In this document: positions 1 to 64,000 of the stretch, one piece after another | Numbering within the stretch: position 1 is the stretch's first letter | Layout of the letters: each line of letters begins with the position of its first letter | Source of the DNA: Branchiostoma floridae | Taxonomy: Eukaryota; Chordata; Leptocardii; Amphioxiformes; Branchiostomatidae | Length of the DNA: 64,000 nt | Assembly: GCF_000003815.2 (NCBI RefSeq) | Contig: NC_049989.1 | Location: 7,078,734-7,142,733, forward strand | Direction: 5' to 3' | Notes under the pieces: generated by a model | Databases searched by the model: none | What the model was told of the DNA's origin: nothing | The model's input: only the letters and a program-made list of their open reading frames with translations | Program-made: the position numbers and the translations under genes

Positions 1-209
1 GGTCATTCGGTCCAGGAACGGCGGAGATGAATCACTTTGAAGATTTGACAGGAGAAAGAAAGAAACATTACGAATACAATATATTTCACCATACTATGTA
101 TGGCTGAAATATAATAAGACATTTGCACCACAACTACCATTCCAGTACATGTGTATAAAGAAATTCATATCAAAGAAAACTAATCAGTCCTAAGATGTTT
201 GTTGCTGAC

Positions 210-3200
210 CTTGATCTTGATGCTGTGCTTGCTGAAGGCTCTAGTCCTGAGCAGCTGCAGGATACAGTGCACTGGGAGGTACCCGGTGTTGTGGGCGCTC
301 AGACTGGGGGTCACAGGGACAGTCACTGCATGGGCTGTAATCACCTGGGGAACAGAGAAATACATTAGTTCATACAAAAGTAGACAATGTACAAATTTGT
401 TAACATTAACTAGTACATACATGTTAAAAGAAAATAATGTAGGGAGTGTATGTCATGATTGATGGTATTGAAGTTTTTACAACAAACACAAATTCAGAGT
501 GGCATTTGCACTATGCATATGTACTTTGCAAGTCTTCTTTTCTTGGTAAATTGAGAAGATCTGTACCTGTTCAGGGAACACTTCTTGTGTGAAGATTGTC
601 TTCAGTCTGGCCAGGGAGTTTCTGCTGGAGATCTGGAAAATACACTATACATTTAAAAACACAGACTACAAATCTTAGTACAGACAAACATAGCTTTTGA
701 TTCTTTATAATCATGGCTACATTTACAGCGATTCGGCTATCTTGACCCTTATTCAACCACAATACACTCAATTTCAATAAGATTTCTACAAGGTCACACA
801 AGAAGGGTGCAAATGAAATTTCTTCCACCCACCTTCATCCCTAGAGTGTTGGACACCAGGTCAGTGATGGCCCCTATCTGATTGCTGTGGAAGTGCAGTG
901 CTACCAACAGTAAGGTCTCTCCACAGGAGGCACTGCCTCTGCAAGAACACACCATTGGTTAGGGGCTGAAATGTTGGAGAACTAATTGTACATCAGATGT
1001 GATACGCAAACACATTATACTTTTATCATTTGACAGGTAGTTCCTACTACCAAGAGAATTTCAGCAAAATCTATTCCGAAGTAAAGATGTTTGGAGTCAA
1101 CCACACTGCATAAATGTGAAAAAAAAAACTTTCTTTTCACTTGGAGAATTGAAGACTAGAGAAACAAGGTAGAGTTTAGGGAGAGAGAATATCTAGAGGC
1201 ATTTCAAACAAGACTTAGTAAACAAACAATGGAGAAGTACAAGTTAGTGTGTCCTTACTGTGGTAGGCTAGCCGTCTCCTTCACCAGTTGTTTGAGCCAT
1301 TCTGCTGCCTGTTTTTCCTGCTCCAGGCCCATCAGCAGGTGTGGTGATGCCAGCAGGGCACACAGAGACAGGCACTGTAACCGGTCACCTGCGGGCACCC
1401 GTGGTACAGGACTGGTGATCACATTTAACAGGCACTGGGATTCCTCCTCACTCAACCTGAGGACACAGCATTCACCAAAAAAAAAAAAAATTCATATCCA
1501 AAACAAACAGGTTGCATATGCATACAGTCTAAATTACTATCTAATGATGGCATAATACATAACAGAATTTAGTGCTGTGTAGCAAAAAGAAAACAGACCT
1601 GAAAAAAATCAGTGAACCGGATTTTGGACCGAATAGAAAATGACCAGATCACATTGGCAGGGGTTTACATGCTTTTGACCAAAAAGGCATATACAATAAA
1701 TTTCTTCAGCTTTTAAGATGACAGAACCTATACTGATTCATATACATGTACAAGCTGCATTAAACATCAAGTTGTACAATAGACTAAATAATGGGGAAAA
1801 AGATCTAAGTTATATGTTCATTCTGGCAGTGAGTAGAGCATACTTGAGCCCAGCTATCCCCTTGAGTGCACAGTAGAGCCTGAGCAGTGCGCTGGCCTGG
1901 ACAGCCCTCTGGCTGGGGATACAGGCGTCTCCGGACTCCCTGCAGGGCAGGATGGACTGCAGCTGCTGCAGCAGGGTCTTCCGCAGTCTCTGCACGACGG
2001 AGACGTTCCATCCTCGGGAGTGCTGGCGAGCAAAAAAGACTGGTGGTTACATGTATGTGAAGGCATTTTAATGGTGCTAAACAATAATATGCATAAGCAT
2101 AAGCATAAAGGATTGCAGAAGTGAACATTTCATCTAAATATCAGTTCTTTGCTCTTTCCTCGGGTTCAGTCAAAATTAGATCAAGACTAATTTGTCCCAA
2201 TTTGAGATATCTTTTTTTTTCCTTTAGTCTCTTAGTCAGAGTGCTGGTATACATGGATACAGGACTTCGGGGTGACAAACTCCAATCTGTCATGCTGGAC
2301 AGGAACTTGTGGACAGCCTGGTGTCATCTGTTTGAGGATGAACTGAGCTAAAGCTGATAAATAGTACTATTTAAGTGAAATAATGGCTCTTTCCCTACCT
2401 TCTGAGCATTTCTGAGGAAGGCAGCTAGCCAGGCCCTGACCCTGCTGTCACTCCCCAGCAGCACCCCGCTCACAAACGCTACAATCTCACTGCACACGTC
2501 ACAGGAGTCCGGGCTCAGGTGGTCCAAGGTCAAGGTCACAGCAAGGTCAGGAAGGGCACAGTGTTCTACCTGGGTACGAAAGCAGTGGAAACAGATAAGT
2601 TATGACCGAAGGATGACAGTCTTTTAATACATGACATCAGGGTTATAGCCAGCACCCGTCCTTCGAAACGTTGGAAAAAAATGTTGCCCATTCCGTCCTC
2701 TGTGACGGACAAAATCGATATATTATATCGTATTCCTTGTGTAATTTTTCATCAAAACAAATGCCATTGAACAGCTAAGTCTACCAGCAAAACTTACACC
2801 TCAAAATGCAGGAAATAAAGTTTCAAAGGTGCTAGATTTAATTTCCAGGGAGTATATGCCCCTGGATGGCACTTGATAAGATTCAAAATCAAGGGGACGG
2901 AAAATGATTTTAAGCTGGCTACAACCCTGCATGACAGTGATTTATAACTAATGTTAAGGGCTGCAGTATCTTTCGGGTCCTACGGTACACATTTTTGTAA
3001 GCTGTTATATCTGCGTATCAGAAGAGCACATTGAACAACCGACAATACACTATACCTATTGATAAGAGTAGAGGCATGACTGCATGTGTGTGATAGGTTC
3101 AAACCTATCAGCTCCTAGCATAACTTGTACTTACCAGCTCTAAGTGTAGAACTGGTATATTAGCTTTGCCATAAGGTAAGTTACTGGTAATGATGAAGAT

Positions 3201-5705
3201 GAAATTTTGAAAAGCAGACACAATGTACTGCATCTAAAGGCTGCTAGACTGTTTTATGGAGCTTACCAGCATGCCTCGGACAGTGGCTGCATGTGAAGGG
3301 TGCATGACAAGCAGCTGTCTCAGCACAGCTGTTCTGCGCCTGCCCTCCATACTGTCATCCTCCAGGTGCTGGGCCTTAGATACCAGGGAAAGGGACACTG
3401 GGGGCAAAACATATGGTTTGGTTTATTTATTCATTTATGAATCTTCAGGAGAGTCCCTTCAGTTAATGTAACTGATTTCCAAGGGAGCCCTTACATGTAC
3501 AAGTACTATAACTCATGGCATTGAACAACTTTGCTTCAATGCTTTAAAAATCTTTATATCATATAATATGTTACTGTCGTAATGACTTGAGTATTTGTCT
3601 TACATTCCATAGGCCCTGAGACTGACCTCAAACTACGCCATACCAAAGAGCTTTTAAACAAATGGCACAAGTCTCAAGTCTCACCAAAAAAAAAACGAGA
3701 TTGGAGCTGCCCTTATAAGTACCATATGGAAAGAGTTAGAAAACTTAACAAGGGAAGGAGAAAATAGAGGAAACAAGCTGTGTAGTAACATATTCAATGA
3801 CATCCTACCTTCATGGAAGCTATCTGGTGCATTGGCGACCAGCCTGCCTAACAGCCACAGTCCATTCTTGACCCTGAGTAACCCCTCTGCTACCTTGCTG
3901 ATGGGCAGGAGGGTGGGGAGTTCTAAAATACCAACAGTTACGCAAGGAGTTTAGTACAGAAACATGTGAAGAAGTTCTGTTGACAAAAGCAATGAAATTC
4001 TGTCAGTACATGCCGTAACACCAAAGCTGGAATAAACTGCTACAGTCAAACCTGTGCAAAAAGACCACCCAGGGTAGCAATAAAATCTGGTCTGTGTGGA
4101 CAGGATGTCACTATACTATAGAAGATTTTTTGGAAATGGGAAAAATTATCTACAGGACAACCAAAAAGTGGTTTCATGTAGAGGTGGTCACTTGAACAGG
4201 TTTAAGTTTAATTGTACATTTTGGTCATCATGTACATGTAGAGGAGGCCACTTGTATAGGCTGGACTGTACATTTTGTGAAACTACTGACCAGCCTGTGC
4301 CACACACAGCACATCCGCTATCTCCTCCAGATGGGACTGACTCTCAAACAGTTCACAGGGACGCACATAGAACTTTGCTTCTGAGCTCTCCGCCTGCAAA
4401 ATAAAGCAACATATGAAATTAATTTGTTTTTCATCTCTATGATCATAAGCCCAAAAACTTCATAGCCCTGTCAGCTGTACTATAAACTTCTCTACATCAG
4501 TACTGTACATACATGTATCTATACAGATGCTATGATACATGTAAATTGTAAATGTTACTGAGAGTATAAAAAAGTAACCAGCTCTAGCAAAGTAATCACA
4601 GACTAAGTTTACACCTGAACAAGTGCATTTTAAGATTATAAGAATATGAGCATGATTTATAAATCTAAAGATACAATTACACTTTAATAATATGGCACTA
4701 GAAGTGGTATGCTTGAGACATGATTTACCAGCCCCATCAGAATGAGCAGTTCCCTCAGCACCAGTCGGAGGCGGCTGGCTGCATCGCTGCGCTCAAACTC
4801 CAGGGCCAGGCCTGCCTGGGACGTCAGGGCGCTCTCCAGCTCTGATCCTCCCAACTTGGACCTGAGAAATAATAGAAAAATACATGGTATACACAACGTT
4901 ACTGATAATGCTCATTTTCTTTATTGTTGTCTAGTCTTGTCAATCAGCTAGTTGGTCAGTTATGACACAGTGACACCCTCTGGATGTACAGCGCTGCGCC
5001 TCTGGCCATACCCTGTATGAGCCCCATAGCCATAGACTTCCCATACAATATATGTGTGTGTGCATGCATGAGATTAACATTAGACAAATAATGTTAGATG
5101 TTATGTGTATTTGTGTGTGAGCAGGCATTCAAGTGTGAGCGAGAGATTGCTGCTGCTGCTTATTAAAGTTGTAGCCACAGTGCTGAACAAAAATAAAAGG
5201 GCAACTCCCTGATATGCTATCAATTTTGACTCTTGGTGTTTGCATTACAATAATAGTACACATTATAGATACAAGTGCATATCGCGTGCAGTACAATAAT
5301 GATGCGCACGTTGGCGCTTCTTCACAATGACATACCAGCGTACTTCAAAAACATATTATGCATCAAGCACTGATCACAATAGCTGGTGATACTACTTAAA
5401 TCTAACCTGATTGCTTGTTCTTTTCTTGCATCTTGCTCCAACGCGTGGAAGTCCACGGACAAAAGGGCAACGATTGAGTTCACTGGTTCGTGTGAAGAGA
5501 GGAGCTTCAGGATAGTTTTACGGTTCTGGGCCCAGCGCTGGCTACCGTCCATGGCCGCGCAGAGTGACATTCTCACCAGGCAAGGCAGCAGGCAACGGAC
5601 TTCTTCTTCTGAAAGAGTCGCCATCAGATCGACGTCGACGCCGTACACGGCCTGGAAAGACCGCGGAGTCACTGCCATCGGCACAACTCGTCTGGGCGCC
5701 GCCAT
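210..5705 (-). CDS. INTS2: Integrator complex subunit 2, 5' eleven coding exons (partial)
   Basis: INTS2 is a scaffold subunit of the nuclear Integrator complex, which cleaves snRNA and paused Pol II transcripts. Exons in order on the minus strand: 5705-5407, 4861-4729, 4393-4291, 3922-3809, 3397-3267, 2569-2399, 2022-1844, 1456-1259, 938-833, 632-567, 344-210. All have AG acceptors and GT donors, phases agree throughout, and the 1635 nt give 545 residues. Landmarks resembling human INTS2 are LLPCLVRMSLCA and NSIVALLSVDFHALEQDA (exon 1), ASALLRLYCALKGIAGLK (exon 7), RLKTIFTQEVFPEQ (exon 10) and ITAHAVTVPVT (exon 11). Human INTS2 is about 1200 residues, so roughly the N-terminal half is here and the rest lies left of the window. 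The ATG at 5705 is the only Met before the conserved region. Introns hold a hAT-like and a pogo-like element. No frame damage seen. Confidence 0.95.
2638..2939. mobile_element. hAT-like non-autonomous DNA transposon (MITE)
   Basis: Inverted ends CAGGGTTATAGCCAGC and GCTGGCTACAACCCTG bound about 300 bp with no coding capacity. The flanks catgacat (2630-2637) and catgacag (2940-2947) match at 7 of 8 bases, as expected for an 8-bp hAT target duplication. It lies in the INTS2 intron between exons 5 and 6. A diverged relative is at 37345-37691. Confidence 0.75.
4043..4268. mobile_element. Degenerate pogo/Tigger-like MITE
   Basis: It starts CAGTCAAACCTGTG and ends with the diverged inverted copy AGGCTGGACTG, flanked by TA on both sides. 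The interior repeats GACCACC/GGTCAC-type words as in the better copies at 16865 and 18647. It lies within an INTS2 intron. Confidence 0.6.
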
Positions 5706-5944
5706 TTTTGTTTTCTCCTATGGGAAGACCACATAGGGATGAAGTACATACTGCATGGTTATAAAGAAAACATACTTTAAAAAATCTGAATCAAATGGTT
5801 TTGCTTCCATGAATCAACACAAATGCATTTCAACTTATCCTTTTAAAATTTTTTATTCTAATTTTACTGAAAATGGTATAGTACGTATCTTTATAAATAA
5901 TTTTCAGAATTGTGCGACATATGTGGACTTGTAAAGTTTCCATC
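5706..5944. promoter_or_regulatory. Bidirectional promoter between INTS2 and MED31
   Basis: Only 239 bp separate the two start codons, which face away from each other, so both 5' UTRs and core promoters must sit here or reach into the first exons. The stretch is AT-rich and I see no convincing TATA box at a sensible distance. Both products serve Pol II transcription (Integrator and Mediator), which makes shared control plausible, but that is inference. Confidence 0.6.
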
Positions 5945-7961
5945 ATGGCGTCCAGCAGGGGAAAAGGTGAGAGAAAATCGTTTAGTTTTCTTCCCCAAGA
6001 TAACTAGATACTGAATGCAAACGATATCTTACTAATGTAAAATATGATTTGTCGTTAAACTAGTGAAGGTATAAGCCCAGGTGCTTTGCAAACAACGGAA
6101 TCTAAAAAGACGTATGCATCCGGGTAGAAGGGGGAGGGGGGCGAAAAATTGGGTATAATATTTTGTTGACAAATTAATCTTTTTTTCTTGTGGTGTAAAA
6201 TAGACGGTATCATAACGACTGTACTTTAAACCACTGTTAGATAAGAGCTACAGTATTTTCTAACAGCACTCAGTCATATATTATGTTGCCAGGAATTTAA
6301 AACAAAACTCCTACCTGGCTGAAAACACTGTTCATATCAGATTTAATATTTCCCAATCTCATCCCTTATCTGTGTTGTTTATATTGTTGATACAGAATCA
6401 GCTGAGCAGGCCAAGCTGAGGTTTCAGGTGGAACTGGAGTTTGTGCAGTGTCTGGCCAACCCCAACTACCTGAACTGTATGTAAACATCACTAGATATGT
6501 AATGTCAGATATCTGTTGTTTCATTCTGTTAGGTTGAAGTGTGTTAACATGATCCTGGCATTCCACATTTTCATAGTTTATGCCTGTGAGTCTGTGCTTG
6601 GACTTAACATCTACTGTCACATTGCTTGCCATCATAAACCCTTTGGCAGATTCAAGTAATTGTGTGTGAGCAACAGGAATTTTGAGTACAAATATGTCAA
6701 AGGTGAAGGCCCTTCAGGCCTCTTGTAAAAAAAATGTAAACATTCCACCATTTTGTAGGTGACAATTACTTGTGGACATAGTTACGCAAATGGAAACAAT
6801 TGTTGAGACAAGGCAGTTTATGTCCCTAGGACCTTTACCTTTGACATATTACCTATGATTCCTGTCGCTGTCTCATGTGTACATAAACGTGCATCAGAGA
6901 AAAGGTTTATTGCCTCGAATTTAGTATTTTTCAAAATCTTATACCACTATTTACATGATACATGTAGTTTCTCCACTTAAATACAATGTAGTTCATTGAT
7001 GAGGATTTGAAGTTGAGTTTTACTTGGAAACATGCTGCTAGGACAAAAGGTCATGAATAAAATGTATTTGGTATTTTATGTTATTGAACTACTAGACAGC
7101 CACCTTATATTTATGATACAGAATACAAAGGGCATGTCATATTTAACACTTGAAAATACATAGCCGGTAACATGTTTTCTTGATTGCAGTTCTTGCCCAG
7201 AGGGGATATTTCAAAGACCAGACATTCATCAACTACCTGAAGTACCTTCTGTACTGGAAGCAGCCTGAATATGCCAAGTATCTTAAGTAAGTAGGAATTA
7301 GTGGTGTCTTGAATCTAGAGGTCCTTGGATCATATTCATAACCTGGTGACATCAGTTCGTTTACAGGGGCTTCCATACTCCCGTCCTAGTTAGAAATGGG
7401 GAGTATTGGAGCCCTAAACTAACGAAAATGGCACCCAGGCTATCAAATTGTGCAGGTCCCAATCTTGTTCCCTTGGGAAAGGTACATGTAGTTCGACATT
7501 AGTTTCCTTACTCCACTTGTATAGGACATGAAGTTGAGGTCGTACGTTTCAGGGCAGCCACTCCTCCAGTATGCTATAGAATCCTCCACATTAATTAGTG
7601 TAGGGGTCCTTCCCAGTGTGAGTAGATCAACCCTATCAGTCTGTCTTATGCATCTTGTACTTACCGTACATAGATGATATGTTATGCCTTAAAGTGCTGG
7701 TAACAGCAGGTTATAGTTTATACATACAAACAAACATCTTCTCTCTCCAGATATCCGCAGTGCTTACACATGGTGGAACTACTGCAGTATGAAGCCTTCA
7801 GGAAGGAGTTAGTGAACTCACAGTGTACAAAGTTCATAGATGACCAGCAGGTCCTCCACTGGCAACATTACACCAGGAAGAGGATGAGGCTCCAGCAGGC
7901 TGCAGCATCACTGGGCCAACAGATGGCTCAACAACCAGATCAACAGGGACCTGCATCATAA
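5945..7961 (+). CDS. MED31: Mediator complex subunit 31
   Basis: MED31 (Soh1) is a small, very conserved subunit of the Mediator middle module that links transcription factors to RNA polymerase II. Four exons, 5945-5966, 6396-6476, 7190-7286 and 7751-7961, join in phase to 411 nt, coding for 136 residues (human about 131). Recognisable stretches are FVQCLANPNYLNFLAQRGYF, NYLKYLLYWKQPEYAKYLKY and LHWQHYTRKRMRLQQA. Exon 1 codes only for a short divergent start (MASSRGK). The Gln-rich tail after the conserved block is typical of the family. The gene is divergent from INTS2. A foldback element begins 16 bp after the stop, so it would lie in the 3' UTR. Confidence 0.96.
7439..7580 (+). repeat. Degenerate SINE body fragment
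   Basis: The words CCCTTGGGAAAGG and a following TTTCCTTACTCCACTTG stretch resemble the central body of the intact SINE at 24076-24565 (CCCTTGGGAAAGGCACTTTA, then TTTCCTCACTTTACTCAAGTG). No tRNA-like head is left. It lies in the last MED31 intron. Confidence 0.45.
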
Positions 7962-7976
7962 CTATAGGGGTGGGTT

Positions 7977-8075
7977 AGCCTGGTACTCAACCATATTATA
8001 CTTTATAGCTCCTGAGTCTTTGGGATAGGACAGCAGAGACTCATCAGGAGCTATAATATGGCTGGATACTAGGCT
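7977..8075. mobile_element. Foldback MITE in MED31 3' flank
   Basis: Inverted arms run from AGCCTGGTACTCAACCATAT to the complementary ATATGGCTGGATACTAGGCT, with further pairing inward (TATAGCTCCTGA/TCAGGAGCTATA). The whole unit is about 99 bp. Its termini resemble those of the element at 9140. Confidence 0.65.
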
Positions 8076-9139
8076 GGGCGTGGATGACTGGACTGGACTG
8101 GAATATCACTTTGGATTGGTAAAAACAAAAACTAAACCTTAGTGGACCAGTTAAGGACTGGGACAAAAAAAGTTCAAACTGGTACATTGAACACATAGAC
8201 TAAAACAAAAAAACAGATGCATGTACCTAGATTATTACATGTACTTTGCCCCATTATTTCTCTTGGGCCTAGATATCAACATAAGAATAGGACAAAAAGA
8301 AAACTTATGGGGCAGAGCTGAACTTGTGTTAACCTACTACTAGCATATGATAAGGGGTCTGTCTCTCAACATGTGACAGACCTGGACCTGAACCAGATCT
8401 GGACCCGAAACTAGAAAGTTTCAATGGGGGTAGGTTCCAGGTACTAGCGACCGCCTCCAACTTTCTGCAGCCTGCCTGCTGGAAAGGCAGCTGCATTAGA
8501 ACTGCAGGGATGTGGCTCAAGATGCTTCATCAATGTGTGAAGAAGGCAGATTTATTTTTTTTTTATTTTTGCAACCGACATGCCTAACAACAGATTGTGA
8601 AATATACATTCAGCAAAAGGAGGAAAGAATGGGAGAAACATAATAGTGTTGTGTAAAGGTGCTTATGGTAACGTGTTGTTACTGATGTGCTCTCTGGTAG
8701 CTATCTGGTTCATATTGTTAAGTACATGTACATGTACAGATATATTTAAAATATTGGACAAGTACACATGTATCTTCAATAGGAACCCATGTGTATGAGA
8801 TGGTGTCCCAGGAAAGTGCTCCTGTTGTATATACTCCATGTCCATTATTGTGATTTTATATCATTAATCGTGAAAGGTCTAACCATAATTTCTGTGAAAT
8901 TCAATCTTGTATGTGTATGTTGTACAGTAATGTGTATTGAGAAAGTTATTAGATTGATAAAATAGCTCTGTGCACATTCATTATGTAACTGCATTTAAAT
9001 TATTAACTTTTATTCATCTAGTACACTTTGTATCATCATAAAAGAAGACATTATGGTAGAAATAACATATAAATGTATATCTTGTGTTTCACTACCTTTT
9101 GAAAAGATTTTCAACATATGGACTCCGACCAGATTCTTT
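8076..9139. other. Gene-free stretch, probably MED31 3' UTR and intergenic DNA
   Basis: No exon-like frame seen. AT-rich, with repeated ACATGTAC words (for example 8728-8740). It may include the MED31 3' UTR, but I found no decisive AATAAA signal. Confidence 0.4.
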
Positions 9140-9248
9140 AGCCTGGGTACCATCCCATTTCTACCGGGGCTCCTTACACTCACTTCCCTAAAAAAATAGG
9201 GGTAGCGAGTGTAAGGAGCCCCGGTAGAATACGGATGGTACTCAGGCT
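9140..9248. mobile_element. Foldback MITE with long near-perfect arms
   Basis: The left arm begins AGCCTGGGTACCATCCCATT and continues through CTACCGGGGCTCCTTACACTC. The right arm is its reverse complement, ending GGATGGTACTCAGGCT. Arms are about 45 bp around a loop of about 20 nt. It carries no coding capacity and has the same AGCCTGG terminus as the element at 7977. Confidence 0.75.
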
Positions 9249-9704
9249 ACAGATTCTTATGCAGGGAAGAAAAAGCGATCTCCCCAGCAAAAGATCCTAG
9301 TTCATATGTTGAAGATTGTGAATAGGCACTCCCCTCAAAAATGAATGTCTCCACTCCCAGAAGGCCTGCAAAGGAGGCTATAGATTGCATAATCAAGGTC
9401 TATCCATGTCAGTCAGGGGTTTCACAGCTTGGCTTTTTGGTTGTTGCCAAATTCTGTCTAGCATCTAAGCTGCATTTGTACTATACATGTTACTCATACA
9501 GGAAATAGATCACATGTAATGTAAGAAAAAAATGTGTTTACAGGCTCCATTGACTATAATTACTGTGGAGTTGAACACTAGTATACATAAGACAGAAGCA
9601 TGATGGCCTTGGACATTTCTTGCTTACATAGGCCAACTGTCCATCCTTGGGCATAGACCATGGCCTTGGACAAAACTTAAGTAAATAACTAATGGTGCCA
9701 TTCA

Positions 9705-11513
9705 CTAAACTGTCTCTGCTGCCTTTCCTTCTTTAATAGAGATGTTGCTTTCCTGCCTCTCAAAGAGGTCCAGATCTCTGCAAAACCATCCAAATGACAG
9801 TTTGTCCACTGTCACAGTAACAGGGTTCCATACAGAAAATGGCAGATCTGTTACGGACTCTTGGAAATGTTCCCCGCTGTCATCGTAACGGTACAGGTAG
9901 TCATGAAACTCCGAAGACCACTGGAACAAACTGCCGTACTGCCCAGTGGTGTACACATGGGACAGTCTGTTATGATCAGGACGCTTCTCTGTGGTCCCGT
10001 TTACTGGATTGTATAACATGGGTCTGGTGGCATTAGTTTTCCAAATGAGGATTTGGTTTCCGTACACACCAGCAGCTTTGACCTGCACTGCTGTATCCTC
10101 CACTGTGTTCCATACATTTGAGGTTGGGTCATAGAACTTGAATTTTAGGGTTTCACCGTCATTTTCCTTAGAGTCTTCACCCTCCTCAGAAAATAGACCT
10201 GTGTCTGTCGGGTCCATCCCCCCCAGAAGGTACAGGTTACCATGAGATACACATGCTTGTACTGTCATGGGAACATCAGGGCACGGACAGCATATTGTCC
10301 ATGTGTTTGTGTCTTCTGTGTACATTTCCACACTGGTTGGCTTGCCGTTCTGTTGTCCTCCTACCACGTACAGTCTCCCCTTTTCCACAGCAGAGATGTG
10401 ACCATAGCGCCCAACATGCATGTCAGGAAGCTCCTTCCATGTATCCTGGAGGAAGCTGTAGGTGTATGCACACCTTTGCACACCCTCAGGATTATTAATG
10501 TCTGTACTCCCACCAGTGACGTAAACAATGTCGCCTTCAACTGTAACAGACATCAGTGACAGCTTCTGGGGCATGCGTGTTACCTTCCTCCAGCTGTCAT
10601 CCTCTTCATCATAACATATCACATCACAGACTTCTGCTTTCTGGGTCTCTTGGTCCTGCTGACCAAAAAGGACAACGATTTCATGTGTAGCACAGCGGCG
10701 AATTTTCATCTGTTGATCGCACCTTCTTTCCTGCAAGTAGACCTGACTGTTTGTGATCATCTCCAAACATTCGTTTGCCTCCAGCACCAGTGGATGTTGC
10801 GCAAGTCTCTTCAGGGTGGACAGTCTCAAATGTGTCAGTCTCACGCAGTGCAGTACTCTTGGGAAACTGGGGAGGCGCTGTTGTGTGTTATGGTTCACCC
10901 ATTTCAAGACAGCGGTGAAAGTGTCTTCTTCACTTTTAATCACGAGTTCCTCACTGTCTAGTATCTCTTTCACTTCGTTCTCTCCCAGTTCCAAGAAACA
11001 GGGATCCTCCTTTGCGGAAGAGAACTGTGTGATGACCAAATTTCTGGCCCTGTCTAGCAGTGTCCAGCAGCAGACCGCTTTTGCTAGCACCATAACCCCG
11101 ATGCAGTTACATGTATCCAAGTGACTGTCTAGATACATTTCACATGCAGTTTGGATGGCAGAGAATTGCCACATGTTTGCAGCCAATAGCAAATCTTGTA
11201 CCCGTTCACCATCTACTTCCACCTCCCCTGTGTATAGATAGCCGACAAGTTTCCTTAGCTCTGCCATGCGGATTCCTGACAAACGTATTTCATCCTTTCC
11301 GAACTCCGACATTTCAGTCAAGAACATGGCCCTGAAGACGGGATTCTTCGCCAGAACAAGCCGGTGGCAAGGCAAGACGCCGTCGTCTACGCAAATATTT
11401 ACGTCAGTGAGTTTGGCGTCCCTCCAGAAGTCGTGAAAAGTCGCAAGGGAAGTCTGGGCGTAGTCGGCCTTTGTACAGCATAGGGGACTGTCGGCAGATG
11501 CCGTCTGCGTCCC
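9705..11513 (-). CDS. Kelch-like protein (BTB-BACK-Kelch), 5' end in assembly gap
   Basis: This is a probable substrate adaptor for a Cullin-3 ubiquitin ligase. The visible frame is about 600 codons with no intron. Order: BTB (from LTDVNICVDDGVLPCHRLVL through YLYTGEVEVDGE), BACK (from NCIGVMVLAKA through the VLKWVNHN motif), then a Kelch propeller with LYVVGG and LYLLGG blades and W-x-x-L spacing. The KLHL family commonly runs 550-650 residues, so only a short N-terminus is missing; it falls in or beyond the 100-N gap at 11514. The frame reads on past the gap to 11795, but the gap is a placeholder length, so that continuation means nothing. The orthologue among KLHLs is not assignable by eye. 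The C-terminal blades are weak (long acidic insert SEEGEDSKENDGE). Confidence 0.88.
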   Translation of the reverse strand, partial: GTQTASADSPLCCTKADYAQTSLATFHDFWRDAKLTDVNICVDDGVLPCHRLVLAKNPVFRAMFLTEMSEFGKDEIRLSGIRMAELRKLVGYLYTGEVEVDGERVQDLLLAANMWQFSAIQTACEMYLDSHLDTCNCIGVMVLAKAVCCWTLLDRARNLVITQFSSAKEDPCFLELGENEVKEILDSEELVIKSEEDTFTAVLKWVNHNTQQRLPSFPRVLHCVRLTHLRLSTLKRLAQHPLVLEANECLEMITNSQVYLQERRCDQQMKIRRCATHEIVVLFGQQDQETQKAEVCDVICYDEEDDSWRKVTRMPQKLSLMSVTVEGDIVYVTGGSTDINNPEGVQRCAYTYSFLQDTWKELPDMHVGRYGHISAVEKGRLYVVGGQQNGKPTSVEMYTEDTNTWTICCPCPDVPMTVQACVSHGNLYLLGGMDPTDTGLFSEEGEDSKENDGETLKFKFYDPTSNVWNTVEDTAVQVKAAGVYGNQILIWKTNATRPMLYNPVNGTTEKRPDHNRLSHVYTTGQYGSLFQWSSEFHDYLYRYDDSGEHFQESVTDLPFSVWNPVTVTVDKLSFGWFCRDLDLFERQESNISIKEGKAAETV

Positions 11514-11613
11514 NNNNNNNNNNNNNNNNNNNNNNNNNNNNNNNNNNNNNNNNNNNNNNNNNNNNNNNNNNNNNNNNNNNNNNNNNNNNNNNNNNNNNNN
11601 NNNNNNNNNNNNN
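11514..11613. other. Assembly gap (100 N)
   Basis: Exactly 100 N, a standard unknown-length placeholder. It hides the start of the Kelch-like gene. Confidence 0.99.
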
Positions 11614-11743
11614 TTGGAAGAATGCGCTAATGAAAGATGTTCGTGTGTAGTAATTAGATGAGAAAAAGTTAATTGGGTTTGTTGAACCTGGTTAGCATCT
11701 TGACACGTTTGCTTGCGCGAACTCTCGCCGTTTACGTAAGCAA

Positions 11744-11751
11744 TGACGTCA
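11744..11751. promoter_or_regulatory. CRE palindrome upstream of the Kelch-like gene
   Basis: TGACGTCA is a perfect full CRE/ATF site, about 230 bp (plus gap) upstream of the BTB frame on the minus strand. It is close enough to act as a promoter element; function is inferred from the motif only. Confidence 0.4.
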
Positions 11752-12259
11752 CTAGTAATAAGAGTGGATTCTCTATCTATTTTCGGACACCACATCAGGA
11801 GCTCATAATGTCACATTTACGCCTTGTTTTCACTTGACGATTGTAACTTTTTTTCCATAAAAGACGTAACTCTAGTGCAAGAGTCTGCAGCAAAGGAATG
11901 GCTCATTCCTCGAGTACATTGCGGTGCAATGCTGTAGTTATCAAAGGCTCACTACATACTCAAATCATGGTCAGGGACAACATTCACGTAACTCATACTG
12001 TATTTCAAAACAGCGGAGGCGGCTGTCAGCCACGAAGTGCCGACAAAAGGTCACATCCTGAGCCAAGTCCATGGACAATCAACATGAGTGATTGTTAACC
12101 TTTTCGACAAGGACCATCTCACGTATCGGGTTCCACTGCCTACGTCCATGCACCGTATCCATCATTCTTTAGTAGAGCCCTTTGTCACGACTTGCATGGG
12201 ACCGTTCAAAGTAAAACATACCGGAGGACTATCGAGAACTTTCCCCCTGAAGTTGGTAG

Positions 12260-12336
12260 CAAGGAGGTCAACCTCCTTGTCGGTAGGAAACGATGGCAGA
12301 GCTGGTAAAGTTTAAGCTTGACCTTAAACTTTACCA
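12260..12336. repeat. Two adjacent short hairpins
   Basis: 12260-12279 is CAAGGAGGT-CA-ACCTCCTTG. 12303-12336 is a 14-bp perfect stem, TGGTAAAGTTTAAG pairing with CTTAAACTTTACCA across a 6-nt loop. Both are perfect as written. Confidence 0.8.
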
Positions 12337-12590
12337 ACCTCTCACATAGCAACATATTAAGACTGATACAAAAGAAAGGACGGGAGATGTTTAGTACTGT
12401 ATAAACTACAAACATACCTGCTCAAAGGTGACGTATCCCAGGTTTGTTAAATTTTCCTGTACCGTACTGTAGCTGATTTTCTACGTTGTCTCATGCTAAG
12501 ATACTGGACCCTTACATTTATATAGAATATCAATGTACAGTCAGTTGTGCAATATAATTGGGGTGCTATTGCTGGCCATGTCGTCATACG

Positions 12591-12690
12591 NNNNNNNNNN
12601 NNNNNNNNNNNNNNNNNNNNNNNNNNNNNNNNNNNNNNNNNNNNNNNNNNNNNNNNNNNNNNNNNNNNNNNNNNNNNNNNNNNNNNNNNN
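12591..12690. other. Assembly gap (100 N)
   Basis: Placeholder-length run of N in the intergenic region. Confidence 0.99.
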
Positions 12691-13017
12691 AACGTCATGA
12701 AACTCGACCTGCTTCAACTACAGCTGTGTTGTGGCGAGAGATCTCAATAAGATACCATTGTCTGTACTATTAGTCCACAGAATCTTTCCCACATACATGT
12801 ACATGATCAACTACGTACGTAGCATTACGTCTTACATTGAACTCCAGAAAGTCAAATACAGAAGGAAAATATAGACATCAATATAAATATAAACCAGAAC
12901 AGTGAATGGGTACTACTCGTCAGGGTACCACTGCACTGGCTATTGTTCAAGGTGAGAATTCACTGGGGAGAATGAGCTATTCAACTATCATCAATTTGCA
13001 AGCCGTCTAGCCTAAAC

Positions 13018-13042
13018 CAAGGAGGTTTCTTTAACCTCCTTG
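13018..13042. repeat. CAAGGAGGTT hairpin
   Basis: CAAGGAGGTT, loop TCTTT, AACCTCCTTG: a perfect 10-bp stem. It belongs to the recurring CAAGGAG hairpin set also seen at 12260, 13100, 14564 and 41933. Confidence 0.8.
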
Positions 13043-13089
13043 CCTAAACATCGTGTTTTGTGCCATGCTGACCTGATCGACAAAAGGGC

Positions 13090-13134
13090 TTGATATCAAC
13101 AAGGAGCTTTTGATAAAAGCTCCTTGATATCAAC
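13090..13134. repeat. CAAGGAGCTTTT hairpin flanked by an 11-bp direct repeat
   Basis: A perfect 12-bp stem, CAAGGAGCTTTT / AAAAGCTCCTTG with loop GAT (13100-13126), sits between two exact copies of TTGATATCAAC (13090-13100 and 13124-13134). The direct repeats overlap the stem ends by a few bases. Confidence 0.8.
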
Positions 13135-13368
13135 GTTAGATATTATATGCATGTGTACAATATAGTGCATGTATGTTGCGATTCATAGCTTTTCAGATGT
13201 CAACAAAGCCTTGTAAGAACCGGTCTGCTGCATTGGTCTAACCATCAGAATGGATGCAAAGGAAAGCCGATCCCCTAAAACAAACGTGGTTCCAGTTGTT
13301 ACCCTGTTTGTCACCATCAGGACGGGAAAATCCCCCGCGACTCGGGACACTGGCAGGTGTGAGGGGTG

Positions 13369-13392
13369 TGACGTCATTGGCGGCAAGCCAAT
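13369..13392. promoter_or_regulatory. CRE plus CCAAT-box cluster
   Basis: TGACGTCA (13369-13376) overlaps ATTGG, and a CCAAT follows at 13388-13392. The combination is promoter-like, but I cannot assign a transcript to it. An unannotated 5' UTR exon or a non-coding gene start is possible. Confidence 0.3.
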
Positions 13393-13883
13393 CAAAAAAT
13401 TCCTTGCGCAAATAGATATGTCCAGGTTGTGAGCTGTTCCGGATTGTGTCGCAACCCCGTTGGAAGAAGTATGGACATTCTCAGCCGAAACATAAAACAC
13501 CGCGTTTGGTGAAAAAAGGCGAAAGAAAGTTCGTAACTTTAAAAAGCTGGACGGGAAAGACAATAAGTATCACATTTTTCATAAATTTTAATTTCATCGA
13601 ATAGACCTACTCCTCTTCTTTAGATTCTAGCAAGGAGGTTGGTTTTCCAACATTTAACAACACCGGTACCGGTTCAACCAAGGGACTTTCCCCGTCTTGA
13701 AAAGCGTATCTTAGTCGGAAACGATACTTCGCACAGGTAGAAATTTCCAACTTTAAAATTTACCAATTTAATAGCGTAACTTCACCAGCTGATATATATC
13801 ATCAAGGACAAGCCAGAAAATGTATATTTTCTGTCTTATCCCAGGGTCGGCTCAGCTCGAACATATGTTGTATTTAAAGATAT

Positions 13884-13942
13884 CGCATTCGCATTTCGGA
13901 AGGGACCTAAAAATTTTACGTCCCTTCCGAAAGACGAAAGCG
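13884..13942. repeat. Imperfect foldback
   Basis: The arms pair around the core TTTCGGAAGGGAC / GTCCCTTCCGAAA, with further CGCATTCG/CGAAAGCG-type pairing outward. The loop is short and AT-rich. Confidence 0.65.
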
Positions 13943-14271
13943 AAATGTAACGTTACGTAAACAGCCTCGTTGCTCAAATTGAACAACGCTTTACCTACTG
14001 GCTGCAATAAAACACCAAGGTGAATTTATAGTTTGCCCAGTGGGGTTTAGATTTCTTGAAACAACCCAGTTTCCCTCGCTGTCAAAAGTCAATGACAGAT
14101 TTAGAGTTTCAAGAATCCCTTAAAATAACATTTTCGTTATCTGTCTGTCGCAGCAATTGTATTTAAATCTTAGATCTTCGCTGTTAACGTTAATGATCCC
14201 ATCTGGTCCTCCCTACCTACCATCGCCTGGGACTTTTGACCTTCTAACGACCTTTCCTTGAGAAATTGATC

Positions 14272-14324
14272 GTGACTTCTCCAAGGTCGAGCGCGCTGGC
14301 TAACACGACCTTGGAGGGAGTCAC
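14272..14324. repeat. Foldback with GTGAC ends
   Basis: GTGACTTCTCCAAGGTCG pairs with CGACCTTGGAGGGAGTCAC with a few mismatches, around a GC-rich 16-nt loop. Confidence 0.65.
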
Positions 14325-14563
14325 GACTTTGTCTCAACCGGGGGGTCAATGGCCTTTTGGAGAGTAAGTTTATCTGAGGTCTCTAGTCTCAGTGGCGGAC
14401 AGAGAAAGTTGTAAAAATTGACAAAAAAGGTCTTTTTATCAGAAGGCCTGGTACAGATTTGTATATATGCGTCGATTGGAAAGTAGGTAATGTTAATTCT
14501 ATGGCCGGCTAACGTTTACTCCCTGTTTTGTTTTGTTTTGCAGAGGAGGGTGTTGCTACAATC

Positions 14564-14864
14564 CAAGGAGCTTTTATTTATCTGTATCAAAAGCTCCTTG
14601 TACGATCCATCGTACAAGCAGAGGTTTGGCTCCGGCTGTTTTTTTTTTGGGGGGGGGGGGGGGGTCACGTCTTTTAGTCGTAATTTTTATCGGGCTTTCT
14701 ATTTTGTATTGGTTCTTGAAGTCCGACAGGTTTTGTCAATATAGGATACAATACAAGATAGAAAACCCGATAATATGACTACAAAGGCCGTTAAAAAACA
14801 GCCGGAGCCTAACCTCTGCTTGGAGAGTAGGTGTTGCATGCGGCCCATAGCGAATACTCTCCAA
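14564..14864. repeat. Composite of four abutting foldbacks
   Basis: In order: CAAGGAGCTTTT hairpin (14564-14600); TTGTACGAT-CC-ATCGTACAA (14598-14617); a 208-bp foldback with ends CAAGCAGAGG / CCTCTGCTTG (14615-14822), whose arms also pair at GGCTCCGGCTG and at TATCGGG...TTTCTATTTTGTATTG; then TTGGAGAGTA / TACTCTCCAA (14820-14864). The 208-bp unit contains a poly-T then poly-G run at 14640-14663. TCTCCAAGCAGAGGT also occurs at 43441. Confidence 0.7.
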
Positions 14865-15527
14865 AAGGCAAGTTTAGTCGGGCTGATGGAGTTAATGGAG
14901 AATAAGTGTTGTATGTGCACGTGGTGTCTTTATGAAGGTTCACCATCAACGGTTAAAACTGCAGATCTGTATGTCCAGCTAACTCCTGTGGTAAATGATT
15001 CTTCTCATTTTGGTCGGCCAAATTCTCCTCTTTTTTTTAAGCAAACCTCGCAGGAATATAAATTTGCTTGTGATTTGGCGGTCCTAAAAACGGGTCGTTT
15101 TTTTTTCCATCTATCATTTTCATTTATCATTTTCAACATCAAATATATTGATTATAGGGGACATAGGTTTGGTGACCATTATAAGGGACATGGGTTCTTG
15201 AGGTTTGCTTTGGTGACTTTGGTCCGTTGCGACAGAAAGTAGGGTAATGGCCATTGATTGGCAAGTTGGAAAACGATTCTTCAACATTTTAGTCATCCAG
15301 ATGTCAGATAAAAAATGCCAGCGGTTGACCTCTAAAGAAGGTTATGTTCGGCTAGTTTTTGCTAGGAAACGGGAACACATTTTTCCCAAGGCCCATCTAC
15401 AAGAGGTGTCTGTTGGAGAGAGACAATACAAACCTACGCCTAAGGCTAAGGGTTAGCTGAACAGCCCGGCGGGAGGGAGCGCGCCAGATGCAAAAGCCTG
15501 AGTAGCTCCACTGTGAAAGACGGCAAG

Positions 15528-18500
15528 ATGGCGGACCTAGAGGCAGTTCTGGCGGACGTCAGCTATCTCATGGCCATGGAGAAGAGTAAATCTACTCCAG
15601 CGGCCAGAGCTAGCAAAAAAATCATTCTACCAGATCCAAGGTACGTGTAAGGGTGCTTGTGGTTGGCTTGATCGGGCGTACCGAGGCACAGTACTCCCCG
15701 GAAGGGTTGGGTGTTGGGCCCGCTACATCCGAATAATATATATAGGACTGAAATTGACAGCAAAAAAACATGGGTTGTGAGATTTTGCGTTGTGGCTACC
15801 ATCGTCTTGATTACCGTTATGTCACTTGACATTTCCCATTGCGATAGCTACTCCAGAGATGTGTTCCTTTTAAATGTGAACGATGTTGACTCTATTGTTT
15901 TGGTTTGCGTCTGCAGTGTGCGATCGGTGATGCACAAATACCTGGAAGAGAGGGGGGAGGTCACCTTTGATAAGATCTTCAACCAGAAAATAGGTGAGAC
16001 ATTAATTGTTGTCGGTGACGCCACGCCCACGCAAACAACACAAACACTTGGAACGTAAACATCGTGCAATTACAACATTCGCCCTGGATTCTCACATGTT
16101 TACCATACCAATTGCTTGCTTGAACATTGTATGTTATGAGGAAAAGATACATGTACAGCATGTTGTCAACCATAATACTTGTATTAACATACCCCACTGA
16201 AAGAATCACTTGTGAACTAGTGTGAATGATGAATTCTGGTTTTCAAACCACCTCTTAACGTCATGTAAATTCTCTTAAATTCAAGTCTTTTTGCATTTGT
16301 TAACAATTCAATTTTTCAATTTTACACATTTCAGACTGAACTTTTACTAAGTATACTTTTTCAATTCATTGTCTGCTGTAACGTTACCTCAAATCTGGGA
16401 GATTATTTGGATTTGCAGTGTTTTGTTTTAACTTAGATGTATTTTTGCTGTCAAGAAACAACAAAATAGTTTTACATTTTGAATTTTTGCCTAAAAAACA
16501 TAATACTAACTGCTATTTTTGTCACAAAGATGTTCACGACTACATACAGGATGTAACGTTAATTGCATCAGAAACTGTTTTCTGCTTCCCAAAATACCCT
16601 GCTGTAGGATAGCATGTCAAAGGTGGGAGGAAGATAATAAACACTGTAGGACAGATCCGTCCATAACTCTATTGAGGTCGTTGGGAAGTAGCTAGAAAAA
16701 AATACATCTCACAGATCTAGACATGGTCAATGCCTGAAGTTTTTACAGGTTGTAGGAACATACATGTATGATTCAAATCATTTTTGACATCACCAGTTCT
16801 AGCCATTATTGTGTGATTGTGTCTTGAAAGTAAACATTGTAAAGTAAGGTTTTAAATGTATGTACAGTCAAACCTGTATTAGCGGCCACCTTTGCATAAC
16901 GGCCACCTGCCCATAGTGGCCACTTTTTGTCGGTCCCTTGGATTCGTAATGATTAAGAAATAGGCTTAGCGGCCACCTGTCCAACGCGGCCACGGACAAA
17001 CAAACAAATCAAGGAAAGCTCCTTGAAGAAAGCAAGGTTAGTATTTTAAAATTTGAGGTATGGCACTGTGGACAAAACAGTGGAATCATATTATGTAACT
17101 CATGTATCAACATTTCCCACAAAAGCAAGTTTTTGTGTTTCTTATTTTGCCAGAAAGGTTTGTCAGTCAATGTTTTGGTTGGCTCACATGAGAAGTTTCC
17201 ATAAAAAAGAAGCCAGGAATGGCAGGATTAAAAGAAATAGGGCACCAGTAAACAAATTAACATTACCCTGACATTGATTTAAAGCAGAAAAAATGAAGCA
17301 GTCAGACAGATTGTTGACCCATTTAAAATCAGAGTGAATTCAACATTCTATTGATCCATTAATCCCCTTTCAAACAATACGCCGCCTACGTTGTTTAACA
17401 GTGACGTGTAGGCTTTACGACTGTAGTGGTAGGAAGAGGTTTTATGCTTCTTTTGTGTAACCATATGTTTTGGTGCCTGTTGCATGTGAAAGAACCACAT
17501 GTGGTTAAGTTGAACGGAGCACCTGTAGCTTTGTCAGGTGACAGAATAGATTGCTACATTAGCACTGTCCTACTTACAAAAATGTAGGTACCATCGTCTT
17601 TCCAAATGGCAGTTTTAGCCGTGCATTGTTTGTTTATATTTCACCTGGAGCCCATTTGTTTCAGGTGTTCCAGGTGGTATTATTTGCCTCTTTCATGTCT
17701 TTGCATTCACTTCTGTGGACTCTTAGTTTGCCGTGACAAAATGTCTGCTACTACAGTACTAACTGACGTCGATCAACAGCTCATTTAAATCATTAACATT
17801 TGCCAGTCTGAGAGGTTTGAGTTCAGCTGCCTGGAACAGGAGTGTCCGTTGTATCATTATCACACAGGGTTATTCAAAAGCCCTAATGTTTACCTTAAGG
17901 TCAAAGGCCCACCAGCCTTTTTGTACTTGAGAGGTGTAATCACCTAAAAGGTACCTCCACACCAGTGTATGTACACACATCAGTCGTTAATTGTTACCGG
18001 GAGACTCCCGTCCACACACCTGTACAATAGGTGTTTTATTCTGTAGCCATGGGCTCTGATGGAGGTAAAGGGTACAAACACTAAAAGCTGCAAAGAATTT
18101 TGGAGGCAAATGTCAACCTTAGGCTCAATCAGATAGCTAGATGACAGAGTCATCTACATGTAAATGTCATGGGGCAGCCAAGCATTGAACCATGGGGTAC
18201 TACATACAGTGTCCTCTTCCAGCATCCTTCAGGGAGGTCACTCAGTCAATCACTTACTCATTCATTCACTTACTCACTCATTCACTCATTCATTCATTCA
18301 TTCATTCACTCCATCACTCACCAACTCACTCACTCAATCACTCACTCACTCACTCACTCACTCACTCACTTACTAGTACTTACTCACTCTTCCTCTTGCA
18401 CATGGTATGTAGAGCTGTCTAAGAGAATGGTATGTAGCAAAGGTAGCCTATTACGTGGCAGAGTATTTCAGGGTAGTATGAAGCAAAGATATTGTCATGA

Positions 18501-21500
18501 CTTCAAATTAAGTTGAGATTTATATGATTATGAAGCACAGTTCCCTATCTGAATATTGGTTTAACACCTTTACAATGTGGGATATTGCCATTCTATAACT
18601 ATGCTCCTATATCTTGCCTTAGTTTAAACATGTGTATATACATGTACAGTCAAACCTGTCTATAGCGGCCACTCAAGGGACTGGCCAAAATTGGCCACTA
18701 TAGAGAGGTGGCCCCTATAGAGAATATGCTAATTAATTGACCACAAGCAATAAGTTACACATGGTTCTAGTACCCACTGATCTTTATTCACATAATACAG
18801 TACTGTACATGTACTGCAATGATTTTTACACTATATGTATTAAGAAAACAAAAGCTATAAAAAATTTTAAATGTTCTACAGTTGATATTGTCTGAAGAGA
18901 CCGGTATCGTAAAATTTCTTTGATTTTTCGTCTTGTATTCTTTGATACTTCGCCGTCCGTGTGTTCCCGCTCGCGTTCACACGTACGCGTCAGATTCGCC
19001 CATTATGCTAATGTGGTACTCACAAGAAAAGTCTTGTCATTTTAGACTTATCTCTTAATAAATGTAAGAATAAAATCCACCATAGTCTGAAGTTCATATC
19101 ATTTTGTCTTTGTAACAATTTCTTTGGAAAGTTTTTGTGATGTAAATTAACCTAAGCGATAGTGTATTAGAACGTAACTTTAACACAATTTACCTCCGTA
19201 GTATTGGTGTCGTCTATTGACCTTATATGACCTCGTTCGTCAGCGGGTATGGGTAGCGCCAGTTTACGAAGTTTTGTTTTGAAATTAAGTCAAAGAGGTT
19301 TTAAATCCGGCGTAGGGTGACGATACGGCCGCTGTATATGGCCGAACGCGTGCCGAAACATAGATCAGCGGTCCGCGTGGCCGTAATCGGCAGTGTTTTT
19401 GTACCTGCGGGACCGGAAATCGTGTGGCCGTGGCCGCGTTGGACAGGTGGCCGCTAAGCCTATTTCTTAATCATTACGAATCCAAGGGACCGACAAAAAG
19501 TGGCCACTATGGGCAGGTGGCCGTTATGCAAAGGTGGCCGCTAATACAGGTTTGACTGTATATGACGATAATGTATAGCTTCAGATGATCTTGAGATAGT
19601 CTGTCACCTAAAAGGCCAGAGTTAAAGGTCAACTCCAAAAGAGGTATTATGTTCCAGTAGATAGTTAATGACGTTAAGGTGTTAAGAGTGCATGATAAAA
19701 TACCCACTGGGCACAAAAAAGAGCACAAACGTATTCTGATAAACTTGAGCAATCTCAGCTTATGCCATACTTGAAGCTAAATATAAATTGTGAAGGCCTG
19801 AATTAAAATTAAATTGCAAAAATAATTTCAGGCCACAACACCCTTTCTCCCCACAATTCCAAGGGTTTGCAGGTTTCAGCTTTTATGTAACCACAAGTAG
19901 GTTTCGTGGTTACATAATGCTGGTATAATGTTCCTAAGCCAAATTCCAGGCACAAACCATTTAGGATAAACTTACACATATTTGTGAAGTGACAGCAGCT
20001 GGGAAAGGAAAAGACCATGCCATATTTGCAACTACTGTATATTTGCTACTGTATACATCTATCACGATTTGGCAAATGTATAGCTTTGTATTTGTTTTGT
20101 ATGTACTATAGACTAGCATGCTATGCTGTACCCAGGACCCAGATGTACACTTTTATGGTAATACTATTAATGAGAATCTCAGCTCTCAGCTCTAGCCAAA
20201 GTAGATTTGACATTCATTTATCATGTTGAATGATGAAAACCATGCCAGTTGATAGATTGTTGATCTGTTATGATTTATGGCAGTATGAAGTTATATTAAT
20301 TGGCAGATTTCTGGTGGTTAGTGTTTTGTACGTCATGCACTATGTCCCCTATTTTTCATTGTTGACAGATTTGGGCCATTAGATATCAAATCAACATTAT
20401 GGTCAATTCATATTCTACGAATCATGCTCAAACTCTGTTCAACTGGTACTTGTTTATATGCCTAGTATTTGATATTATGTGAAACAAGACCGAAGCAAAA
20501 GTGTTAAGGATGAAGGATTGAGATACTTATTGTTGTAGTCATCATACTTTTGTATTTGTTAAACATCTGATGCTTCCATTTAATAATGACACCTGAACAA
20601 GTCAAGGTAGTGAAGAGTGAAAGTATATCCTTGTATTCGTTACTAAATATTCATTGGCACCAAATTTGTATATTGTTATTGACCATACATATCACCATGA
20701 CAACAAATGTTGTGTACATTGTACGTAGCTACTTCCACGCATGTCTCACTGTAATAAGTCTGAGGATGGAGGAAATGAGTCTACCAGTCCTGAAGTAAAC
20801 ACATCAGGCATCCATTATGTAGGCTGCTTTGGAGGAAACAGTGGTGTAGGCCATTTATTAAACAAAGTAAGGATGGGTGATGTTCAGTCAATTTTGTTTA
20901 ATATTGAAAAGAAAAAATCAGAAATATTTGAAAAGCTGTCTAGCACATATTAGGCCCCACCAATTTAACTTGTTGGTTCCCAGGTTTTAAAGAATATTAT
21001 ACTTAACTGGAAGGTCCACATTAAAACAGAATCTGAAAAGAAGGGCTGTGCCCTAAAGTTGGTACAACACAGTTTCAGGGAGTGGGTATACTTGTACATG
21101 TACATTTGTACATGTACATGTAGTCAGATTCAAGTTTCCCCACCTGTCATCTTTCTGGAAGTTCCTACATTGTACGTAACACTTCCAAGAACCAAGAAAG
21201 TAAACTGCACATGAATTGTAAGCTCTCTGTGTTGTGCTGCAAATTAATTTTTCATCACGAACAGCTGAAGTTTTATTGTAATGCGTCTGGCTTGCCAAGG
21301 TCAATAAGACTTAATCTTGGACCTGTACCATTAAGCCACAGATTATCATTGCTTCCATTAGCGTCCTCATACATATTTCATGTGTCTGGCCTTAAGCCCA
21401 TTCATGTAGATGCCTAATATTCCTGTTGATACAATTATATAGGATGCCTGTCAAATAATGCATAGTTTTGACTTTGATGGCTTCAGATTTGCCTCAAAAT

Positions 21501-24500
21501 TTAACATCATTTATCCCTGTTTGAAATGAAGTGTTGAGCCCTTAATCCTAGGAGAAGTAGTCTCTGTAGCACAGTCCAACACTTAATGGATCCCTTACCT
21601 GTAGATTGTGCTAGTACAAAGTTGGTTTAGTTCTGAGTAGGCAACTAGGAGTTCCGTCAAAACTCAAGGTGCAGTCCCGGCTTAGGTCAAGTAAAGATGC
21701 ACAATGCATTTGGGTCTTGAAACTTGTTTTTTCAAATTCTGGCTCCGTTACTGTGCTCGTACCAGTTGTCCTATGCAGAATACTTCCAGTTTTGATGCTC
21801 TAATATTGCATTTGGTGCCTTTAACAGTAAAGCTGTAGCACACTGTTAGTTGCACATGCTTCAAAGTAGTGATGTTCAGTCTACGTGATTCAGTACCATA
21901 GACAGTCACAGGGAGGCTCATACCAAATTTGACCTTTGTTTTCCCAACCCATACCAACCTACAAAATGTAAGGATCCATTTCCACAGACAGACAAACAAA
22001 CACTCACACAGACAAACAAATAAACAAACACATAAATCATCACCAAAATCACAATCATCTTGGTAGTGATTAATGTTGTGTATGATATTCGTTCAGCTGT
22101 AACACATTAGTAAAATACTTCAATTACCTTTTGTTACTTGTTTTGTTGTCCAGGGTTCTTGCTGTTCAAAGATTACTGTGAGAATGTGATTGAGGAGCCA
22201 GTTCCCCAGCTACAGTTTTATGAAGAGGTAAGTGTTAGCCTTGTAATTAGCAAATTTTATTTTTTTACACACGGCAGGGTTCCAGATATTCACCTACGAT
22301 TTGTAGGTAAAAATGTCTGATACTTGCAATTTTGCAGGCCAAAAATAAAGATTTAGACTATCTCTGTATTATTAATCACACGTTGCATGCAAAAGAAAAA
22401 ACGTAATTTGTATTTTGAGCGTTATGTGTAGCGCTCAAAACTACATTCTGAATCATTTTCGTTGTATCTAAGATGAACAGATAAAGTCTATATATTTGGT
22501 CACCTTATCATTGCGTACATAGATCTATAGATGTGTATACTCAGTTGAACTGTTCATCAGATACGTGTATCTGTGGAGCAAATATCCAACATACAAAAGT
22601 AGCATTGCTCAGATGTTGCATGTATGTGTTTGAAAATTGCTGTTATGAATGAAGTATTTCTTGCTAATGAAGGTTCATTGAATCTGAAGAAGTATTGTGC
22701 CTGTAGTTCCAATGGGGCTTGACTCTTAGGCAGTCTCAGCCTTCAAAGTGGAATTCTTTGAAGATGGCTAAATGTTCCATTTCAATGGATTTGTTAAGCA
22801 TGGCAGTCAATACATTCATTCAGAAGCAATGCATCCATAACATTTGCATTCAATTTGAAGTGTTCAATAGGTATTCATAGGTGTATGTGATTGTGATGTC
22901 TTGGTTCATTAAGTTACCTCTTCATGGTTTATTGATTTTTCAATATACAGTATTTTTGTTTGTAAAGACCTTTGCCTTTAAAGGTTTTAAGGTTGGCTAA
23001 ATTGCCATTTTCACCTTCTGATGTTTTCTCATTTATGAATTAAGAAAGAATGGAGCCATAATGAATATTGATAGATAGGCATGATCGAAATCGAAATCTG
23101 ATTTTTTTGGTTATATGAATGATGTCATCATGTTTTATTGCTTTTAATATTTTATTTTTTTCTGTAAGAAAATACAGCACTTTGGGACATACCACTGCAA
23201 TGAAGCTATGTTTTTTTCATATGCATAGTAATGAAAGCTAGAAACTCGCGTTTGTAAAACTTTATATCTTCTAATGATCTGTAATTATTAGAAAATAATT
23301 GTTTTCATCTAATAATCTGATAATTGCAGATAGTTGTATTAGTAAAGTGCTTGAAATATCCACTTGCATACTTGAAACCACATTTTGCTTGGTGCAACCC
23401 AGATAGTACAGCGCACAACTTGAAATTTTGCACTTAGAACACCACTTACCCTTGTGCATAAGCCTTGTGTATTAATTTCTTCATAAGATAAAACATAAGT
23501 AGTTACATGTAACTGGAAGAAAAGATAATGGATAAATAAGTAGCTGAATAAAGTAATAACTTGGAAGTGGGCAACCTGAAATGTTCATGGTGCAAACCCA
23601 GACTTTTAACTCAGGTTGCCGCCTGGGCAACCTGGCTGAAAAAAATATTTCCAGCACTGGAGTAAAACTTCATGCTGTCGATGTTGGCTACAGAACTTGT
23701 CTGCTTTCCATCAACTTGGAGCCTGAGGAATGACTGGCCTTTCAAACAGGCTGCCTGGCCTGCTGTGAATGTCAGTCATGTGTCAGTGAAGCCTCTGGTG
23801 CCGCTCAAAGGATTCCCAGAATCCCTCAAAGAGCACAGTCTGCTCGGCCCAAAGTACACACCTGCAATTAGCACAAAACAGTCTGTCATTGCAGGTTTAA
23901 ACTAAAACAACTTAGTGGTTAGTGCCTCTGGACCTAGAGTTCCAGAGTTCAAATCCAAGCTGGATCATTTGATTCTACTGAAAAAATTTCAGGTGGGAAG
24001 TTGAGCCGTGATCCACTGTACATTTACTTCAGAAAAAAAAGAAGAGAAGAGCAAGCTCAGTGGGGCTGGATTCGTGGGGCCGCGTAGCACAGTGGTAGTG
24101 TATTCGGCCCGTGACCGAGAGGTCGCCGGTTCGAATCCGCATGCCGTGTTGCCGGTCTTGTGCCCTTGGGAAAGGCACTTTACACGACTTTCCTCACTTT
24201 ACTCAAGTGAAAAATGAGTCATCCCTCGGATAGGACGTTAAATGGAGGTCCCGTGTATGGGGAGAGTCATACCCTATGCACGTTAAAGAACCCGCCACAT
24301 GTGCGAACATCCACCCGAGCGGATCAAACCATTCCGGCCAAAATAGGGGTAGGGAATCTCCCGAGCAGCCCTCGTAACCCCTGCTTCGCCTATTGGGTCA
24401 GTTAGTCCTCACTCATAGTGAGCAATTGGGCTGGTCTCAATCATGATGTTTCTGACCTAGGGCGAAGAGTTGCTGTTACAGTTCCAATCATGTAACCCGT

Positions 24501-27500
24501 AACATTGAGTGGCCTTCAGGCCTTGTTACGTGGTGACCATTGAGTAAAAAAAAAAAAAAAAAAAAGCTATATAGTTACATACACATACACAGACATTGTC
24601 ATACTCATGTGTAGCAGCATTTACTAAGTTTCACCTCCAGTATAATCTATCATGCATAGGTCCCTAACACTTGGTCCAATCTCTGATTCAATAAAGTTCT
24701 TTAGCATAAGGTATATGTATGGACAGCCTTTTCTCCTTTTTGTTTACCATGTCCAGTTACATGTCCAGCGAGGCTTAACCGGCATCACTTTCCCCCCATA
24801 CACTGAGCCTGTATACACTATTCGTGGTACTCCCGTCGTTTACGACGGATGAGAGTCTCTGACACCTCGTTCTGACTTCACCCATACACTACTAGTATAC
24901 AATGTACGTACATGTACTATACATGTATGCAATGTCAGTGTATACACTATAGGTACATACCCTGATGATCCTCAGTCAGGTAAACTGGTTGCAGATCACT
25001 TTTACTTTCACCTGTCCTACCTGTCCTCCCAGCAGCAGCTGTCCCTTGATATAAGATAGATGAGTAGGCTTTGCTTGTGTAATCCTTACGTAAGGCCCAC
25101 CTGCTCATGTCATCTAAGAAACACTGTTGTGACATTTAAAGCTTGGCCTGAAGTCAAAACTCACCATGATAGAGGATTTCAAAGTCTTTCATCCCACAGA
25201 TTCAGGTTTTGTAAGATGTTAGGTTGTTGCAATGTTGGCATCAAGAAATCTCCCTGTGGATGCATCAGGCTTGAACTTTCAGTTACATGGTGAGAGAGGG
25301 TATAGTCTTTGCTGGCCAAATAACTGAAGAGTATTAAAGGTCTCTTAACCTGACAATATTTGAGTATATTTGAAGTTTGTATGAAGTTTGTGTAGGATTC
25401 TAATGTTCAGCATGTACCTTGACTTTGTTCTCTGTTTCTGGTGTGGGAAAATGAGGATGTGTTGTTTGTGCTGAAGAATGGACAGAAATCTCTCATCAGA
25501 CCAAAGGTTTTTAGTCTTTTGTTTGAAGGTCATCACTTTGTTATGCTTTTGTATGTATATTACTATAAGGACATATTTTGCATCATTGCAAGCACATCTA
25601 ACATCCAAGGGATGGGGAACAACAAACGTTAAACCGGATAGTGAGTGTGAGTGAGCTATAAAAGAGTTAATTTTTATTCATGAATCAAACATCTGAGTTT
25701 TAGTACATATAATCCCAGCTGATTCTATTGTGTCTTGTTTGAGTATGTGTTGAGTGTGTAATTCTGTTCCAGACGAAGGCATATGAACACATGGACGAGG
25801 AAGACGAGCGGTTGAAGGCTGCCCGACACATCTACGACACCTACATCATGAAGGAGCTGCTGTCATGTTCCCATGTAAGGATCGACAGCTGTCAGCTTTT
25901 CTGTTTTGGCATGGATTTCAGCCTGATTCCTATTAGATGAAGTTAACATTGTATATTGCTGGCTAGAAACTTCCACGTACAACTGCCATGTCTTTTTGCA
26001 TGTTAACTGTATATCTGCTTTCTGAAAATGTTATGTCCAATTTTTCTTTCTTCCTGGCAACTAGTTTGCACAAGCGTTTCGAAGCTGAAATAGATTTTTT
26101 TTTAGATACTGTAAATGCATTTAAGTTTGCAGGGATTTAATTTTGCGGTAGCCGGAAAATTGAGTAATCACAGTGGTTTAAGTTTGCGGTAGCACCATGT
26201 ACTGTAGTCTCTTACTGCCATGGATAAATGTTCATGGTTATTTTAAATTCGCGGTGAAGTGGCCACTGCGAATATTAAACCACTGTGAACATTTCTGCAT
26301 TTACAGTATGAGGATTTATCTATTCCTGTTGCTCGTAAGTAAATAGTATTGAAGCTTTCTGTAGCTTTGACATACATGTAAACAGATTCTGAATCTTGAC
26401 TGCTTGAACGTCTCTGATACTCAGAAATTCTCGGAGAGTGCTGTTGAATATGTGCAAACTCGGCTGCTCAAGCAAGAAGTCCCAGTCGACCTGTTCGAGG
26501 TAAGGCTCCTACGTTAGATGACTTGGTGTGGGTGTCAGTGATTGGACTTTCGATTGCTCACTACCTTAATCAACAGCCCGCTTGGCTTTTCCTTTGCTAG
26601 CTCTGGTGGCCTCATCTTAATCTTAGGTTGATCCCTTCATTGCAACTGGATTATAAGCATACATTTTTTTACATAATGATACTTTGCATTGTTGCATCAG
26701 TTAGTATCTATGGATCTCTCAAGATAATGGTTGGAAAGTAATATTTGGCATTACTGATTTCCCTTTTAACTGCAGCCCTACATTGAAGAGATATGCAACA
26801 GTTTACGAGGAGAAATATTCCAGAAATTCCTAGAAAGGTTAGTTTTGTCATTACTTAGCATTATAACTTAAGCTATTTGCTGCTGATGCTCAATTGCTCT
26901 CTTACATGACATTATTATGTTATAACATGTTAACACTGATACATTTATCATTGACAAGCTGTGGTCACTTCAGTACCTTGGACATAGAATAGCACTTTAC
27001 TTACTTAACTGTAGTTAAAAAGGGATACATCGTATGTAAATGCTTTTGAACTTTGTCAGTATGTAGACAGCTGAGTTGAGATTTTACCTTACTTTTGCAG
27101 TTTTTTTTAATTACAAGAGCTTACTAATATATATATATATATATATTAATTGGACTCTTTGCTTGAGTTCCTAAAAGTACCATGACCACATACTTCTTCT
27201 TCACAGTGAAAAGTACACACGATTCTGTCAGTGGAAAAATTTAGAGCTGAACATCCAGGTAAGAATATATTATATTGTTTACTAAAATGCAATATTACTC
27301 AGTGGGACTGAGCAAAATCTATTTTGTGTATATTTTGGGGGGTACAAGTACCAAGTTGTCTATAGTATATGCACATGATTTTATCAAATAAACACACAAG
27401 GCTGCCTCTGCTTAGCACTCAGCACTTATGATCAAAGAGTTTATTAGTTGAACGCACACCTCCAACAGTCAACTAGCCCCCTGCTATAGTGATTGCACAA

Positions 27501-30500
27501 CTGTGTGGCCCAAGGTCCATAGAAAAAGAGATAGGCACTGCTATATACACTTAAATGGTAGTGTGCAATATATTGGTGTTGTGATGCAAACTTTTCATAA
27601 ATTTATGTAGACAATGACACTGTCCTGCTCTTTTCAGTTAACAATGAACGACTTCAGCGTACACAGAATTATCGGCAGAGGTGGCTTTGGTGAAGTGTAT
27701 GGATGCCGTAAAGCAGACACAGGCAAAATGTAGGTGCACTGCTTTTGCCAGAACCATCATGCATGTTAAACTTAATTAATTTGACAAAAGTATGTACTTG
27801 TTAGAATGTGTGAGCAGAACATGTGAAAGATATTATAAACATCAATAAGGAGATTGTAAATGAAAGTTAATAAGTTTAACAGAAATTTGAAAAATTAACA
27901 AAATGTGCTGGAAAGAATAGAATAAAAGTGACCACAAGGAAATTTATAGTACTTGTTGCAAGACTACTCGTCAATGATTGTTTGGAATGAAGAGTTTCTT
28001 AAGATGATTTCTTTCCTTCTAGGTATGCAATGAAATGCCTGGACAAGAAGAGAATCAAAATGAAGCAGGGAGAGACACTGGCATTGAATGAGCGTATCAT
28101 GTTATCCTTAGTTAGTACGGGGGTGAGTACAAAACTGAAAAGATACATGCCACATGATTATCCTATATACGTATATCATAATGGTACTTGCATGATACAA
28201 TATTGACAACTTCTTCAATATGATTTTCTGTAATGTTAAACCAGTGGTGTTGCTTTAAGACTCTCCAGGCTGTACTACTATACATCTTTGTTTGCATTGT
28301 TACAGTAACTGTTGCACTAAAGGATTACCATTAGAATGAACCTAACCAAGCTTTAGCAATGGTTTACAATACACTTTGCCATTCCTTCCTCATTATTGTA
28401 GATGTCTTAATCATCCACAATATGTTTTGACTATCATGTGATGAGGTTTAATGTACGTATACATGTGCATTTGCTTCTGATCAATCATGGGGTCTCCCAG
28501 CTGTGGTACTATACTGCTAACCAGCCATTCTGGCATCCGCTTATTTTCCTTTCCTTGCTTTTCCTTGGGCTTCGGCAGATGGTAGGGCAGGTAGGACGAC
28601 CTAAGCAGATATTTCACAAGCACCAAAAGTACTAGCATAATATAGTGGAAGGAACAAACCCACATGTTAGCTGTGCTGCACATGTCTCATCATTTCTGTT
28701 GTGGTCTTTCTGCACTTTGTATAAATCTAAAGGAATGTTGAACTACCCAATGCATGCAAGGTTTGATAGGAGTGGGGGGAGGGTTAACAATTGCAATAGG
28801 AGGGCCAGTTTGCGTCAACACTTTGACTACCTTACCTCAAGTTACCTGTCATGTCTTGGGAGTATATATTAAGTAAGTGAATTACAAAGGCCACAGTATT
28901 CAATTTGTGAGGAGTTCACATTAAACGATTGGACCTTCTATCACTGGGACAAGGTTCCATGTCCCAAACTGCATATTTTTCAAATCACTTATTCAAAAAG
29001 TGATCATTATTTTTTTTCAAACATGTCATAATTTGTTCATTGATTTTGTACCAAGTGGGATGTACAAAATGTAGGTAACAGGTAACAGAAGGATATATGA
29101 GTTGTTCTGAACAGGATTTATTTGTTTGATGTTACAATAAGCAGGATGTTTTATAACATGCACCTGGTGTTTGGTATGCACTGCATGATCTGTCTGCTTG
29201 TCACTATTTATAAACATGTATACATTGTACATTGTATATAACCTTTTTGAATGTTTTATGGACATTGAATCTACTGTCTTGGATGCAGTAAACAACTTCA
29301 TTCAATTCATTGCCATTGACATCCATTCCAAAGCATTCTTTTGTGCAAACCCTTTTTAGCTGCAAACACCATGAATTCACTTCAAATTCTGGATATTAAA
29401 GAAAGGTTTCTGATGAAGAAAACCAGAAGGGAATCTTTTCTTTCCCTGCCACTCCTAAGCGTGCATTGATAATATTCCTCACCTTGTAACAACACACTTA
29501 ATTCTTTCCTTATGACTTACACCAGTTTCCTTGAAATGATTGATATTGTTTGTTTTCTTCCAAACTAATGTTTGTTTTCTTCCAAACAAGTACAAAATCC
29601 TGTCCTGTCCACCCCGAGATCAGTAGAGTAGTTCTGATGATGATTTGTGCCCCTACAGGCGGACTCCCCCTTCATAGTGTGCATGACATACGCATTCCAG
29701 ACTCCCGACAAATTGTGCTTCATTCTGGATCTTATGAATGGTAAACCTGCTCCTAGCTTCACTTGTTGCAATACAGATTTTGGGGCAAAAATACAAGAAA
29801 AAAATCTAGAAATAGAGTCACAGGCAGTCCTTCTTGTATATAGAATGTGTTATGATCATAAACATGTTTTGTTGTTGTTCTTTCGCTGAGTGAAGTTTCA
29901 TATTTCAGTAGAAATATATCATAAGTCTTCTTTATTTCTGCAGTAACTTCTGTAGTCAAAGAGGTGTATATATACATTTTTCATATTTGAGTAGACGTTT
30001 GAAATAGTAAGTGACCAAATTAGATGTATAACTTTATTGCACAACAATTGTACAAGGTATAAAGTATGGCATCTACATAACTACAGTTCTATAGCTTAAA
30101 TGTTAAGTGACTGATAGGCAGGGATAGGGCAGATTAGCTGAGAACATTGTCATCCTGTGTTGCTAGGCAGATTAGCTGAGAACATTGTCATCCTGTGTTG
30201 CTAGGCAGATTAGCTGAGAATATTGTCATCCTGTGTTGCTAGGCAGATTAGCTGAGAATATTGTCATCCTGTGTTGCTAGGCAGATTAGCTGAGAACCTT
30301 GTCATCCTGTGTTGCTAGGCAGATTAGCTGAGAACCTTGTCATCCTGTGTTGCTAGGCAGATTAGCTGAGAACCTTGTCATCCTGTGTTGCTAGGCAGAT
30401 TAGCTGAGAACCTTGTCATCCTGTGTTGCTAGGCAGATTAGCTGAGAACCTTGTCATCCTGTGTTGCTAGGCAGATTAGCTGAGAACATTGTTCTCCTGT

Positions 30501-33500
30501 GTTGCTAGGCGGAGACCTTCACTACCACCTGTCCCAGCATGGTGTCTTCACGGAGGGAGAGATGAAGTTCTACGCAGCAGAGATTATCCTGGGGTTAGAG
30601 CACATGCACAGCAGGAGCATCGTGTACAGGGATCTCAAGGTGACTCAGCACTACCCTTATGACCAGTTTCTATAGAAACTGGTCATAGAAGGCTATGTGA
30701 ATATAGAATATGCCCGAGGTACGGCCTGACCGCGGGTAGGATTGCCCAAAGGTCGGGGGGCAATCCAACCTGCAGGAGGGTCGGGACTGAGGGCGATACA
30801 GAACATCCCGTGTTGCATTTTATCTACATCATGGGCCATACCGTAAAATATGGACCTGTCGGAACACCAATATCAAACGTAAATACAGACCAGGTATGAT
30901 ATGACACTACGTACAAGCATGGTCCAATCAAACATTTAACACTGGCATGTTGTCTCTTCTTCCCAGCCTGCCAACATTCTGCTGGATGAACATGGACATG
31001 TCAGAATATCAGACCTGGGTCTGGCTTGTGACTTCTCCAAGAAGAAGCCCCATGCCAGCGTGTGAGTGCAACTTCATGTTCTATTCCATTGGGATAACTA
31101 ACATGAAGCCAAGGTTACCCAACTATCCAAAGGTTTTTGTGGACCTCTACTCTTTGAGGGGGCTCTGTTCCATGTTGGCCATCACACTCATATTCTCCTC
31201 GATATAAATTAATAATAAGAATTAAGCCCATGCCCAGAGGCTAATTGAAAGTACATGGTAGAAACATATGGAACATACATGTGACAATGAATAGTAAGAA
31301 GAGACTACTCAAATACTAGTGTTGGCTATTTCTAAACAGGTTGGGTTTGACTTCTTTTTTGGGAAGCAGAAGAAGACGAAAAGCACCACCATATAAGTGT
31401 AATGCGTTCATTAACAGGTTTAAACGCGGGACCAAAGTTCAACATTCCTTACTTTCTCTTCAAAGAGCTGCAAACACCTCATACCTGATTGTATAGGTCA
31501 GTTTGGGTACTTATTTGTAGAAATGTTGGCCAGTTACTCTCCCAGCAGAAAGGTGAATTATGACAGCTTGCTTTCTTAACGGAAGGGTATGAAGCAGCTG
31601 TTGTTTGATACCACCCTTGGTGCGTGTAAGGACTTCAGAGCATGAATGTGCGTGTTACGCTGCTTCCTAACAATGCCTGTTGTTTCCTCCCAGGGGTACT
31701 CACGGGTACATGGCTCCTGAAGTCTTGGCCAAGGGCCAGGCGTATGACTCGAGTGCAGACTGGTTCTCCCTGGGCTGTATGCTCTTTAAACTACTAAAAG
31801 GGTGAGTTGTAGTGCTAATGTGTTTGCCTAGCCTTGCTGTGCACTGTGTAAAGCTAATAGTCTTTCAGACAGGAGCACTGGGCACAGGTGTGTTAGCTCA
31901 AGTTGATGACTTTACATACAGGGAACATGGAAGGAAACCAATTACAAATTTATGTAACATTCACAGGGAAATGCACTAAAGATAATGATCATACCTGGTA
32001 GGAATGATGGCTGCATTTGGAATAAAAAGGCAACGTCTCCTTAGAGTAACAACTATCAGAATGATTCATAAAATAATTATGGAGAGATATGGAAAAATAA
32101 TGTAGTTTTTGATCAGCTCTTTTTTTCACATGAGGGATACTTTTCATATGATAATCCTTCCACAGATGTGGTAGATCTGATTTATGTTTTTTATACATGT
32201 CAATACTTTCTGCCTGTCATCAACAACTTGTCATCTATTATTGTTGTTAGCCAAGAAATTACAGTGTCTGCGACCACAATAATTGATTGCCTAACAAGAT
32301 ATAGACTGTCCACTCAGATTATGTTTTTTATGTAAAATTGACAAAATAGCTTTATTAGAAGAAGGAACAAACGAAATTTGAATGACCTTGACAATGAATA
32401 AGTTACACTTTTATTATTGACTTATAACTTTGTATAAATTGAAATTGTCTTCATTCATAGTTAAAGTATAAAAGACCTGTTTCTTCCAGATCACTTCAGT
32501 GTCACTGACGAAGGATAGTGGATTCTATCCGAAACGTCTGACCGTTTCCAAAACCATATCCAGTTGCTTGAGTAACTACTTTTTGGTGTATAACTTTGTA
32601 TGTTGTATTTTCTACAGACACAGCCCATTCCGACAGCACAAGACGAAAGACAAACACGAGATTGACAGGATGACCATGACCATGGTAAGGGTAAGCCACT
32701 GCACCTAATAGGTGTTGTCTAACATGGCTGTGATGTGGTTCAAGAGGACTTAAGTTACACCAACATGGCTCCAACTTACTGTCACAAAGTAAAAGTACCT
32801 ACTTGAACTTTTTCTTGGTTCTTGATAGTTTGAAGTCTACTGCAGGGCTTACACATGTATTATTACACGCAGTATGACCAGCCACAATGACAACAAGTTC
32901 ATTTATTTCCCACTGGTTTCTTGATCACAACTGCCTAATAACATTAAAAGACTTACTGCTTTGAGTCATCCAATTGGCCCAGTTACAGACAGATTTCATT
33001 GGGCAAGCTTATCAGCCAATCATATTGCCTCTTAACTGCAGGGCAATGTGATTGGTTAGTACATGAACTAGAATCTGTGGAGTACATTCTGATTGGCTGA
33101 CAGCAGTCCTGTTCTAAAGCTCTCAGATGGGTGGGTACCGTTGAAGGCTGTTTTACCAGGGTCGCTGCTTGTATATTGTGTAATACAAGCTGAAAGCTGT
33201 TAGGAAGGATGCTCCAACTCATACTAGGAAGTTTATTTTGGAGATTAAGAAGAAAATGCTGTTATCGAAATGATATGTTGTGATAATAATAAGCAATATG
33301 CAAATGTATATGCAAAGTAGTTGTGCCCATCAGTGAAAAGTATTATTTTTATGATTGTTCCGGATATCCATGAAGAATATTTTTGCTCACTCCAATATAT
33401 GATCTAATTTTCATTGTATTACTGTCTTTTTGATAATGACCAATTATAGTGATGACTGTTGATTGTTGTTATAACTGTAACGTTACATGTATTATGTATT

Positions 33501-34234
33501 TCATTACTGTTAGTACAACCAAACACAGCCAGGAACTTGCCTGGACTTCAAGCCCTTGGTCTATTACATTGTAGTTACTTTTCCTTTGCTGAAGTACCAT
33601 TGATATGTGTGAATTAGTGGAAGAAGGATTTTGAAAAGTATGATTTATCCTTTACCTTTTGATTATATTTATTATGTTGTATGAAGATACTTGACTCTAA
33701 AATTAATGAGTCTTTCTGAATCCACAATTATTATCTTTCAAAATCTCAAGTGACCAGCTGTTGATTTATAAGTTTGTTTTGTAAGAGCTTGAATGTTTGA
33801 TTGACACCTGTCACCCCAGGATGTGGACCTGCCCGACTCCTTATCCTCGGAGTGCAAGGAACTGCTGGGGGGTTTGCTCAAGAGAGATGTCAACGATAGG
33901 CTCGGCTGCCAAGGGAGAGGGTCAGTGATGGGAGGCTCTAAACAGGCTTCTCTTGGGGTGTAGAAGATGTTTAGATGACCATTCTGTAGAATAGTGTTCA
34001 AGTCCTCTGTAAAATACTTGACTTTGAAACTAGCAGCAGAAAATAGATGTAGCTGTAGGGATGTTTTCAAATGTACGAGGAGGCGATTGCATGCCTAAAA
34101 TTTGTATATATTTATACAATTGTATACAATATATGCTGTACCTTCCCCATACATTTCACCCTAAAAAAGATGACATTCTTATGCAGTTAAAGGCTGTAAA
34201 GATCTGAATCATCTTGTGTAACACTGAGTACTGT

Positions 34235-34270
<36 letters not shown>

Positions 34271-37200
34271 TGTACATGTAATAGCTAAAGAATATTTTCT
34301 GACGTGCAATTTACATGTATTTGACAGAGCTGAGGAGGTGAAGACACTGAGATTTTTCAAGGACATCGATTGGGCCAAAGTGTACCAACTCAAGGTGAGA
34401 CAGTTATTGTGTGCCGTAATGTATAATCATGACTACAATTTAAGCAAAGGGAACACATGTTAAAAACACATGTTAGAAACACAGTATTTAGGGCATTTGT
34501 GTATTGAAACATGTGACAATGTCATTATAGAAATTGCTAAACTTTCTTTCCAACACTAAATTAAACTATAAATTTCGAACAAACTCTGTCGACCTTGTTC
34601 ACAGAATGACCCTCTCTATCTCCAGCAGTGAGGTCAGGAACATGCCACTTTTGCAGGAGGGGGTCATAAGTATCAGAAAGTCTATGTCGCCCCCTGTCTC
34701 TGTTGAGTGTGGGCCGGTGGGCTCTAATGTACACTGCCTCCTTCACTCCTTGCGCGAAGAAATCCTGTTCTGAGTCTAGGATTTTGACAATGTCTTTGTG
34801 GTATGTTCTGTACAGTACCCCCCACCCCTGGTGCCCCCTCGGGGGGAGGTCAATGCTGCAGATGCCTTTGACATTGGGTCATTTGACGAGGAGGACACCA
34901 AAGGCATCAAACTAACGGAGGCTGATCAGGAGCTGTATAAGAACTTTCCACTGGTGGTGTCTGAGAGGTGGCAGCAGGAGATCGCTGGTCAGTGCAAGAT
35001 TGTTTTTCGATTTTCATATGCTGGAAGTTTTACCATTGTTTTCATCAAAAGTTACAGCAAAGTGCACTTCTAACCCAAATCAACAATCACTGTAAAGTTG
35101 TAGAAAATGTACTAGATTTATGTTGTTCCAAGACATCACTGTAATGAATCTGCCTTCGTCTCCAGAAACTGTATACGATGCAGTCAACACTGATGCTGAC
35201 AAGAACGAGGCCAAGAAACGGGCCAAGAAAATGATGGATGAGAAAGGTAAATCAATTGTTCAAAAGTTGTAATTTTTCCATCACTCTGTAGCTCATATTG
35301 CTTGTTTATTCTCTCATTTTCACAAAATGTCAATGCATGATAACTTAAGGTGACTTTGTGTTACACATGCCTTCTATCTTCACAAAAGACAGTAGTTTTC
35401 CCTATGGTGTTGTCTTACTATATGAACCTATCTAAACATAATTAATTGCATATCTGCATGCAATCCTTACATGTTCAAGCCTTTTTTCTAATTAGATGTA
35501 CTGTTGAATTTTTTCTTCCAGTTCATTCCAATGATGCTGAAGATGAGTGATGGAGGTCACTCAAAATGGCCTTAACCGAATCTTCATTTTTCTCCAGCTG
35601 TAGAGATTCAATTGTATTGGAGTATTGTTAACCGGGATGTGTAACCTTTATAAATGCATATGTCTTCTAATCTCTCAGAATATGCAGAGGGGAAAGACTG
35701 CATCATCCACGGCCACCTGCTGAAGCTAGGCGGCCCATTCCTGACCGCCTGGCAGAAGAGGTACTTCTGGCTCTTCCCTAACCGCCTGGAGTGGCAGGGG
35801 GAGGCCGAGAAAGGGGTAAGAGTCAAACCACATCGCAATGTCCTTTCTTGCTGTGTTACTATTTATTTGATTTTATATTGTTATCGATTATTGTTATGTA
35901 TGTACGGGGTTTCCCTCCAGAGATTTTTGAAAAAAGCCAACCAGGCCATATGTACCCCTGGATAAATAAAAATGAACAAACAAACAAACAAAATGTTCTT
36001 TATGTTACAATGATTATTAGACTCAGTATCATTGTAAATTGAACAAAGGGTTAGCTGTAAAAAGAAAATTCACTTAACAGTTTTCTGCACCTATTTCTAT
36101 ATTTTGCTGCTTCTTCAAGTTCACAATTAAAAACAAAAGTAGCAACGAAACAGAAATGTCTGCACCTGTTCAGATGATTTCAAGTACGAGAATATTTAGA
36201 GATTTACAGTAATCTTAACCATGAACATTAGGTTTGACTCTAGGTTGAAATATCAAGTTGGATGTTCTGGTCATGACATGAATGTATAATTGGTTACTTT
36301 TTGGTAGTCAACATTCACCCTGCACATAATTAGAGATGAATACTNNNNNNNNNNNNNNNNNNNNNNNNNNNNNNNNNNNNNNNNNNNNNNNNNNNNNNNN
36401 NNNNNNNNNNNNNNNNNNNNNNNNNNNNNNNNNNNNNNNNNNNNNNNNNNNNNNNNNNNNNNNNNNNNNNNNNNNNNNNNNNNNNNNNNNNNNNNNNNNN
36501 NNNNNNNNNNNNNNNNNNNNNNNNNNNNNNNNNNNNNNNNNNNNNNNNNNNNNNNNNNNNNNNNNNNNNNNNNNNNNNNNNNNNNNNNNNNNNNNNNNNN
36601 NNNNNNNNNNNNNNNNNNNTAATTTATGACTTGCTTTGACTTTTTGTGTATAATATACTCTATGGCTTTATTGTTGACAAGTAGACTGCTATTGTGTGGA
36701 TTGTGTATGACCCTTAATTTCTATGTCATTAAATGTAAAATTCAATATGCATAAATGAACATTAATTTTGGCTGTTTTATGTAAGATTCTGTTTTATGCT
36801 TTTCCAACACTGAGGAAATGATCTTGCAGGTACACACATTGTTGTAAATGTACACATTCTATGACATGCCATATCAGGTTCCAGTTTAGGAACATTCAAA
36901 ATTTTTTCTCCATCATTTTACAATTTCACGAATATTTGGCATGTTATGTTGATAAAAATCAATTCAACTTTAAACAACAATTATGCTTTTTTATTGCTGC
37001 CTATAAAAGAAAAGAAAAAGTATTCAATTTTTGCACAGATTGTACTCAACAAGGAGCCAAAATACATCTTCTGCACTCTGTAAATAAAAAAAACTTTTGA
37101 ACATGATACTGTAAGACTTTTCCTCATGTGAATTCCTGCTTCCCCTTGTACTTGTGATAATTTGCCATGTCCTGATTATTGTTTGTGCTGTGTGCTGTTA

Positions 37201-39961
37201 CTAAGGAGACAGGCAGAAGGAATACTTGTAGGAAGCTGCTCACCTCCCTTAGTAGGAAGCTGAGTAGGAGGTTTACTCAGTGTAGACATAGGAGACCTAT
37301 AGGACATGTAGGCTGGCTTCTGTTGTAACCTTTAGCATGCTGAGCAGGGTTCTAGCCAGCATCTGTCCTTTGACGGAATTTTGCAGCTGGGGACAAACAA
37401 AAATGTTGCCCATTCCGTCCTCAGAGTGATAGACAAAAATTGGCATGTAAAGATATTAAACAAAATGTACTTTTGCAGAAATTCAGCACAGATGCCATTG
37501 AACCAAGCTGACTCTACTCTACCTGCAAAATTTGCTCCTCAAAATGCAGGAAATAGCACTTCAGAGGGTCTTAGATTTCAACATTTTCCCCGACCCCTCT
37601 ATGACTGTTGTGTGGAAGCCTTTGGCACGAGACAGTATTTCCGTTCAAAATCCAGGGAACAGATAAAAATTTCAGGCTGGCTGGAACACTGATGCCAAAT
37701 AACCAGAGTGTAGCAGAACCAGCTTGACAGTTAACCACCAGCATGCTGTTATGGCATTTATCGTAATTAACTTTTACAATAGGCCATTACTAAAATCAAG
37801 AGAAAACAGTGAATGAAGTTAATGACCATGGACTGGTCCCCTCACTGCCATGGAGTTAACTGTTAAAAGTAAATTCCACGGACATGGAAGTCTTCAAACC
37901 ATGGTTTGGCGAAACATGTTCGCCATCAAAATTCGCTCACAGCTAGAGATAATACATGGTTTGGCGAAACATGTTCGCCATCAAAATTCGCTCACAGCTA
38001 GAGATAATACATTAAAGTAAGTGTTTGTAAGAAATAACTCATGCTACATGTAATTCCAAGATCTAATAAGAAATCCTAGAAATTGAAAAGATGTCACATT
38101 TGATGATGCTTTTCAGGGAGTGTTAGAGGGTGGTAAACATGTTGTGTGGCATTCTTATGCTATTGAATGACTCATACAATCAGGCATGCACAACTGCTAG
38201 TGATACATCCACTTGAGATATTCTCAAAACTAAGGCTGAAAAGGTACTGAATTGCGCATGTTCTTCATGTAGGGGTTAACTTAAAGCATTTTGCTGTGTT
38301 TTTACACCACAATTCCTTTCCACATGCAGATTTTATTCATGCATTTTACCCTTATTGACCCTTATGTCTATAATCATTTTCTCCTCAAATGTTTTTGTTT
38401 GTTCATCTTTTATATTTATTGAAATACCACAAATTTTCCTACCCCCCCTCCAAAAAAAGTTGCCTGTTTTTTTTTAAACATGAAAGTGTGACACAAAGTC
38501 TGCATGAAGTGGAAGGCTATGCCCTAACCAAGTCGTCTCTTCGTCTTTTCAGGATGTGGTTTTATTTCATTTTCAGGACGTCGTCCAACAGAATAATGTT
38601 TTAGTTCTTGAGTCTGTTTTGGCGGTGGAGGAGACGACAGTCAAGGGCAACAAGTGTATCCAGCTGAAGGTCAAGGGCGGGAAGCAGTTTCTCCTTCGTC
38701 CTGAGGTGAGTAGATAGCCTTTTGGTTAATGTTTGTCTGCAGAGTGACCTTCAGTTGTAGGTTGTGAAAGAATGACAACAAAAAGACATATAGCTCATTT
38801 AGGAATATCTGGTATGAAATATATAGTGTTCCGCATTTAAGCGAATGTTTTCCAGCTGGAGGCATTCTGTTCAAGTTCCCGTTCCCAGCTGCAAGCAAAA
38901 TCAGCAGTTTGGCCTGTAGGAAAGTGGTATTACATAAACTGTTAAAGTAGAAGTCAAACCCAACCTGTCTAGGTATACGTATAGCCAATGCTAGTGTAGT
39001 CTCTTTGTACAATTATGTTTATCACTGTTCATTGTCACATGTATGCCACCATGTTTCTAACATGTACTTGCAATTAACCTTCTGGCAAGAACTTGCAGAT
39101 ATTAAGTGAATTTTATTGATGACATCCACTGCAGACTGCAAAAATAGTGCGATAGGGCGAAAAAAAAAACAAGATGGGTGAAAAAACAAACAAGATGGCT
39201 ACATTTTCAAAAATAGGCACCATAAAGTTATGATGACTGCTGTAAAAAGAATTAAAGGGACAAAACATGATATCAGAGCCGACAAGGCATTCATTCCTGT
39301 ATTTAAGACAAGTCATGTAACGTTACTGGTGTGGTAAAAGTGACACTAGTGTGGTAGATTGCAATTGTCATCACCAACAAAGTTGGTAACCACACTCATA
39401 GCTTCCATATTGGTGTCACTTTTACAACTATCCAATAAGTTTCATTTCTACAACTACAGTTCTGGGTACCTCGCAAGTGTCACTTCTACAAGTACAATTA
39501 TTAGGCTACGACACAATATATTTGCTCATTTTGGTACTTCATCGTCATGTTGACCATCCCTGCAGAAGAAAAAAAATCTCTTTTTTTTCTGAAATCATGC
39601 AAAAATTAATGCGCATGCTGATGTCATCCATAAAATTTACTTGCTGTGGCTTAAACTAAACTTTCAGTAATACAGATGAGCACGTCCACTATATCCTTGA
39701 TATTTTTAAAGACCAAGCTGGACTACAGGGTTGATGTACATGTGTGTATGTACCTGTGATGTTGTACAACACCATCATGATCTTTGTACCCTACAGAGTG
39801 ACCCAGAGTTTGTCCAGTGGATGAAGGAGATAAAGGACGCCCTGATGGAGGCTCAGCGCGTCATGAGCATGGCGCCCAAACAGTTCGCTAAGTCCAGCTC
39901 CAGCTCTGCGTCTGACCTCGGGAAAGTCCCTCTGGCGCAGAGAAACAGCAACGGGAACTGA
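15528..39961 (+). CDS. GRK2: G protein-coupled receptor kinase 2/3 (beta-adrenergic receptor kinase)
   Basis: Cytosolic Ser/Thr kinase that phosphorylates active GPCRs and binds G-beta-gamma and lipid through its PH domain. Exons: 15528-15640, 15917-15993, 22154-22227, 25773-25874, 26425-26499, 26776-26837, 27207-27258, 27638-27729, 28023-28122, 29659-29740, 30509-30639, 30967-31061, 31694-31801, 32618-32684, 33820-33920, 34328-34394, 34816-34987, 35166-35246, 35679-35815, 38577-38705, 39797-39961. All phases match; 2082 nt give 693 residues (human GRK2 689). Order: N-terminal [23 protein letters not shown]-homology region (about 50-180), kinase with [10 protein letters not shown] at 198, YRDLKPAN, the GRK-typical DLG in place of DFG, MAPEVL, then PH domain (about 555-655) with [15 protein letters not shown]. 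It is a single pre-duplication type by inference, so GRK2 versus GRK3 is not resolved. Exon 20 has a second in-frame acceptor at 38551. Confidence 0.97.
16865..16996. mobile_element. Partial pogo/Tigger-like element (one end)
   Basis: It begins TA then CAGTCAAACCTGTATTAGCG and matches, in inverted orientation, the last 120 bp or so of the element ending at 19558, including the CCATAGTGGCCACTTTTTGT stretch. The other end is missing. Confidence 0.7.
17010..17025. repeat. Short CAAGGA hairpin
   Basis: CAAGGA-AAGC-TCCTTG, a 6-bp stem. A weak member of the CAAGGAG hairpin set. Confidence 0.5.
18239..18373. repeat. Imperfect (ACTC/ATTC)n microsatellite
   Basis: About 135 bp of four-base units ACTC and ATTC with occasional ACTT. 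It gives long Ser/His/Thr-rich frames that are not genes. Confidence 0.9.
18647..19558. mobile_element. pogo/Tigger-like non-autonomous DNA transposon, 912 bp
   Basis: It starts CAGTCAAACCTGTCTATAGC and ends GCTAATACAGGTTTGACTG, with TA on both flanks (18645-18646, 19559-19560). The sub-terminal regions repeat GCGGCCAC/GTGGCC words. No transposase frame is present. The assignment to pogo/Tigger rests on the CAGT...ACTG ends and TA duplication. Confidence 0.7.
19883..19917. repeat. Perfect 12-bp hairpin
   Basis: TTATGTAACCAC and GTGGTTACATAA around an 11-nt loop, in GRK2 intron 2. Origin unknown. Confidence 0.7.
23905..24055 (+). mobile_element. Possible second tRNA-derived SINE fragment
   Basis: CTTAGTGGTTAGTGCC resembles a Pol III A box, and GAGTTCAAATCC about 30 nt later resembles a B box. 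The tail is purine-rich. It lies directly upstream of the intact SINE. Confidence 0.4.
24076..24565 (+). mobile_element. tRNA-derived SINE with A and B boxes and poly-A tail
   Basis: The head GGGGCCGCGTAGCACAGTGG contains an A box (TAGCACAGTGG), and GGTTCGAATCC is a perfect B box. A body of about 400 bp follows, including CCCTTGGGAAAGGCACTTTA, and the element ends in a run of about 20 A. It would be transcribed by Pol III and moved by a partner LINE. No clear target duplication was seen. Confidence 0.85.
26107..26308. mobile_element. MITE with TACTGTAAATGCA ends
   Basis: Inverted termini TACTGTAAATGCA and TGCATTTACAGTA, with TA at the outer edge, enclose about 200 bp. The interior repeats TTTAAGTTTGCGGTAGC-type words and their complement. 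It lies in the GRK2 intron before exon 5. Confidence 0.75.
27128..27147. repeat. (TA)n microsatellite
   Basis: About ten TA units just upstream of GRK2 exon 7. Confidence 0.85.
28123..29658. other. GRK2 intron 9 (1.5 kb)
   Basis: No coding exon or clear mobile element. At 29548-29589 the 19-nt word TGTTTGTTTTCTTCCAAAC occurs twice in tandem. Confidence 0.7.
30129..30508 (+). repeat. Ten-copy 38-bp minisatellite ending at the exon 11 splice acceptor
   Basis: Ten exact-length 38-bp units start GCAGATTAGCTGAGAA and end TCCTGTGTTGCTAG. Copies differ mainly at one dinucleotide: CA in 1-2, TA in 3-4, CC in 5-9, and CA with an extra TCTC change in 10. The final AG of copy 10 is the acceptor used for GRK2 exon 11, so every unit carries a copy of that acceptor and its pyrimidine tract. 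Confidence 0.97.
30658..30687. repeat. Perfect 30-bp palindrome
   Basis: TATGACCAGTTTC, TATA, GAAACTGGTCATA: every base pairs. It begins 19 bp after GRK2 exon 11, in the intron. Confidence 0.85.
31802..32617. other. GRK2 intron 13
   Basis: No coding exon. It contains the hammerhead-like sequence at 32501. Confidence 0.7.
32501..32542 (+). ncRNA. Hammerhead-ribozyme-like motif, probably a retroelement remnant
   Basis: The order of parts fits a type I hammerhead: GTCA (helix I), CTGACGA (core CUGANGA), GGATAG...CTATCC (6-bp helix II with loop TGGATT), GAAA, then CGTC followed by TGAC, which pairs with GTCA. Helix III is almost absent, and one extra A precedes helix II, which is not canonical. 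Minimal hammerheads of this kind are known in Penelope-like elements and retrozymes. Activity is not shown. Confidence 0.4.
32685..33819. other. GRK2 intron 14 (1.1 kb)
   Basis: No coding exon or recognised repeat. Repeated GATTGG/CCAATCA words occur at 32998-33102. Confidence 0.6.
34239..34269. repeat. (AT)n microsatellite
   Basis: About 15 AT units, 58 bp upstream of GRK2 exon 16. Confidence 0.9.
36345..36619. other. Assembly gap (275 N) in GRK2 intron 19
   Basis: The non-round length suggests an estimated gap size. Flanking exons 19 and 20 join in phase, but a small alternative exon inside cannot be excluded. Confidence 0.99.
37345..37691. mobile_element. Diverged hAT-like MITE, relative of 2638-2939
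   Basis: It starts CAGGGTTCTAGCCAGC and ends GGCTGGCTGGAACACTG. It shares interior words with the copy at 2638, such as ATGTTGCCCATTCCGTCCTC and CTCAAAATGCAGGAAATA. The flanks match poorly, so the target duplication has decayed. Confidence 0.65.
37900..38009. repeat. Exact tandem duplication of a 55-bp unit
   Basis: Two identical copies of a unit beginning CATGGTTTGGCGAAACATGT; each contains the internal inverted pair GGCGAA/TTCGCC. Located in GRK2 intron 19. Confidence 0.9.
38546..38585 (+). promoter_or_regulatory. Duplicated 3' splice site of GRK2 exon 20
   Basis: TTTTCAGGATGTGGT and TTTTCAGGACGTCGT lie 24 nt apart. Using the upstream AG (38551-38552) instead of the downstream one (38575-38576) adds eight in-frame residues, DVVLFHFQ, before DVVQQN. 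Both options keep the PH domain open. The downstream site fits the phase and usual length better. Confidence 0.6.
39105..39650 (-). mobile_element. Harbinger-like MITE, copy 1 (one end decayed)
   Basis: About 546 bp, in reverse orientation to the 539-bp copy at 45601 and alike along its length. The right end reads GATGTCATCCATAAAATTTA then CTTGCTGTGGC followed by TTA; the left end is eroded to GAATTTTATTGATGACATCC. It lies in the last GRK2 intron. Confidence 0.75.
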
Positions 39962-41932
39962 CATCCGACAGGGAAATCCATAAACCCGTAAATGTAGCAC
40001 ACAAATGTACACCCAGAACCATCATGGACATGTACACCGTCCAGCCAGCTGCCCACTGTAACCTGTACACCCCTATGAAGCAGTGGTGCAATCCACAGCC
40101 GCTATAAATGTTTGCAGTGGTGTTTTTTCTAGTCTCCTTATAGATATTCACCTTCAAAGTTGGTGTATTAATTTGTACTCAATATGAGTAAGGATAAAGG
40201 ACTGTAACTGTTACAGTCTCTCATTGTAAACTTGAACAAGAAGAATCACCTGAACAGAAAGATAGAAGAGTTCTTGCAAGAAAGCTTGATCTCGGTCACA
40301 ATTGAAATGCTTTCTTTGCTTGTATCCTTCTTTCATGTGCAGCATAAATATCTCACCAATTGTGAAGACATTGGTTAGAGATAGAAGAAGACACCATTAT
40401 GCTTCATGGGGGTGGTTTGTACAGGGGTAAGTGCGGAGTAACCTTGTACTAATCCTACACCTTGGTCTAATAACTCACTCCTGTGACGTGCAATATGTGA
40501 TATATATACCTTTGTAGACAAAAGCCATTCAATACATCATAGGTGGTGAGAGCTGGGAAGTTGCTACATTTAGTACATCAATCCCAGGTCACACAGACGT
40601 CACTATGGCAGTATAGATCTTGATCATGTGATCAGGACATTGTGCCATTTGCAGAATCTTCAACCCATCCCATCATGCAACAGTGCTGTGGCATTGCCAA
40701 ATATGGCTTGGCCCCTATCACATGACCATGTCATACTTGTATGACCTTGGAGTTGGTGTGAATGTAGCCACGTTCTTAAAGGTATTTAGACAACATATTT
40801 GTAAGCTTGGGATGTAGATTATGATAAAGTTAATACACTTTTAGGTATGAAGCAAAAGACTGGAGACTAAATGTAAAAAACTTTACAAGCGATGTGTTTA
40901 CATCATTGATAGAAAATATCCCTTAAGTCCAGCATATTTTTTAAAATTTAACCAAAAAAGTTCAAACTTTACCTTTAATATGTTGCAGTCTTAAAAGTGA
41001 TTTATCTTTGTAGAGATTAGTGTTCCTTGAGGATTTCATGATATTTTAAAGAAACAAATAGTAAGTTTACCTAAAGTCTGGTCTGGCCCTGTCAGCAACT
41101 TCAGGTAATGCTAAAATTTTATGGTCTAGATTGAGAATATCATGGTTCTAAAACACTGTTTAGCCCCTTCCCTTAAAGGTACAAGCATATCTTGATGGAA
41201 AAGTATTGTAGGATTGTGGCATAAGCATTTTTTGGATGGACAGATTGAAGACAGTGACTGCTGGAAAATATCAGAAATAATGCCACTGTGTGAAGTAACT
41301 TCTATAAACCTTTTAAACTTCAGACATTTTTGTTGATCTTGTTGCAAATAATGATTTTTTTTTTTAAATTTCGAGATACATGACATTATTGAGATAAAAT
41401 TTGGGTCCAGGGCATGTTCCTGTCAGTATTGGTAAGTATAGTTGGGTACATTGTGTATAAAGTACTAAAATATATTGAGTAATTACTTAATTAAGACTAT
41501 AAGCTTATTCTTGTCATTGGTGTATGATTTAGAAATAACTTGAAGGCAGTGTCACTTAATGGTAAATCATTTCCTACGCATTGCAATGTTGGCTCCAAGA
41601 CAACAAAAACTACAGAAAACCTCTATAAAATGTTGTAGAATCAACATAATTTGACAATGAAAAGCTTTAAGAACAAATTATTTATGAAATAAAACATCTA
41701 TGGAAGCAGGTCTTCTGGCAAAAATGTTCAAGGTGGTAAAGAAGTCATTCAGAAAGATGCTTTTAAAAAACTACATGTCCCAAACCCCGGCTCTGAAGCT
41801 GAAATTGAAGCCTATCGGTAATCTACTGTTGTCATAGGACTCTACATGGTGGACTTGATCTCTATTCTGCAATACTTAATGAGCCTACAGCATCAGAAGT
41901 AGGTTTTTGTGAATGACACAGGTTGCTATAAC

Positions 41933-41961
41933 CAAGGAGGTCCCTTCTTTCAACCTCCTTG
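41933..41961. repeat. CAAGGAGGT hairpin
   Basis: CAAGGAGGT, an 11-nt loop, ACCTCCTTG. Same stem as 12260 and 13018, over 28 kb away. Confidence 0.75.
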
Positions 41962-42446
41962 CTATAACTAGGGGGTATAGCTACATGTAATCTCTCACAT
42001 CTGTCAAGTCAGTGCCATTTGATAAGAGCAAAGTTCAACCATTTTTAGCAACCAGTGTACTGTAGGATTGCAGGTATGCTGTATACAACCTTTCCTGAAG
42101 TCAACTACTACTTGACCGTCTGAGGTTTTGATGTTAAGATTTGTGTTCTTTTGTAAGTTTCAGTTGTGCACAATGGTTGAAGTTGGGTTATTTCGGAGCT
42201 GTGTTTACTTTGTTCACACTGACAACTGTTACAGTTGCCATTCTCAACATACGCACTATAACTACATGTAGAACTCTTCTGTTAGAAAGTCATATTAATA
42301 TATTCCTGTAAAGTGTATGTGTTTTAGCATCACATCATTGTCAATTATTGTAATACTATTAAGGAATACACATAATATTATTAATCATATTGATCAACTT
42401 TTGTTGCTTCCTAAAGGCAGTGATGATGTTTATATCAAAGTTGCAA

Positions 42447-42563
42447 AATCTATGATTTTTCTTAAAGATATCTGTTATCAATATTTTCTATCCCATTTGT
42501 TGAGCATAATCTATGATTTTAAAAACATCTGTTATCAATATTTCCTATCCCGTTTGTTAAGAG
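42447..42563. repeat. Imperfect tandem duplication, about 60-bp unit
   Basis: AATCTATGATTTT...ATCTGTTATCAATATTTTCTATCCC occurs twice with a few differences. It produces a repetitive chance frame. Confidence 0.8.
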
Positions 42564-43438
42564 TTGGTCAGCTTGATTTCTGAGCAGAGCTGTACACATG
42601 TACCATCATTTGTTCTTTAAGTGCACATTTTGAAAACTGCAAGTTTTCAACAGCTCAATATGTGTGTAATGCATTTCGGTAAAAGATCATGGTCACCATG
42701 TCACAACAGGTGGCCCACTCCCCAGAGACTATATAAGTTTCCTTGCTGCTTTTGTTGCCAGACTCTGTAGTTTACTAGTTTCAAGCTGGTATGTTACACC
42801 AAGAGGCAGTTTTACTTGCTATACTGCTACATGTACATGTAGCTGATAAAGTCGGCAGGAAAACCAGCAATGGAAAGTATGATTGAGCAAGGTTTAGTCT
42901 ACTCATGAATTGAACCGACCAAAAGAATAGTGCTCCATATAACCTCTTCAAAAGAAATGAAGATCTGAATCATTGTTAACATTGAAAACTGCAGAACTCA
43001 TACAGAGAAGTGAAAGCTCAAGTATGACTTTGTTAGGTGACTTGAATTGTACACATTCCTAGACATGAGGTTCTCAACTTAATGTACCTCACGGAGAAAA
43101 ATAACGTGTAAAAATACTTCCTTATTAAAATACATAATAATTAATTATTATGGAAGATATGGATATATCACTGAAGGATAATAATTTTATTGCGATTACA
43201 AGAGATTGACTTTAAGGCAAAAGTGCATTAGATTCAGCCCTAGACTGATGATTATTGGTTCATCTTTCAAACTTTACAATTAGTTGTGTAATACTTAAGA
43301 TGGAGATAATTTATTACTCTAGCACAGAAACAGGGAGCTACATTTTGTAGGATGTTAGAATCACTGTTCTCTTATTATGTTATGTAACCTGTATGTATAT
43401 ACTCTATCAAACTTGTGTTCACAGAACATGTCTGTCTC

Positions 43439-43613
43439 TACTCTCCAAGCAGAGGTCGAATCGCGCAGATATAGTAGTAGTCGAAAAAATTACACCGGCG
43501 CTCTTCCTACCTCNNNNNNNNNNNNNNNNNNNNNNNNNNNNNNNNNNNNNNNNNNNNNNNNNNNNNNNNNNNNNNNNNNNNNNNNNNNNNNNNNNNNNNN
43601 NNNNNNNNNNNNN
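43439..43613. other. Transposon end fragment next to a 100-N gap
   Basis: TACTCTCCAAGCAGAGGTC at 43439-43457 matches the end motif of the 14615-14864 composite. The gap runs 43514-43613, so the rest of the element is probably in the unassembled part. Confidence 0.6.
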
Positions 43614-45600
43614 AGAGTAGTCTGTCTCATTCACAACTGCCCTACTACTTAAGGACATAAAGTCGCGGGATCACCATGCTTACGTCATTTATCATGGTAC
43701 TTATACATCCTCATAAACACCCCGCCAAACAGCTGTATTTCCAGTCCAGGTCCTACCTCACACAACCACATGTCCTATACTGGGTTATTTGAACAGAATC
43801 AGACAGACATGGATGTGATATTTTGCACTATTTGCCTGTTCTTCACATCAGTACTTCTTGTAGTGTCTAGTGGCTTATTATTCCCTGCTCAAATTCTGTC
43901 CGATAGAACATGAAGAAAAGTATGTACTTTGGTTTAAGTTTGAGCCATAACATTTTTCTGATTTCTGTGCCATGATGAATTAAGATTAGATGTATTTTGC
44001 TGAAAACATGCAATAATGGTAGCCATAAGCTGGCAATGGGCATATTCCAGATTCTTAAGTTGGTAAACTGAAGCACCACTTTCTCCCAGACTTAATAGAA
44101 AGAATACTTAATTATGATCACTGGTTTTAGTTAATTCACAGCAGGGACTGAGGACCTGTTGGAAAGGGGGCAATATAGAAGACACTCCTGTACATAGGGG
44201 AAAAGACATCTGTACAGTTGACTATCTTGTCTTTAGTTGTGATGTAACACTGATGATGTGTTTGACATTGTTGCTTGTGTATACATGTTGTCTGCCATGC
44301 TCCGTGCCATTTCTGTCGCTGCAGTTGTGTACAGGACCAAAGTGAGACAAGTTTAAGTGATTCCTGTTGCTCCAATAGTACTAAAGAATTCTTATATGAA
44401 TAATTCTATTTGTTATGTTTTATTTTGGAGTAGGTGTAATTTTTGTGCTTGTAAGGGCAGAGTTGTCTGTATCATACTTTAAGTGTGCAGAGGGGATGGA
44501 AAGAATATCTCTTTAAGTCTAATGCTGGGTATGTATGTATACATAATTTAAGTCTGGTACCTGTAGGCAGGCAATAGATGTTGTTCCGTTCCTTTGATAA
44601 AGTAAATGTACTTCCCTGGTTCTATGGAGCTCGAGGGTCCAGCTAGGGTTTTGAGCAGTGATATGTTGGACAAGAGGCATGATGATGCTTCTGCCAATGA
44701 CTGTACCATATCTACATGTCTTTGTTAAAACTATGTCAAGTTTGACTGGAGGAATAAACTGTGTCTATGAGAAAAGAATTGTGTTATACTGTGAACTGAA
44801 ATTCATTCTAAACATTGCGTTTGTAGTTTTCATGCAGGTATCATATTCTGCTTGTAATATTTCAGAGAGGGGACACGTACAGTGTATAATTATGCAGAGT
44901 AAGTACACATGTAGAACTGACGAGAAGCAGTATTCAAGTTTCTGCCTTCACAGCAAGTAAAAGTGATTAGATTGACCAAGCTCACAATGTTGTGTCTCAC
45001 ATATTGATTCACAACCGTGCTACAAAAGCAAGCTCTCTTGACTCTCTGGCTCGTAAATGTTCCGAGGCTGTAACAAAGCTGATAACGTTATCCTTAAACC
45101 CGTTTAGACACTTTCCCCGTCTTCTACCAAGGGAAACTAGAAGGAACTTTGGTTCAAACAAGCTGGCTACTGCAACCAGAGCTCTTTATTACATGCTTGA
45201 AAAAAGCATGTACTGTTTCTGGTAGGGATCTTTGTGATTCCGGACCTATATCTTTAGAACCTCTGGATGGATTGCGATTTCCTTTGCTATGGGGATAGAG
45301 TGTGTGACCTATTGTGCTATTAAGTAGATTAGAAGTTTGCTGTTGTTTTGTGGTTCGTTTAAAAAAAAATTATTTACACCCCTTTTTGACAGGAGTAGGG
45401 TGGTCCCAGTAACTGATACCGTAACAGTAACTGATAAAGCATGCCAGCTGGGTAATTAGGCATCCGCTGGTGCGGGGTGAATCACTATATACACATTAGG
45501 GATATGAAGCTGATGGCTGCACAGATCCACAACTAGTAGAAAGAGTAACTGTGACTATCCCTGTCACCTCTGTATGGAACGAACCAGTATATACACATTA
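43614..45600. other. Gene-free stretch
   Basis: No exon supported. The frame at 44992-45225 shows no family motif. Contains the apparent empty site (45486-45506) for the Harbinger-like insertion. Confidence 0.4.
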
Positions 45601-46139
45601 GGCCACAGCAAGTAAATATTATGGATGACATCAGCGCGCGCATTAATTTTTGCCTGATTTCAGAAAAAAAAAAAGAATTTTTTTCTTCTGCAGGGATGGT
45701 CAACATGACGATAAAGTACCAAAATGAGCAAATATATTGTGTTATAGCCTGATAATTGTACTTGTAGAAGTGACACTTGCGAGGTACCCAGGACTGTAGT
45801 TGTAGAAGTGAAACTTATTGGATAATTGTAAAAGTGACACCAATATGGAAGCTATGAGTGTGGTTACCAACTTTGTTGGTGATGCAAGTCTACCACACTA
45901 GTGTCACTTTTACCACACCAGTACATGTCTTAAATACAGGAATGAATGCCTTGTTGGCTCTGATATCATGTTTTGTCCCTTTAATTCTTTTTACAACACT
46001 CATCACAACTTTATGGAGCCTATTTTTGAAAATGTAGCCATCTTGTTTTTTTTTTCACCCATCTTGTTTTTTTTCACCCTATCGCACTATTTTTGCAGTC
46101 TGCAGAGGATGTCATCCATAAAATTTACTTGCTGTGGCC
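45601..46139 (+). mobile_element. Harbinger-like MITE, intact copy with TTA target duplication
   Basis: 539 bp with inverted ends of about 35 bp starting GGCCACAGCAAGTAAAT. TTA flanks both sides (45598-45600 and 46140-46142); a 3-bp TWA duplication is typical of PIF/Harbinger. The interior has no transposase. The related copy is at 39105. Confidence 0.85.
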
Positions 46140-46335
46140 TTAGGGATATGTGCCAGGTGCAGGTGTAACAATAGGAAATAAAAAGGAAATGGTCAGAGGT
46201 CACCAGAAAGGTGTAGTTTTGGATTTTACCGTTTACCATAGGTAGATATATAAGAACAATGATGGAATAATTTTGCCAAACGTCAAACCATATCAAACCC
46301 ACAACACACCATACGCACCATCACAAAACAAAATA

Positions 46336-46435
46336 NNNNNNNNNNNNNNNNNNNNNNNNNNNNNNNNNNNNNNNNNNNNNNNNNNNNNNNNNNNNNNNNN
46401 NNNNNNNNNNNNNNNNNNNNNNNNNNNNNNNNNNN
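46336..46435. other. Assembly gap (100 N)
   Basis: Placeholder-length gap about 1 kb upstream of the secreted cysteine-rich gene. Confidence 0.99.
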
Positions 46436-47284
46436 TATCAACTGCTTGGAGGTTTAGATCGACAGTCGCTTACACTGTGCTATATGATTTGTGATCTGAG
46501 TAAGCAGGGGTTAGAAGTTACCTTTCCGACCAACCCGTGCTGAAAAGTCAAAGTTTAGACGTAATGCATTGCTCAACAATAGAGTATGTGGAGAGGTATA
46601 ACCTCAAGCATTGCTCAAAACAGATTGTCGATCTGAACCACAATGGATTTTCCTGTTATCTATAACTCATTTACTTACTTGCTTCTTTGCTAGCAAAGAA
46701 TGGGGATTACCTTACAAAACAGACCAATTTTGTTATTGAATTTGCAACAGATCTAAGATCCCTGACTGCAGTACCTCAGTTCGCCATAGGGTGTCTCTTT
46801 TCAACCCTACCGACAGAGAGTTGGAGACCACAGTGACGCTACTTCATACTGGGTCCGCGCACATCGATTTTTGTTATTCGATCTCCTGTGAATGTGGACA
46901 ACATAACGAAGTGAACTTCTGGGAGAAGAAGTATAGAAATAAGTTTTCTTCACCTTCTTTCAAAAAAAAAATTGAAACAACTTAGCTAACACATATTGAG
47001 CTGAAAGATCGAAAAGCAACGGCAAAACGGTAAAAATCTAACGAAAAATAGCAATAAAATCAAAACGTTTGATCTAAACTTGAGAATTCATGAAGACGCC
47101 TGGCAAAGACGATAAGGGGGCCCGGGCGATTTCATCAGCCGACAGGAAAGGGTCGTTAAATAACTATCTGCCTTGACGCAGATCCTGCGACCAAAGACCA
47201 ATGAAAATCAGTCTTTCATCTAAGGACGACTTCCTGCCTTGTGGGTGGACATATTCTAATTAACAAATACGTCATTACGTATCA

Positions 47285-47294
47285 GTGACGTCAC
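47285..47294. promoter_or_regulatory. CRE palindrome in promoter of the secreted cysteine-rich gene
   Basis: GTGACGTCAC, a perfect 10-bp CRE, lies about 110 bp upstream of the ATG. A related TACGTCATTACGTA lies just before it. Position and sequence fit CREB/ATF control; inferred from motif only. Confidence 0.45.
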
Positions 47295-47402
47295 TACAGA
47301 TCGGCGATATTCAGAACAAAACAGCCAGCTCGTCTAAGTCTTAAGTAGTTCAGCAATACGCTTTCTGTTATCTTAGACATTGGGGCTTTGTAACATATAA
47401 GG

Positions 47403-50400
47403 ATGAGGAAGGGTTCTAGAAGATGTGTTTTGATGGTCCTGGCCGTGGTGCTGAACATGACGGTTGCTGTTCAAGGTTGGGGTCGGCTGAAGAGAACGCG
47501 GCAGGTAGGAGTGCTACATCATTTTTTCTCTAAAAGTAAATATTTTTAGTCTTATAGACGACGTTTCTTAGTGTGAAATGCTATATCAACCATCAAGAAT
47601 ATGTGTTACGAACATAAGGAATGAATGTCTGTCCTGCTTTTTCAGGAATCTCGACTTTTCTATGTACGTACAGCAGTGAACCGCATAATGCTATGTTGGT
47701 GTCTTAATCACTCGTACAAAAGCAATATTTCAAATTTGTAAAAAGTGATGTAATTCGTTTTTATGCCCATGTGTTGCAAGGGTAAAGAAATATGTTTTCA
47801 TTCATTCCATATGCCATTGTATTTTGTAAAATCTAGAGCCCTACCATCATGGTGCAAACCCAAATACCGGGAGCTCCGAAGGCATTGGCCATTAACCCCC
47901 AATAATTTGTGTAATTGTGTGCATGGCTGTATAGCATGCACTGTATGTGCGGAATTTGTATGACAAACCCATATTGTGTATATGCACTGCATTTTCAATG
48001 GTTTCGTTTAGTAGCTTGAGTGAATGACTCTGCAGTGGTTCGATGTCGATTGGAAGCAGAAGTCATTTTCCTACGCAGAGGCGTCCAACGGCGCTAGCAA
48101 ACCGCCTGTTTGTCGAACAAAAGGCGCTTTGCTAGCGCCGTTGGACGTTTTTGCATAGGAGAATGTCAGGAGCTTGAGTAGCTATTTTTAACAAGTTCAT
48201 TTCAACACTTTTCTTTCAGATGGAAGAGTTGCTAGGAGACCGGTTCCTTTCGTTGGAAGGTAAAGTGTTTCATTTTGATACCTCACTACGATGATTTTGC
48301 ATACAATCTTCCTTTTCAAATGTTACTGCAGTTTGATACATTCCTCTTTTCAGAAACTTGAACACACTGGCCTTATATCTTACCTCACGATAACATTGAT
48401 ATATTGTTTGAGGTAACAATTTTATTCACTCAGTGGGTGTGAGTTATGTGTACAACCTTTATTGTCGACGAGTACACTGGTTTACTTGATGATAAGAATG
48501 ATAAAATTTATTGCAAATTCTTGTCCGTGGGCTAATTGCAGGTAACAGAAAAGATTCAAACAGTGTAAAAACAATATCACAAGTGTTTACTCTAGTCTAA
48601 AGCTGATAAAACCTAACTCTAGATCCCGGGTTATTGGGTTCAACTTTTTCGAAGACAGTGGAAGACGAAAGATCCCACCTTTTCTATTATGTGTGGGTTT
48701 TGCGATGTAAGAAGGTTTTCGTTTTGACAGTGAATGTGAGGAAGTTTGGGTGGAATTTGATGGCCTCTTTAAACAGCTCTTTTTTCCGTGATTATAGAAA
48801 GAGCAGATTGACATAAAATGTGTTTTGTTTTCCACCACATTTGACGTACATTATTTGCAAGTTCTTTCACAAACGGATAGCCTCTTGTGATGAGACTGTC
48901 ATGTTGTTGTACAGACCCCCGGCTGTGTGCAGCACGCGTCACTACCCACTGTGTACGTCACCAGGCAGACAGCTATTCCGCACTGGACCGGCAGATGATG
49001 GGACTATCCCAGGAAGCACTGCTGCGGCATCTTTGTGGAGCCGAACAGGTGAGGCATGCATGATGGAGGCACGTGTTTTCCTATGTTGTTGGTCTGGTAT
49101 GTAAAAACGTCAGAAAACACTGCAAGAAAGAAATCAAACTCGTCTTCAAAGCTTCAGTTGGTAAACTTTTAGGACACATATCAGGGGCCTTCTTTTCCCC
49201 TGAGTCTGCAAACTATCGCAGGCAAGATTGTTTTCCTTCATTTCATGAATCTATATTTCTCTCCGCGTTTTTGACAGTAAAAGCGTATTATATGAGTAAA
49301 AGACCATGTCTATGCAACTGAAAAACTTTTTTCTCTTTTACAAATAAATTTGTGTTCTAATTGTGTAGACCTGATCATTTATCACATTGATTTAGCTCTG
49401 AAAAGAAATAACGTGATAACTAGCTGAAAAAGTTGTGATAAAGGATTTTGTTTATAATGTCACATTAATTCACCAAACAAGATTAATACAGCAATGAGAC
49501 AATGTCGAAAAGATACTATATTTTCTGAGTTCGTATCTAAACAACGTTAGGATTCTTTTCTGTCGACAGTTCAATAAACTTTCGGCTACAACGTCATCAT
49601 ATGGCATGATATATTCTACTAGTCTCCTGCCCTGTAACGTATTGGCAAGTGAAGTTTCGTAGCCGAAAGACTACTGAAACGTCAGCATAGAAAATCCATG
49701 AGCTGTGTAAAAAGCAACCCAGAATATAAAGATTTCTCTTGCCCATACAAACTGTTCTAACTGTTGATTTACCAACTTCTTGCCGCTACTCCAGGAGTTC
49801 GTGACGTGTCTGGGAGCAGCACCGTTCGCCTGCACCAGTAGGATGATGAGGGCTGTCCAATCCGTCGCGGCCGGCCTGCTGAATGTCACCATCAAGCCCT
49901 ACTGTCCAAACATTGACTTGCAGATCCTCAATCCAATTTCTAAAGGTTCGTATTCCCTTCCTCATACATTTTTATAGCCACAGACGTACGTAGATGTGGG
50001 CGTTAAGTCGGAGCTGCTATTCCCTGAGATAAGCACAACTTACTCTTTAACGTAAATCAGGACATTGCTTATCATTGTCATCGTTCAACTGTTTATCATG
50101 TTTACTAAAGAAGGTTATTTTTGCGTGTGGATGGATTTTTTTTGAAACTGTGAATGGATCCGTATGATATTTGTTATGTGGGTATGTTAGCAAAATGAAG
50201 GGCGATTTAAAATCCGGACCATTTAGTGGCTTTTAAGTACTACTGCGAAAATCTTCAAGTCAATACGGGTAGATACTACCACGTACGTAATGTAGGTGTT
50301 CTTAATGAACATGTGTTAACATTCCTTTACTCTTTTCGAGACTGGAATCGTATTTCTTCTAGATGTTGTTACCGTCGATATAGAGATAGTATCAGTACGT

Positions 50401-52556
50401 GCCACGGGGCTACTAATCCAACAACTAACTTTTCAAGAAAGTTACAACGATTGATGGTGTTCAGTTCTACAAGCCTTGAGTGTGTTTTGCGTTTGTCTTT
50501 GATTCACTTTTTGGTCAGATCTTAGCGACCCGTATGCACTCGTGGGTCCTGTCTGCCAGGCTAGGCTAATTGAACACGGTACTGAGCAACTGTCGAGGGA
50601 AACTGTTCGTCTGTGTGTCGCCGCCAGGACTGGTACTCGCTGACTGTGGGGTAAATGAGAAAACCACATCAAAGGCAAAAACACTTGCAGGTCAACTTTC
50701 AAGAAAGGTGGACGAGTCAAAGCCAATAGATAGGAAACCTTTCTTCTCTAGAGAACGGAGCACCAATTAACACGATGTCAGATGTACGTATGTACATCCG
50801 ACATTGCCGTCAGGTCTGATTTATAGAGCAAGAACTCTTGAATCCCCACAGAGCTTCATTGAATGGGAGGCAGACTGTGTTATGTAATTTTATCAATATA
50901 TTATATGTGTAATCAATAGCGACTCGCCCACACCGCATGAAAAAACATCGTTGTCTGAAAGCATCCCTTAAAGAGATGGAACAACTACAGTGTGAGGCAT
51001 ATAAAAGCCAGATCATCATGACTTTTTTACGAGCCCGTGAACGATTACACAAAACAATGCTTCAGATAAAACAAAGCATCATCATTACAGCAAATATGAT
51101 AGGTCTGATGTTCTAATCTGAGATAAAATTCGCAGTACGAAACGCCTCTGGTGCATTGGTGCTCATGTACGGGCGTGTGTGGTTTATTTCCGGTTAATGC
51201 GCGTGCACGTACGCGTTTTGTTCTGTGGCAATGACCCGGAGTTTGGTAGTGTCACAGCTACATTTAAAACAAGTGCTCCCCTATGTCTAAAATTCGACAT
51301 TCTCTTTAACAATTGTGACATCTTGACCAATCTTTTAGCACCTACCTCTCACCAGCTACATTTATCATTTTTCTATTAGGAAGGTCACCCTATGGTACAC
51401 ATTGTGTGAATGTTCTCTGACCTTCCATGCATCCATCTAGGATAGCGTCATGTGCCAATTTGAAGGTGACCCTTACTTTTGCGTGTATTCTTTTTTTTTC
51501 GCAGTACGCTGTGAGAAGTCCGAGTTTGAACACTGCCTGTATGCGGGCCGTATGGCTGGACTCCCATGGACCCCTTGTCGCGCACGCGCACACAGCTACC
51601 GCTGCTTCTCCCAGACCTGCATGCAGGACGCTGTGGAACCGGTCTGGACCGCCTGGCAGGTAACGGAAGTACGAAGGCCCAGAAACACAGTGGCTCGAGA
51701 AAATGATTTACATACACGAGAAAACTTGTCGTTGTCGGCCTTTGTATAAAACAGAACATTTGCATGAAAGTTCATCTGCGTCGGTTTAAGAAAGTGTAGT
51801 CTTCAATGGAATAGAACATTTTTACGTGGGTGCAAGTGGACGGAAATGAAAAGGTAAGCTAGGGATCAACTATCCATTAGTGTTAACGAGGACTTTTGTT
51901 GTAAGAACTTTAGTCAAAAGGCTGTCTTCCGGTCACAAGGACTGATAGTTGAGTGGTTCTGCATCAGTGTGGGCGGGAGGTTTTTAATAACACGATGAAG
52001 GTCAAGGTGCTCTTACGCCTCAAGGACGTGCTATTTTCGTGACATTTCCAACCTCGTTCAAGTGATTAGAGTAGAATTATAGTTTAAACTTTATTGCAAA
52101 TTCTTGCCCGTGGGCTAATTGCAGGTAACATGAGAGATTCAGACAAAGTAAAAACAATATCAAAGGTGTCTACTCTAGTCTAAAACTAGTAAAAGCTAGC
52201 TCTAGATCCTAGGTTATTGGGTTCGACTCCTTTTTAGAAGACAGTGAAAGATCCCACTTTTTCTATTATGTGTGGGTTTTGTGAAGTTAGAAGGAGAATT
52301 GTTTTCTTTTTGTCGGTGAATGTTAAGAAGTTTGGATGGATGTTATAGTGTATGCGACTGTCAGGAAAGTAATTGGATTCTGAACTCATCCATCAGAGGA
52401 ATTATTTGACTTTTGTCCCCTCAGCTACTGGCCCATGCAGCAGAAGCGACATACAGCGACCCGACGGTGTGCCAGCAGCTCGACCCCGTCAGTGCCGGGT
52501 CACCAGGAGACCCGAACACTCCCCACCATAGCCTCTCTGAGTACGACTACTACTAG
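47403..52556 (+). CDS. Secreted cysteine-rich protein, 237 residues, unrecognised
   Basis: Exons 47403-47504, 48220-48259, 48915-49048, 49795-49945, 51505-51659 and 52425-52556 all have GT-AG ends and matching phases (714 nt). The start has a signal-peptide shape: basic MRKGSRR, then VLMVLAVVLNMTVAV, with likely cleavage before WGRLKRTRQ, which also offers a basic processing site. The mature part has 12 cysteines, an even number that fits disulphides. A motif C-x(3-4)-EF-x2-CL occurs twice (CGAEQEFVTCLG and CEKSEFEHCLY), suggesting two related halves. One N-glycosylation site, NVT, follows the first. The tail LSEYDYY is Tyr-rich and acidic. I do not recognise the family. A small secreted factor or extracellular binding protein is possible, not shown. 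Confidence 0.8.
48064..48165. mobile_element. Foldback MITE in intron 1
   Basis: About 44-bp arms, CATTTTCCTACGCAGAGGCG... pairing with ...TTTGCATAGGAGAATG, with the strong core GTCCAACGGCGCTAGCAAA / TTTGCTAGCGCCGTTGGAC. Confidence 0.75.
48508..48756 (+). repeat. Dispersed repeat, copy 1
   Basis: About 250 bp, beginning TTATTGCAAATTCTTGTCCG, closely matching 52091-52341 in the same orientation. Both copies lie in introns of the secreted cysteine-rich gene. Confidence 0.8.
49569..49680. mobile_element. Foldback MITE with TTTCGGCTAC arms
   Basis: GTTCAATAAACTTTCGGCTAC pairs with GTAGCCGAAAGACTACTGAAAC around an unpaired centre of about 60 nt. In intron 3 of the secreted cysteine-rich gene. 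Confidence 0.65.
50120..50240 (+). repeat. Fragment of a dispersed repeat also at 54655
   Basis: GGTTATTTTTGCGTGTGGAT, then GGATCCGTATGATATTTG, TGGGTA and TTTAGTGGCTTTTAA line up with the better copy at 54655-54860. Confidence 0.55.
52091..52341 (+). repeat. Dispersed repeat, copy 2
   Basis: Direct copy of 48508-48756. It contains GGTTCGACTCC, which matches a Pol III B box, but no convincing A box, so SINE origin is only a possibility. Confidence 0.8.
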
Positions 52557-52974
52557 CTGCAGTAGGGGTCAGACCACACTGTTATTACAGATTCTAGCGT
52601 AGAGACCGGCTAGTGCTAGACGTCATAATTAATGAAAGTAGGTTTTGAAATACGCTTCTCCAAACGAAATAGGATGTTGAGTTTGACTAGATAAACAGAC
52701 CGAAGAACGGTAGCCATCCAGGAAGAAAGCTCGCTGTTAAAGTTAAACGTATTTCTGTAACGTAAGTAACGCAATCATGGCCACCCGAAGTGTGAAAGGG
52801 GGTAAACGCAGATATCCTTAAACTGTCACTGTTGTAGGTATTTCGTCTGACTTCACTGTCTTGTTTTATCAATAAGGCATCAACTATCAACTTATTCTAA
52901 GCAATAAGACAGAAATCTGGTACCTGAGAAATGTCGACTATCACAGATTCCGTGCTACTCTGCCGACCAGGGGT

Positions 52975-52980
52975 AATAAA
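52975..52980 (+). terminator. Candidate poly(A) signal for the secreted cysteine-rich gene
   Basis: AATAAA about 420 nt after the stop codon, on the correct strand. Confidence 0.45.
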
Positions 52981-53725
52981 GAGGATCGTGTTTGAGTGTA
53001 AGAATCTGCTATGTCATGAGTACTGTTTACTGAATAAGGCACGGTTTATATTACCCTATTTCAGGTCTAAATGAAGCACTAATAACTACTTTCAATGTAT
53101 ATCTTGAGAGCAGATACAAAGAGGGGGGTTGAAGCGATTAGCTAGCGCTACCATGGAGCACAAATCGTCTGATGCGCCGATGAGTTACATATCTTTTATA
53201 TCGGCAGTAGCAATTGTAAAAGAATTAACCAAAGCGCAGAGCACGTTGAACTTCATGTTTTCTCATACGATATAATTCATTCTAGTGATTGATTTACTTT
53301 AATCCCTTTGATGAATCCCTGACAAAATGGAAACACTTCTTAAATGTGCCTCCTTCTTATATATAGAGGCTTGGTAGCAACACAAGCTGAAGGAACACAT
53401 GAGGTAGTACAATATGTGCAATGTACTACTGGGATACATAACATGGTCACCATGACTACGGCAACTTGTATCAAACCGGGTTTCCTTTTTTTGGTCTCCA
53501 AAATGGTGGCTGTAGATTCATTACTCACCCTGAGCGTAATCGTCTCCATAGCAACTAATACCAAAGCCACTGTGTATTTGGTCGTCAATAATCATACTTG
53601 ATATAAAAATCAATGTAACTACGCTACCATACACCAATACAACAAGAAGACGACTCAATAGATTATAGCATTATCAAAGTAATAGCTACATAATATAAAT
53701 GACATTACAATAAAATTTGAGTTGC
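52981..53725. other. Region between two convergent genes
   Basis: No supported exon. Contains an X-box-like site at 53542. The frames at 53340-53601 on both strands have no family features. Confidence 0.4.
53542..53555. promoter_or_regulatory. X-box-like (RFX) site
   Basis: GTCTCCATAGCAAC matches the RFX consensus GTNRCC-N2-RGYAAC with one mismatch. It lies about 170 bp downstream of the stop of the minus-strand heptad-repeat gene, an unusual place for a promoter site. Confidence 0.3.
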
Positions 53726-54684
53726 TTAAATCGGCATGTCAAACTCTAATTCGGGACTTTTACAGTCTATCGCGAGAGGTTTCGGAATCCGGGTGACGGG
53801 TGGTACCTTGGAGACCTCCATCTTTCCGTCTTTCTTGACGATGTTCACGTACGTCCCACTGGTTCCTATGAAGTTACCATCAGTGTTTATGTACAAGCCG
53901 CGAGTGTTAATGTAATTACCCTTCACGTTGATGTAAACACCATTCGTGTGTACGTAATTTCCGTTAGAGTGTAGACTGATGTTTATCTTACCATGAAGAG
54001 CCTTACGGAGGAGTTTCCGCAGGTCTTTATGCGTGGCGCTACTCGGGAGGACTCCGAACTGAATCAACAGAAATAAAAGGATGTCCTCCTCTGTTGACGA
54101 TAGCGAACTCATTGCGACGATTTTGTTTTGTTTGGCCGCCTGAGCGGTGGCCGGCCGGTCTAACAGTGAAAAGTTGTCCATGTCGAAGGAGTACGTTTCC
54201 CTGGCGACGCTTGACGCGCAGATGGTGTCTCGACGGCGTCTTGACGATGAGCCCGACGATCTCTCCTTGTGTTTTGCTTTCCTCCCTCTTTCGTCCGACC
54301 CCGCGCTGTCTGAGTAAGAATCTGCCGGTCTCTGTCGACTTTTCCTTCCTTTCCTTCTCCTCTTCTCATCGTCCGTGAGCGACAGGTCAGATATGCTGGA
54401 GCTGCTGAGAGATTCGAGCTCGACGGCGATGGGCAAGCTCAAAAACTCCTCGGGAACCTTTGCGATAATCAGAAATAAGAAGTCATTTATAAAACAATAA
54501 AAGTTATTTTCCACCATATGCTCAGTAGTTGCGTAAAATGAATGCATAGAGCTCTATAAATCTAGAATCTATAAGCTCCCATTTTCCACATTTTTGAATC
54601 TAAATGATAGTTACTGTGCCTTCTCCATGCATTCCTCGTACTTAAGTACATTCGCCAGAAGGTTATATTTGGGGCGTGTTTTTT

Positions 54685-54716
<32 letters not shown>

Positions 54717-55556
54717 AGCAGCATAACTCAAAAAGCCTTGGATGGATCCTGATGATATTTGGTAGGTGGGTAGGAGTTAGGAAAATTAATATCAAGTTCG
54801 ATAATGGGCTCCTTAGCGGCTTTTTAACTGCGTTTTTTATATCTCGCACTCTAGACATGCTATGGTCGTGCTCAGTTTAAGTGGTAGATAGCTCTTGTTT
54901 GTTACTGTCATACTTATACATCTTCTTCCGGACGTTCAACGTATAAGTCTTCCGAAATCATTCTCCGAGATACATTGTTACTCATTATTTGCATAGTTAT
55001 GTATCAAAGACAGTCTGTTTTGTTTTGTTTTGTTTAAAAAAACATCTAGGCTGTTTGATAACCATTTACAACAAAAAGTACATTTACCCAGCTTTGCCAG
55101 TGCACGCGGCAAGTGATTCTGTGCACATGTCTCGATACATATGACAGAGTCTATCATATAGAAGTGGCTATCTTCACCTTAGCTCTCAGCTTGGCCCAGT
55201 GATCGACCCTCCTAGATCTTCTTGCCTTGACAACAGGATCGTCAGAAGGCCAAAGCGAGAATCTGGAAGAGGTGGCGAGATTTGTGCTAGAACAAGCTAA
55301 TGCTCACCACATATCCGTGAAAAATGATCAATGATAACTGATAGTATTCGCATTACAAAGCTGACCAAAATTATGATTATTGTTTGAATATACGTATACA
55401 CTCTACAAGCTATGTAAAAATGAATACAGTGGGATACGACTCAAAATAAGCAGTGCCATCAAATACAGAGATTGCATTGATAGTCTGTTATATATATATA
55501 GATGTCCATTGTACTTACTTTTCCCGTCTAGGCCTTTCATCACGACGTCTGGACAT
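53726..55556 (-). CDS. Heptad-repeat protein A, 284 residues, unrecognised
   Basis: Three exons on the minus strand, 55556-55519, 55262-55178 and 54457-53726, join in phase (855 nt). Start MSRRRDERPRRE is the first ATG of the upstream exon, whose donor AA/GTAAGT matches the phase of the next. Residues 1-40 are very basic; 70-118 are a Lys/Arg/Ser-rich low-complexity block (EKRRRKGRKSRQR, SSSRRRR) that could be a nuclear-localisation or RS-like region. A predicted helical stretch follows (about 160-195, EEDILLFLLIQFGVL). Residues 206-247 are six exact seven-residue repeats such as KGNYINT and RGLYINT, with Gly at 207, 214, 221, 228, 235 and 242. After them come VKKDGK and an acidic tail. No signal peptide. 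The repeat is shared with the divergent gene at 57207. Family and function unknown. The last exon alone is certain; the first two rest on splice fit. Confidence 0.72.
54655..54860 (+). repeat. Dispersed repeat with (GTCT)n
   Basis: CCAGAAGGTTATATTTGGGG, then about eight GTCT units (54687-54715), CAGCATAACTCAAAAAG, GATGATATTTGGTAGGTGGG. A diverged copy is at 50120. Probably the end of a transposable element; class not clear. It lies in intron 2 of heptad-repeat gene A. Confidence 0.6.
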
Positions 55557-57206
55557 GTCTATAGATGGGTTCTCAAAGCGATGAATTCGGCAACATTAAG
55601 ACCAAATAGTCCAGACTTGATGTCCCACATCCTCAGGAATATTTTCGATTGAGGTCACCAATGCCAGAAAACCTCCATAAACCATCAGTTTCAGTTGTAT
55701 TCAGAAAAGCAACAGCTCTCAGTGGCTCCTCGCTGAGTACTGACCGAGGTTGCTACGCCGTCTGTTTGAGAAACAACACAGAAGACAGGCTGTGACTATG
55801 GTGATAACATAACAAAGTCATGTACAGTACTGTGCAGGCTATCCCAAAGAAGTGGCTTTCTCCAACTCAAGTCAATACATAAATAAACGATAGTGCACAC
55901 GCAGCTGATAAAGAAATACAAGATTGGAGTATCATTTTTCTTTAAGAGCAAGTGATTGCTAAAGAAGCCCCACCAAAATTGGGAATATACTCCGCCGGAT
56001 TGAAGTATAGATCCATAATTCATGATTTAGTACCCAAGCACAAAAGACACGTGTACTAAGAAAGGCTTGTTCGTGCACGACATGCTTTTCCAACAAAGGT
56101 TTTGCCGCAACAATTGATAAATCAAAGGCATAACTGGTTTCTATCGTGTAGAGTAGGTAATCGTACACCTCAACATATTTGTAGACAAAATCTTACGTTC
56201 TACAGATATATTGTTCAGTAGTAAACCTCTTTTCCTACCCAGTTCGATATAATTAATAATTCAAAGGGCCGTTTTGTCTTGGGATTGAATCATATACCCT
56301 TCCCTTGTGTTGACTGTCATGTTTTATAAAAGCCATGAATACATGAAAGTGGTAGATGAACAGGTTCTGAAGAAGCCTTTCAGCTTTTATCATTGCTTTG
56401 TCCGCAAGCTATTGATACAGGTGACAGGAGAGAATGATGTTATTCTTGGGCAGACCTGGCATGTTTGTCTCTCAGGATTTCCGGTGGATTCTTGCAAGAT
56501 TTTCTTCTGGTTTTCTTTCCGGAAAGCGATATTTGCCCCAAAAAAGTTATAAGAGAATTACCATTGTTGTAGAATGATACTATTAGAGACTAGAGGCCTT
56601 TACATGGATAACCTGTAATATGGGCCAGTCTAGCTTCCTGATTATATGATTGTTAAGCGTTCCTTAAAGTTGCATCTGCATTAAGATAGAACAAACTCCA
56701 CATAGAACAACCGAAATCTTTTATACTGCGCGCATCAACATGAATATACAATCATCTAAAATCTTCCGCTCACATGGGTGGGGGAATACTAATTCACCAT
56801 TGATGAAAAGAAGTGCTACTGCCAAAGCAGACCAAACAAAAATGCAATATTGCATTGACAATAAGTTCATTTTCATATCAATGGCTGCATAGTAACACAA
56901 GGTTTAGTCACGACAGGCCGTTCGTTTGCCATAAAATTCGTGATAGATCACTCAAGGTTCTTCGCAGAGGGTTATGGGATCGAACTGAGCAAGCCAAATC
57001 CAACTGCATAGCAACCAGGTTGCTAGGCGACGCCTTGGATAAGACGCCGTGCAGCACCCATCGGAGACCATTCCCAGACCTGACCTCCGGGAAGCATCAG
57101 CCAAGGCGAGAACTCCCGACTACTGACCAGACAGTTGTAAGAACTGTGGGTTGACAATCGGCTGCACCGTCAAGACTTCTGCCTGTGATATCACTCCAGA
57201 ATCATC
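55557..57206. other. Shared upstream region of the divergent heptad-repeat genes
   Basis: 1.65 kb between the two start codons. No coding exon supported. The X-box-like site at 57010 is near the plus-strand gene; I found no comparable site next to the minus-strand start. Untranslated first exons could lie here. Confidence 0.5.
57010..57031. promoter_or_regulatory. RFX X-box-like site upstream of heptad-repeat gene B
   Basis: AGCAACC-A-GGTTGCT (57010-57024) is a perfect palindrome of X-box half sites. The overlapping GTTGCTAGGCGAC (57019-57031) fits GTNRCC-N-RGYAAC with one mismatch. It is about 180 bp upstream of the ATG. RFX sites of this type mark many ciliary genes; the link here is inference. 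Confidence 0.4.
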
Positions 57207-59834
57207 ATGACTGACTACACTCTCATCCACCCCAAGCACAGGTAAACTCCCTCCATTATATTTATGGTCTTCAGGAAGTGAGAAGAAAGCAATACCCTGG
57301 GCTCTAGTTAAGGTAGAATCCTGTTGCTTTGGCTTTGTTATCAACGTTAGAATAACCTTTTGGAGAATTACATAGATTATTAATAGGAATTGAGAAGTCT
57401 GTAAGATATGAATTTGTGAATTTGGCCTACGGAGGATCTAGAAGGCGATTGTAGGCTGGTAAACGAAAATATATATGTATAAGACATCCACATCTCTGTT
57501 TGTCAATATACATATAGTTTCCCTGGCAACACATTGCAACATACACAGTTGCACCGATCTAGTCCTCTAAACTCATTCAATTGTATTAAACTTTTCTTAA
57601 GATCGTTATAGTATATTAATGCCTTTCCATTAGAATATGTGTTTCCATGAATCAATATAGCCATAGATATATTTTGGTTTCAAATCTTCGTTTAAATTCT
57701 ATAATGTGACAAATTATAAATCCAGTGTGAAATTGTTTTTCAGCTGGCAATGCTGGCCCAGCCATGGTCATGGACACAGCGGTAGTGATGGCAAACTGCA
57801 GCACACGGTAAGTACAGCATTACCATTCCTAGCAAAAAAATTAACATAAGGTCCTTAACACTGACAAATACGCTTACAGTATAATAGCCGTACATCCCTA
57901 GCAGCTACATGCCAATACGATGCTGTAAAACATTCGGAGAATGCTAGTTGTCAAAATAAGATTCCGCAATGTTTAGATCTGAAAACAGATTGATGGAGGC
58001 TTCCCAGCGTATCATGTAGTAGAAAAATTAGAATTTTTAAAGGAAATGCAAAGTTCCAAGAAAAGATATGTTTTATGCTGTTTCTGCGTATAAAAGTCAA
58101 AACCCATGCTTTATAAATGAAGATAGTAAAGCGGTACGTTGCTGAGGACGCCGTATCCATGGAGACAGTATTGTTGTATGTGGGAAGACCCTATGTTCAA
58201 AATGATGGTGTAATGAAATATGAGCGTGTGAACTCTTTACTGTCCTGTTGTTCTCAAACAATACGTATCCAGGCGGCCTGTCATGCCCAATCATTGAGCA
58301 GTATTAATATAAATAAATTTTATCGACAATACTGTTTTATGATTAGCGTATGTTGTTATTCACTTTGTTGCAATTGAAAAATGAAATGAAATCAATATCC
58401 TAGTTATTTCATATATTTAGATTTTTTTGTTTACGCTACTTAACCCCCCACTGTTACAATATTTTTTATTCATGTCTGACATGTTATTGATGTTACAGGG
58501 GTCAAGCTTCAGGTTTGGTGGCGGCGGCCGTGAGGTTGAAGCACTTGAGGATTTCCACAAAGGTAAGTGTCAAACCCCGTGTACTTCTAACCGTACCTTC
58601 CCTCCACATTAGATCTGTAACAATTCCTTTGTAAATATTCGATTTCGTCTTTAGGATGCAGGAAATATAGGGAACCGAACTCTTGCCTCTTAAAATTGAG
58701 ACGAACATGCTTTAAAATTCAGATGAAGACACGGACAAGGCAGTTATAACTATCACATGCACATGTGGTCTTGCACATGTATATTGGTGACATACGCCAC
58801 TTCACCAATCGATTCTTAGCTGAACAAATTGACATAGAGTAGGAGGAAATACGCATTGTTTTAGGTTTTCTGTACCCTGGACAAGGGTTTACTGAAGTTG
58901 CCGAGCTTACATTGTGATGATATTTGAAATGTGAATCCCAAAGATGTACGTTGTATATTGACCTAATCATAGGGCCTGTCCTTGGTACTGAAATGAATTT
59001 CTGGGTTTGATATCCTCAGTTCTCGACAAGCCTTGTGTGTTTTTTGTGTGTGTTGGAAAAAGTGTTGACTTTGGGTCCCCTAGCGGTTTGTTCCCATGCT
59101 AATGGACATACTATCCTTACAGAGAAACACCACAAGTGGCCAGTGGCGGTGTCCTGGCAGTATAAGAACGGCACAGTGACTGGCATCAACAACGAGACCT
59201 TCTCCGAGTTGGTCATCCAGGAGTCCCGTGGTAACAAGAAGCTCCGCGGACAGAACAACTTCTACAACACCACGGGCAACTACTTCAATGCCTCAGGTAT
59301 ATATCAATGTTGAATGGGCGTACTCTGTGACTTGATTTTGGCTAAAAAAATGTTAGACTCAATGCAGTGGCTATCTATGGACTGGAACGTATAAAAGTCA
59401 GAAAGCTCAGCAAAGTATTGAATCTCTGTCAACCAGATGACTAAAACACCCACGCCACCATTTTCATCAACGACTAGGAACACTTGCAGATGTGAACACT
59501 TTAGTGATTGCTTTGCATGTATTCAAACAAACAGAATCGAAAACGCCCTTTATCTGCTACAACACAGTTTTTGTTGTTGGCATCCTATATAACCCTCATT
59601 ACTCTTCCAGGTAATTTCGCTAAGACATCGGGCAACTACTACCACGCAGCCGGCACCTACGCCAACACCACCGGCAACTTCTTCCACACTTCTGGCAACT
59701 TCTTCAACGTCCTGCCCAAGAAGAACAACGAGGGCGGACAGCTCGGGGCAGGAGGGTCGGTGGACTCCAACGCGCCGGCCCTGACTAACGGGGGTGGCGC
59801 CGGCGGTGCCAGGGGAGGCGGTGGCTGCTGCTAG
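57207..59834 (+). CDS. Heptad-repeat protein B, 186 residues, Cys-Cys C-terminus, unrecognised
   Basis: Exons 57207-57241, 57744-57807, 58499-58562, 59123-59296 and 59611-59834 join in phase (561 nt). Start MTDYTLIHPKHS is the first ATG in an exon whose donor phase fits. Residues 13-45 are Gly/His-rich (SHGHGHSGSDG, FRFGGGG). Residues 58-95 form a Trp-containing segment, WPVAVSWQYKNGTVTG. Residues 105-146 are six exact heptads such as TGNYFNA, SGNYYHA and TGNFFHT, with Gly at 106, 113, 120, 127, 134 and 141. A degenerate seventh (QNNFYNT) precedes them. LPKKN follows, then a Gly-rich tail ending GGGGCC. There is no signal peptide, so the terminal Cys pair could be lipidated (palmitoyl or geranylgeranyl) in the cytosol; this is inference. 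One intron splits the repeat array after the first canonical unit. It is divergent from gene A, with which it shares the array. No family recognised. Confidence 0.8.
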
Positions 59835-60451
59835 ATCACACACAAGCAGCTGTACACGTTCAGATCGCTGCTATTGATCCCTGTAATCTCCAAGCAGATG
59901 TCAGCATGAAAAAATCTGGCTGCCAAGTACATGTACATCTGACACCCAACCATTTTAGGTAGGTACAGTCAGAAAACGCTACGATATTCCATCCTGACAT
60001 CTGCTCCTAGATGGATCTCTGTTCAAATTTCAGTCCTTTATTCCGAGTTCAGTGTTGTTGATCATCATCATCATCATCCGGGCGTGTTGTTGATGCGACT
60101 GTCTTAACGTATGCCATACATGAGAACGGTGTTGTACAAATCCTCAGTATTTCAAAAACACATGTGATGTGTTAGAAAGTAGCAAAGCTCTGAAGAGTTT
60201 TTATACACATGCAGACAACCATGGGAGAAGAATATTTGTCTGTTTTGTAGCAAGATATACCATTACAAAGATCGCAACAGAACACATGTAAATACCACAG
60301 TCAATATATCTAAAGTGTAAGAAGGATTATATCATTCATCATTATTGAATGTCCATCAGCTTAACAAGGGCTAGGGGTAAATCTTTTACAATTATAGTTA
60401 CTTACAAGATACATGTACATTGAATTTTGCACACAAGATGACTCTTAAGGC

Positions 60452-60457
60452 AATAAA
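60452..60457 (+). terminator. Candidate poly(A) signal for heptad-repeat gene B
   Basis: AATAAA about 620 nt after the stop; another lies at about 60616. Which is used cannot be told. Confidence 0.4.
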
Positions 60458-61193
60458 TGTATATTTAGTTGCAACAACGAATTCGGAATGTAACACATAG
60501 TGATGTAATGGATACATATAACATTTTAAAAATGTAGATTTGCATCATTTTGAAGCAGCAGATTTGCACTGTTATTATTGCATTTTCCCAAGGCATTGCC
60601 ATTATGCATGAAATTATTAATAAAGGGTGGACTTAACAAAACAGTATGTATTAGTCAATGTGTTGCATTTAAATTATTGATAAAGTGGCAGTATTGCATT
60701 AGTGGCAATAGCAGCTGCAAAATTGTTACAATATTCATTAACAGCAGGAATCACATGCACAGGTACCATAACAAAGTACATGTGTCCTGTATAAATTAAC
60801 TACCTTCCACAAGAACCAATTAAAATCATAACTTTCATTACAATTGCATATAGATAAATCCGTATTAGCTCCTACACTGTCTAAGCTAAGAAATACTATA
60901 GCTAAGCAAGACTTTCATATGGCCTAAAACTTTCCCTGAAAGAAAAAAACACTAAGTAGCCAGGGTTTTAATATCACAGTCGACATAGAAATACTACCAA
61001 CAACAACTACCACACAGATATTGCAGATAAAACAGGTAAAACTGCCACTATTCAACCAATTTAAGGCACATTGTGTTAGTAGGTCCGATTGCACTAACCA
61101 TGTTAATTGCATCAAATCAGATCACTGAAAATTTGGTTAAATTTTTCATTGCATCTGAACGAAACTCAATTAATCTACAAGAACCTAAACCCA
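60458..61193. other. Region between convergent genes, probably 3' UTRs
   Basis: No exon seen. AT-rich; probably includes the B3GLCT 3' UTR on the minus strand. Confidence 0.5.
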
Positions 61194-63814
61194 CTATAGC
61201 TCAGTGTGATTGTACCCCTCGCTATCTGTCAGCAGGTACTTGTTATACACTTTGTAAGGGTCTGTGTTCCAGTGCTTGTGGAAGGACACAGGGGGCTGAT
61301 GGGATAGGTACCCTTTGGAATAGTCTGCAGGTCTAGCCTGGAACATAAAGAAAAGAAAAATAACATTTTTATTGAACATGAAATGCACTGACTAAGTACA
61401 CAAAATGGAAAACTGGAACTATATTGGTTGTCAGATTAACATTCTTACACTAGGTAAATGGCTGTCTGAGTAAATAATTAAGTGAATGAATAAACAAATG
61501 AATGAATGTAAGAAAGAATGAACAAACAAATGTCATTGTATCCTGAATCACAAATGACATGCTCAAAAACATGTAGACTGCTCCTAAGACACCAGGCAGT
61601 AGCTTAAGTATTATGTTCTGGTCAGTGAAAAAAGTTTCCAAGACCCTACCTGATGGAACAGCTGACTGTGCACCACATGGACACCTGCAGATACCTCCGA
61701 ACACATGCCCAGGATCATGTCATCTGGGGAGTCATCAGCAGGGCAACCACAGCTGGACTGCAACAGTTTGGTCACACCTGCTCTACTCAGTACCATTCTG
61801 TAGTGGGAAAAGCACAGAATCATTCTGAAAACAGCACAATATATTAAACTGATCGTGATGTTAAACAAAAGAAATATCAGCTACAATGGAACAGTCTCCC
61901 CGCAGATGTTGTAGCTGCCGAAACTGTTAATGCCTTCAAGTAAAAGAGTACACGCCTAACCCAACATAAACTCTCATTACATACTCTTTTTACAAACTCT
62001 TGACACTAGTTTTAAATTGTTAATTGTTAGAAGTGGATTCTATAGGCAAATTCATTGCCGCCTATCCAGTGACATGATATATGATATGATACAATGTGTC
62101 AGTTTCAAAAGACAATTTTACCTTTAAAGACGGCTGGAATTATAAATCATAAAACGAGTAATACTTGCCCTCCTCCTCCTGTTATATAGGCATAGCCTGA
62201 GTCTACCCCTCGTGTCAGTCCATAGCCATACCGCTCTCCTAAGAAGATGGGGTCAGTTGGATCATAGCAGCTGAGGACAACCAGTAATCTGGGCACACTG
62301 AAAGAACATAGTGTTGGTCAGTAAACAAAGTGTCACACATCACAGATATCTATTTAATTAAACTTTTTTGTTTTTTTGTTTAAACTTTGACATAACGTAA
62401 TCAACAAATGCATAGAATCGGTGTTAAATTACATGTACCTTAAAATTTCAGCTTTATTTCTTTGCCGCAAATCTTGCAAAGCCAATAAGATACCTACATG
62501 GATGGGATTAGATACTGATCTGCAGGCTTCAGAGTCTGTATCTTTAGAGTCTACATGTTGACCATTCTTTCCCTACCTTAACAAGGTGTCATCATCAGCA
62601 ATGACCAGCCAATCCATCTTCTTCAAACTTTCCTTGGAGTGAAACTCTTTGAGAATGGCATAGACTTTCCCACAGTGGCCTAGGGGCAGCCAAAAACAAA
62701 TGCATTAACACTTTTACCAAGCATCATCTGATTATTGATTTGATACAAGAGTGCAAGTTATCATAACAAAACCATCTTCTCTTGTATGTTTATTGGAAAA
62801 GTGGTTCAAGTTAAAGTTGCAGTAATATGTTTATGTAGTAGCTTTCTAAACTTGCACTAAACTTGCACTAAACTTGCACTATGTTCATATGATCATACCA
62901 ACCTCTCTCTGTGTTTGGCACCCCTGTAGTGACTGTTGGAATGGTAGAGTCTTCCTTGTCGCTATAGTATGTTATATGCCTGGCATGCTTCCCCCATGTT
63001 TTCTTAACAACAGGCACTGATAAAAAGAAAGATGAAAATAAAACCATCATGAAGAACACATAAATGTAATGATTCACATAAGTATATAAAAAACTGTTCA
63101 TGGACATCCTCCATACAACATCCTTCATGTGACAGTATCTACCATGAACTCTAAATGGTTTTCCCTCAAATACTATGAAAGTACCAGAGCAAAAATATTT
63201 AGCTTTTGGTCTTCATTCCCCCTCCACTCTATAATATGTGTTAAATCTACCTTATAAAGTTATCATTTAAAGCTGGTGTGTTTCCCCGAAGGCTGGTTAT
63301 TTTGTTAGAAACAAATGTGGTACTTCTGCCAACTCAAAATCCAATAAAAAAGATATTGATAACATTTCCTGGAGGACACAATTACTCATTACCCTTGACA
63401 CAGTCTTATCACTATGAACACATTGTCAGACAGCCATAAATCAATTTTATAGTATTGGTATCTATGACACCTTGTCAAACACAATGTTATATTTTATGAT
63501 TACATGAACCCTTATCATCTTTGTGTTGAAAGTTACAAAGTTATTACTGATGTCCCACTATTACTTCTAGTACACAAATGTATATAGAATACAAACACAC
63601 AGTCTATAGCTAGTCTCTAAGAACTTTTTGCCAGATTTGGTATACATGTACATCATTCCCGCCTTTTACAATTGTTGCAAAATACCTGTCGCCATATACT
63701 TTGCATGTTGTGCAACCGTTCATTCATTCATTCTCATCACAAACCTCTGTCTTTGTGATATTTCTCACAGGTTTTTACAGCAAAGAAAACTGTCTCCTCT
63801 GGCACTGGATCCCC
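61194..63814 (-). CDS. B3GLCT: Beta-1,3-glucosyltransferase, last six exons (partial)
   Basis: This ER enzyme adds glucose to O-fucose on thrombospondin type 1 repeats. Exons on the minus strand: 63814-63745, 63016-62903, 62679-62577, 62297-62169, 61797-61650 and 61337-61194. Phases agree; 708 nt give 235 residues and a stop, about the C-terminal half of the roughly 500-residue human protein. The fold landmarks are all present: [21 protein letters not shown] with the DDD metal motif, [28 protein letters not shown], and [15 protein letters not shown]. The C-terminus HTEL resembles an ER-retention signal, as in human (REEL). The intron after 62169 uses a GC donor (GCAAGT). The upstream exons lie right of the window. 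Confidence 0.95.
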
Positions 63815-64000
63815 CTGGAAATAAAAAAAATTCTGTTCACATTCAGTAAGAATTTTTATGTCTTAAAAGTTAAAGTACATGTATAACTACAAAAGAAAAA
63901 AGAAAAAAAATGCTTTGAATTACAGATATCATATCCCTCATATGCATGATACATGGTTTGTATCTTCAATCTCCTCAAAGTTGACAATCAAAACAAAGAA

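Follow-up and report, generated by a model that had tools for sequence, protein, structure and literature searches.

Two neighbouring genes of Branchiostoma floridae, here called A and B, each encode an array of seven-residue repeats with Gly at a fixed spacing, and the question raised by this locus is whether the two arrays are one protein module, how they came to lie side by side and what they might do. The window, by which we mean the whole 64-kb stretch of DNA that was analysed, was searched together with its own genome, with protein family libraries and with structure prediction. The pair is real and well delimited, and the libraries that were searched gave no name for it.

The gene pair and its heptad arrays

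In the predicted gene models A and B are divergent, head-to-head neighbours with 1,650 bp between the two ATGs, which agrees with the spacing of about 1.65 kb given by an earlier, sequence-only reading of this DNA. Start codons and splice sites were read from the genomic sequence (Table 1). The three joins named in that reading (55519/55262, 55178/54457 and 57241/57744) are all GT-AG and keep the frame open, and the same is true of the three other joins that the models need. A scan for promoters and terminators between the genes stayed at chance level, with models of bacterial type that are not meant for animals. Neighbouring genes in the window are represented by INTS2 exons, one protein kinase exon and one PH exon under the cut-off, and a further frame resembles BTB-Kelch as judged by eye.

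Table 1. Features of the A/B locus, in positions of the window
Feature	Position	Strand	Basis
Stretch between the A and B start codons, candidate shared promoter region	55557..57206	.	Gene-model coordinates
Gene A, 3 coding exons, 284 aa	55556-55519, 55262-55178, 54457-53726 (span 53726..55556)	-	GT-AG joins, open frame to single terminal stop
A predicted helices (two) 5' of array, residues 162-174 and 184-195	53996..54097	-	AlphaFold2, block pLDDT 56-75
A lead-in LRKALHGKI, counterpart NKKLRGQ in B	53984..54010	-	BLASTP alignment
A heptad array, residues 200-248 (degenerate NISLHSN and six canonical heptads)	53837..53983	-	PSSM scan, lag-7 analysis
Gene B, 5 coding exons, 186 aa	57207-57241, 57744-57807, 58499-58562, 59123-59296, 59611-59834 (span 57207..59834)	+	GT-AG joins, open frame to single terminal stop
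B array part 1 (degenerate NNFYNTT, GNYFNAS, first base of next Gly codon)	59254..59296	+	Gene model, lag-7 analysis
B array part 2 (remaining five canonical heptads)	59611..59714	+	Gene model, lag-7 analysis
B tail RGGGGCC, C-terminal Cys-Cys	59811..59831	+	Sequence

Six canonical heptads with Gly at period 7 had been claimed for each gene, and they were recovered at residues 207-248 of A and 106-147 of B when counted from the Gly, the earlier counts having started one residue before it. Each set is led by a degenerate heptad, with which the arrays extend over residues 200-248 of A (NISLHSN GNYVHTN GVYINVK GNYINTR GLYINTD GNFIGTS GTYVNIV) and 99-147 of B (NNFYNTT GNYFNAS GNFAKTS GNYYHAA GTYANTT GNFFHTS GNFFNVL). 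The basic patch described after each array is also present, as VKK in A and LPKK in B. The array of A is free of introns, and that of B is split at a Gly codon by a phase-1 intron. Residue identity at a lag of seven was 17/42 in A and 15/42 in B; when each set of residues was shuffled 100 000 times, these values were reached 0 and 2 times, respectively. The shared unit proved longer than first noted, consisting of a K-x-L-x-G lead-in, the degenerate first heptad, the six canonical heptads and the basic cap.

A period of 21 bp in coding DNA could also come from recent minisatellites that happen to be read in open frames, and many 21-bp tandem repeats do occur in this genome. We regard this explanation as extremely unlikely. 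Tandem Repeats Finder (TRF) reported no tandem array in A and a single array of 2.0 copies (85 % matches) in B, near-identical DNA copies were not found, and the arrays sit in the spliced frames of two genes with one residue pattern. Pairs of the same residue are encoded by different codons in 26/49 cases within A, 24/62 within B and 60/115 between A and B. Codons thus differ at 39-53 % of the repeated residues, which indicates that the heptad pattern has been kept as protein rather than as DNA.

A comparison of the two proteins by BLASTP aligned residues 192-250 of A with 92-149 of B at 23/59 identities, with an E value of 2e-10 that applies to one comparison and is of a kind that low-complexity repeats can inflate. 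The alignment begins upstream of the array (RKALHGKIN against NKKLRGQNN) and runs into the basic patch. With the full arrays aligned and no shift between them, 19 of 49 residues agree (39 %). Offsets by whole heptads gave 29-46 % agreement where 28-42 residues could be compared, and mostly so where at least 20 could; since these match about equally well, the register is probable rather than proven. The regions before the module gave a best local score of 26.0 against a shuffle mean of 26.3 (equalled by 250 of 500 shuffles), and the regions after the arrays were compared solely within the whole-protein BLASTP. The earlier description of the rest of A and B as unlike therefore stands for the part before the module, where similarity is at chance level, but is tempered by features that the genes have in common. 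The first and second introns are in phases 2 and 0 in both genes, and a WPS tripeptide lies at the same distance, 4-6 codons past the first junction codon, in each; this match is weak, as shuffling the N-terminal 45 residues of B gave as high a score in 163 of 2000 cases. For the full length of A and B, paralogy is only suggested by these sequence features.

Occurrence in the genome and in sequence libraries

A six-frame scan of the whole 64-kb window with a position-specific scoring matrix (PSSM) found no further array. The top 13 three-heptad stretches lay in or overlapped the two arrays, with scores of 26 to 58; the fourteenth, at 4.5, also overlapped the array of B, and the best score elsewhere in the window was 4.2. 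Five Markov control sequences had best scores of 4 to 12. As the matrix was built from these same arrays, the scan speaks to the absence of other arrays and not to independent significance. In 200 kb of contig downstream, nothing exceeded the reversed-sequence control; the 200 kb upstream are covered by the genome-wide protein searches that follow.

The search was extended to the assembly from which the window was taken (513 431 437 bases in 431 contigs), for which match counts are lower bounds. With the array of B as query there were at least 15 matches at E≤10, three of those listed being A or B; the best of the other 12 listed had an E value of 0.05, and all 12 had tandem repeats at the match, with periods between 20 and 84. 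The array of A gave at least 14 matches at E≤10, of which two listed were A itself (1.2e-36) and B (8.8e-4), and the best of the other 12 listed was a minisatellite at 0.006, with tandem-repeat DNA at each of these 12 matches. In that direction the margin of B over repeat DNA is narrow (8.8e-4 against 0.006). The 24 other matches of both searches, some at the same place, were dropped on account of the tandem-repeat DNA. Among the matches listed, the module was found only in A and B in this genome. The helical stretch before the array of A matched only itself in the whole genome.

No named family had been recognized beforehand, and none emerged from Pfam, NCBIfam, PHROGs or PDB sequences. Whole proteins and pieces of A and B gave no Pfam model above the cut-off. 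DUF4106 over the array of A (E 0.019, 14.7 of 27 bits) and DUF6944 over that of B (E 0.0058, 16.4 of 32 bits) both fell below the Pfam gathering cut-off, and membership in either was rejected. Searched with pieces only, NCBIfam gave a best value of 0.059, under its cut-off, and PHROGs one of 0.001, with no single stretch significant. Against PDB sequences, single-sequence queries returned nothing for B and one match for A, at an E value of 1.5. A two-row profile of the arrays returned 10 PDB sequences at E≤10, of which seven were RPB1 with heptads of its C-terminal domain (CTD; E 0.0012-0.0082), none of them with an individually significant stretch. Collections of viral and of prokaryotic genomes, searched with two queries each by a method suited to close relatives, gave 152, 63, 68 and 3 peptide-pattern stretches, of which tblastn at E≤1e-3 confirmed 0. 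Whole B had no match in phages. In plasmids, the piece of A matched 36 records (best E value of 0.07 among the 20 listed) and the array of B matched one (0.08). The titles and abstract openings of the papers listed in the literature search describe no such heptad repeat. The module may nevertheless be a known animal domain with a function established elsewhere, as the search took in Pfam, NCBIfam, PHROGs and PDB sequences only; with no Pfam model passing its cut-off, we consider this unlikely.

Fold and origin of the module

A narrow beta-solenoid with Asn/Thr ladders had been put forward for the arrays. AlphaFold2, run on the last 139 residues of A as a single sequence, gave a mean pLDDT of 43.1, with strands at low confidence, an unresolved array and no solenoid in the model; helices were placed at fragment residues 17-29 and 39-50 (Table 1). 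With the array of A and the exon-5 array of B as a second row, the mean was 42.0, with short low-confidence strands in the second half and again no solenoid. With no more than one or two sequences as input, a low pLDDT carries no information, and at values of 42-43 a solenoid with such ladders is still a conjecture about the fold. What stands of the sequence-only reading is a pair of coding arrays common to divergent genes and without a named family in the libraries searched.

The arrays could instead be disordered, low-complexity repeats of Gly, Asn, Tyr and Thr that act as stickers and spacers with no fixed fold, a reading that we consider somewhat unlikely. The pLDDT of about 42 is consistent with it, within the limit just given for one or two sequences, as are the best PDB sequence matches of the two-row profile, which are the RPB1 CTD heptads mentioned above. 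Against disorder are the equal heptad number and degenerate first unit in both genes, and the Ile or Val at position 4 in 6/6 canonical heptads of A. That the arrays have the same number of heptads, are alike at their ends and have undergone codon turnover speaks for a module that folds as protein. A Gly at each seventh position, separated by aromatic and beta-branched residues, would suit short strands and tight turns, perhaps in 14-residue coils.

Together with the adjacent, head-to-head position and the first intron phases of 2 and 0 in both genes, which fit a local duplication, these features point to a joint reading to which we assign a probability slightly under one half (about 0.45). 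We infer that A and B arose in a single event, in which a gene or exon block was duplicated locally and in inverted orientation. The duplicated stretch would have carried an orphan module of fixed length, about 57 residues, with a K-x-L-x-G lead-in, seven heptads of the form [GN]-N-[YF]-x-[NH]-[TA]-x and a basic cap, and this module would have been conserved afterwards while the remainder of both proteins changed fast. The joint reading is opposed by the low confidence of both structure models, the chance-level similarity before the module, the intron that lies in the array of B but not in that of A, the unproven register and the narrow margin of B over repeat DNA. The module would most likely be a small Gly-turn beta structure, perhaps with two seven-residue strands per 14-residue coil and 3.5 coils. 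As it is private to two neighbours, self- or cross-association would best explain it, and it may serve as an association surface on which each protein binds either its own kind or its partner. B may be held at membranes through its Cys-Cys end, a possible site of lipid attachment that resembles the lipid-anchored tails of Rab proteins. A would bring its basic, Ser-rich half, and the Ser/Arg-rich character of that half suggests a nuclear or RNA-linked role.

A module found in only a single pair of neighbouring genes across an entire animal genome lends itself to easy testing, with two short proteins, one locus and a single interaction predicted. Should the heptads fold, the short-repeat beta folds would gain a heptad class; should they mediate binding between A and B, the pair would illustrate how a private interaction domain can spread by local duplication.

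Comparison with known systems

In fungi, the adjacent genes NWD2 and HET-S have been proposed to encode a pair in which one protein nucleates amyloid formation by the other (PMC3321046). By analogy, the repeat common to A and B might be a functional amyloid that lets one of the two proteins template the other in a prion-like manner; the two cases are alike in that neighbouring genes have a short, here Asn/Gly-rich, repeat in common and little else (PMC3321046). However, the repeat of A and B has a period of 7 whereas HET-s has a triangular motif, and neither A nor B has a STAND/NACHT or effector Pfam match at E≤1. We judge a templating pair very unlikely. An animal version, in which a private seven-heptad beta module co-assembles a membrane-anchored B with a basic, probably nuclear A, seems to us marginally less probable still.

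The RHIM core is [IV]-Q-[IVL]-G. RHIM identity was rejected, as this core is absent from A and B by eye; A does contain a near-match, IQFG, where one of its predicted helices ends.

The CTD of RNA polymerase II has, like the arrays of A and B, a period of 7 with Tyr and Thr/Ser, but these arrays contain no Pro and carry Gly and hydrophobic residues. Identity with the RPB1 CTD was rejected on the lack of both YSPTSPS heptads and Pro, and on profile stretches that are sub-significant alone.

The YadA head is a narrow beta-solenoid built of 14-residue coils of two short strands. Although no sequence relation between this head and A or B was found, and the fold of A and B is without a confident prediction, coils of 14 residues would fit the 2 × 7 spacing of the A and B heptads.

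Heptad-reading repeats elsewhere in the genome

Places elsewhere in the Branchiostoma floridae genome that were matched in the array searches (L025, L042 and L046, together with L035, L039, L040, L047 and L048) carry 21-bp tandem repeats that translate as heptad proteins; some of these repeats lie within open frames 205 to 398 codons long. Such repeats are a pitfall when searching for repeat proteins.

Repeats and a tRNA-like match in the window

The arms of an inverted repeat, 84 to 96 % complementary and spaced ~6 to 7 kb apart, are perhaps copies of a mobile element. A weak tRNA match (29.7 bits, slightly over the Rfam cut-off) was not called as a tRNA by ARAGORN and may represent a tRNA-derived element.

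Features of the window outside the head-to-head gene pair
Feature	Positions	Strand
INTS2 exons	1813-5717	-
701-codon open frame	9705-11810	-
N run	11514-11613	
Weak tRNA match	24078-24149	+
38-bp tandem repeat	30128-30510	
Kinase and PH exons	about 30484-39958	+
Inverted repeat arms	39104-39654; 45598-46130	

Neighbouring genes

Integrator complex subunit 2 was identified by two matches to Pfam INTS2 (E 2.6e-30 and 1.6e-13). The 701-codon frame, which includes the N run, has a BTB-Kelch-like appearance. A protein kinase exon (E 1e-11), adjoined by a tandem repeat of 10.1 copies with 98 % matches, was found together with an exon whose PH domain scored slightly under the cut-off; these pieces resemble a GRK2/3-type G-protein-coupled receptor kinase.
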